Below, piece after piece: positions 1 to 39,677 of a DNA stretch of 39,677 bases (position 1 is its first letter; the number at the start of each line of letters is the position of its first letter). The position numbers and the translations under genes are program-made. The stretch is from a virus. A model generated the notes under the pieces. The model had not been told where the DNA came from. It saw only the letters and a list, made by a program, of their open reading frames with translations, and made no database searches. Where the stretch lies: positions 1 to 39,677 of the IMG/VR virus record IMGVR_UViG_3300020472_000064; one strand, written 5' to 3'.

Positions 1-595
1 CGCCGGCTGGAGAATTTATCTTATAGGAGTCAACAGATCCTGAATCTGTTATAGTCATTGGAGAACCATCATGTGGAGTGAGCCACGAACCGGTGCCGAG
101 CTGCAGGGAAAAGCTACCCTTTTTGATCTCGTCCTTCACTAAAAGTCTAGAAAAATTAAAGAATATAGCGTTATCGTGCTTTGTACCTCCATCACCGGAT
201 AGGTCTCCGTCCTGATCAAACCTCTTTACGATACTGGACGTATTGAATCCTGCTAGGACCTGGGCCATCTGATTATAAACATTAACCTTCTTTGATGTCT
301 GGGCGGTGCCTGCAGTAGTGATCGCTGAAGAAGAGAGTGAGTTTCCTCCGACGGAGCTTGTACTGAAGCCCGCAGTAATGTCAAATATATGATTTGTTGA
401 AGAACTTTGATAAGGGTAATCATATACAGACTGAAACATTCCGTGAGAAAACGTCTTTATGTTCACCTCTCTTCCTGAAGTGTTTACATTGTATGTTCCG
501 GATACCAGAGTACCCGTAATGGGTATGCTCTCATGTAGTAATGTTCTTGATGTTGTTTTGTCTGTCTGCGTTAATGTTTTAAACGAAATTGCCAT
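1..595 (-). CDS. Structural-type phage protein, 3' end cut by window edge
   Basis: An open frame starts at ATG 595 and runs 198 codons without a stop to the window edge, so the C-terminus is missing. The start follows a good ribosome binding site (GGAG, then a run of A). The protein begins MAISFKTLTQTDKTTSRTLL and is rich in Ser, Thr, Gly and Asn with few Cys. It also contains VYNQMAQVLAG and a segment reading FFNFSRLLVKDEIKKGSFSL. This composition and its position at the end of a tail/baseplate gene block suggest a virion protein, perhaps distal tail or fibre. I recognise no named family. It is separated by 49 bp from the preceding gene. The gene is clearly real; its function is inferred from context only. 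Confidence 0.8.
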   Translation of the reverse strand, partial: MAISFKTLTQTDKTTSRTLLHESIPITGTLVSGTYNVNTSGREVNIKTFSHGMFQSVYDYPYQSSSTNHIFDITAGFSTSSVGGNSLSSSAITTAGTAQTSKKVNVYNQMAQVLAGFNTSSIVKRFDQDGDLSGDGGTKHDNAIFFNFSRLLVKDEIKKGSFSLQLGTGSWLTPHDGSPMTITDSGSVDSYKINSPAG

Positions 596-644
596 TTTTT
601 TCTCCTACGTAAACTTTTAATTCATTTAATGCGTTCTATTTTAA

Positions 645-1682
645 TCACGCGAATTTTGTTCCTTTTATTATTCTTATCGGAACGTCTATCGAAAACCCAG
701 TGGTTGCGCCGGCGATCGATATTGTAGTATCTATAAATTTATATTCTTGGATGTTACCGCCGCGGTGGGCAAGATTGGCGCCTGTGTTGCCAAATTCGTC
801 AAATAAACTCTCCCCTCGCTGGACTAGGTCCGATGCCCTGGGGACTAGTCTCAAGACTGAGCCCAATGGGCCGTCGAAAACTTCTCCGTCTTTTCGTAAA
901 GACAAGTCTGCTTGATCAGTAGAGTTTGAGATTTCTTCTCTCGAACGAATGGATGCATTTTCGAACTTATCTCGGGGGCCCATAATAGGAGAACCGAATT
1001 GGGAGTCTACTATATAATATGTTGCTATCCCATCATCATCTATAAACTGATGGTTTAATTTGGCCGCAGATATGCCATGATCAGCGGCACTCACCATGCC
1101 ATCTAGGCTTATCAATCGATGATCTACTTTGACTATGAAAGAACGCTCTAGAAGTTCCCCGGGTAGATCATCGGCAATTGTCAAGCTTGAATCTCCTGAA
1201 TCTATCCCCTGGTCGATGCAAATATGTGTCGTGACATTTGAGAATTTTCCGCGGACGCCGTGAAGGATTCCCGAGGCTGGGTTAGTCCGGACGTCGTTTG
1301 GTTGCTCTCCAATGTTATATGTCATTGTGTCCGCCATTAGGTAGAACCCAGGAAACCCAGCATATGGCGAGTGGCGAGGGTCAGTGCCGTTGACTTTCAA
1401 AGTTGGCAAGTATAAAAGACTATCATCGACAAGTGTCATCAATCTAGATTTCATAAGTGACTGATCGCTAGTAAACGCCTCCAATAGCGGAGTTTGCATG
1501 ATCTCCAAGTCATAAAATGCAGACCCTCTTGTGTCGCCCGGGGCCCAGAGGCCATAGTTTACCTCCTCGTCGCCGAGAGCAAACTTTGCTATGTTAAAAT
1601 TACCTGCTGCTAAGCGCTTGCGACCTAGGTCTGTCAATACGGCATCAAGTATAATATCGCCGGAATTGTCTAAAAATGCCAT
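645..1682 (-). CDS. Virion protein, paralogue of the 282-residue protein
   Basis: This 345-residue protein starts at ATG 1682 behind a strong AAGGAG site. Its first 45 residues (MAFLDNSGDIILDAVLTDLG, then RKRLAAG-F and a D-E-E-x-x-Y stretch) match the N-terminus of the 282-residue protein at 7641-8489: MAF-x-D, a hydrophobic strand, LT-x-x-G, L-x-x-G-x-F, D-[DE]-x-x-x-Y. The two therefore look like paralogues sharing an N-terminal domain, with unrelated or strongly diverged C-terminal parts. The rest is mixed alpha/beta with no recognised enzyme motif. It is the only gene here preceded by a gap over 100 bp, and that gap carries a candidate promoter, so it may head its own transcript. A tail or baseplate structural role is inferred from neighbours. 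Confidence 0.85.
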   Translation of the reverse strand: MAFLDNSGDIILDAVLTDLGRKRLAAGNFNIAKFALGDEEVNYGLWAPGDTRGSAFYDLEIMQTPLLEAFTSDQSLMKSRLMTLVDDSLLYLPTLKVNGTDPRHSPYAGFPGFYLMADTMTYNIGEQPNDVRTNPASGILHGVRGKFSNVTTHICIDQGIDSGDSSLTIADDLPGELLERSFIVKVDHRLISLDGMVSAADHGISAAKLNHQFIDDDGIATYYIVDSQFGSPIMGPRDKFENASIRSREEISNSTDQADLSLRKDGEVFDGPLGSVLRLVPRASDLVQRGESLFDEFGNTGANLAHRGGNIQEYKFIDTTISIAGATTGFSIDVPIRIIKGTKFA

Positions 1683-1712
1683 TATGGTGCTCCTTTTTGT
1701 CTGAAATCATTA

Positions 1713-1723
1713 ATAAATAGTAT
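1713..1723 (-). promoter_or_regulatory. Candidate phage promoter motif before the 345-residue gene
   Basis: Read on the coding strand, ATACTATTTAT ends 30 nt before the ATG at 1682, upstream of the AAGGAG ribosome site. The identical 11-mer lies before the gp25-like gene at 24182-24192, again in a short intergenic gap. Position and repetition fit a -10-type element, possibly read by the gp55-like sigma factor encoded in this window. It is not the T4 late consensus in this orientation, and no -35 element is obvious. The assignment is inference. Confidence 0.35.
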
Positions 1724-1729
1724 TTTATC

Positions 1730-1744
1730 AAAGAATAATTCTTT
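1730..1744. repeat. AT-rich 15-bp palindrome in the largest intergenic gap
   Basis: AAAGAATAATTCTTT has perfect 7-bp arms around one central base. It lies a few bases upstream of the candidate promoter motif, in the 118-bp gap after the 920-residue gene. It could be an operator-like site, or a weak hairpin at the end of the upstream transcript. Being almost all A/T, it would be a poor intrinsic terminator. Chance occurrence in AT-rich DNA is possible. Confidence 0.3.
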
Positions 1745-1800
1745 TTATTTGCTTTAAGCTTTTTCATTTTCGATTGACTGTACTTTGTTTTTTGCACTTC

Positions 1801-4563
1801 TCAATCACTTTCATTGTTATAGTTAACTCCGGTGGGTACCTGGTCAGGTAGTCGAACACCTAAAGATGTTTTTATTACTTCAGATGATGAAGCCTCATTC
1901 CGCGTTCTTTGCGCTCGGTGTTCCTCAGTGAAACACCCGGTTTGTGCGCGTAGGCCAGGGATGGAGCCCAAGCCAATGGCTCCGGACCGGGCTTTTACCA
2001 TATTTGGCAACAACTCTCCGTGATTGAGAGATAGTTGCGACCAGGTTGTCATTATCTGTATCTTTTTTCCAGTCACAGATGAAATTATCTCTATTAAAAA
2101 CTTTTTATTCCACAAATTACTTTCTTCGTCCACGCCGAGATGTAGGTTGGTGGTACCCCTTGTCGTCTCAAGAAGTGATTTTGTGTCACCTAAATTATCT
2201 GAATATTCGCTTGCTTTGTTAAAGTTAATCGCCCGCTGAGGTGCCGCGGGCGCAACTGAAACCTGCTGATTGAAAGACAAGAGGTATTCTTGTGCTTGTT
2301 CTGCAAACTCATACTCCTCGATCTCATGATCCACGCCGTCGCCGAAGCTATTTAATCTGTATCGGTATACTTTAGTTGGGTTTGAAATCCCTGCGTAGTC
2401 TCTGGCTCGAAAGGTAATATAATAATCCCTGTTTGGTTCAACCGACTTTTTAAATGATGGGCTGTTGATTGTGGTCTCATACTTTCTACCTAAAATAAAA
2501 TCTTGATACCTTGCAGGAGGATCGTCTAACACAAGAAGCTGATAGTGTGTTGGGTCCGAGTCTGATTTGTATCTCACCTCTGCATCCCGGTATACCCCAA
2601 CATTTTGGGACATTTTCATATTTTCTATTATTTCCAGATCTTCTTCCAATATTGCTATTGGCTTCTCTAGCAGCTGCCCAAGGCGCGGGGTGAACCAAAG
2701 CCAGACTAAATCTGTTGTCAGTGTTTCTACAGGTAAGAACCAGACGTCTGGGGGCAAAGGTGGCGCGTCGACTATTAGCAATTCCTGCTGAAAGTATGGT
2801 GCTTCGACAAAAGACACGTTGTCATTTTGATATACCTCGAATTCAATTCCAAAACCACCTCCGACGTCATGAGCGATGGTTGGGTAACCCGAGCGATCTA
2901 AGATATGACGATATACATAATTCGACCCAAGAACCATGTTAACGGTATATAAACTGTAGGTGTATCTTTTTCCAAAGTTCACTTGTGTATCTATGAAATC
3001 TACGCGGTCGGTGTCAGGATCGTTAAAAAAGTAAAAGTTCTGAATTATGTCATTTGTTTGAGCATCTCTTTTTTCGAGTCTATAAGCTATAACTTCAGAA
3101 TAAGATAATTCATCATTCATTATTTTCTTAAAATCCCTTTTCTTATTTGCAAGATGCGCTTTCATCCAGTTTTTAAAAAGAAATGTGAGAACATTCTGTT
3201 GGGTACTCCAGAGCCCGAGAAGGTCCGGGTCTTGCTCGCGCAGGCGCTGTTCTTGCATCCAGTTTTCAATCGCCAAGAAAGATAAAGGGAAAGATGCCGG
3301 ATCTAGAATAAGTTTTAATTTCCGATAGAAAGAAGGATGATTAACTGGGTCTATATATTTTTCAAATTTTTCTAAAAAACTCTCGTATGTGTAAGGCCGG
3401 TGGTTGAGCGATGTTCCGTCGTTGGCTGATATACCTACAAAATCTGAAATCTTTTCGTCCAAAATCTGTGTATATATTGTTTCATTTGATGGAGATTCTA
3501 CGTCTAACATTCCCAAAATCAAGGGGTCCATGTTTAGCTCCTTTGCTTTAGCTGCAATTGGGCTATCCTGTTTTATATCAAATGAGATCTTAGTGTAAAA
3601 ATCGTAGTTCCTCCTGAACACTCTTCTAAAGGAAGAGTATTCTGAATCTGTATTGTTTTCAGAATTTGTTGCCAACAATGTAATATCATTAATCATTGAT
3701 AGTTTATTTGCTGGAAATTTATGCGTTTGTACTCCCGGAGTGCCGGATTCGCAATATTCCGGGCGTTCCATATATTCCATTGCAAATTTTTCGTATAAAC
3801 TCTTCTTCATAAGTTCGCTTTCTCTTGTGCCGTCGGGGCCCCGGGCGAGCATTTCCTGCTCTAAAGGTGTTAAGTGATCAGAAATGAATACTTGCATCGA
3901 TGTAAGTTCGGGGAGCCGAATGTTCAAACCATCAGCCTCCTTGGCAAAAAAAGAAGCCGGTGCGTTGAACGCAGTATCCGTAAGCACAACTCCAGGGCCC
4001 TGTGTGCGGATTGACGATTTCATCCAGTCCCTTATTTTTTCATCATCGCGTTGGCCGAAGCGCTTGGCAACAGCGTTGAGGTCGAACAGACAGCGCACTC
4101 GGTTTTTCGTTAATATCGTGTTATCCTCCCATGCTGGTACGGTGGGGTCAACAATTACTCTGAAGTCTAAACCGGTCGAAGACAAATCTGGAACTAAAGA
4201 ATTGTTAAATATATGATTGTGGCGGCCATTTTCGGAGAATACTTTACCGACAACGAAACGAAACGAATCATAATACTTTGAAGGCGCCGGGTTGTTATTA
4301 GTGTAAAAGGACTTCGCTGCATCGCGGCCGTCTCGCCAAGGTTGTTGTGCTCTGTTCACCTGTATTGAATCTGAGTAATATAGGTTTCTAGGGACCATGG
4401 TACAGACTCGTGAAATAGGCCGGTCTGGAAAATTTTGTTCCACACTTGGAAAGACAGGCTCGTCGAACTTAACCATAGGTGGGTCCGGCGGAACTTCTTC
4501 GCCGGGTTGAGGCCGGGGTGGTGGCTCCAATTCTTCACACGGGTTATCGATGTTTTCTGCCAT
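1801..4563 (-). CDS. Large virion protein (920 aa) with fibronectin-III-like segments
   Basis: It starts at ATG 4563, three bases after the upstream stop, behind a GGAGG site. The first about 40 residues are proline- and glutamate-rich (CEELEPPPRPQPGEEVPPDPP), probably a flexible arm. Residues about 510-560 contain an FDTQV-like strand pattern (DFIDTQVNFGKRYTYSLYTV). Residues about 650-740 end in DYYITFRARDYAGISNPTKV, which resembles the closing strands of a fibronectin-III fold. No catalytic motif is visible. With its neighbours this points to an extended tail or baseplate-periphery protein. The family name is unknown to me; the Fn3 call is by eye, and other beta-sandwich folds are possible. 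Confidence 0.8.
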   Translation of the reverse strand: MAENIDNPCEELEPPPRPQPGEEVPPDPPMVKFDEPVFPSVEQNFPDRPISRVCTMVPRNLYYSDSIQVNRAQQPWRDGRDAAKSFYTNNNPAPSKYYDSFRFVVGKVFSENGRHNHIFNNSLVPDLSSTGLDFRVIVDPTVPAWEDNTILTKNRVRCLFDLNAVAKRFGQRDDEKIRDWMKSSIRTQGPGVVLTDTAFNAPASFFAKEADGLNIRLPELTSMQVFISDHLTPLEQEMLARGPDGTRESELMKKSLYEKFAMEYMERPEYCESGTPGVQTHKFPANKLSMINDITLLATNSENNTDSEYSSFRRVFRRNYDFYTKISFDIKQDSPIAAKAKELNMDPLILGMLDVESPSNETIYTQILDEKISDFVGISANDGTSLNHRPYTYESFLEKFEKYIDPVNHPSFYRKLKLILDPASFPLSFLAIENWMQEQRLREQDPDLLGLWSTQQNVLTFLFKNWMKAHLANKKRDFKKIMNDELSYSEVIAYRLEKRDAQTNDIIQNFYFFNDPDTDRVDFIDTQVNFGKRYTYSLYTVNMVLGSNYVYRHILDRSGYPTIAHDVGGGFGIEFEVYQNDNVSFVEAPYFQQELLIVDAPPLPPDVWFLPVETLTTDLVWLWFTPRLGQLLEKPIAILEEDLEIIENMKMSQNVGVYRDAEVRYKSDSDPTHYQLLVLDDPPARYQDFILGRKYETTINSPSFKKSVEPNRDYYITFRARDYAGISNPTKVYRYRLNSFGDGVDHEIEEYEFAEQAQEYLLSFNQQVSVAPAAPQRAINFNKASEYSDNLGDTKSLLETTRGTTNLHLGVDEESNLWNKKFLIEIISSVTGKKIQIMTTWSQLSLNHGELLPNMVKARSGAIGLGSIPGLRAQTGCFTEEHRAQRTRNEASSSEVIKTSLGVRLPDQVPTGVNYNNESD

Positions 4564-4566
4564 CTT

Positions 4567-7500
4567 CTATACCTCCAAGAACATCACATTATTTACAGGT
4601 GGCGGCGATGATGCATCCGCAGGGGGCCGGCAACTTACGCAAATCAGTCTCTTGATACCGGGCCGAGCGTTTAGGTTTGGCGGGGCGGCAATATTAAAGT
4701 CGCTCATATGAATGCCGCGGTGACCAGGCAATATAATTTCAAAGTGGGCACTTTGAGTCTGATAGGGATCCCTAGGTCTCACATCTCTTGGTTGCGGTGG
4801 GACAGTTCCCTCAAACATATCAAAATAACTAGTGTTATAAGAAATTCTCTCATAAATCTTATTTTTTAGGTTCATCGAAGAGTGTACCGTTTCATAGAAC
4901 GCCCCCAAAAGATCCCTCGTTTTAACAAGGTCTTCGTATTTTCTTTCGACCTCTTCAATGAAGTGGTCCTTATCTTTAGCAATATATATTGAATCACAAA
5001 TTTCTTTTTTAATTTCATCGCTCAAATCCGTGTCTGTAAATTCGAGGCCTCGGGATAGGACATCATAATCTAACGAGTTCAATATTGTTCCCCCTCTTGA
5101 CAAGCCAAGGGTTATGCCTCCTTGATATCTTTGTATCGCATGTGGATAATATGATGGGGGCTTGTCGACTTCTCCCGTTGATGGACCAGAGAAGTCTTGT
5201 TGGCTATTAAACAAATAAGATAATTTAAGATTTATATTTGCTTTTGTTATTGTTGGAAGCATGTTGTATTCCGCAATAGTCGACACCTCCCTAACCGCGG
5301 CTGGCCTATTTCTTCTTCTGTTTTTGCTTCTTTTGTTTTTTTGCTTTTTATTTGCTGTGCCTTTCTTTTCTGCGATCGAGACAGATTCCTTACCACCCTC
5401 TTCACTTGAGGCGCAGTCGATCGTTATAAATCGATTTGGTAGCAGTTGTAGGTTGCCGGAGTCAGAGAGGCGTTTTTTAATCAACTTCGAATAAGCCTTA
5501 ATTTTCATTGAAGTGTCGTTCTTTAATCCCGGGGGAGCATAGTCTGATAACAAGGTTTCATTTGAAAACGCGTGAGCGTATACACCAAGGGGACTGCTGA
5601 CTGTTATGGACTTGATCAGACCCACACCTGCAGTGCTCACCGCTGATTTTTCCGTATTTCTTTGGCTGTCGTACCCGACAGTCACTCCGGCTGAGAGAAT
5701 AAGCTTGAGAGAGTTTATCATCTCTGCCATAATTTCAGCAAATTCACCTAGATCTTCCAATTTTGCACTATTCAAATCTAAAAGCCTCTTCAAATCGGTC
5801 ATCTCGTCTTGGATTTCTTCTTTTTTGTTGCCAGATATTAATGTTTTTATTTTTCTAAAATGCTCTATCAGGCCCAGAACAGTATATTCATTTTTTGGGT
5901 CGACCTTAAAGCTCCCCACAAAGGATCTGGAATAGTAATCATAATTTCCCGTGACGGTCTGTCGCTCGGGGATTATTTTCATTGGTATTTTTGCTTCAAA
6001 GAGAAACTTTTCATATTCCGATAGTGCCTCTTTTGATGATCTATATAGGGATTCTATCATATCATAGATTCCGTCATTTAATATTAGGTCGACTACATAA
6101 GTATATTTTCCATAATTGATATTATGAAACAAGTCATAGTCACTGATAATAAACTGTCTTGAATATTTGGGCCCAGACTGAGTGATGTTGCGGCCTGATG
6201 CGTCGCGTGATTTGAGAGTTATCAGTTCAACCTCTTCCAGAGATCCCCTCTCGGACTTAGCATGAAAGAGTCGATGCTTTAGTTTGTTTTTAAAATCTGT
6301 CGACTTTTCGTCTACCTTTTTATCCGAAGAGGATACAATATATACATCCTGGCTATTTTTTTCATACTTTGTATATTTTTTACTCTGTCTTTCATTTATT
6401 TCATGTGGGCGATTGGTTACTCTTCTTCTTGAAATGTTTATATTTTTAATATTGCTCTTGTATATACACTCCGATACTATTTCTTCGTTTCCCAGTCGGT
6501 GGTGGAAATCCAAAACATACCCCAACCGAGATCGGTGTCGGACCGTATCTAGAAAGTTGATACCGGTAACGCAACCATAGTGACTTTCCTCTAGGGCTTT
6601 TGTGATTTCAACATCCGATATTAGGTTTATGAATGCCTCGGGAGAAGAGTTATAATCCACTATGTTAGGGCGCTTTAGACAATGTTCCCTTGCGTGGGTC
6701 AAAAGATTGTTTGTAAGGTCTTCCGCAGACTTAATTGCACTGTTGTGTCGCAGCGCTGATCTCAAATTAGAAACAGGACTAAGAAGTGCATGGTTGTGAC
6801 CAACGAAAGACTGGGCTTGGCCGGATGCATCGATGGTTGTTTGGGTTTTTGCAATTGCGAGGTCCGATGACGTTTTGTAGTTCCTTATCTTTCTCACTTC
6901 GAGGCGGGGCCCGGGATTGGCCCGGGAGCCGGCTGACCATCCAACATATCCAGTTGGATCAGGGTCATCATCGGCCCGGTGGTGGACTGGCCCGAAATAT
7001 GGTTGTAAAAGCGAGTCGCCAGAAACTGAACCGTACTCAGAACTAGCGCCAGGATCTCGGACATAAAATATATCAACAAACTCCGGAACCGATAAAATAG
7101 AATCGTCGGTTGTACGCGAAAGCATCAAATCATATGCGATATTAGCCCCACCGGTGGACCCGTCTGGCTCGGCGTTGGTAGTGACTCTCGTGTGAGCGAA
7201 ACACACCAAATGCAAGTTATTGGTTTCCAGGTCTTCATACTCCTCTTCCGTGTTGTATCCTATCTCTACAGATGCTCGAATTTCATTTCTATAATCATTC
7301 GAAAAATCAGTTTCAGTATACCGTGTTGGATCCTCAATTGACAGGACTTCTCCAAGAGTCAAGAAAACTCTACCTCTCTGCTGAGTTTCCCCTCTAAGTA
7401 TCGACTTAATCGCTGACTCTCGGAGCGCTGGATCTTTAAAATTTGTCAACAATCCGATATTGGAGTCATCCAAGACAATAAAATGGAAGTATAACAAATC

Positions 7501-7641
7501 TAGAATACTCGCGAGGCCAGTACGCGTCTGAGAGGTGTTCGGCAAATTTAAACAAAAATCTACTTTTATTTTTTTACTTGATGTTGATACGTGTATTTTT
7601 TTTGTTGTTATTATTGGAAATAGGTCCTGACCGTATGACAT
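4567..7641 (-). CDS. Large virion protein (1024 aa) with a polybasic linker
   Basis: The ATG at 7641 shares one base with the stop of the upstream gene (TAATG), with GAGG just ahead, so translation is probably coupled. The N-terminal 130 residues start FPIITTKKIHVSTSSKKIKV and look beta-rich. The middle has helical, charged stretches (about residues 580-680). Near residues 755-785 lies a striking basic tract (KKQKNKRSKNRRRNRP) between otherwise mixed or acidic segments. The C-terminus is proline-rich and hydrophobic. No enzymatic signature was found. Placement between tail genes suggests a virion role; its exact position in the particle is unknown. Confidence 0.8.
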   Translation of the reverse strand: MSYGQDLFPIITTKKIHVSTSSKKIKVDFCLNLPNTSQTRTGLASILDLLYFHFIVLDDSNIGLLTNFKDPALRESAIKSILRGETQQRGRVFLTLGEVLSIEDPTRYTETDFSNDYRNEIRASVEIGYNTEEEYEDLETNNLHLVCFAHTRVTTNAEPDGSTGGANIAYDLMLSRTTDDSILSVPEFVDIFYVRDPGASSEYGSVSGDSLLQPYFGPVHHRADDDPDPTGYVGWSAGSRANPGPRLEVRKIRNYKTSSDLAIAKTQTTIDASGQAQSFVGHNHALLSPVSNLRSALRHNSAIKSAEDLTNNLLTHAREHCLKRPNIVDYNSSPEAFINLISDVEITKALEESHYGCVTGINFLDTVRHRSRLGYVLDFHHRLGNEEIVSECIYKSNIKNINISRRRVTNRPHEINERQSKKYTKYEKNSQDVYIVSSSDKKVDEKSTDFKNKLKHRLFHAKSERGSLEEVELITLKSRDASGRNITQSGPKYSRQFIISDYDLFHNINYGKYTYVVDLILNDGIYDMIESLYRSSKEALSEYEKFLFEAKIPMKIIPERQTVTGNYDYYSRSFVGSFKVDPKNEYTVLGLIEHFRKIKTLISGNKKEEIQDEMTDLKRLLDLNSAKLEDLGEFAEIMAEMINSLKLILSAGVTVGYDSQRNTEKSAVSTAGVGLIKSITVSSPLGVYAHAFSNETLLSDYAPPGLKNDTSMKIKAYSKLIKKRLSDSGNLQLLPNRFITIDCASSEEGGKESVSIAEKKGTANKKQKNKRSKNRRRNRPAAVREVSTIAEYNMLPTITKANINLKLSYLFNSQQDFSGPSTGEVDKPPSYYPHAIQRYQGGITLGLSRGGTILNSLDYDVLSRGLEFTDTDLSDEIKKEICDSIYIAKDKDHFIEEVERKYEDLVKTRDLLGAFYETVHSSMNLKNKIYERISYNTSYFDMFEGTVPPQPRDVRPRDPYQTQSAHFEIILPGHRGIHMSDFNIAAPPNLNARPGIKRLICVSCRPPADASSPPPVNNVMFLEV

Positions 7642-8489
7642 TAATCCTCACCTCTCTTATAATAATTACGCGATTGGGCACTTTTGTGTTCTATTTCTTC
7701 TATTTCTTCATCTGTTTTTATTGTAAAATATTTATTTACTTTTTCAGAAGTGTCCAATTTGATCAGCAGATCATCTGATTCTTCGGATTCAACAACTTCA
7801 TATATATTCAAGTGAAAATTTTCAAGACCAGTGAAAACACTCATCTCTTGGATGTCTATTATCAGATCATCCGAATTTACTATAAGTTTTGAGTTATCTG
7901 AAAAGATAACTTCTTTTGATGTTATATCTGCAAAAATTTCGTCGTTCAAGATTCTAGTTTCACCTGGGGGGGAGAGATCGCCCCTATCCTCTCGGAGAAT
8001 GTATAGCGGGTTAATATTTAATATGGGATACTTTTTTTGAATGCCGGAGCCGGTGAGCGTAGAGAACTGGACTGCTTCGATCTTCGACCCTTCGGTTCTT
8101 AAATCGAAACGCGGAGGCTGCTGCTTGAACGTTTCCTGATCTGATAAAGGATATAGCAATATTCTCTCCTGCACATGAGGGAATGCTGTCTTTTTTATTT
8201 CTTCAAATCTTGCGAGGTCACCAGAGTCGATGAGTGACGCTTCATAAGCATATCTTTCTTGTACGGGCAGGGTTAAATATTGAGTCTTTAGTTTTGGTGT
8301 TTCATCCAATATTCTTGTTTCTGTGTCGTTCTGATGCTCTGAAAAGCCCGCGAAGGCGGAATTGTACAAAATATCATCGTCAAAAAATTGATAATAAACT
8401 GGCTTGAAAACCCCTCTTGATAGTAGATTTTTGCCAAACTGGGTTAGTTCAACATCTATTACTTCTTGTTTTTGGTCGAAAAATGCCAT
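7641..8489 (-). CDS. Virion protein with MAF-x-D N-terminal domain (282 aa)
   Basis: The protein begins MAFFDQKQEVIDVELTQFGK and continues LLSRG-F, then D-D-D-x-x-Y. This matches the start of the 345-residue protein at the left end. It is acidic overall (many Glu/Asp, especially residues 215-270) and has no catalytic motif I recognise. The start lies 4 bp after the stop of the 3951-residue gene, and its own stop overlaps the next ATG by one base. The position inside the tail/baseplate run and the paralogy suggest two related structural adaptors, perhaps binding a shared site on the virion through the common N-terminal domain. That role is inference. Confidence 0.85.
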   Translation of the reverse strand: MAFFDQKQEVIDVELTQFGKNLLSRGVFKPVYYQFFDDDILYNSAFAGFSEHQNDTETRILDETPKLKTQYLTLPVQERYAYEASLIDSGDLARFEEIKKTAFPHVQERILLYPLSDQETFKQQPPRFDLRTEGSKIEAVQFSTLTGSGIQKKYPILNINPLYILREDRGDLSPPGETRILNDEIFADITSKEVIFSDNSKLIVNSDDLIIDIQEMSVFTGLENFHLNIYEVVESEESDDLLIKLDTSEKVNKYFTIKTDEEIEEIEHKSAQSRNYYKRGED

Positions 8490-8493
8490 AATC

Positions 8494-11400
8494 TTATTCC
8501 TTTATATATGATACGTGAATCTTATCATCTGGCTGCAAATCATAAGTAAACACTATCTTGTTTCCAGACATATTATAGTCGTCGTTTGTTCCAGCAACCT
8601 GTAAAATACCGTTTACATAAATAGCCTCTGTGTCAGACTTTAGAGAATAACCCGTGGGGAGCGTTATATTAAACTCGTTTGGAGAAGAGGGTAGCGAATC
8701 CACGTCTGATTTTATTTGCTGTCTTGTGACAATATTGTCAAGGGTTGTCAAGGACGCTGCCTTTGTTAACATGTCTGCTGTTGTCTCGGAAGAAATTAAA
8801 TCTGGTGTATCCTGAATGATTGTCAGGTCCGGACTTGTTGCTGCTGGAGATCCGGGTGCACTTGAGAAAAAGTCCACTTTACTTTCCAGTTTAATCATTT
8901 CTATTATTGAAAAATAATCATATGGCCAATTGTAAGAATAATTAGAGAATAGCCGCTTTTCATCCTCGTCAATGTCGTCGAACGTAGATGTGGCCTTGGT
9001 TCCGAACTTTCTTGTGCCGGCTGCCGCCATTACGTCTTCCGGTACCTCTGATAGCGAGTCATTTATTATATTAGAATAATGTGACTCTGCTCTATACTTT
9101 ATCTTAAAAACCAACCATCTCACGTTCTTTTCCAGAAATTCTTCCGGGGAATTAAAGACAGAATCTTTACCCCTAAGCCACGGTGAGTCGCCGGCAGAGA
9201 GAATGTGCGTAATATATTCTACGTCTGTCTCTGCATCATGATATGTGGGCTTCGAGTGTTGTGCAATTGAAATACCTTCCCCTCTTTTCGGATAGGTGTT
9301 TTGCCATATATCCGAAAGATCTTCCGAGGATAACTCTGCTTTAAATTGAAAAATATATGCAACGTGGGGGTCTATGTTTTCATTCCTTGTAAAGTCAAAC
9401 TGAGGTGGTAATATATATTTATCCATCATTCTCAGCTGGTAAGCTGCGTTGTCGATTGATTCCAAGCCTACCGATTCGTGAAACTTTTCATACTCATCCT
9501 TTATGTTTTTTATCTCGCGCGGCGAGTTTGCGGTCCTAAGGGCGTGGACAAACTCTTCTCTTGCTCTTAGATTCAGATCCCATGCAGAGTTCCGGAGTCC
9601 CTCTTTGAGAGGGAACAGTTTCATATCACAATCATCTGATAGGTAGTAAGGTATGGCTATAACCGCCTCACTTATAACCTTTGATTTTGCAACTTGGCCG
9701 AGCTTAATCTCTTTGAACGGCTGTGCTTTCGGAACTCCAAATGTCAGGCTTGGAGAATCAATTTGATCTAAAAACCCAACTTCTGATGCAAGGTTTCCAA
9801 ATGCATTATCCTTTACTTGGGCGCCCACTATGGTCAAATAATAGCCCTTATTAGAGTTCTCCAATAGGGTACCAGATTGATGCCACATTCCAGTAGATGA
9901 AGTAAGATAAGGAGTCGCAGACACTGCTCCAGTCTCGTAATAGGAGGTCTGATATCTATTTTTCCATGGAGACTGAGACACTTTTACCACCTGATCGTTT
10001 ACAAGGTTTAACGCCGATTGTTCTGTTTTCTGAAAATCGAATACTGGTGTCTCCCACTTCGGGTTAATTACCCATCTGTAAAAATCCCTGCTCTCAGCAG
10101 GCACCAAGACTTCTTCTCCGGGTGGGCCCTGGTAGAAATGATTGTCAGGATACAAAAGTACAGATTTGTCAAAATCCAAACTGGCTGAAAGGACCATGGC
10201 TTCCTTGTAGTTTGAATTTAAACTTGAGTTGGACGGGGCCGGCATATTGTTGTAAGTGACCGCCATACCGTCAATAATCTCAGGGATTGTATAATTTTTG
10301 GTTTCTGAGGGAGTGAAAGTTATTTCAGCATGCGGTGCAGTGTTCGGATCCAGGAAAGGCGGAACAAATGGCAAATACCCATGCGAAGCATATTCGGTAG
10401 TAGTTTGCTTTTCCAAATAAGGTTCATCCGGAAGCTGAATGTTTGTGCCGCCGGCTAAGCCAATCATCTCATTGACCCAATTGTTTGATGCAAAGCCCGA
10501 AGGTATCATTGTATAGTTCCCATCGGAACCAGTATCTAGTCTGTAGATGCTTATTACACTCTTCTCAGCTGCTGTATCTTTAGTGCAGGATGCCGAAAGA
10601 GAAAGTTCGTTATGAGAAGATGATAAATTAATAATCTCATTCTTTGTTAGACAGGCCAAATTCGTTCCCGTGTGATTGCCGGTCGACGAATTGTATGTAT
10701 AAGTCGATGCAGATAAATCAATATACCTGTTATAAGTCTCCGAAGTGCCGCCGGAGACAGCGGCGTCTGACTGTGATTCCAAAGTACTAACCACCTGCTC
10801 AATTGTGTGACCCGAGGCATTGAATTTTATTGGAAACGATACCGCTCCGAGATGGCCGTCTGCAGGGGAATGCGCCGTAACGTGTGCGATGTTAGTGTCG
10901 CTAGACCCTATAGCGCTGAAACTGTCAGTGTATAAATTGTTGACATTGTTGCCATACCAATTGTAATGCGACGCAGTGAAAAAATGAATAAACTCGGTTG
11001 GATATTTTTGTGTATTCACTTTTGAGAAGATAGAGATCGTTGCCCCATTGCGAAACACCTCCACCCTATTGCCGCCGGGGCCAGGAACAAACCAAGAGCC
11101 CGATGCAAGCATGCATTCGACGGAATACGCCATTTGCGCTGCTGTCTTATATGTTGTTCCAGAACCAGACGTACGAATATCAATGAATGGCAATCCTTTT
11201 GCAAGGCCGACTGCAGTTGCTGTTGAGCCGTGTTGAACCGCATCAGAACCACTCACCCTCCAAGCATGGTGGATCATATGATGTGTTGCTGCAGGGTCTG
11301 ATATATTAGAATCATAAACTCCAAAAGGAAGTTGTATTGTGTTAGATGAAGAAACGGTAGACCAGTAACTCAACGAAGGTGTACCTATGCTGAAGTGTGT

Positions 11401-14400
11401 CCCGTCTGTTGCTGCATTTGGTATAAATCCATGAACAGTATTAAGAACATTAGAGGCCGATACAGCCATCTTAGATATAGTTGATGAATCATATGCAGAC
11501 GGGTCTTTAAACACTAATTTTACGTAGCTGCCGGTGAAACACCTTGAATCATAGTAATAAATTGCCGCGCCATGGGTCGCGCCGGACACATGGAAATACT
11601 CGTTATCATAAGGAGTATATGAATCATAGGCGGAATCCACGCTCAGTGGTTGCAAATTTTCATCATAATTACATGATGCAGTAATACTCCAGGTATTCGT
11701 ATTCCCCGCCGCTGATGATGTATTTGCTCGAAAGTCAATTGAACCGGTAGCATAAGTTCCCGGTATAGGTGTAGAGTTTAACACGTACGCGGTGAACTCT
11801 GGTGCACCTTCGTCGACGGCGGGGCCGAAGGCAGAGTGCCTATCGTACATGGATACGCTTTTGTTGTTTACATATACCCTCATTTTGTATGCGACGTCTT
11901 TGGTTAACAGTGGTTTCGCTGGTGCAGAAACGGCCGTCTGTAATTTCTGGTCTTTAAGAAAAAACTTTACCGTTTCTGCCGCGAAGTTGTTGATAGCGCT
12001 TCGGTATGGACGAAGGTCAGTTACAAACCGGGCCCAATTTGCAGAAAACTCTGCCGAGTTGTAAAGCCTAGCATTAGAAGAATTTAATAGGCCAAATTTA
12101 GGATCGTGTTCGACTGCCCTCATAAACATTCGATCCCCATACAATATACTTGAACTAGGGTGCGGTTCATTTTCGTATATCACCTGAGAAAAAAGCCTCT
12201 CCGGTTGGAGAAGATCATTGAAATCGACTCTTCTTTCCACGGATCCGGTGAGTCTAGGAATACCACTGTCGACAGTGTTGTTTACAATTGACCCCGTATA
12301 ACATGTGCTTGCATCTAATTCAAAATCTGAAAAATCTGTGACCGGGCCTCGATCGAGTGCGGACCCTCCTGTCCAGCCGGTGTACGACACTCTGTCCAGA
12401 GTGAATGGCGTACCGCTGCCGCTTATTATTTCTTCCGAGGGTCCAGCAGATGTTCTGGTTAGAGATAATGTTTTGGTGGTAGAATTGTAGGACCCCGTTA
12501 AGGACCCATTGTGGCCGCCGATGGAGGCCATGGCAAGCTCTAGTTGATAGACGATAGACCTAAGAGTCGTCAAGCCGTCGACCTGTACTCTTACTATTGG
12601 GTTTGGAGTCGAAGATACAATATGTCCAGTGGCGCCGTCGGAAGCATTGTTACTAAACGAATACAGAATTCCTGAATTCTTGGATGCGTTGGTGTAGAAA
12701 ACCACTGAGCCGCCATTAAACGTTTCATCATCTGAAATAGTGTTCGAGTAGCTACTAAAATTTATAGTACCTACTGCGTACTCTCCCTCCGAAAGGTGGC
12801 TTATTGCACCGTGGACACTAGAAGAAAAAATAGGATAATCTACTGCTAATCCCGATTTAATAGAGTTGAATAAAACACCCGGGGCGAACAGCGGTTTCGA
12901 GACTTGACCTTTAGAGTTTTCGATCTTAATTCTAATTGAATCTTTTGATTGCTGTTCTGACAACGATGCATTTTGTATATAACCTAAATCATAAGAGCTT
13001 TCTGGTAAATAATTCCTGTTAAATATCTCTGTAATCTGCACAGACCTTTCTGCAGGATAAAAGCCCCTATATGGTAACAACCTCTTTACTGCGGAACACC
13101 GGAGAGTCAACTTTCCCGTGTTCATATCGAGTCCATTTTCTTTCAAGTTATCCGAAAACGGTTGAAAATATTTCATAAAATCAGAATTTGAATAAGTCTT
13201 AAAGAATTGCTTCCCTATCGATAGTTCACCCGAAGAGGTGTGATATACTGCACCTGTGAGTTCAAGAAAACCATCTCCAATCTCTGGGTTTGAAAAATTA
13301 CCGGAGGCGAAAATGTCTTCTATGTAACTGCTAATCTTAAATTCTGGAAGCAGTGAATACTCCTGACCCACTAGTCGAACCTCTTCTGCGAAATCACTAT
13401 ATTTGTCATAAAAAGGGCCAATGGTAGAGCTTCCTGTCGCCTCCCAAACAGCTTCGCCGGCGAGATAAACGTCCGATCCGGAGGCCTGGGGTACTCTTCT
13501 GTTATATATCGGAGCGTATGGCGGAGTACCCTTAAGGCCGTTGAAGCCCAAAGGAAAGATACTGTAGTCATTTTGAAGAACCCCTTCACCTCTCGTTGCC
13601 TGATCTCGTAGGCCGAGGAAAATATCTCCGCGTGTGAAGAAAGAAGATGTAATATTAACAGGGCGTTCTGAAAAATCCGCCCGGGAATCGAGTACCCATC
13701 GGCTGGATGTCACAAAAGATGACAATAATGGGGATGCTGTGGCGCCCGTTGTGTTGAGGTCTATGTGCTCATATGAATCATAATAACTATTCCTGAAGCT
13801 ATTTTCTTTCTTTATTGCTTCTGACGGTAGGAAATATCTCCTCTGGGTATCACTCGTAATAAACCCTGAATATTTCACGTTTCCAGTGAGTATTAATTCT
13901 CTTTGTGTGCGCGATGATTTCCACCCAAAGAAATCGTACAAGCTTCTATCCCGGGAATGTTTCGTGAAGGTATTGATTTCTCTTGGGTATATTGTTTCAA
14001 TATAATTTGCTTCCAGATAAGAGGCGCCTGGACGATTACCATTGTCACGTATAAAGTCATTAATAATACCAATATTGACACAAGATAAAAAAGGCGCCTC
14101 CTTAAATCTAATGTCGTCTGCCATCTCTTGGTTCGCAAAACCGGTTACAACATTTTGCACTGGAGCGCGCAAAGATAAACTCGGTATTGTCACAGAGAAG
14201 GGTCTATTTTGGGTCTTTGTTAGAAATTCATGAAGAAATTCGTCATTAAACCAGAGCCGTGAGAGAGCTAACTGAGAGATTGTTCTCGGAATTGGCGCGT
14301 CTCTTAGAAGTTCTATTCCAGACTCAGTGTTGTATGTGTGCATCGAGACTGTGATAGGATTAAACTTACATGTAGCCATTATCTCTTTATAATTCGAAAC

Positions 14401-17400
14401 CTTTCTGGGGTGTTCTTTCGTATTATTGTCCTCTTTGGTTCTGGAGTAGTCGAACTCCAAACCGGCATAGCAGCTTGAAAATGGAAATTTGTTTCTCATA
14501 ACGATCGATAATGTATTGTTTTTTCGGTGACTTCTGGTGATCTTGTGTTCTGATCCGCGGATTTGTTTCCAAGAGGGCCAACCATAGGGGCCCTGGCGGT
14601 TTAAAATAAGAGAATTAAGTCCTGTGACATCACCGTCAGTACGGCCATGCGAAGTGGATATTCCTTTTAAGAAATTATTATTAAAATAATATTCACTAAC
14701 CAAAGGTCTCGTGCGAGTTACCGCGGAATATCCTGGGCGGCCGATGGATATACCAGCTGAGTGGCCTAAGAGGTTATTTTCAGAATCGGTCGGTTCGTAT
14801 ATATGAGTGTTCAGGCCCGTGAAGTCAACTGGGATGAAAGCAGGTGCATCGCCTTCAATGCTAGGATAATATGGCAAATCCAAAACCCCATACGCCGAGC
14901 CGAGCTTACTTGCAGATAAAAACTGTATTGTTTCGCTAGACTTAAGGCTTCCCGATATATCGAAAGTATGCTGATGTGATATGTTTCCATTTTTATCTAG
15001 AAAACTATAAACGTCCTCGTCGGCGGATGCGGCGATCCAAGAATAACTAAAATCATGATGAGGTATCTGATGTTGTATAAAGAGATTATCCGAGGTGTCA
15101 ACTGGTATATCGCCTCCGGCGAAGGAGGCGGGGGAGTTTACGTCTGTAATAGATGACCAGTTGGATACTGCAATTTCCGTGTTTCCCTTTCTTCCCCCAG
15201 CAGCTTGAATCAGAGTGATTGCAGCACCGTCGCGCGATGCAGTAATTGTACCGTTATGTCCGTTTGATCCGTTGACGAGAAGTATAAAATTTTCAGCAGC
15301 AACGTTGGCGTTTGCGCCAGCATTGAATTCTAAAGCAGATGAGGCGCCGTAGTCGTTTTTGATAACATACGTTCTTGACAAGCCCGCGGTATTAACAAGA
15401 GTAATTGACGCGTTATTTACATCGTCAAATTCAGTATCCCCAAAAGTAAAAGAAGCACTGGCATGCCCAATCCCGGTGAGTTTTAGGAGATTTCTGTTAG
15501 TCTTGTGTATCGACTGTTGAGTGTTAGAGCCGGATCGGTATCCGAACCGCTCGGAGCGCTCGGTGGATAAAATATTATAGGTGTCTCTCACGAGTGAGTT
15601 TCTGTAATTGACAGTACTATATACTGAATATTCTGCAGCCTCTCTGTCTAGACCGTATAATCCCGATGATTCCGGTGTTCCGGGGGATGAAAACCTATTG
15701 ACTATTACATGCTCTCGTCTCGTTCTAACGGGAGCCTCGAAGTTTACCACACCGGATATATAAGAAGACACGCCCAAACTACCGGTAAGGCCCACACCCT
15801 CAGACTCAACCAAATAGGTATTGTTACTTGAGCGGCCGTTTGTCATCACAATTTCATAGTCTTTCGAATAATTGCCCAGAACCAAAGGGCTGGTTCTCGT
15901 CTTGACGTTCCCTATGTGATAGAGCCGGCTGCCGGGGGCGCCTTTATGGAACATAGACTTTGACCCGGATGCTTGGGTTATTGTGAGGCTTGCAGCTGTT
16001 GATACTATAGAATAAGCCTCTGGTCGGTCTGCGGAACTAGTAACTCCAACCTTAACGTTTCGATGGGGCATGCCGCCCATCATATCCCTAGGCAGGAGCC
16101 CCTGTAGGGAAGTTGGCATATCCAAATTGTTTGTTATCTTAAGGTTGTGCTTAAAATTGCTAAAATCATACCCTGCCGAAGAACTATAAAAAGTAAAAGG
16201 CAATATTAAGTCAGCATCGGCATCAAGATAGTTGTCAACATCTGAAGTGTTTGTTTTCGCTACATATATCTTTTCATTTTGGGCATCGATGATGTCGTCA
16301 CACTTTTTAAATTCATAAATATCATCTGATTTTATAGATATATTTTTTCCTGTTTTTATTATTTCATAAAGGGACCTTATTTTGTTCGCTTTTCTGTTGT
16401 GTCCCAAACTTAAAGTATCTTGCCTGTCAGCCGTGTACTTGTAGGGCCTTACGAGATTTCTCATTACATAATTTCTTGCGAGGGCCCATCCTGAACCTGT
16501 TACGACGGTTGTTAAAACATTTCGAATGGTTTCTCTGTCTCCAGTGCGGAGCTTTCTGTCTCTCTGCCAGAAGCAATTCATGTCTTCGTCGTTGCCCGAA
16601 CCACCAGTAAAACTACTAGGAGCGTTGATGTCAGTGATACTATCCCAGTTTGAAACAGCGATCGATGTGTTTCCGGCGATGCCTGCGTTTTTTTGCTTTA
16701 ATGTTATTGTTGCTCCAGATCTGGTTGCCTCGATTGTTCCGTTGTGGCCGTTGGCACTATTCACAAGAATTATAAAATTTTCGGCGGCCGCTGCGACGTT
16801 GGCGCCGGCGTTGAATTCCAATGCGCCAGAAGCGCCATAATCGTTCCTAATCACATAAGTCTTTGAAGCCCCTAGTGAATCTATGAGTGTTATAGAAGCA
16901 CTATTGACATCATCAAACTCTGTATCTCCGAAAGTGAACGTGGCCGCGGCCTGAGTTGCTGGGGTACCGTGGCCGTGTTTCCAGTCATATAGCATTTCAT
17001 TAATTGCTAGAAGGTTTGTGCCGGGACTTGGTGGTTTTTGTTCGAGCCTGTTATATTTGTGGTCATATTTGTTTCTCTCCAGCGCATGAGACTCCACAAC
17101 ATTTTCTATACCCACGTTTGAAAAAGAGGACGCTGGAATCATCTGCTCCAACAAGACCCCAATGGCAGAATCCATCCACCTATAATAACTCATGTATCTT
17201 TCGAAATCCAAATCATTGAGGACATTGGAGAAATATTTTTCCCTCAAGTGATTTAAAAGCTTATATTCTTTTCTGTATTTGTTTACCGGTTCGCCGATAA
17301 CGTTATTGTATGCTTTTATGCCGGCGAGAAAGTTATAGATATCTCTAGAGACAGCCTGATACACACTCTTTTCGAATGAAAAAATCCGTGCTGTAGATTT

Positions 17401-20349
17401 TGATGAAAGATTTAATTTTTCATGGGCAGAGTCTTTTATTTGTATTTCATCAACCCCCTTAAAGCTGGCCATCGGCACTGTTCTGACGTGTGACACATGC
17501 TCTTCTCTCACTACTTTTGCAAGGTCTGTACTGAACCCTATCGATTTAAAATTATACTTTTGACCTGCGACTGGACCTTGAGAGGAGACCCTGTCTAGGG
17601 AACCCGATGTTTCGTCCTCCACTTCGAAGATTCCAGAGACTATCGGGACAGACAAAGCGGAAAACTGAGTCTTAAAGACAGCTGACCTCCGGTCTCGGCG
17701 GTCAGAGGAAAAGTTTTTGTAGTGTGGTCGTGAAGAGCCAAAGCTCAGCGGGTTTCGGGCCCGATGGATGATTTCCTCATCCAACAACGAATCCTCCCAT
17801 GCGCTAAAATTTAAAATCGACACGTCTGTCTTGTCGATTACTGATCCTGTTATATTTGTCCTATTCGCGCCGAGGAACACTGTCTTGTTTGACTCGTTAA
17901 ACTTTTCATACTTCTCTTTAGTTATAGGCGATGTGATTTGAAATGAATTGATTAAATCCTCCAACAAATAATTATAACCTGAAAAAACAAGCTCATAAGA
18001 TTCATTTGCTAAATCTATAAATGGCTCACTCGTGGCCTTCCTAACTCTCACGCCTATGTTCCACCTAGAGTTATCATAAACCTTATTCATATACGGGCTA
18101 TTGAGGCTAGTTGATATTATTGAAGAGTTGGATTCCAACACAAACCTTGCTTTGTCAGAATTTAAAGACTTTTTTTCTACGAAAACTGTCAAGTTTGCCC
18201 TATCTGGTGCCGTGACAGTCAAATCGTTCTTGGATCCCGAAACCTCCCTCAGCCCATAAAGAGGACACTTAATTATTTCAAGTTCGGACGTGTCCAAGGC
18301 GGGAAAAATATAACTCCCTTCGAAAGTATATTGAGCATTTGTGGTTCCTGAGCAGTGTGGTATATAAGTTGTCTCATCCGAGAGGGCTGAAGACATGTAG
18401 AGAGTTGCAGCACTGTTGTTCAGGAAGTTTACAGAATTTATTCTTGAGATGTGATGATCGCTTTTGTCCTCTTTTAAATATATTTCTGCACTTGGGCGCA
18501 GAAACATATCAGTTAAATCGGTAGTGTCTATTCCGGAAATTGAATAAATACTCCTAATTGAAGAATAGGTCCCCTTTCTCTTCATTAGATTATTAGCCTC
18601 GACGGCGCATCTTTGTGCAAATGCGTTTCTCACTTCTGACATTGTCTCAGTCTGTCTAAGGTTTTCTGTTATGCCCTCTACGGCGTCTGTGATGTTGTCA
18701 GATTTTTGAAAGAATAAATCGTGTCGAAGTCCCAAGTTCCATGCTGCTTGTTGAGATTTCCCAGCGCGGTACCCATTGGTAATTGTATTGTCTATGTCAC
18801 TGTCCACACATCCTATAAAAATGTTATTACTATAGTTTATAGAACCGGTCTTATTAACTTCTTCATTTGTTATGATCTGGTTAGTTTCTTGATAGTTTGG
18901 TATCAAATCCTCTCTTGACGAATCTAAAAATATCTTTATTTCGTCAAATTCATTTGACATCAAGTGCAGCAGAATCTCGAATTCAGTAATCGATTGGGAC
19001 GCGTCCATTTCTTGGCGCGCCCAGTCAGGAATGAATCGCTGAAGCATACTTTGATTTTGGTTGTCGTGTGTTTCTCCTAATAATTTTAATTCTTGCGTCA
19101 GAGAGGAAACTTCGGTGTGGGCATAATCTAATATTGGGTCGCCCGGTTCAGTATTTTGAGATTGTTCTGATAACGTTATCGCTGATAAAGGAACGCGGCA
19201 TGAATCAGTGTAATTGTTTATGCGGCCGATGACGTCGTTTCCGGAGTGATCCATCACCAAACTATCAACACTTGTCCGGTTAACTGGGGATTTGTTAAAT
19301 CGATAATTTAACCCCAACATGTTGTCGTATTTTGGGTCCCTTTGGTCACTTGCATATATTTTTTTATCAAAATACCTAGTTATTTGCCTGGATGTTCTGG
19401 GGCCTTTCCAGAAACGAAAATCGTCGATGGATCCTGAAAAATCACCACTTGCAGAACCGTGCGCTGCAGCGATGGTTCCTCCCAGATAACTATCAACTGC
19501 AGTCATAGAGCCGGCCGAAATGGCGTGGGTGGAATCGACATTACCGTCGACGTACATCTTTACATTTAAGTTTGTTCCTGAGTGCCAAAATTTAAGAGCA
19601 TAATGATGCCATTTTGCATCTGCCACAGAAGAGTTCGTCAGATTTGCAGAGCCGATTTGTACGTTAACAGATCCCGAGGATGAAACCTTATACGTTAACC
19701 GAAAAGGACTTCCAGTTGAAGCGGATAGGGCTAGTTTTATTTGAGCTGAATTAGAGGAAGACAGTTTTCCAGGATAGGACCCCACATCGAATATTGTTTC
19801 AACTGGGTTAGAAGCCGTATTGAAACTGTCTTTTTTCATCCAAAATTCTACAGTATTCCCCTTAGTTGGATCTATACGTAGACCTGTCTCCTTGTGAGTT
19901 GATTTGCCAACAAATTCCGCCTCAGGAATTTTATTCGGTCCAGCGTAAAAATTTATATATTGACTATAATTTGCATTAAAGTGTCCCACGGCGCTGGGCC
20001 AGAGTTGTTTGTATAGTGACAAATCAACCACGGAGCCAGAGCGATGCCACTCCAAGACCTCCTCCCTTGTGCCGTCGAAGGGGTAGTAATTAATAATGTT
20101 CGACGCGGCGCCAAGGTAATACTGCTGCGCGCTTCCGAAGTGAGCAAACTGCTCCGGGGATTTAATTTTGATCGACGGCCGATAGGTTTTCGAGAATTTG
20201 TCGTAAATCTTGGCCAATGAATCAGACTCTAAATCTTTTGAGATCATCTTCTCCGATTCGTTAACCGAGTTAATTTTCTTTTGTTCCAGAAACTTTTCTC
20301 TTCGTTTGTCTTTTTTTAGTTTTTGGGGCCTATTTTTATACTCTGTCAT
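8494..20349 (-). CDS. Giant tail/baseplate adhesin-like protein (3951 aa)
   Basis: One uninterrupted 11.86-kb frame starts at ATG 20349, which shares a base with the upstream TGA. The N-terminus is basic (residues 1-60). Residues about 150-335 form a LamG/concanavalin-like jelly roll (strands NTVEFWMKK, then WHHYALKFW, MYVDG and GSIDDFRFWKG). Two clearly homologous modules of about 115 residues occur at about 1130-1250 and 1630-1750 (FGDTEFDDVN-ASITL, NGHNGTI, GNT-IAVSNW). Fainter versions lie near 2526-2665, 2990-3085 and 3150-3300. The last 60 residues (YVNGILQ, then IVFTYDLQPDDKIHVSYIKE) resemble the small C-terminal beta modules of phage fibres. The whole is rich in Ser, Thr, Tyr and Asn. 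Likely a host-recognition or distal tail component, since LamG folds commonly bind glycans; the substrate is unknown. Confidence 0.85.
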   Translation of the reverse strand: MTEYKNRPQKLKKDKRREKFLEQKKINSVNESEKMISKDLESDSLAKIYDKFSKTYRPSIKIKSPEQFAHFGSAQQYYLGAASNIINYYPFDGTREEVLEWHRSGSVVDLSLYKQLWPSAVGHFNANYSQYINFYAGPNKIPEAEFVGKSTHKETGLRIDPTKGNTVEFWMKKDSFNTASNPVETIFDVGSYPGKLSSSNSAQIKLALSASTGSPFRLTYKVSSSGSVNVQIGSANLTNSSVADAKWHHYALKFWHSGTNLNVKMYVDGNVDSTHAISAGSMTAVDSYLGGTIAAAHGSASGDFSGSIDDFRFWKGPRTSRQITRYFDKKIYASDQRDPKYDNMLGLNYRFNKSPVNRTSVDSLVMDHSGNDVIGRINNYTDSCRVPLSAITLSEQSQNTEPGDPILDYAHTEVSSLTQELKLLGETHDNQNQSMLQRFIPDWARQEMDASQSITEFEILLHLMSNEFDEIKIFLDSSREDLIPNYQETNQIITNEEVNKTGSINYSNNIFIGCVDSDIDNTITNGYRAGKSQQAAWNLGLRHDLFFQKSDNITDAVEGITENLRQTETMSEVRNAFAQRCAVEANNLMKRKGTYSSIRSIYSISGIDTTDLTDMFLRPSAEIYLKEDKSDHHISRINSVNFLNNSAATLYMSSALSDETTYIPHCSGTTNAQYTFEGSYIFPALDTSELEIIKCPLYGLREVSGSKNDLTVTAPDRANLTVFVEKKSLNSDKARFVLESNSSIISTSLNSPYMNKVYDNSRWNIGVRVRKATSEPFIDLANESYELVFSGYNYLLEDLINSFQITSPITKEKYEKFNESNKTVFLGANRTNITGSVIDKTDVSILNFSAWEDSLLDEEIIHRARNPLSFGSSRPHYKNFSSDRRDRRSAVFKTQFSALSVPIVSGIFEVEDETSGSLDRVSSQGPVAGQKYNFKSIGFSTDLAKVVREEHVSHVRTVPMASFKGVDEIQIKDSAHEKLNLSSKSTARIFSFEKSVYQAVSRDIYNFLAGIKAYNNVIGEPVNKYRKEYKLLNHLREKYFSNVLNDLDFERYMSYYRWMDSAIGVLLEQMIPASSFSNVGIENVVESHALERNKYDHKYNRLEQKPPSPGTNLLAINEMLYDWKHGHGTPATQAAATFTFGDTEFDDVNSASITLIDSLGASKTYVIRNDYGASGALEFNAGANVAAAAENFIILVNSANGHNGTIEATRSGATITLKQKNAGIAGNTSIAVSNWDSITDINAPSSFTGGSGNDEDMNCFWQRDRKLRTGDRETIRNVLTTVVTGSGWALARNYVMRNLVRPYKYTADRQDTLSLGHNRKANKIRSLYEIIKTGKNISIKSDDIYEFKKCDDIIDAQNEKIYVAKTNTSDVDNYLDADADLILPFTFYSSSAGYDFSNFKHNLKITNNLDMPTSLQGLLPRDMMGGMPHRNVKVGVTSSADRPEAYSIVSTAASLTITQASGSKSMFHKGAPGSRLYHIGNVKTRTSPLVLGNYSKDYEIVMTNGRSSNNTYLVESEGVGLTGSLGVSSYISGVVNFEAPVRTRREHVIVNRFSSPGTPESSGLYGLDREAAEYSVYSTVNYRNSLVRDTYNILSTERSERFGYRSGSNTQQSIHKTNRNLLKLTGIGHASASFTFGDTEFDDVNNASITLVNTAGLSRTYVIKNDYGASSALEFNAGANANVAAENFILLVNGSNGHNGTITASRDGAAITLIQAAGGRKGNTEIAVSNWSSITDVNSPASFAGGDIPVDTSDNLFIQHQIPHHDFSYSWIAASADEDVYSFLDKNGNISHQHTFDISGSLKSSETIQFLSASKLGSAYGVLDLPYYPSIEGDAPAFIPVDFTGLNTHIYEPTDSENNLLGHSAGISIGRPGYSAVTRTRPLVSEYYFNNNFLKGISTSHGRTDGDVTGLNSLILNRQGPYGWPSWKQIRGSEHKITRSHRKNNTLSIVMRNKFPFSSCYAGLEFDYSRTKEDNNTKEHPRKVSNYKEIMATCKFNPITVSMHTYNTESGIELLRDAPIPRTISQLALSRLWFNDEFLHEFLTKTQNRPFSVTIPSLSLRAPVQNVVTGFANQEMADDIRFKEAPFLSCVNIGIINDFIRDNGNRPGASYLEANYIETIYPREINTFTKHSRDRSLYDFFGWKSSRTQRELILTGNVKYSGFITSDTQRRYFLPSEAIKKENSFRNSYYDSYEHIDLNTTGATASPLLSSFVTSSRWVLDSRADFSERPVNITSSFFTRGDIFLGLRDQATRGEGVLQNDYSIFPLGFNGLKGTPPYAPIYNRRVPQASGSDVYLAGEAVWEATGSSTIGPFYDKYSDFAEEVRLVGQEYSLLPEFKISSYIEDIFASGNFSNPEIGDGFLELTGAVYHTSSGELSIGKQFFKTYSNSDFMKYFQPFSDNLKENGLDMNTGKLTLRCSAVKRLLPYRGFYPAERSVQITEIFNRNYLPESSYDLGYIQNASLSEQQSKDSIRIKIENSKGQVSKPLFAPGVLFNSIKSGLAVDYPIFSSSVHGAISHLSEGEYAVGTINFSSYSNTISDDETFNGGSVVFYTNASKNSGILYSFSNNASDGATGHIVSSTPNPIVRVQVDGLTTLRSIVYQLELAMASIGGHNGSLTGSYNSTTKTLSLTRTSAGPSEEIISGSGTPFTLDRVSYTGWTGGSALDRGPVTDFSDFELDASTCYTGSIVNNTVDSGIPRLTGSVERRVDFNDLLQPERLFSQVIYENEPHPSSSILYGDRMFMRAVEHDPKFGLLNSSNARLYNSAEFSANWARFVTDLRPYRSAINNFAAETVKFFLKDQKLQTAVSAPAKPLLTKDVAYKMRVYVNNKSVSMYDRHSAFGPAVDEGAPEFTAYVLNSTPIPGTYATGSIDFRANTSSAAGNTNTWSITASCNYDENLQPLSVDSAYDSYTPYDNEYFHVSGATHGAAIYYYDSRCFTGSYVKLVFKDPSAYDSSTISKMAVSASNVLNTVHGFIPNAATDGTHFSIGTPSLSYWSTVSSSNTIQLPFGVYDSNISDPAATHHMIHHAWRVSGSDAVQHGSTATAVGLAKGLPFIDIRTSGSGTTYKTAAQMAYSVECMLASGSWFVPGPGGNRVEVFRNGATISIFSKVNTQKYPTEFIHFFTASHYNWYGNNVNNLYTDSFSAIGSSDTNIAHVTAHSPADGHLGAVSFPIKFNASGHTIEQVVSTLESQSDAAVSGGTSETYNRYIDLSASTYTYNSSTGNHTGTNLACLTKNEIINLSSSHNELSLSASCTKDTAAEKSVISIYRLDTGSDGNYTMIPSGFASNNWVNEMIGLAGGTNIQLPDEPYLEKQTTTEYASHGYLPFVPPFLDPNTAPHAEITFTPSETKNYTIPEIIDGMAVTYNNMPAPSNSSLNSNYKEAMVLSASLDFDKSVLLYPDNHFYQGPPGEEVLVPAESRDFYRWVINPKWETPVFDFQKTEQSALNLVNDQVVKVSQSPWKNRYQTSYYETGAVSATPYLTSSTGMWHQSGTLLENSNKGYYLTIVGAQVKDNAFGNLASEVGFLDQIDSPSLTFGVPKAQPFKEIKLGQVAKSKVISEAVIAIPYYLSDDCDMKLFPLKEGLRNSAWDLNLRAREEFVHALRTANSPREIKNIKDEYEKFHESVGLESIDNAAYQLRMMDKYILPPQFDFTRNENIDPHVAYIFQFKAELSSEDLSDIWQNTYPKRGEGISIAQHSKPTYHDAETDVEYITHILSAGDSPWLRGKDSVFNSPEEFLEKNVRWLVFKIKYRAESHYSNIINDSLSEVPEDVMAAAGTRKFGTKATSTFDDIDEDEKRLFSNYSYNWPYDYFSIIEMIKLESKVDFFSSAPGSPAATSPDLTIIQDTPDLISSETTADMLTKAASLTTLDNIVTRQQIKSDVDSLPSSPNEFNITLPTGYSLKSDTEAIYVNGILQVAGTNDDYNMSGNKIVFTYDLQPDDKIHVSYIKE
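15110..15450 (-). repeat. Beta-module copy B inside the 3951-residue protein
   Basis: This segment encodes about residues 1630-1750, starting ASFTFGDTEFDDVNNASITL and closing with SWxSITDVNSPASFAGG-type sequence. It aligns along its full length with the module at 16600-16950. Protein identity is high by eye, while the DNA has diverged widely, so this is a coding-level duplication rather than a recent DNA repeat. Confidence 0.75.
16600..16950 (-). repeat. Beta-module copy A inside the 3951-residue protein
   Basis: This segment encodes about residues 1130-1250, starting ATFTFGDTEFDDVNSASITL, then KTYVIRNDYGAS, NSANGHNGTIEATRSGATI and GNTSIAVSNWDSITDINAPS. It is the best match to copy B at 15110-15450. 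It sits between a helical region and more conserved-looking sequence, as expected of an inserted accessory domain. Confidence 0.75.
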
Positions 20350-21818
20350 CAGTCTACTCTAAATCTAAATTTCTCTTTCATTTCTTTGAATTTATCGTTG
20401 TCTTTAAATATAAAGCTCATCTCATATAAATAGTTTGATTCCAAAATTGACATATCTAAATCAAAGAAAGATCCACTAATATCATAAGATAGCCTAGAAA
20501 ATGATTTACCAGATATGCTACCGGTCGAATATGGAATTATCTCGTGATCGTCAACTACTCTACTTATTCTGTAGTACCCTTCTCGAACATTATTCACTGG
20601 TGCACTGTTCGATGCTACAGTGTAGATGTTGGGTTTCCAATTTTTTGTACGAGTGTAAACTCTAAATGTTATGTTTTCTGACTGTGAATACGAATCCTTC
20701 ATGTTAAGTACATTTGCCACATACTCCGAATTCTCGTAAAAACTGCCCAACTCGTTTTTACGGATTGAAAACCCCGAGCCGGTAAGCAGAGTAGTTGCTA
20801 TGTTTGACGAGGAAGTTGACCAAATGTCAAACAAGCTGCTCTTGGCCCCGGCATATGCAAATTGCGCTTTATAAACCCCTGTCGATACCCTGCTTGCCGT
20901 TATAAACGTAGGAGAGGCCGCATTGACGCCGCCGGCTGGGGCTAAAGTCTCTGGTGTCGCGCCGGCGGAGGCGCCCAATGAAGACGAAAACAACTGAACT
21001 ACCAACATGGAACCCGTATCTGGAATATCCGATAAGATACCTCTGCTTTTGTTATACAAATATATACTGTTTAAATTGTCTTTTGCAGGCGAAAGACTAC
21101 TCGATGTAAAGATGCATCCGCGATCGTCGAAGATTGAACTTTCATATTGGGCCTCGATGACAGGCTTCTTGAAAAAGAACTCGCTGCCGTGGCCGAAGAA
21201 TCGCTTTGTAAAATAAGATCTTTCTAAGGCGCCGTTTTCGAACGCCCCAGAGAGCCGAAGAAGTAGGCCGTAATTCGGAATCGTCCCGGCTAACCAAGCT
21301 TCGACTATGTTTGTAACATCTACGTTTAAGTCTTCATAGCCGCCACTAAAATGTGCTGTCTTTTCATATGTTAAGCTATTGTTATAATCAGACCCGGGGG
21401 TACTCCAAGGCACTGCATGACTTGAAGAAATCCAATTGCTCGCGTCCGCGTCTGAATAAGACTCCATATCTAAGCCGACCCCCTCACTCCACTCTCTCGT
21501 CAGTGGATTGATGCAAAGTTTAAAATTTTTAGGCAACGTTTCACTATGGGTGGCGTTTGACATTTTTATTTTAAAGTCCACAGAGTTTGCTGCAGGTATG
21601 CTTCCGTCAGAACGTGCTTTGGAGATCTCGTCAACTGGAAACTGTATTAAGATTCTGGATTTTTCGAGAGAGGAAGTTGTGGCCTGTGCATAAATAGAGA
21701 ATACCTCTAAAATATCTGAAGCTCCCATGTTCGACAACGAGGCCGAAGTGGATAAATTCTCCTTATATGCGTCCGTGATCGTATTATCTTTTGTTGCGGT
21801 AAATCTCTTTATTGGCAT
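20349..21818 (-). CDS. DNRLRE-like baseplate/tail protein (489 aa)
   Basis: It starts at ATG 21818, overlapping the TAA of the gp6-like gene (TAATG), and its stop overlaps the start of the giant protein. The first about 230 residues follow the plan of DNRLRE/CBM96-type beta sandwiches: an N-terminal DNTITDAYKENLSTSASLSNMG, the core strand KSRILIQFPV, and the hallmark VDVTNIVEAWLAGTIPNYGL leading to a conserved-looking RSYFTKRFFG. The remaining 250 residues look like further beta domains ending SFIFKDNDKFKEMKEKFRF. Such folds often serve in cell-surface or carbohydrate contact. Between gp6-like and a giant fibre-like gene it could link baseplate to fibre. The fold call is moderate; the role is inferred. 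Confidence 0.8.
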   Translation of the reverse strand: MPIKRFTATKDNTITDAYKENLSTSASLSNMGASDILEVFSIYAQATTSSLEKSRILIQFPVDEISKARSDGSIPAANSVDFKIKMSNATHSETLPKNFKLCINPLTREWSEGVGLDMESYSDADASNWISSSHAVPWSTPGSDYNNSLTYEKTAHFSGGYEDLNVDVTNIVEAWLAGTIPNYGLLLRLSGAFENGALERSYFTKRFFGHGSEFFFKKPVIEAQYESSIFDDRGCIFTSSSLSPAKDNLNSIYLYNKSRGILSDIPDTGSMLVVQLFSSSLGASAGATPETLAPAGGVNAASPTFITASRVSTGVYKAQFAYAGAKSSLFDIWSTSSSNIATTLLTGSGFSIRKNELGSFYENSEYVANVLNMKDSYSQSENITFRVYTRTKNWKPNIYTVASNSAPVNNVREGYYRISRVVDDHEIIPYSTGSISGKSFSRLSYDISGSFFDLDMSILESNYLYEMSFIFKDNDKFKEMKEKFRFRVD

Positions 21819-23620
21819 TATTTAATAACCCCTGTGATATCTGATTGATTTTTTATTTCCCATATAAAGTTTTCTGGCATGTATATCATTGATCCATCGG
21901 GTGCAGTATTAGGTGCAATATCGTAGCGAACATCAGAATACCCTGTTCCGGTTTTTGTCCTAACTTGGACCCTGTTCACTCGACCTATTATTGGCATCAG
22001 GTTCAATATCCTCTCCACTTCTCCTATTGGAAATGCCTGTCCGACCTCGGGAGTAGTGAGGGATAATTCTTCAAACAAAAACTCCCTTATTCTTGGCATA
22101 GCCGTGTTGATGTCTTCTTGATCTGAAATTGTAACGTCCAGATATAAGCCTAAATTTAATATTTGTGCATCGTAAATGTCAATTGTGTCCGACATCATCT
22201 TAACAGATCCTAGCCATTTTTTTAAGTTTTCTTTTAACAAAGAACTTGCTTTTTGAAGGTTACTGGCTTCATCTTCTGATATGCAATATAAATTAAGATT
22301 TCTCCTTAATCCATTAGAATCGCGATGGACTGATGCTTTTCTGATTTTTCCAAATCTCGGCGGCATCGCATAACACATTGCTGTGATATCCTTGGATGTC
22401 ACAGCTCGGCCCTGGGCTCCGATGGCTGCTTGACAAGTTAGCGCTATTTCCTTTGTTGACTGAAACCTGACCAAGCCATTAAAAGGCTCTTTATTTGTGC
22501 AAGACATGTTATTTCGAATAAAGCTCATATTGTCTTGGCCCAACTCCACCTCTTTGTCGAAAACAATTTCAGGCGAAACTATTCGATTTATTGATCCTAT
22601 AGAAATATTGGAGTTATCGCTACTGTTAGAGCGGTAAGAAATAGTCAAAGTCGTATTTTGTGGTGCGACGCCATACTTATCTGATTTTAAATATTTACCA
22701 GGGACTATGACCCTGTCTGAAACATGTCGTCGTCCGGGCTTCTGAAGAAAAAAGTCTATCGGATTGGCAGGCTGATTTGATACTTTCAAGGTATCCTCGG
22801 ATCCGTAGCCAAACTCTAGAATCTTTCTTGCCCCTTCTTCAAAGAACCGAAACCTTCTTGGTACCGGGATGTCTATCATCCTTTCGACCACCTCACCAGA
22901 ATCTGCATTCTTGTCCCTTATTTCTTTAGTTATCGTATTTAAGCTGAGATTTGCTACTTCGTAATACCTGTTACCTTCCGTGTCTACTACATCTAGTATT
23001 TCAGTGCACGAAACGTCGGGTACCTCTACCTGTAAAAAATGATTATATTGCGCAACTTCCACTACAAATTTTTTAATTTCGCCGGCTACGCATGCTGCCT
23101 CTTTTTCAATATAATATATCAACGATCGCGTGCCGTCGTCGCTGTAGCTGGTTGATACGCTTTCGTCGGTTAAAGGATTCACTGTCACGTCCTCTAGAAG
23201 TTCCACAAACTGTCCTGATTGACTTGACATCATTGTACCCTTTAGCAAAGTATATGACCCATTGGGATCCGGAGTAACCTGATCTGATGAAACAACCATG
23301 GGCAGGCGCAATGTGACTCTCCCTTGTGGTGGTGTCTCCCCTAAAAAGATGCCGGCTCGGCGGGCGCCGTTTGTCAGGCCGACGCCTGTGCGGGCGAACT
23401 CTACGAAACCTTCGTTTGCAACAAATTGAGCATAGAAATTTAATTGCTCTCCGACCATTGCGACCAGGTCGAACATTAAGGAACCGAAACTAGTCTTACT
23501 AAAGTCTCTATAAGTCTCCGGATAATAGGTCTCCGCGCGGTTTATTATCTTCTGCTTTATTTCATCAAAAGTAACACTAGTATAGTCTGTGTTTTGTATT
23601 CCTCTATTGTTGTTTCCCAT
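21818..23620 (-). CDS. Baseplate wedge protein, T4 gp6 / baseplate-J-like
   Basis: The 600-residue length is close to T4 gp6 (about 660). The N-terminal stretch VTFDEIKQKIINRAETYYPE, then FSKTSFGSLMFDLVAMVGEQLNFYAQFVANEGF, is the typical gp6/J start: a short helix, a G-x-L--L-D-L-x-A pattern and an N/Y-rich helix ending in a 'VANEGFVEFA' segment. The C-terminal VGQAFPIGEVERILNLMPII segment also fits the J-family end. Proteins of this family form the baseplate ring that connects wedges and triggers sheath contraction. It follows the gp25-like gene after 14 bp with a GGAG site, the same gp25-then-gp6/J order seen in many contractile systems. Confidence in the family is high. Confidence 0.88.
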   Translation of the reverse strand: MGNNNRGIQNTDYTSVTFDEIKQKIINRAETYYPETYRDFSKTSFGSLMFDLVAMVGEQLNFYAQFVANEGFVEFARTGVGLTNGARRAGIFLGETPPQGRVTLRLPMVVSSDQVTPDPNGSYTLLKGTMMSSQSGQFVELLEDVTVNPLTDESVSTSYSDDGTRSLIYYIEKEAACVAGEIKKFVVEVAQYNHFLQVEVPDVSCTEILDVVDTEGNRYYEVANLSLNTITKEIRDKNADSGEVVERMIDIPVPRRFRFFEEGARKILEFGYGSEDTLKVSNQPANPIDFFLQKPGRRHVSDRVIVPGKYLKSDKYGVAPQNTTLTISYRSNSSDNSNISIGSINRIVSPEIVFDKEVELGQDNMSFIRNNMSCTNKEPFNGLVRFQSTKEIALTCQAAIGAQGRAVTSKDITAMCYAMPPRFGKIRKASVHRDSNGLRRNLNLYCISEDEASNLQKASSLLKENLKKWLGSVKMMSDTIDIYDAQILNLGLYLDVTISDQEDINTAMPRIREFLFEELSLTTPEVGQAFPIGEVERILNLMPIIGRVNRVQVRTKTGTGYSDVRYDIAPNTAPDGSMIYMPENFIWEIKNQSDITGVIK

Positions 23621-23634
23621 CTTAAATCTCCATT

Positions 23635-24159
23635 TTAAAGCATATCTATATCGCTTACTAGCGCTTCTCTTCTGTTCAACAAATCTATTCCCTGAAATCT
23701 CGTATTCTGGATATCTTCTATCTTAACACTGTCGAAAGCTGATTCGAAAATAGTTGTAATACCAACTGAACCAAGCACTGTATACGACATTAAGATTTTT
23801 ACTTTATTGTTATCGATATCCTCATCCTTGTAATCAAATAAAAGATCATTCAACACCACTTGTGGCAAGTGTAGCCTAAGTTGATCGTGTATAACGGGAG
23901 CGAGAGACTGCAACTTTTCAGAATTTGGATGCTCAAAAAGATAATGCTTTAGCCCAACTCCAATTTCCGGTGACATTGGCCATTCTCCAGGACTGGTCAA
24001 CAAAAGGTTTATAAAGTTTCTTTTATGAGACTCTTCTATTGATGTAATTGGAAAATAAGGCCCGTATGCCGGGTCATATTTGAGTGGAAACTGTGGCTGT
24101 TGTTGGTTTTTTATTATCCTTTTCGAGTTTCTGGATACAATATCACTTAAGACTGACAC
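23635..24159 (-). CDS. Baseplate wedge protein, T4 gp25-like
   Basis: This 174-residue protein starts at GTG 24159 (AAAAGGAG upstream). Residues 47-77 (KRNFINLLLTSPGEWPMSPE, then GVGLKHYLFE) carry the gp25/IraD-family signature: a helix ending LLLT-x-P-G-E, then M-x-P-x-x-G-x-x-L-x-x-x-L-F-E. Gp25-like proteins sit at the inner baseplate, interact with gp6-like proteins and nucleate the sheath; despite the 'lysozyme' label in some databases they are structural. It is longer than T4 gp25 (132 residues), the extra length lying in the N-terminal 40 residues and the C-terminus. A candidate promoter motif lies just upstream. Confidence 0.9.
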   Translation of the reverse strand: MSVLSDIVSRNSKRIIKNQQQPQFPLKYDPAYGPYFPITSIEESHKRNFINLLLTSPGEWPMSPEIGVGLKHYLFEHPNSEKLQSLAPVIHDQLRLHLPQVVLNDLLFDYKDEDIDNNKVKILMSYTVLGSVGITTIFESAFDSVKIEDIQNTRFQGIDLLNRREALVSDIDML

Positions 24160-24181
24160 GTTGAATGCTCCTTTTTACTCT

Positions 24182-24192
24182 ATAAATAGTAT
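24182..24192 (-). promoter_or_regulatory. Candidate phage promoter motif before the gp25-like gene
   Basis: On the coding strand, ATACTATTTAT ends 22 nt before the GTG start, in the 40-bp gap after the 3195-residue gene. It is identical to the 11-mer at 1713-1723 and similarly placed relative to a gene start. Read on the opposite strand, the site contains TATAAATA (24181-24188), the T4 late -10 consensus, but no plus-strand gene follows. Function is inferred. Confidence 0.35.
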
Positions 24193-24199
24193 GCACCAT

Positions 24200-27100
24200 T
24201 TATTCTTCATCGCAATCTGTGTATCTCGCGATTGGTGCCGGTGCACAATTAGGTCTCTTTAGGTTTTTATCTGATTCTAATTGTGGTGTACTGAGCGCTA
24301 GCACTGTAAACGGCGTCAAAGGGTGGCCGTAGCGCCCGAACTGACCTAGGTCGTACTTGCCCTCTGGTTTCGGTGCCCAAGCCTCATCGATACCAAGACA
24401 GGGCACTGAAAATGCGACACTAAGGTCTAACATTGGCAAGTTCCCAGAAAACGCATACGTCAAGGTTTTTGCAAGAGTTATACCCAACGGCTTGGCGTTA
24501 AGAGCCATCAAGTGTGCCAAGGAACCAAGCATGTCCACTAAACCAGTATGTATTATGGGTGCGTATCTGCCTTGATTGGCGCCTCGCCGGCCTTCACGGC
24601 CGTCGGGCAGCCAAAGGCCGTTAACTAGGCCGTCGTTGAGAGTTTCCAGTTTTAGACCTTCCCAGTCTAGATTTCTAATGTCGCAATTTAAGTAATGTGT
24701 TCTCATCTCTTTGTAAGCGGGATCTATAATATTCGCGACGCCTCGGAACAGAATTGATGGCAACTCTTTTATAAGCTTCCATAAATCTTTTATAAATTTC
24801 TCAAAAAACTCCTTACTTGGTAACGGAAAATCAAAACAATCGGCCGCTTCTGGATGGGAGGGCCAGTTGTTTTTCATTATATTACGGAAATCAGCAGCTG
24901 TCAAAGGAATCAATTGATCTCTTTGGGAAGTTGGAGTTGATACGATCGTTGCCATAAAAGCAATTGCTGCTTTAGTCGGAGAGAACAAGGATGGCAACCC
25001 ATTGTACCCAGACAGAACTGCCGTCGCAAAAATTGAATTTATTGTCATATATCTTCGTATGGGGAATACATGATCGAAAATGTTCTTGAATTCCTCTTTT
25101 TCCGTCAATCTAGTGAACATGTACGTCTGATGACGAAACAGGCCGGTGCCGGGTTGGCCCGAGAAGACAGAAGAGCAAGTTTCCAAATCTATTATCCTCT
25201 CTTCTTCCACTAGCGGTATTTGCACTATCTTGTCAAAATTCGCCAGATGGGACTCAAAGCCGGCGTTCCGCAGGCGAGTGGGTTGAAAGTCTCCCTCTCC
25301 TGCGTCGGCGCCGACGGCCACTAGAAAAGATTTTTGTTCAACTGATTTTTCATAAATATTTGGATAATTACCCTCCAGATACCGGATCAAGGTTCCGTTT
25401 TGAAAGCGACCAACTAGTCGAACTCCATGAACAAAGTTTGAATCTTCTATTATTTGTTTGTATTCCAAGTTACCAAAGCCCGCGGACATGACCTTTATCA
25501 GTGAATCAAAGGCCCAAACTGGAAAACAGATTTCTTTCTCTTCGGGCGATTCAATGAGGTAGACAGCCCGCATGAAGTCGGGGTGGTTGGGGTTGACACC
25601 GAGAAGGTTCTCTCTTCGTAATCTGTCAGCCCTTGATAAAATATCCGGATTTAAGATTTCTCCTGAAACTTTCACATAATCTTCTAATTTAAAATGTTTA
25701 CTTGAGCGATCAAAGCGCTCCGAAATCACCGGCAGAAGTATCCTCTCTACGTCGTCCGTACTGATTTCGTCAAAGTATTCTGAATCTGATACAAGCTCTT
25801 TAACTCCTCCTATGGCTTTTTCAAAATACCAATTGTAAAAATCCACTTCTTTCCGGTCAAAATTAAATGCTTGTTTTGAATAGTCTGGAAATTTCACAAT
25901 TTCCTGCTCTACTAGTTTTTTTAAGGCAATATTTGGGTTCGTTATTCCAACTGTTTTCTCAATTATTTTTTTCCATGTAAATCTAAAAAAACTGGAACTC
26001 TCCAACTCCGTCTTAACATGCTCTACAACATACTCTACAAACAGCGGATCTGATACAATTGGCTCAATATCCCAGGAGGAATAGGCTAGGCCACCTTTTA
26101 GTAAGGTATCCAATAAACATACACGCACGAAAGCTTTCATGCTAATTTTCTGCATGGCAATATCGATTGGCCCAGGGTCGTCAAAATCACGCTTTTCAGG
26201 TGAGTTCTCCGGCTTAGCGGTCTCTTTCATTATTTCTAAATGAGTCTCTTGCAATATTACCTTATCAAATGCAAGAGAAGCTGCTTCCACTAAGCCATAT
26301 CGATTAGTAACACATTCTTTTTCGTCATCATAGATCGGTTTGGCGGAAATTCTTCGATCAAGCTCTTCGGCATATGAAATATCGAACAGTCGCGAGCCTT
26401 TAACTTCATCCAGTAGGGATGACATAATTTCTTCCTGCTTACTTTCATATAAATCCTTATACAACAATTCTTGCAACTCGCGCTGGGCGCCGGGCCTTCT
26501 AGACTCCGGAGCGGCCGTGCCCAAAGAGCTTTCTATTTTTTGCATTATAATTTGTGCGAAGGCTTCCCTTTTAGAATAATAGCTTTCCGGGTTGTCGCCC
26601 TGGTGCAGTACGCCGCGGGGGTTGCCGCTGCCCGGGTGGATGGCCAGAGGGTGATTCCTGCGTGTTAAAGATCTAGGCAAGCTTTCGCAAAATTTAAAAG
26701 TTTTTGTTTTTGCCTCGCTAGATTGATGCAAGTGAAAGTCGCTACTAACTGTCACACTATAACTCTCTAACCCTGTTTCGGCCGGGAACTCCCTGTATTC
26801 GACTTTTGGCTTATATAGACCGAGCTCTATGAACAATTCTGTTACATTGTGGTGCGGAAAATTAATTATTTTAGATTTTTTCATAATTTTGTCCAACATC
26901 AAAAGGTGCTTCGGGGTTACGGACATGGGCCGTAATCGGAAATATTCTACTAAAGTATTCGTCAGTTTACCGAGACGTTCGTTGATCATTTTCATTAGCT
27001 CCGGGTGGTTCCTTTGCGACTGTCTGAAAGCTGAAGCGAAGGCTATATTTCTGAAGTGATTAACGCCCTCGTCCCACTCGGCTTTAGTCTGGGCACCAGA

Positions 27101-30100
27101 ATTAGAAAGGAGTCTTGTTCTGCGGCCTTCGCGGCCGCCGGTTGGGCGCCCGGAGTCGGGGTTGGGGTTGAGATCACCAGTTACGCGATGGACAATTTCT
27201 TCAAAGACTTCTAAGGTCGAACGAAGGCGGTTGTTGGGTTGAACCAACGGATCGTTTAAGCTAGCTGCGATCCAAGGATGCTCATCCAGTCCTGATTTTA
27301 TGTCGTTCACGTGTGAGCCATAAGTTCCGAAATACTCATGCGAGAGCTGTGCCTCTCTATGATAAATACCAAACTCCACTGAATCGAGCCAAGATAATAA
27401 TTCGCTTGTTGTACTTTCAATATTTTCTTTTTTCCACATCTCTTCTTCGTATCGAAATCGTTTCAGAATAGCCACCGCGGCGAAGGATTCCATCAAGGTA
27501 GTCTTCGCATTCTCCCCTTCGCCATATTGGTCCAACGAGTGCACGACTTCTTCTGAAAATCCTGCGGCGATCAAAGCCTCTGCCTCTTCCTGACCATCGA
27601 AATCGATGTCACATCGGATGCAGTGCTCCTCCTCAGGACCCGCGGCCCGGGTACGTAATTGCTCAAGCAACCCATCCGGCTCCCAGGCGTGAATGCATTT
27701 AAGTTTCTTTTTAAATGTGTCTTTGCCTGCGATGTCCCAAAACTCTAACTGAGGCGCTTCACTGAAGAGCTCCAAAGGAATTGCGGAAAGCACAAACTCG
27801 TCCTGTGTCTCAGGGTCTGTAATCGAGTCATAATATTCTTCATAGGACACCCTTTCACAGCCCGAATAGTTGGCGCCTTCGGTGAAGAACGCGTTGGCCG
27901 AGCGATTAGTGTGAGTATAATTATTGTAGACACCTCTAAAGGAACCGCCCCTAAGATACAATTCGCCGGCGTCGTCCGTAAATTTACCGGCGGCCCAATA
28001 TGCAGTAGGTTCTCTTGCTATTAGTGCATCAAGAGGTCCGCCGTAAGACCGCGGCACGTGAGCCACGAAACTAGGATGGCCTGGGGTGACTCTATTTTTT
28101 ACAAACACCTTGTGGCTTCCTGGTCTCGTCGTTAAAGGGACATCTTCGGTTTCGTAAAGGGTGTATAGATGCATCGCGTTGTGCCAGTTGACATCTGCAG
28201 GTTTCACGGCGCGTTCGAGCGCTGATGTAAATATGTCTGTTGTGAGTCTTGTAAAATTCTCCAAAAGTTCCAAAACAACCAAAGAACGAAAGACTGAATC
28301 GTGAGCTATTCCAGATTCTTGTTGGGGGGTTATGAAATAGTCTATAAATCTCTGCTCTGTAATGTAAAGCGGGGCATACGGATTAGGAAGAGTTTTATAC
28401 TGTCCACCGACTCGGCCGGGTGGTTCTGGGTCTGCATCAATCTGATTTTTAATTTCAAACTCTGTTATAAGCGCAGTGATGTCTGCGATAGTATCATCAA
28501 TATTAGTTATCCTGAAGCCTCTCATCCACTCTAAAAATTCTCTCTGATTTTCGTCACTCATCTCTCGCCATTTATCATGTCTCAATTGGGAAATATCGAC
28601 ATCGAAAGACAATCCCGGTGGGCGGCCCCAGGGACCATATTCCATCCGATCTAGATATGGACTTCCAAGCACCCGGTCGACACCCGGGACCCCTTTGGAG
28701 TTCGCTTGCGCGTACTGGAGGAAATTAAGATATGGCATCCCCTCGTCAGTAGTCGGGTCGACCGATGTGTGAAGTTCGGGCGGGATATTCTCTCTTATAG
28801 CGTTAAACAAATCAACAGCTTTAATGTTCTCCACGGCATAATAGAGCCACGGAACCATTGCCGAATGGAACCAGTCCTCCATGTGCATGAAGGGTTCCAG
28901 GGCCCTTCGTAAATCGAAGCCGTCGGATTCGCCGCCGGCGGTGGTCCAGGCATTTAACATGGATGCATAAAACACAGGATCCTGGGCTGCCACTTCGAAG
29001 ATATCAGTGCCGCCCAATTGGAGGATAAACGCACCGAGGCCCAAGGGATCTAATGCTGCGAGATTGTCCATGAAACGGGCATACATCAAGCAATCTTGAA
29101 AAAAAATACCGTCGCGATCTAAAAGGATTTTAAGACTCTCACGGACAACAACAGAAGAATCCTCTGTTTGGCCGAGATACTCTTGGTTTCTAACTCCAGC
29201 TGCGCTTTGGAGCTGTTGGAAAAATGGGTCCACCCAGCGCGTTGGGTTGAGGTCCTGATAATCGCGGCCTGTTGCCGATTTGTGTCTAGACCAATAATTA
29301 TGCATTGAGCCTTTAATCATGGCTAGCAACACACCGGTGTCACCATGGTATTTCCATTCAAAATGGTTTTGAGTGAGAAAATCCGCATATTCTCCGGCGG
29401 GCCCGAGCTTATCTACAGGAAAATATCTGCGGCTTCGGCCTCCGCCGGCGTTGGAAACGCGAACCTTAAGGGATATACTATTCGATGGTGTGGGCCACGA
29501 ACCAGGACCACGTGGATCTGGGCCATGGATAAATTGTTTATGGCCCCCGGGGTACCATTTGCGAAGTTCATGGAAGTCTTTTCCTCTCGGGACAAAAAAG
29601 CCACGGTGATTTTCGATTAGTTCTCTCAATTTTGCACACTTTCGATGCAACACAGCGCCTTTATTTACTAGGTCCTGGGCTTTTTCAGTTGTGACTTCCT
29701 CAAAGCCAGAACCTAGAATGTAGCGAGCATAAGACTGAAATGCTGGCGCTTGGCTTTCCAAACTTGCAACATATGAGGATAATTGCGTTAACGAAGCTTC
29801 AAACTCCAAAGACTGTCTATCAGAAAACGAGTCTGTACCAGCTTGAGGTTCGGTTGGTAGATCTATTGACAGCGCCGGAACATAGGCATCTAAAGCGCTG
29901 ACATAAGAATCTTTTGCTCCTGAAAAACAATTGCGAATCGTATTATCCAACTCTTTTTTCAAAAAGTCTGGATAATCAGATACAATAGCATTTGGATTAC
30001 CGGGACCATAGGGATTAGGAATCAAGTTTCCAACATTGTTTCCAGACAAGGCCCTTAAATCATCCTGTTTTTTGTCCATTTCGTCTTTTGCCATTTGTAC

Positions 30101-33100
30101 AACTTTTTCGATCTCCTCATCTGAAAGCGATGAATCCCCTGTTTGGAGTCGATTTCTAATATCTGATAAGTAATCCGAAATTTCTACACAATTTTTAGAA
30201 ATCGGCAAAGTGTCTGATTTTTGTAATTCTTCACATATGCCACTTGGCAGCAAGGTTCCAATTAAATCAAAATAGTTTAATATATCACCTTCGGATACCA
30301 AGTCGCCATGAAGATTATTTTTCTCTAAAAGACGACGGACCATGAGCATACTCGCGTTATCAAGGGGCTTGCCTGACAACAGCCTACATAATTCCTGGCC
30401 AGTTGTTATGTTTGCGATATCTTCGAAGAAGTTTTTAGCTTCTTCTTTCTTTGCGGGGGCGATGCCGATATCTGCTAGAGATGCAGCAAGAGCCTGAGCT
30501 ACGGCTGGGTTTCCAGACAAAGATCCGGCCGCGATGAAATCTCTAAGCTGTTCTTCACAAAACGGAATTGCTAATTTATCGATCAGTGCTCGGACAAAGG
30601 AACACGCGAGTCGAGTTAAAATTTGTTTTATATTATCCCGCAAGAATTTAATCATGGCGCCATACCATCCTAGAATAGGTATTTTTGGAAATGGGGGCAA
30701 ATAAAAACTTGGAAGTTTTATGTTGAAGTTAGGTAACCTAATACATTTCAACCAATCACACAGCAACGATGCTAGATCTAGCTTATCAAAGAATTCTTTA
30801 TACAAGTCCTCTAACGTGCACATGTCTCCCATAGCGCGCAGCGCTGCCTCTTCATCAAAAGTATCATTAAAAGAACTTTCCCAATTCTTAGCGGACTGAT
30901 CCCAGTACTCACTAGCTGGGTCGACAAACTGATCTTTTTTAATTTTTGCCCATGTGGGCCCCGAAGGGTCTCCGGGGGGAGCCTTTACTTGTAGGCCGGT
31001 CGTGAATTTTGCAATATACGAAGATGCTTGTCTTTTCTCGAAATTAAAACCCAAATCTTTACATGAGCCGCGGCCATCGTCAAATACAGATATGATCTCG
31101 TTCGGTCGGTCGGTCAACAGGCCTGTCATTTCATAAATATTACTTATATAGTTAATTGTGCGCGGGCGCGAAAGGACTTCAGACTTGCCTAGCTTAGTAT
31201 TCAACTCTGATGCAGAAGCACCTGGGGTGGTATTTACTGGGCTTAGCAAATCAAAGGCACCCAGCCTTACCTCCCCGATATTTTTACCACCTGCAAAAGG
31301 CCAATATTGTCCACCAATTTTTACATCATTTGGCAAATATATTGCGAGTTCAATTATTTTCTTGCCATATTTTGGGCCCATGAAATTCTTCTGACCCTTT
31401 GGCTCCACGAAAAGAAAGGTCAGAAACATTTCAGTTTTTTCCGGGTTGTCCTCCATGTATTTGGAGACTTTGGGGCCCCAGTGTTTTTCGGCAGTGGAGA
31501 GCATCATATCCTTGAATTCTGAAAAGAATTTCTTCATCAGCCCGGATTCCTCTTTTGCGTTAAATTTGCTTCCTTTTTTGAAAGTTATTGCTTCAGAGGC
31601 AATAATATCTGCCGATTCTTGCAGATCTTTTATTATAATGTTGATCCTTTCCTCTAACTCTTTAAGGGTTATAGTGATCCCGTCAACTTTCGATCTACCC
31701 TTCGCGTCTTTTTTGCTTAATTCTTTATTCGAATCGTTGGCAACACTATTAAAATACTCAGCATCAGTATCAGCCCAGCCAAGCTTTTGAAACGCCGCGG
31801 TGGCGCCATCGCCGAGTTTAGTCAAAACCATCCTTGTATATTCGTAATCTGAGGCGCCAGCTAGGTCCAGGCCCAGAAGTTGCTTCATGGCCGCGTTGAG
31901 ATCAAAGGGTCCATGAGTTCCCAAATCAATCGTGGGGCCTCCATGCAGGCCAGACTGAATACGTTCTTCACTCTGAAACTCTTCTCTTAATTTTCTAACT
32001 ATTTCTCGGCGCTTTTTGCGTGCGTGGATTCTATTTTCTTCTCTGTTTCTTATAGTTTCAGAAATATCACCGGAAAAACAATCTTCATCCAGTGAGGCCG
32101 GGGTTGGCTCTATTGAGCTTTCTACACTCTCTGGCTGTAGTACTGGTAGGCCGCGGGAGATAGTGTCAAGTTTTCTAGAACTTATCTCAAATAAGGCCCG
32201 GTATCGTTGGCCAGTCCTGAGAGATGGAGTTTTGTACTCTACAAATTTAATCAGTGGTGGCTCGTTTCCAAAATCATCTATAACGCGAAAGGATTCGATC
32301 AACGTCGCGGGAGTTTGCATTTCTGGCAAGTCTTCCCTCAGTGTCCCCTGGGCTGTTCCAAGTACCCAAAAACTTTCTATTTTATCCTCAAAAGTTATGT
32401 CTTGCTGATATTCCTCTTTTAGTGTGTCAATCTTCTCCTGAATTGTTTGGATTCTCAACGTCTCGTTTTGAGAATTAGTGAAATTCTTTATTGACGAGAT
32501 TTCACTTTCTGCTTGTTCTATTTTTTCCTTCAGGAGAATAAACCTTGTTATGTTTTCCTTAATATTTACCGTCGAGTCTGATGGATAAAACCCCGCATGT
32601 TTAGGTGCTGGAGGTGTATCAGAACCAAACCAAGTTGTCATCTCGAAACTGTCACTAACTGGCAAGTACCATACATTTGTTTTGTTGTTTTTTTTCAAGA
32701 CCTCGTCGATTGCTTGCTCTTCTAGTCTTCTTATTGTGTCTTCATCGAAAAGAGGCAGCGGGCCTTGGTCCGAGAGTAAAAATTCTGTTTCTAAGTAATA
32801 GCCCGTTTTGTCGTCGTTTATATAAAAAGGATCTGAGGTTGTGAATGGATCGGGATAAAACACCCTCCTAAGACCCTCGTCTGACAAAGCTGCAGACTGG
32901 TTAGATGATGCTAGTTCGTCCAGGCGGCTATTTTCAATCGTCGCTTTTGTAGAAACATATAGGATGCTCTTATTTTCTTTTAATGTTTGATATTCTATTG
33001 ATCCGTACGGAAATATCGAAGATCCTTGACTTATCCATATTTGGCTGCTTGGTACTATTTCCAAATACTTACGTAAGTCGGCAGCATCGTTGTACTTTAT

Positions 33101-33787
33101 GGACCCAGGAATGAAGCCCACCTGAGAGAGATCTTCTGTTGTTTGCCCCAATTGGCCGGTTTGAAACTCGGTCATCAATACCTGAGGTATAATATCTGGA
33201 ACCGATTCTGATCCAAGAAGTAGTTGAAACACTTCTGTGTGAATATACCCAGTATTTGAGATTGTTGTGTGCGGCAACCACCCATGTAAGATTGCTAAAG
33301 TAGCCTCCCCTATTCTTCCGAGCTCCTGGTCGTACAAAACTTTCATGGCAGTCATCTGTTGCAATATTGCTCTATTGTAATTCGCCTGATCACTTTCGAG
33401 TACCGGGGAATAGTTCTCCCCCACTGCATTAATTAAATTTTTAACGCCATATTTTTCAAACAAATAGCAAAGAATTAAAAATTGGTTTTTTGATTGATAG
33501 TTTGTCAGCACTGATTCTAAATTTGAATCAAAGGCGGCGGCTTGGTCTGCAGAAATTGGGCGGCCGGATGAGCAATCAAACCACCCATTTTCGTCCCCAG
33601 GGACAGAAACGTCACGATTGAGTTGCTCCGATCTTTGAAAATTTTCTGCAGTGGTCAATATCACTCCAAGGGCCACTTTTATAGCTAGAATATCTTTTCC
33701 GGTTTCTCCGAACATACGACGTGTAAAAGAAATAGTCCCCTCATCGGTGCTGATTTCTATTTTAAATGGTGGTGCTTGGTTCGACAT
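24200..33787 (-). CDS. Giant baseplate-region protein (3195 aa), PG-binding-like N-terminus
   Basis: A single 9.6-kb frame starts at ATG 33787, 16 bp after the upstream stop. Residues about 25-170 resemble an expanded peptidoglycan-binding domain: GKDILAIKVALGVIL, an NGWFD turn, then ELGRIGEATLAILHGWLP. Around 1015-1090 is a proline/hydrophobic stretch (LPSFYLPPFPKIPILGW) followed by strongly hydrophobic helices. Near 2031-2057 a C-x-H-x-W ... H-C-x-x-C cluster looks like a zinc knuckle. Long helical, acidic regions fill the rest, and the C-terminal third contains another amphipathic segment (FFEKFIKDLWKLIKELPSIL). It lies directly before gp25-like, so a baseplate hub or periphery role is likely. 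No enzyme active site is seen. The gene is certain, the role inferred. Confidence 0.82.
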   Translation of the reverse strand: MSNQAPPFKIEISTDEGTISFTRRMFGETGKDILAIKVALGVILTTAENFQRSEQLNRDVSVPGDENGWFDCSSGRPISADQAAAFDSNLESVLTNYQSKNQFLILCYLFEKYGVKNLINAVGENYSPVLESDQANYNRAILQQMTAMKVLYDQELGRIGEATLAILHGWLPHTTISNTGYIHTEVFQLLLGSESVPDIIPQVLMTEFQTGQLGQTTEDLSQVGFIPGSIKYNDAADLRKYLEIVPSSQIWISQGSSIFPYGSIEYQTLKENKSILYVSTKATIENSRLDELASSNQSAALSDEGLRRVFYPDPFTTSDPFYINDDKTGYYLETEFLLSDQGPLPLFDEDTIRRLEEQAIDEVLKKNNKTNVWYLPVSDSFEMTTWFGSDTPPAPKHAGFYPSDSTVNIKENITRFILLKEKIEQAESEISSIKNFTNSQNETLRIQTIQEKIDTLKEEYQQDITFEDKIESFWVLGTAQGTLREDLPEMQTPATLIESFRVIDDFGNEPPLIKFVEYKTPSLRTGQRYRALFEISSRKLDTISRGLPVLQPESVESSIEPTPASLDEDCFSGDISETIRNREENRIHARKKRREIVRKLREEFQSEERIQSGLHGGPTIDLGTHGPFDLNAAMKQLLGLDLAGASDYEYTRMVLTKLGDGATAAFQKLGWADTDAEYFNSVANDSNKELSKKDAKGRSKVDGITITLKELEERINIIIKDLQESADIIASEAITFKKGSKFNAKEESGLMKKFFSEFKDMMLSTAEKHWGPKVSKYMEDNPEKTEMFLTFLFVEPKGQKNFMGPKYGKKIIELAIYLPNDVKIGGQYWPFAGGKNIGEVRLGAFDLLSPVNTTPGASASELNTKLGKSEVLSRPRTINYISNIYEMTGLLTDRPNEIISVFDDGRGSCKDLGFNFEKRQASSYIAKFTTGLQVKAPPGDPSGPTWAKIKKDQFVDPASEYWDQSAKNWESSFNDTFDEEAALRAMGDMCTLEDLYKEFFDKLDLASLLCDWLKCIRLPNFNIKLPSFYLPPFPKIPILGWYGAMIKFLRDNIKQILTRLACSFVRALIDKLAIPFCEEQLRDFIAAGSLSGNPAVAQALAASLADIGIAPAKKEEAKNFFEDIANITTGQELCRLLSGKPLDNASMLMVRRLLEKNNLHGDLVSEGDILNYFDLIGTLLPSGICEELQKSDTLPISKNCVEISDYLSDIRNRLQTGDSSLSDEEIEKVVQMAKDEMDKKQDDLRALSGNNVGNLIPNPYGPGNPNAIVSDYPDFLKKELDNTIRNCFSGAKDSYVSALDAYVPALSIDLPTEPQAGTDSFSDRQSLEFEASLTQLSSYVASLESQAPAFQSYARYILGSGFEEVTTEKAQDLVNKGAVLHRKCAKLRELIENHRGFFVPRGKDFHELRKWYPGGHKQFIHGPDPRGPGSWPTPSNSISLKVRVSNAGGGRSRRYFPVDKLGPAGEYADFLTQNHFEWKYHGDTGVLLAMIKGSMHNYWSRHKSATGRDYQDLNPTRWVDPFFQQLQSAAGVRNQEYLGQTEDSSVVVRESLKILLDRDGIFFQDCLMYARFMDNLAALDPLGLGAFILQLGGTDIFEVAAQDPVFYASMLNAWTTAGGESDGFDLRRALEPFMHMEDWFHSAMVPWLYYAVENIKAVDLFNAIRENIPPELHTSVDPTTDEGMPYLNFLQYAQANSKGVPGVDRVLGSPYLDRMEYGPWGRPPGLSFDVDISQLRHDKWREMSDENQREFLEWMRGFRITNIDDTIADITALITEFEIKNQIDADPEPPGRVGGQYKTLPNPYAPLYITEQRFIDYFITPQQESGIAHDSVFRSLVVLELLENFTRLTTDIFTSALERAVKPADVNWHNAMHLYTLYETEDVPLTTRPGSHKVFVKNRVTPGHPSFVAHVPRSYGGPLDALIAREPTAYWAAGKFTDDAGELYLRGGSFRGVYNNYTHTNRSANAFFTEGANYSGCERVSYEEYYDSITDPETQDEFVLSAIPLELFSEAPQLEFWDIAGKDTFKKKLKCIHAWEPDGLLEQLRTRAAGPEEEHCIRCDIDFDGQEEAEALIAAGFSEEVVHSLDQYGEGENAKTTLMESFAAVAILKRFRYEEEMWKKENIESTTSELLSWLDSVEFGIYHREAQLSHEYFGTYGSHVNDIKSGLDEHPWIAASLNDPLVQPNNRLRSTLEVFEEIVHRVTGDLNPNPDSGRPTGGREGRRTRLLSNSGAQTKAEWDEGVNHFRNIAFASAFRQSQRNHPELMKMINERLGKLTNTLVEYFRLRPMSVTPKHLLMLDKIMKKSKIINFPHHNVTELFIELGLYKPKVEYREFPAETGLESYSVTVSSDFHLHQSSEAKTKTFKFCESLPRSLTRRNHPLAIHPGSGNPRGVLHQGDNPESYYSKREAFAQIIMQKIESSLGTAAPESRRPGAQRELQELLYKDLYESKQEEIMSSLLDEVKGSRLFDISYAEELDRRISAKPIYDDEKECVTNRYGLVEAASLAFDKVILQETHLEIMKETAKPENSPEKRDFDDPGPIDIAMQKISMKAFVRVCLLDTLLKGGLAYSSWDIEPIVSDPLFVEYVVEHVKTELESSSFFRFTWKKIIEKTVGITNPNIALKKLVEQEIVKFPDYSKQAFNFDRKEVDFYNWYFEKAIGGVKELVSDSEYFDEISTDDVERILLPVISERFDRSSKHFKLEDYVKVSGEILNPDILSRADRLRRENLLGVNPNHPDFMRAVYLIESPEEKEICFPVWAFDSLIKVMSAGFGNLEYKQIIEDSNFVHGVRLVGRFQNGTLIRYLEGNYPNIYEKSVEQKSFLVAVGADAGEGDFQPTRLRNAGFESHLANFDKIVQIPLVEEERIIDLETCSSVFSGQPGTGLFRHQTYMFTRLTEKEEFKNIFDHVFPIRRYMTINSIFATAVLSGYNGLPSLFSPTKAAIAFMATIVSTPTSQRDQLIPLTAADFRNIMKNNWPSHPEAADCFDFPLPSKEFFEKFIKDLWKLIKELPSILFRGVANIIDPAYKEMRTHYLNCDIRNLDWEGLKLETLNDGLVNGLWLPDGREGRRGANQGRYAPIIHTGLVDMLGSLAHLMALNAKPLGITLAKTLTYAFSGNLPMLDLSVAFSVPCLGIDEAWAPKPEGKYDLGQFGRYGHPLTPFTVLALSTPQLESDKNLKRPNCAPAPIARYTDCDEE

Positions 33788-33803
33788 CTCTCTTGATAAT
33801 CCT

Positions 33804-34865
33804 TTAGTTTAGTGTTACATGCTTGCTTGCAATACAGGCCTGTCCCTCATCTGATATATAGTTTTGTTTAATAAATTCAAGATTTCCCATTTTCATTGCG
33901 TTAATTTGAGTCAGCTGAGTTGCAAAAGATATCTGAAGCATCATGTTGCGAGCTTGGGCGATTGGATCAGAGGTCGACATGCCGGTGGCAGTTCCATAAA
34001 TTGAACTGGCAAATCTTTCATTCATTTGCTTTTGTTCCAGAATAACGTTATTCAAAACCTCTAATGTCTGATGCATCGAATCCACCATCGAATCTATACA
34101 TTTTTTTAATTCGTTGTATCTTACTGCTGGAGTCGAAGGGCGTACATTCTTGCTTTGGCCATTGCCAATCACGAGATGTATCCTACCTTGCTCATTTATT
34201 TTATTGTTGTTCGAGTCATGATCAGTCAAAGGGTCACCTCCAGCAACAATATAGATGTCTCTTCTAGAATGTAATCTTAATTTATCTGCCTTCATCATGA
34301 TAGCGCTACAGGGGCCTTTGTCCTCATACAAAGGGCTTGAAACCTTATTATGTGCAAGATTAACTTTTGCCTTTTTTATGCCAAAATACTCATCGATTTG
34401 ACACATTTGAGAAATATATATGCGCGCTGCGTCTAATATGTAACCAGGATGAGAGCCTACCGTTAGCTTGTCATTCAGGGTATCCGGTTTTCTTGTTTTA
34501 TATAAAGGCGGGAGGCCTTGTGGGTAAACTCCATGAAGCGCCTTCTTGAGTGCGAAGGGTGCGCCGCGGCCGACGACGATGTCGATGGCGCCGGCGCCCA
34601 TATGGTCTGAGTAGCCTGACACATGGCTGGTCTGCAAAGTGCCGTTGCCTGGGTCTTCTTCCGACCCATAAGGCACTATGGACCGCGGGGGGCCGAAAGG
34701 GTTTCTATCGCGGCCGAGGAGGATCATAGTATTATTATCTATTGTTGGCTTTATGAGCAGGTCACCCTTTCTTTCAGGATAAGCCGGAACAGGCTCCTCA
34801 AGAGAACGAGTGCCGCGGCCGTCGTTTGAAGTTAGTGGTACGTGGTGGCGAAGCGTTTTATCCAC
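33804..34865 (-). CDS. Virion-associated protein of unknown function (353 aa), GTG start
   Basis: I place the start at GTG 34865, whose codon overlaps the upstream stop (GTGGATAA), with GGAG nine bases ahead. The longer frame from 34937 would run 80 bp into the previous gene and lacks such a site. The protein begins VDKTLRHHVPLTSNDGRG (V read as M). It holds a glycine-rich GYSDHMGAGAIDIVVGRGAP around residue 85, then a repeated beta-strand region (ADKLRLHSRRDIYIVAGGD, GRIHLVIGNG) like a stacked-strand spike. A C-terminal coiled-coil-like helix follows (CIDSMVDSMHQTLEVLNNVI). Position between small genes and the giant baseplate gene fits a baseplate component. The spike-like reading is tentative. 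Confidence 0.78.
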   Translation of the reverse strand: MDKTLRHHVPLTSNDGRGTRSLEEPVPAYPERKGDLLIKPTIDNNTMILLGRDRNPFGPPRSIVPYGSEEDPGNGTLQTSHVSGYSDHMGAGAIDIVVGRGAPFALKKALHGVYPQGLPPLYKTRKPDTLNDKLTVGSHPGYILDAARIYISQMCQIDEYFGIKKAKVNLAHNKVSSPLYEDKGPCSAIMMKADKLRLHSRRDIYIVAGGDPLTDHDSNNNKINEQGRIHLVIGNGQSKNVRPSTPAVRYNELKKCIDSMVDSMHQTLEVLNNVILEQKQMNERFASSIYGTATGMSTSDPIAQARNMMLQISFATQLTQINAMKMGNLEFIKQNYISDEGQACIASKHVTLN

Positions 34866-35526
34866 GATAAAAATCTCCGTGAAAACCTTTAAGAACTCCA
34901 GTGTGTAACGAGTCGAAATCCTCAGTATAGACAACATCTACATATTGCCATACACTTGGCGGGGCCGAGGATTCTACGTACTTATAAAAAATTGGATGCA
35001 TAATGATTTTTTGAAACTCCTTATACAAACTCGGATAGATTTTTTGCATAGAGTCCTTTCTTTTGTTGCTATAATCAGTATATATTTTTTCAAACTCTTC
35101 GTTTGATTGTTCTTCCATCTTTACTGGCTCATTTGAGCCATTGTATAAACTCAAGTAAGTGTTGACTGTTTCGTAATCGGGGAAAGGTAAGATCCCTGAA
35201 ACCTCTGGTATATAGCAGTGCGCCTTTATTATTGACGCGTCTCTTTTCGGCGTAATAACTTTTCCTGACTTTTGGACAACGCTCTTGTAAAAAGAGCTTT
35301 CTTCTGGAAACTTTTTTTTAAAATTTGTTATACTCATATCACTGGCGCTTAAAACTATTCCTCCAAATACGCTACTCTTTTTAGACGAGGACGCCTCTCT
35401 CTTTTTTATCCATCTGACAGAATTGACTAAATGTTGAATGGGCGTAATAGTCGGATCATCGTTCAGTACCGCGGTTTGTTTTGAAGTATTTGAACTTTGG
35501 TTTCGTATTTTAGTTGGGCCGGTCAT
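34858..35526 (-). CDS. Unknown 222-aa protein, likely baseplate/tail component
   Basis: The ATG at 35526 lies inside the end of the 105-residue gene (17-bp overlap), and the stop overlaps the GTG start of the next gene. The N-terminal 60 residues are polar and probably flexible. Residues about 100-125 (KAHCYIPEVSGILPFPDYET) and about 185-220 (SAPPSVWQYVDVVYTEDFDS, then HTGVLKGFHGDFYRG) look like strands of a small beta barrel, of the kind found in tail-spike or hub OB-folds where 'P-S-V-W--V-x-V' precedes a G-x-x-x-G turn. This resemblance is by eye. No catalytic residues stand out. Gene confidence is high, function low. Confidence 0.75.
   Translation of the reverse strand: MTGPTKIRNQSSNTSKQTAVLNDDPTITPIQHLVNSVRWIKKREASSSKKSSVFGGIVLSASDMSITNFKKKFPEESSFYKSVVQKSGKVITPKRDASIIKAHCYIPEVSGILPFPDYETVNTYLSLYNGSNEPVKMEEQSNEEFEKIYTDYSNKRKDSMQKIYPSLYKEFQKIIMHPIFYKYVESSAPPSVWQYVDVVYTEDFDSLHTGVLKGFHGDFYRG
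34875..34878 (-). promoter_or_regulatory. Ribosome binding site deciding the GTG start at 34865
   Basis: GGAG lies nine bases before GTG 34865, inside the last codons of the 222-residue gene. No comparable site precedes the earlier in-frame candidate at 34937. The start and stop codons overlap, so re-initiation or coupling with the upstream gene is likely. Confidence 0.6.
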
Positions 35527-35827
35527 CCTCTGTTTCCTTTGAGTTTATTAAATCGAACAGCTCCTGTTTATCTTCTTCTGTTATGTTCTCAGATTTTGTT
35601 TGTTTTTTTTGAACCAGGGAAGCGATCTTAACTAACTGTTCGTTTGATCTTTGCAATGTCTCCAAATATTTGGCCGCGATTAGACCGAACTCGCGGTGGC
35701 GGTCGTCGCCAGTGTGCATAAATTTCATCAAACTTACAAGAAGTGTTTGAGTCGCGGCCCTGTCATCAGTTATGTTTTTCGTAGCCTTTTCAATGAAGCT
35801 GTCTAGATCATTTGTTTTTTTCTTCAT
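35510..35827 (-). CDS. Small helical protein (105 aa), unknown
   Basis: The protein is almost entirely predicted helical and highly charged. It includes DDRAATQTLLVSLMKFMHTG, then HREFGLIAAKYLETLQRSNEQ and a C-terminal acidic tail (EEDKQELFDLINSKETEDD). No Shine-Dalgarno-like sequence precedes ATG 35827; the leader is nearly all A/T. Either translation is inefficient or coupled to the sigma gene 27 bp upstream, or the start uses an unstructured AT-rich leader. Size and helicity would fit a small terminase subunit, chaperone or regulator, but nothing in the sequence distinguishes these. Confidence 0.7.
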   Translation of the reverse strand: MKKKTNDLDSFIEKATKNITDDRAATQTLLVSLMKFMHTGDDRHREFGLIAAKYLETLQRSNEQLVKIASLVQKKQTKSENITEEDKQELFDLINSKETEDDRPN

Positions 35828-35842
35828 AAAATAATTAGAAAA

Positions 35843-35857
35843 TAATAAATTTTATTA
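35843..35857. repeat. AT-only palindrome at the end of the sigma gene
   Basis: TAATAAATTTTATTA has perfect 7-bp arms around one base and includes the stop codon of the sigma-factor gene. On the coding strand it is followed by TTTTCTAATTATTTT. It may be a very weak hairpin terminator or an operator, or just AT-rich spacer. It shares size and geometry with the palindrome at 1730-1744. Confidence 0.25.
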
Positions 35858-36547
35858 CTTATTCCACTTTGTTTTAAAAAGTCTATATTTTTCTCGTAAT
35901 TTATTTAAATTATTTACCACCTGCTTTGTATTCAAGCCGGTTAACTCCCTAAGGTAGAGATATACTGCCTTCTTGTTAAATATCTCTATGTCATCAATAT
36001 TGTGCAATAAGACCTTTACGGCCTCAAGTACTGCTTTTTCATTCGGCTTTAGGTTCCCCGTATCCCACTTGTCAACTTGCTCAAGTAAACAGAGCCAAAA
36101 CTCAGCCTCTTCTCTCTGGTTAACGTATTCGAGTATTCCACCTGAGGCGCCAAGAGAGTCTGATCCGCCATTCTGAACTATATTCTCATAAGATACTTCT
36201 CTTCGAAGTTTCTTTGAATTCTTTTTCACCTTATGGATAAACCAATTTTTTGTAACTACTGAAAAATATGAAAATGCTTTTGATCCCTTTTTCGGATCAT
36301 ATTTATCTAATATCGTTGTTAACCAAATCTTACAATCGTCTCTTAAATAATCTATATTTGGCAGATTATTGAATTTATAAGTAAAAATAATTTTGTTAAC
36401 CATCTCATCAAAAGCCGGCTGTATTAAAGATATATACAAGCTTGACTTTTCCTGTCTACTAGGCGATGTGGCATATTTTACAATTGCGTCTTCATGGACT
36501 TTTGTAAAATAATTGTTTTTAGTCTTCTTTCGGCGGCGTTTCTGCAA
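35855..36547 (-). CDS. Late-transcription sigma factor, T4 gp55-like
   Basis: The 230-residue product matches the T4 gp55 plan. There is a basic start, NNYFTKVHEDAIVKYATSPS, a YISLIQPAFDEMVNKIIFTYKF helix pair, then the region-2-like DDCKIWLTTILDKYDPKKGS with AFSYFSVVTKNWFIHKVKK, the classic core-polymerase and -10 binding helix of this family. A helical C-terminal domain follows (residues 155-230). Gp55 proteins direct host RNA polymerase to phage late promoters with the help of a sliding clamp. The frame opens after an in-frame stop and offers TTG 36547 as first start, with AGGA eight bases ahead, so a rare TTG start is likely. The first 28 bases overlap the membrane-protein gene. Confidence 0.87.
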   Translation of the reverse strand: MQKRRRKKTKNNYFTKVHEDAIVKYATSPSRQEKSSLYISLIQPAFDEMVNKIIFTYKFNNLPNIDYLRDDCKIWLTTILDKYDPKKGSKAFSYFSVVTKNWFIHKVKKNSKKLRREVSYENIVQNGGSDSLGASGGILEYVNQREEAEFWLCLLEQVDKWDTGNLKPNEKAVLEAVKVLLHNIDDIEIFNKKAVYLYLRELTGLNTKQVVNNLNKLREKYRLFKTKWNK

Positions 36548-36815
36548 ATTCTGTTTCCTCGTTTAGTATTAAATCTATCTCTTGTAAATTTTGTGACAAT
36601 TCCTTGGCATGATCAATTAGTGATTTCAATGTGTCATCTCCGTAAAACATTTCCATTTCGTAAACCGTGGAAAGATGAGACTCAAAATTTCGCGTCATCT
36701 CCATCACGACTTGGACTTCTTCATTCATATTCGCTACGATTTTTAATAACCATCTTATATAAAGAAACGTTAAAACGTTCAATAAGCCGCTAGCGCAAAA
36801 TAACCAAAACCACAT
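36519..36815 (-). CDS. Small inner-membrane protein with coiled-coil tail (98 aa)
   Basis: One transmembrane segment fills residues 2-27 (WFWLFCASGLLNVLTFLYIR, then WLLKIV). A helical, charged tail follows (MNEEVQVVMEMTRNFESHLS, DDTLKSLIDHAKELSQNLQE), ending acidic. The layout suggests anchoring in the host inner membrane with the tail in the cytoplasm. The start is ATG 36815, one base after the upstream stop, with GGGAG ahead; the 3' end overlaps the sigma gene. It is not holin-like (one segment, long soluble tail). Its role is unknown. Confidence 0.75.
   Translation of the reverse strand: MWFWLFCASGLLNVLTFLYIRWLLKIVANMNEEVQVVMEMTRNFESHLSTVYEMEMFYGDDTLKSLIDHAKELSQNLQEIDLILNEETEFAETPPKED
36556..36559 (-). 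promoter_or_regulatory. Ribosome binding site supporting the TTG start of the sigma gene
   Basis: AGGA sits eight bases before TTG 36547. No ATG or GTG lies between the upstream in-frame stop and this codon, so the site helps fix the start. A weak start codon on a sigma gene could keep its level low. Confidence 0.5.
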
Positions 36816-36816
36816 A

Positions 36817-37065
36817 TTATAGCTCCCTCGATTTCAAATCTTTTTTCTCTTGTTTTATCTCTTTCTTTGCATCTTCTATATATTCGCCAACAATATGACC
36901 TGGGCGGTGAGCGGTGAGCGGGGCCGTTATAGACTCCTGCATACTTGGGATGCGAAAGACACTTTCTGATCTGCATCTAGTGCACGTCTGCGAATCGAAT
37001 GACATAGAGTGCCATGATTCAAAACAAAAACCACAGGCGTTGCATTTATAGCAATACAACGGCAT
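36817..37065 (-). CDS. FmdB-family zinc-ribbon protein (82 aa)
   Basis: The first 40 residues, MPLYCYKCNACGFCFESWHS and onward through TCTRCRSESVFRIPS, follow the FmdB zinc-ribbon pattern: Y-x-Y-x-C-x-x-C-G ... C-x-x-C ... V-x-R-x-x-S. Cys8/Cys11 and Cys28/Cys31 are the likely zinc ligands, with extra Cys5 and Cys14. The rest is basic and helical (YIEDAKKEIKQEKKDLKSRE). Small zinc ribbons of this type occur in bacteria and phages, with proposed regulatory or nucleic-acid-binding roles. The ATG overlaps the upstream TGA (TGATG). The family is fairly sure, the function not. Confidence 0.78.
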   Translation of the reverse strand: MPLYCYKCNACGFCFESWHSMSFDSQTCTRCRSESVFRIPSMQESITAPLTAHRPGHIVGEYIEDAKKEIKQEKKDLKSREL

Positions 37066-37271
37066 CAGTCAGAACCCGAAGTGTTTTGCATCTCTGGTTC
37101 AAAAAGATCGTTATCTAGTTTAAAACTTGGAGGGTTCAGAACTTTAAGACATTCGTCTTCATCCACTTGAAAATTAAAATCTTTCAATATTGGAACTATG
37201 TCTGTTTGCTCTAATAGGGATTTTTGTAGTGCCATCATAAGTGCACCCATTGCTTGATTTGATAGTTTCAT
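37065..37271 (-). CDS. Small conserved-looking protein (68 aa), unknown
   Basis: It starts at ATG 37271 behind AAGGAG. The protein has a hydrophobic helical start (MKLSNQAMGALMMALQKSLL), then EQTDIVPILKDFNFQVDEDE and an acidic end. There is no signal peptide or zinc motif. Its stop overlaps the start of the zinc-ribbon gene by one base, so the two are probably co-translated. No family is recognised with confidence. Confidence 0.72.
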   Translation of the reverse strand: MKLSNQAMGALMMALQKSLLEQTDIVPILKDFNFQVDEDECLKVLNPPSFKLDNDLFEPEMQNTSGSD

Positions 37272-37287
37272 TTTATTTCTCCTTTTT

Positions 37288-38235
37288 TTACCATCTGAAT
37301 TTTTTTTTATAAAAATTTACTATTTCATATATTTGTTCATTAAATTTTTTAGTTGGTGACCACCCGAGTGATCTGAGCTTTTGATCGTCCAAGGCATACC
37401 TAACATCTTGACCTGGGCGTTTATGACCCAGGTTCACACAGGACTCCCAGTCCAGTGAACTATCATATGACTCGATAATTTTTCTCACTGTCTTTATATT
37501 TTTTTGCTCAAACCCTCCAGATATATTATATATTTCATTTCGCGGTGAGCATTCTATAATCTTCAATATGGCGCGAGATGTATCTTCCACATGCAACCAG
37601 TTTCGAACGGGCGTCCCTTTATCGTGAAGTCTTATTTTTTTGCCGCGCTGGAGCAGTTTTACGACGAGTGGTATTAATTTTTCTGGGTATTGATATAGGC
37701 CGTAATTATTTGTTGGTCTAACTATTATATATTCTATATTGTATGTCCGGGCCCAGGAAGTTATCAGCAAATCAGAAGCTGCCTTTGATGCTGAATATGG
37801 GTTACTAGGGTTCATGAAGTCACCTTCTAGATGACACCCAGAGGTAATATCCCCGTAAACCTCGTCAGTACTAAAATGCAACAGCACTGGTTTAGTACAT
37901 ATATTATCTGGTTTCTTCCTTATTAAGTCTAAGATGTTTTGTGTACCTAATATATTTGTACGAATGAACGCTGTGCTGCTCTCAATACTATTACCAACAT
38001 GGGTCTCGGCGGCGGTGTTAATGATATAATCGCAATCAGGAATTGAGTCAATATCACAGATATCGGCTTTCTGAAAAGTGAAATTTTCATCCTTTTCGAA
38101 CTCTCCTAACAGTTCGACATTTGCAGCATAGGTTATTTTGTCGATTCCGAATACCTTGTATCCCTTTTTTAAACAGTCTCTTGTTACCTGCGAACCGATG
38201 AAGCCTAAGCATCCAGTTATTGTTACTAACTTCAT
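37288..38235 (-). CDS. dTDP-glucose 4,6-dehydratase-like sugar dehydratase
   Basis: This 315-residue extended SDR carries the NAD-binding G-x-x-G-x-x-G at residues 8-14 (TGCLGFIGS), the RmlB-type Thr123-Asp124-Glu125 in HFSTDEVYGD, and Tyr147-x-x-x-Lys151 (YSASK), followed by RPTNNYG. RmlB converts dTDP-glucose to dTDP-4-keto-6-deoxyglucose; the Asp-Glu pair drives the dehydration, so 4,6-dehydratase chemistry is more likely than simple epimerisation. The nucleotide carrier cannot be read from sequence. I start at ATG 38235: it begins directly at MKLVTITG, has GGGGGA five bases ahead and lies one base after the cupin stop. A longer frame from 38295 would overlap that gene. It is slightly shorter than typical RmlB (about 340-360). 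Confidence 0.87.
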   Translation of the reverse strand: MKLVTITGCLGFIGSQVTRDCLKKGYKVFGIDKITYAANVELLGEFEKDENFTFQKADICDIDSIPDCDYIINTAAETHVGNSIESSTAFIRTNILGTQNILDLIRKKPDNICTKPVLLHFSTDEVYGDITSGCHLEGDFMNPSNPYSASKAASDLLITSWARTYNIEYIIVRPTNNYGLYQYPEKLIPLVVKLLQRGKKIRLHDKGTPVRNWLHVEDTSRAILKIIECSPRNEIYNISGGFEQKNIKTVRKIIESYDSSLDWESCVNLGHKRPGQDVRYALDDQKLRSLGWSPTKKFNEQIYEIVNFYKKKFRW

Positions 38236-38236
38236 A

Positions 38237-38596
38237 TCAATCCCCCTTTTGAATCCTGTAAGAATCCGAATCAAAATGTTGAGTTGAAAACTCAAAAAGC
38301 TCTGTATCTTCGAGAGCCAGCATTTGATGCTTTAAACCCCTATAGACGTGAAAGTTGTCTCCCCTCTCCAAAGTAATCTCTTTTGCTGTCTCTAGTGACT
38401 CATCGTCCGAATATCTCACTAGCAATTTTCCTGATTGTACATAAAACACTTCATCTTTTAATTTGTGATAATGCCATGAACACTTTTTCCCTTTTGCGAA
38501 AAATAATAACTTTCCACAATATTCCGGACAATTTACTATCCACTTCTCGAAGCCCCAACCCTTTGGCACAAATTTAATCTTTAAAGAATTGCTCAT
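38237..38596 (-). CDS. Small cupin, probable sugar-related metal-binding protein
   Basis: Counting from ATG 38596, motif 1 of the cupin fold is exact: G-x5-H42-x-H44-x4-E49-x6-G (GKKCSWHYHKLKDEVFYVQS, G). Motif 2 (GDNFHVYRGLKH, His90) lacks the usual Pro but keeps the metal histidine. The start KGWGFEKWIVN resembles the single-domain cupins related to phosphomannose isomerase type II. Activity could be isomerase, epimerase or simply ligand binding. An in-frame GTG lies one codon earlier; AAGGA spacing favours the ATG. The gene overlaps the HAD gene by 23 bp and is followed by the dehydratase. Confidence 0.82.
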   Translation of the reverse strand: MSNSLKIKFVPKGWGFEKWIVNCPEYCGKLLFFAKGKKCSWHYHKLKDEVFYVQSGKLLVRYSDDESLETAKEITLERGDNFHVYRGLKHQMLALEDTELFEFSTQHFDSDSYRIQKGD

Positions 38597-38894
38597 CACT
38601 GATTCCTTTATCGTCTATATATATATCTCCGGAGGGTTTCCCTAAGAACAGCTCGTGAAACTTAACGCCCCAAGCTTGCAGCTGGTGCAAGGTCATCTCA
38701 TAGAAGAGACACTGGGCCTCATGGGCGTTATTATCTGTTCTTCCCATTCCTCTTGCAGTAAGAAAGATTATATGGTTGCCCTGATCGTAGAGTTCGTTTA
38801 TTTTCTCTATTCTTTTCAAAAAGGGTTCTGCTTTCTTATATTTCCCAAAAGTATTGGAGCAAATTGTCCCATCAATATCAAATACGTATTTCAT
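38574..38894 (-). CDS. Small HAD-superfamily phosphatase (106 aa)
   Basis: Motif I is D6-I-D8-G-T10 (nucleophile Asp6, acid/base Asp8), motif II Thr46 in FLTARG, motif III Lys86 and motif IV Asp94-Asp95 in GKPSGDIYIDDKG. The whole HAD core is thus present with almost no cap. Small HADs of about 105-125 residues with the K-P-x-x-D-I-Y-I-D-D-K ending occur in capsule and surface-sugar clusters. Here it follows a heptose-type nucleotidyltransferase, so removal of a sugar phosphate before or beside activation is plausible. It is much shorter than GmhB (about 190). Substrate unknown. Confidence 0.85.
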   Translation of the reverse strand: MKYVFDIDGTICSNTFGKYKKAEPFLKRIEKINELYDQGNHIIFLTARGMGRTDNNAHEAQCLFYEMTLHQLQAWGVKFHELFLGKPSGDIYIDDKGISDEQFFKD

Positions 38895-39282
38895 TGTTTA
38901 AGATTCTTGTTGTAGAGTACTCCCCTATTCTATCAAAAAAAACAACTTTTTTTACTACTTTTTCTCCTATAATGGTTTTATTTTTCCAGTCTGATCCGAT
39001 AACCATGATATCTATTTGTTGTTTTAATAAATGAGAGACAAGCTCTTTGTCTGTTGAGTATTCGACAACTTTGTCGACGGATCGGAGCTCCTGGAGGAGA
39101 AATTTTCTATCTTTCTTACAATTAAATGGACGTGTGGGGCCCTTGGCCACTTTAATTCTCTCATCCGTGTCTATCCCCACGGTGAGGTGGTTACCTAGGG
39201 ATTTAGCAAACCTTAAAAGCTCTATGTGCCCAACGTGCAATACATCAAAACAGCCATTAACCCAAATATTAATAGTTTGCAT
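38878..39282 (-). CDS. Nucleotidyltransferase, HldE C-domain (RfaE)-like
   Basis: The protein shows the cytidylyltransferase-fold signature H16-V-G-H19 in NGCFDVLHVGHIELL, then the HldE-type K47-G-P-x-R-P with a Lys-Asp-Arg (KGPTRPFNCKKDR), IDIMVIGSDW and the closing YSTTRIL (122-128). In E. coli the HldE C-domain joins AMP to heptose-1-phosphate to make ADP-heptose for LPS core. The KGP-RP and W-x-N-K-x-x-I-G segments resemble HldE rather than TagD (glycerol-3-phosphate cytidylyltransferase), though the nucleotide and sugar cannot be proven. No kinase domain is attached. It overlaps the epimerase gene by 14 bp and the HAD gene by 17 bp, so the cassette is tightly coupled. Confidence 0.83.
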   Translation of the reverse strand: MQTINIWVNGCFDVLHVGHIELLRFAKSLGNHLTVGIDTDERIKVAKGPTRPFNCKKDRKFLLQELRSVDKVVEYSTDKELVSHLLKQQIDIMVIGSDWKNKTIIGEKVVKKVVFFDRIGEYSTTRILNNEIRI

Positions 39283-39677
39283 ACCAAGGCTCGTCGATCA
39301 TATTATATACTTTTACCATTTGTTTAATTCCGTCATCTAGATTATAATCACAAACAAAACCTTTGTCATATATTTTTTGACTACTGACTACATAATCTCT
39401 TTTATCCGGATCGGTTGTAAACTCGGCTTTTATAATTTCTAATTGAGTGTGCTTCTTTATTGTTTCAGCTAGTTGAAGTTTGTTCATGTTTACCTTGTCG
39501 TTTCCAACGTTAAAAGTATCGTTCTTGAAGCTTTCCCAATTTTCCAAAACTTGGGTGAAGGCTTTGCATACGTCCCAAATATGAACGTAATTTCTCATGA
39601 ACTCACATTCATACAATACAATAACCTTATCCCTTACCGCTCTCAAGACAAAATTATTAACCAAAAGGTCTGTCCTG
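39269..39677 (-). CDS. NAD-dependent sugar epimerase/dehydratase, 5' end cut by window edge
   Basis: Only the C-terminal about 135 residues are present; the frame continues through the right edge (the codons before VNNF read R-T-D-L-L). The segment RTDLLVNNFVLRAVRDKVIVL, then MRNYVHIWDVCKAF and NDTFNVGND, is the typical C-terminal half of extended-SDR UDP/dTDP-sugar epimerases: the R-N-Y-[IV]-H-[IV]-x-D-V motif and the N-V-G strand. The N-terminal Rossmann half and the Y-x-x-x-K site are off-window. A start at the internal TTG 39664 is not plausible, as it would lack the cofactor domain. The substrate is unknown. It is the first gene of the cassette visible here. Confidence 0.8.
   Translation of the reverse strand, partial: RTDLLVNNFVLRAVRDKVIVLYECEFMRNYVHIWDVCKAFTQVLENWESFKNDTFNVGNDKVNMNKLQLAETIKKHTQLEIIKAEFTTDPDKRDYVVSSQKIYDKGFVCDYNLDDGIKQMVKVYNMIDEPWYANY

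Follow-up and report, generated by a model that had tools for sequence, protein, structure and literature searches.

What is the repeated domain in the giant structural protein encoded by this stretch of viral DNA, and does it represent an old pool of domains that can be reshuffled to change host range? The window, by which we mean the whole 39.7 kb stretch analysed here, is an IMG/VR virus record with almost every gene on the minus strand, and its source is an uncultured contractile-tailed phage. A gp25-like baseplate wedge gene (23635..24159, minus strand; phrog_261, E 3.2e-9) is followed by a gp6-like baseplate wedge gene (21818..23620, minus; phrog_219, E 4.5e-10), so that the two homologues are neighbours as in a T4-type baseplate wedge. 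Next come a gene for a 489-residue protein (20349..21818, minus) and the open reading frame (ORF) of P0001, the 3951-residue baseplate-region protein that carries the modules (8494..20349, minus; from the ORF and its translation). A second giant ORF of 3195 aa (24200-33787, minus) has no Pfam or PHROG match.

Orthologues of the N-terminal part of P0001 were found at 52 loci in viral contigs, plus 5 closer ones. The P0001 backbone had one 28% match, to an uncultured phage of 484 kb that has no annotation, and tblastn searches of named phages with module A, the module consensus, the N-terminal 667 aa and the L016 modules found no relatives. The single match among bacterial genomes lies on a contig of 15,163 bases from a Myxococcales MAG bin; this contig is most likely viral, since an IMG/VR viral contig has exactly its length. 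P0001 includes a Laminin_G_3/ConA-like lectin domain at residues 160-323 (19381..19872, minus; Pfam PF13385, E 1.3e-12). A putative second ConA-like or laminin-G-like beta-sandwich, at about residues 637-867 (17750..18440, minus), is visible only in an AlphaFold2 (AF2) model of the L084 orthologue, which is a good prediction only for its first ~230 residues; in Foldseek it resembles pentraxin, laminin G and lectins, with E-values down to 1e-6. The C-terminal ~60 residues of P0001 (8494-8700, minus) contain the motif YVNGILQVAGTNDDYNMSGNKIVFTYDLQPDDKIHVSYIKE, which by eye looks like the C-terminus VYINGLHLSLSSSATGITDHWDYKIDSSRLVFSAGTDINVGDEIVIKYVAS of an unrelated 1026-aa fibre-like protein, L096. 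In L048, L049, L029, L038 and L056 the P0001 gene is present as two consecutive ORFs split near backbone residue 1790-1840, and in L085/L087 the orthologous gene is split near residue 880, which suggests that fusion or fission of P0001 has been recurrent.

The preliminary description proposed two clear and about three degenerate copies of a beta module within P0001. We found that the two clear copies, module A (residues 1136-1250; 16600..16944, minus) and module B (residues 1632-1746; 15112..15456, minus), belong to one subfamily, named FTFGDTEF, and are 72% identical over about 115 aa. All the motifs named earlier are present, with FGDTEFDDVN at residues 1140 and 1636 and NGHNGTI at residues 1200 and 1696. 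Against a profile made without the window and without L084, A scored 126.9 bits and B 120.2 bits, whereas the highest score among 200 locally shuffled copies was 5.4 bits and the reversed protein stayed below 0. The weaker segments fared unequally. Module C (residues 2545-2662; 12364..12717, minus), of a divergent subfamily, is a weak but sound copy with 16.3 bits and an hhalign probability of 73.5%, against at most 0.3% for the controls. Module E (residues 3200-3301; 10447..10752, minus) is very divergent and remains borderline, with 14.8 bits and 7.3% in hhalign. The segment at 2990-3085 could not be retained: the region around it (D, residues 2975-3125) had no profile match and an hhalign probability of 0.3%, which is the control level, and the NGATISIF motif assigned to it actually lies at residue 3101, beyond that range. 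An iterated profile over viral contigs recovered only A, B, C and E within the window, all in P0001. Module E sits in a hypervariable stretch of P0001 (about residues 2888-3254; window 10500-11700, minus), where relatives are unalignable, differ by up to ~290 residues net and each carry different module-like segments.

The module is a domain of about 115 residues that is so far unnamed. Pfam and NCBIfam gave no meaningful match for any of 42 module sequences, and in PHROGs 5 of the 42 matched one PHROG of unknown function (best E 4e-5). An AF2 model built with an alignment predicts a compact beta-alpha-beta module (pLDDT 88.5, pTM 0.85), with strands at 2-6, 18-22, 28-34 and 44-46, a helix at 51-62, and strands at 72-77, 80-85 and 95-99. 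Sequence searches for solved structures found none for the module or for the P0001 backbone. Foldseek found no solved structure with E below 0.001, the top matches being flagellin and a cyanophage tail sheath (E 0.06-0.07). Among predicted viral proteins, structure comparison gave 12 matches below 0.001. They include proteins of Rhodobacter phage RcTitan and Nonlabens phage P12024S as well as baseplate-J-like and major tail proteins; a similar fold is also predicted, at weaker E-values, for tail tubular proteins. On these models, the fold appears to be widespread in phage structural proteins yet unnamed. Profiles of Ig type (Pfam Big_*, Ig and fn3) had no significant match in the 42 members, the best being Big_1 in one member with E 0.019 on the scale of a single protein. 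The model combines strands with the helix at 51-62, and Foldseek matched antibody chains at best with probability and TM values below 0.4. Kinship with flagellin was hinted at by Foldseek (P. aeruginosa FliC, E 0.06) and is unsupported by sequence, since the Flagellin IN motif (PF07196) had no match in the window and hhalign of the module against E. coli K-12 FliC and FliD gave probabilities of at most 0.2.

Based on the comparison of relatives, we found that the module comes and goes in frame at fixed backbone sites. The module profile matched at 15 or more loci of P0001 orthologues and neighbouring proteins. The closest relative, L084, with a backbone about 70% identical, lacks exactly A and B, with nothing else altered. 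Module A lies between LYDWKHGH and NDEDMNCFWQ, and the junction reads ...LYDWEHGHY-SSDEDKNCLW... in L084 against ...LYDWKHGHG-[A]-NDEDMNCFW... in the window; module B lies between HKTNRNLLKLTG and SDNLFIQHQIP. A is cleanly absent from L084, L085, L086, L017, L003 and L018. B is missing in L084, L085, L086 and L017, and a B module is present at the identical site in L003. Occupancy is low: 2 of 33 orthologues have a module in the A slot (the window, +123 aa, and L019, +119 aa), with a further +95 aa in L065 that contain no recognised module, and 2 of 22 have one in the B slot (the window and L003). Module C is common to the window and L084 only, and six relatives have ~140 residues fewer there. 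L003 has a module set of its own, in the B slot, in two further slots and, as a C-like module, elsewhere. The minimum number of changes (gains or losses) on the backbone tree is at least two at A, at least two at B and at least three at the slot near L084 residue 1325. Thus, even among close relatives, these are movable in-frame domains in discrete slots, and their presence or absence leaves the backbone undisturbed. An unsystematic look at the sequence bordering A and B revealed neither a flanking repeat nor a mobile element. An AF2 model of the backbone with four slots had a mean pLDDT of 56 and was poor around the slots.

The same domain is found in several other virion proteins. The 489-residue protein adjoining P0001 has two module slots, both empty in the window; relatives encode longer forms (617-643 aa and 762 aa), those of 617-643 aa filling one or other slot, and L027 fills both. 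In addition, the tail sheath of the L003 and L017 genomes (phrog_23, E 1e-66 and 5e-63) houses a module at differing positions, and these inserts (L092 and L094) form one family with the modules that the two genomes carry in baseplate, neck and fibre proteins. The head-tail adaptor (phrog_211) of L003 and L017 is 544-552 aa long with a module at one common site, and in seven relatives it is 419-432 aa long with none. The module is thus carried by non-homologous virion proteins: with modules masked, an all-against-all comparison found no similarity between P0001 and the host proteins L004-L082, and the sheath and the adaptor are further hosts. One carrier of the FTFGDTEF subfamily, L010, has a podovirus-type head-tail adaptor gene (phrog_449) next to it. 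In L008 (3492 aa) and L097 (1532 aa), whole and half modules are packed into dense tandem arrays; the repeated halves, the N-terminal ~42 aa or the C-terminal ~75 aa, suggest that the module may be duplicated by halves.

The ancestry of the copies was examined in module trees of ~120 columns with some long branches. An origin by duplication within P0001 only, with A, B, C and E descending from one ancestral repeat that then decayed, would explain why several copies share one protein and why A and B form a clade with the two closest L003 modules (100/98). However, the next neighbours of this clade are modules of unrelated proteins in unrelated phages, and a single clade was rejected both for A+B+C+E (AU p 0.0007) and for A+B+C (AU p 0.027). 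This origin is therefore extremely improbable, and with it goes the earlier view of the weaker segments as degenerate descendants of A and B, which belong to a separate and rare FTFGDTEF subfamily present in about 17 viral contigs. Another possibility is a common ancestor with every slot occupied, followed by losses in most lineages and no transfer. B and its L003 counterpart do occupy the same slot as sisters (99/92), with B flanks that follow the backbone tree, but B would then require repeated independent losses (L084, L085/87, L086 and L017), and neither different subfamilies in one slot nor modules in unrelated proteins would be accounted for; we regard this history as very unlikely. The modules in the A slots of the window and L019 are not sisters (AU p = 0.009), and nor are the two adaptor-slot modules of L003 and L017 (AU p = 0.009). 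Instead, the L017 adaptor module pairs with one from a different protein encoded by the L003 genome (97/79), and the clade around it is made up of modules from unrelated phages (99/95). Since modules in one slot are not always sisters, replacement or independent insertion, and hence shuffling, is indicated. The DNA of A and B has diverged while the protein features persist, as previously described (nucleotide identity 0.62). At conserved residues, the number of identical codons is what chance predicts (27 against 29.3 expected, z -0.54). Such random synonymous choice suggests that A and B are old or were acquired separately; the split between them is an old one. In other pairs, codon sharing lies anywhere between the chance level and that of recent duplication, with recent duplicates in L019 (z 3.8) and L004 (z 3.4). 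Avoidance of shared codons as a guard against recombination between A and B, suggested by a pS of 0.93, was ruled out by the same codon test.

The notion of an old, reshuffled domain pool is thus borne out: module number varies with clean coming and going at fixed sites, one slot is reused by different subfamilies, and the same subfamily is carried by unrelated proteins. The purpose once attached to it, a change of host range, was not supported, because the sheath and the head-tail adaptor also carry the module and nothing in the comparison ties a module type to a host. Tail sheaths and head-tail adaptors are not receptor-binding proteins, and modules in sheath and neck argue against a pure host-range device. 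If the modules were receptor-binding units whose swapping retargets the phage, a baseplate-region protein with lectin-like domains would be a fitting carrier, and patchy occupancy and slot swapping would follow. Receptor-binding tips are usually hypervariable, however, whereas A and B are conserved at 72-76% between copies and genomes, and we consider this role quite unlikely. Modules could also act as braces between adjacent subunits or make the protein longer, stabilising the virion without any ligand; their presence in sheath and neck agrees with this, and stabilisation by additional domains has been proposed in the sheath literature (PMC9230969). Against it, the same protein works without modules in most relatives, where the slots are empty, and different subfamilies in one slot fit a specific contact poorly. 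A purely structural spacer or cement is therefore unlikely, if less so than a host-range cassette.

We think it probable that the module is a mobile accessory virion domain carried in permissive loops, which contributes weak adhesion or stabilisation much as phage Ig-like domains may do. A self-contained beta-alpha-beta unit of ~115 residues would enter in frame via some recombination step, and insertion would be limited to permissive sites of tail and neck proteins where the backbone is left undisturbed. In this phage, slots A, B and C of P0001 are filled, and E probably. Clean indels and coil in the low-confidence backbone model suggest that the slots may be exposed loops. By analogy with Ig-like domains and sheath accessory domains (PMC6949934, PMC9230969), the modules may lend the virion weak, non-specific binding to polysaccharides of cell surfaces or particles, and stabilisation of the virion may be a further advantage. 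The two lectin-like beta-sandwiches in the P0001 backbone would fit such an adhesive surface. A more far-reaching version, in which one cassette family uses a common set of slots across the baseplate, sheath, neck and fibre proteins of a marine phage lineage and is swapped between slots, inside a genome as well as among genomes, at a rate sufficient to diversify the whole tail surface rather than the receptor-binding tip, is conceivable but doubtful.

The module belongs to a known kind, the promiscuous accessory virion domains, and what is unusual is the reuse of slots by different subfamilies. Ig-like domains that roam among structural proteins of tailed phages were already described in 2006 (Fraser et al. 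2006, as cited in PMC6949934 and PMC9230969). In the accounts given there, they resemble the module in being accessory, beta-rich, about 100 residues long, patchily distributed across unrelated phages in proteins of the tail, neck and sheath, and horizontally exchanged, with weak carbohydrate binding proposed for the Ig-like domains. Unlike them, the module is of another family by its lack of a significant Ig profile among the 42 members, is predicted to have a 12-residue helix between strand pairs, and occupies internal slots. BACON repeats of crAss-like phages are likewise beta domains of tail proteins spread by horizontal transfer and duplication, but theirs is a named Ig-like family and they are arranged in tandem (PMC6949934), whereas the module family is unnamed and mostly forms single inserts in dispersed slots. 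Contractile tail sheath proteins likewise carry additional domains, which are inserted in a conserved core and dispensable for core function (PMC9230969); by contrast, the L092/L094 inserts share their family with baseplate, neck and fibre inserts, and their slots differ between genomes. General domain mosaicism involves shuffling in receptor-binding and baseplate proteins across phage taxa (Smug et al. 2023, PMC10684548), but that survey covered known ECOD domains, whereas the module has no Pfam or NCBIfam model and weak PHROGs matches.

Overall, our analysis adds a second, unrelated and unnamed domain family that behaves like the roaming Ig-like domains. Natural relatives provide exact empty and filled sites, spread over more than one protein of the same virion, and so constitute a natural experiment on the function of virion decoration. 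In addition, a new profile of this family would annotate many 'hypothetical' stretches in the giant structural proteins of marine phages.
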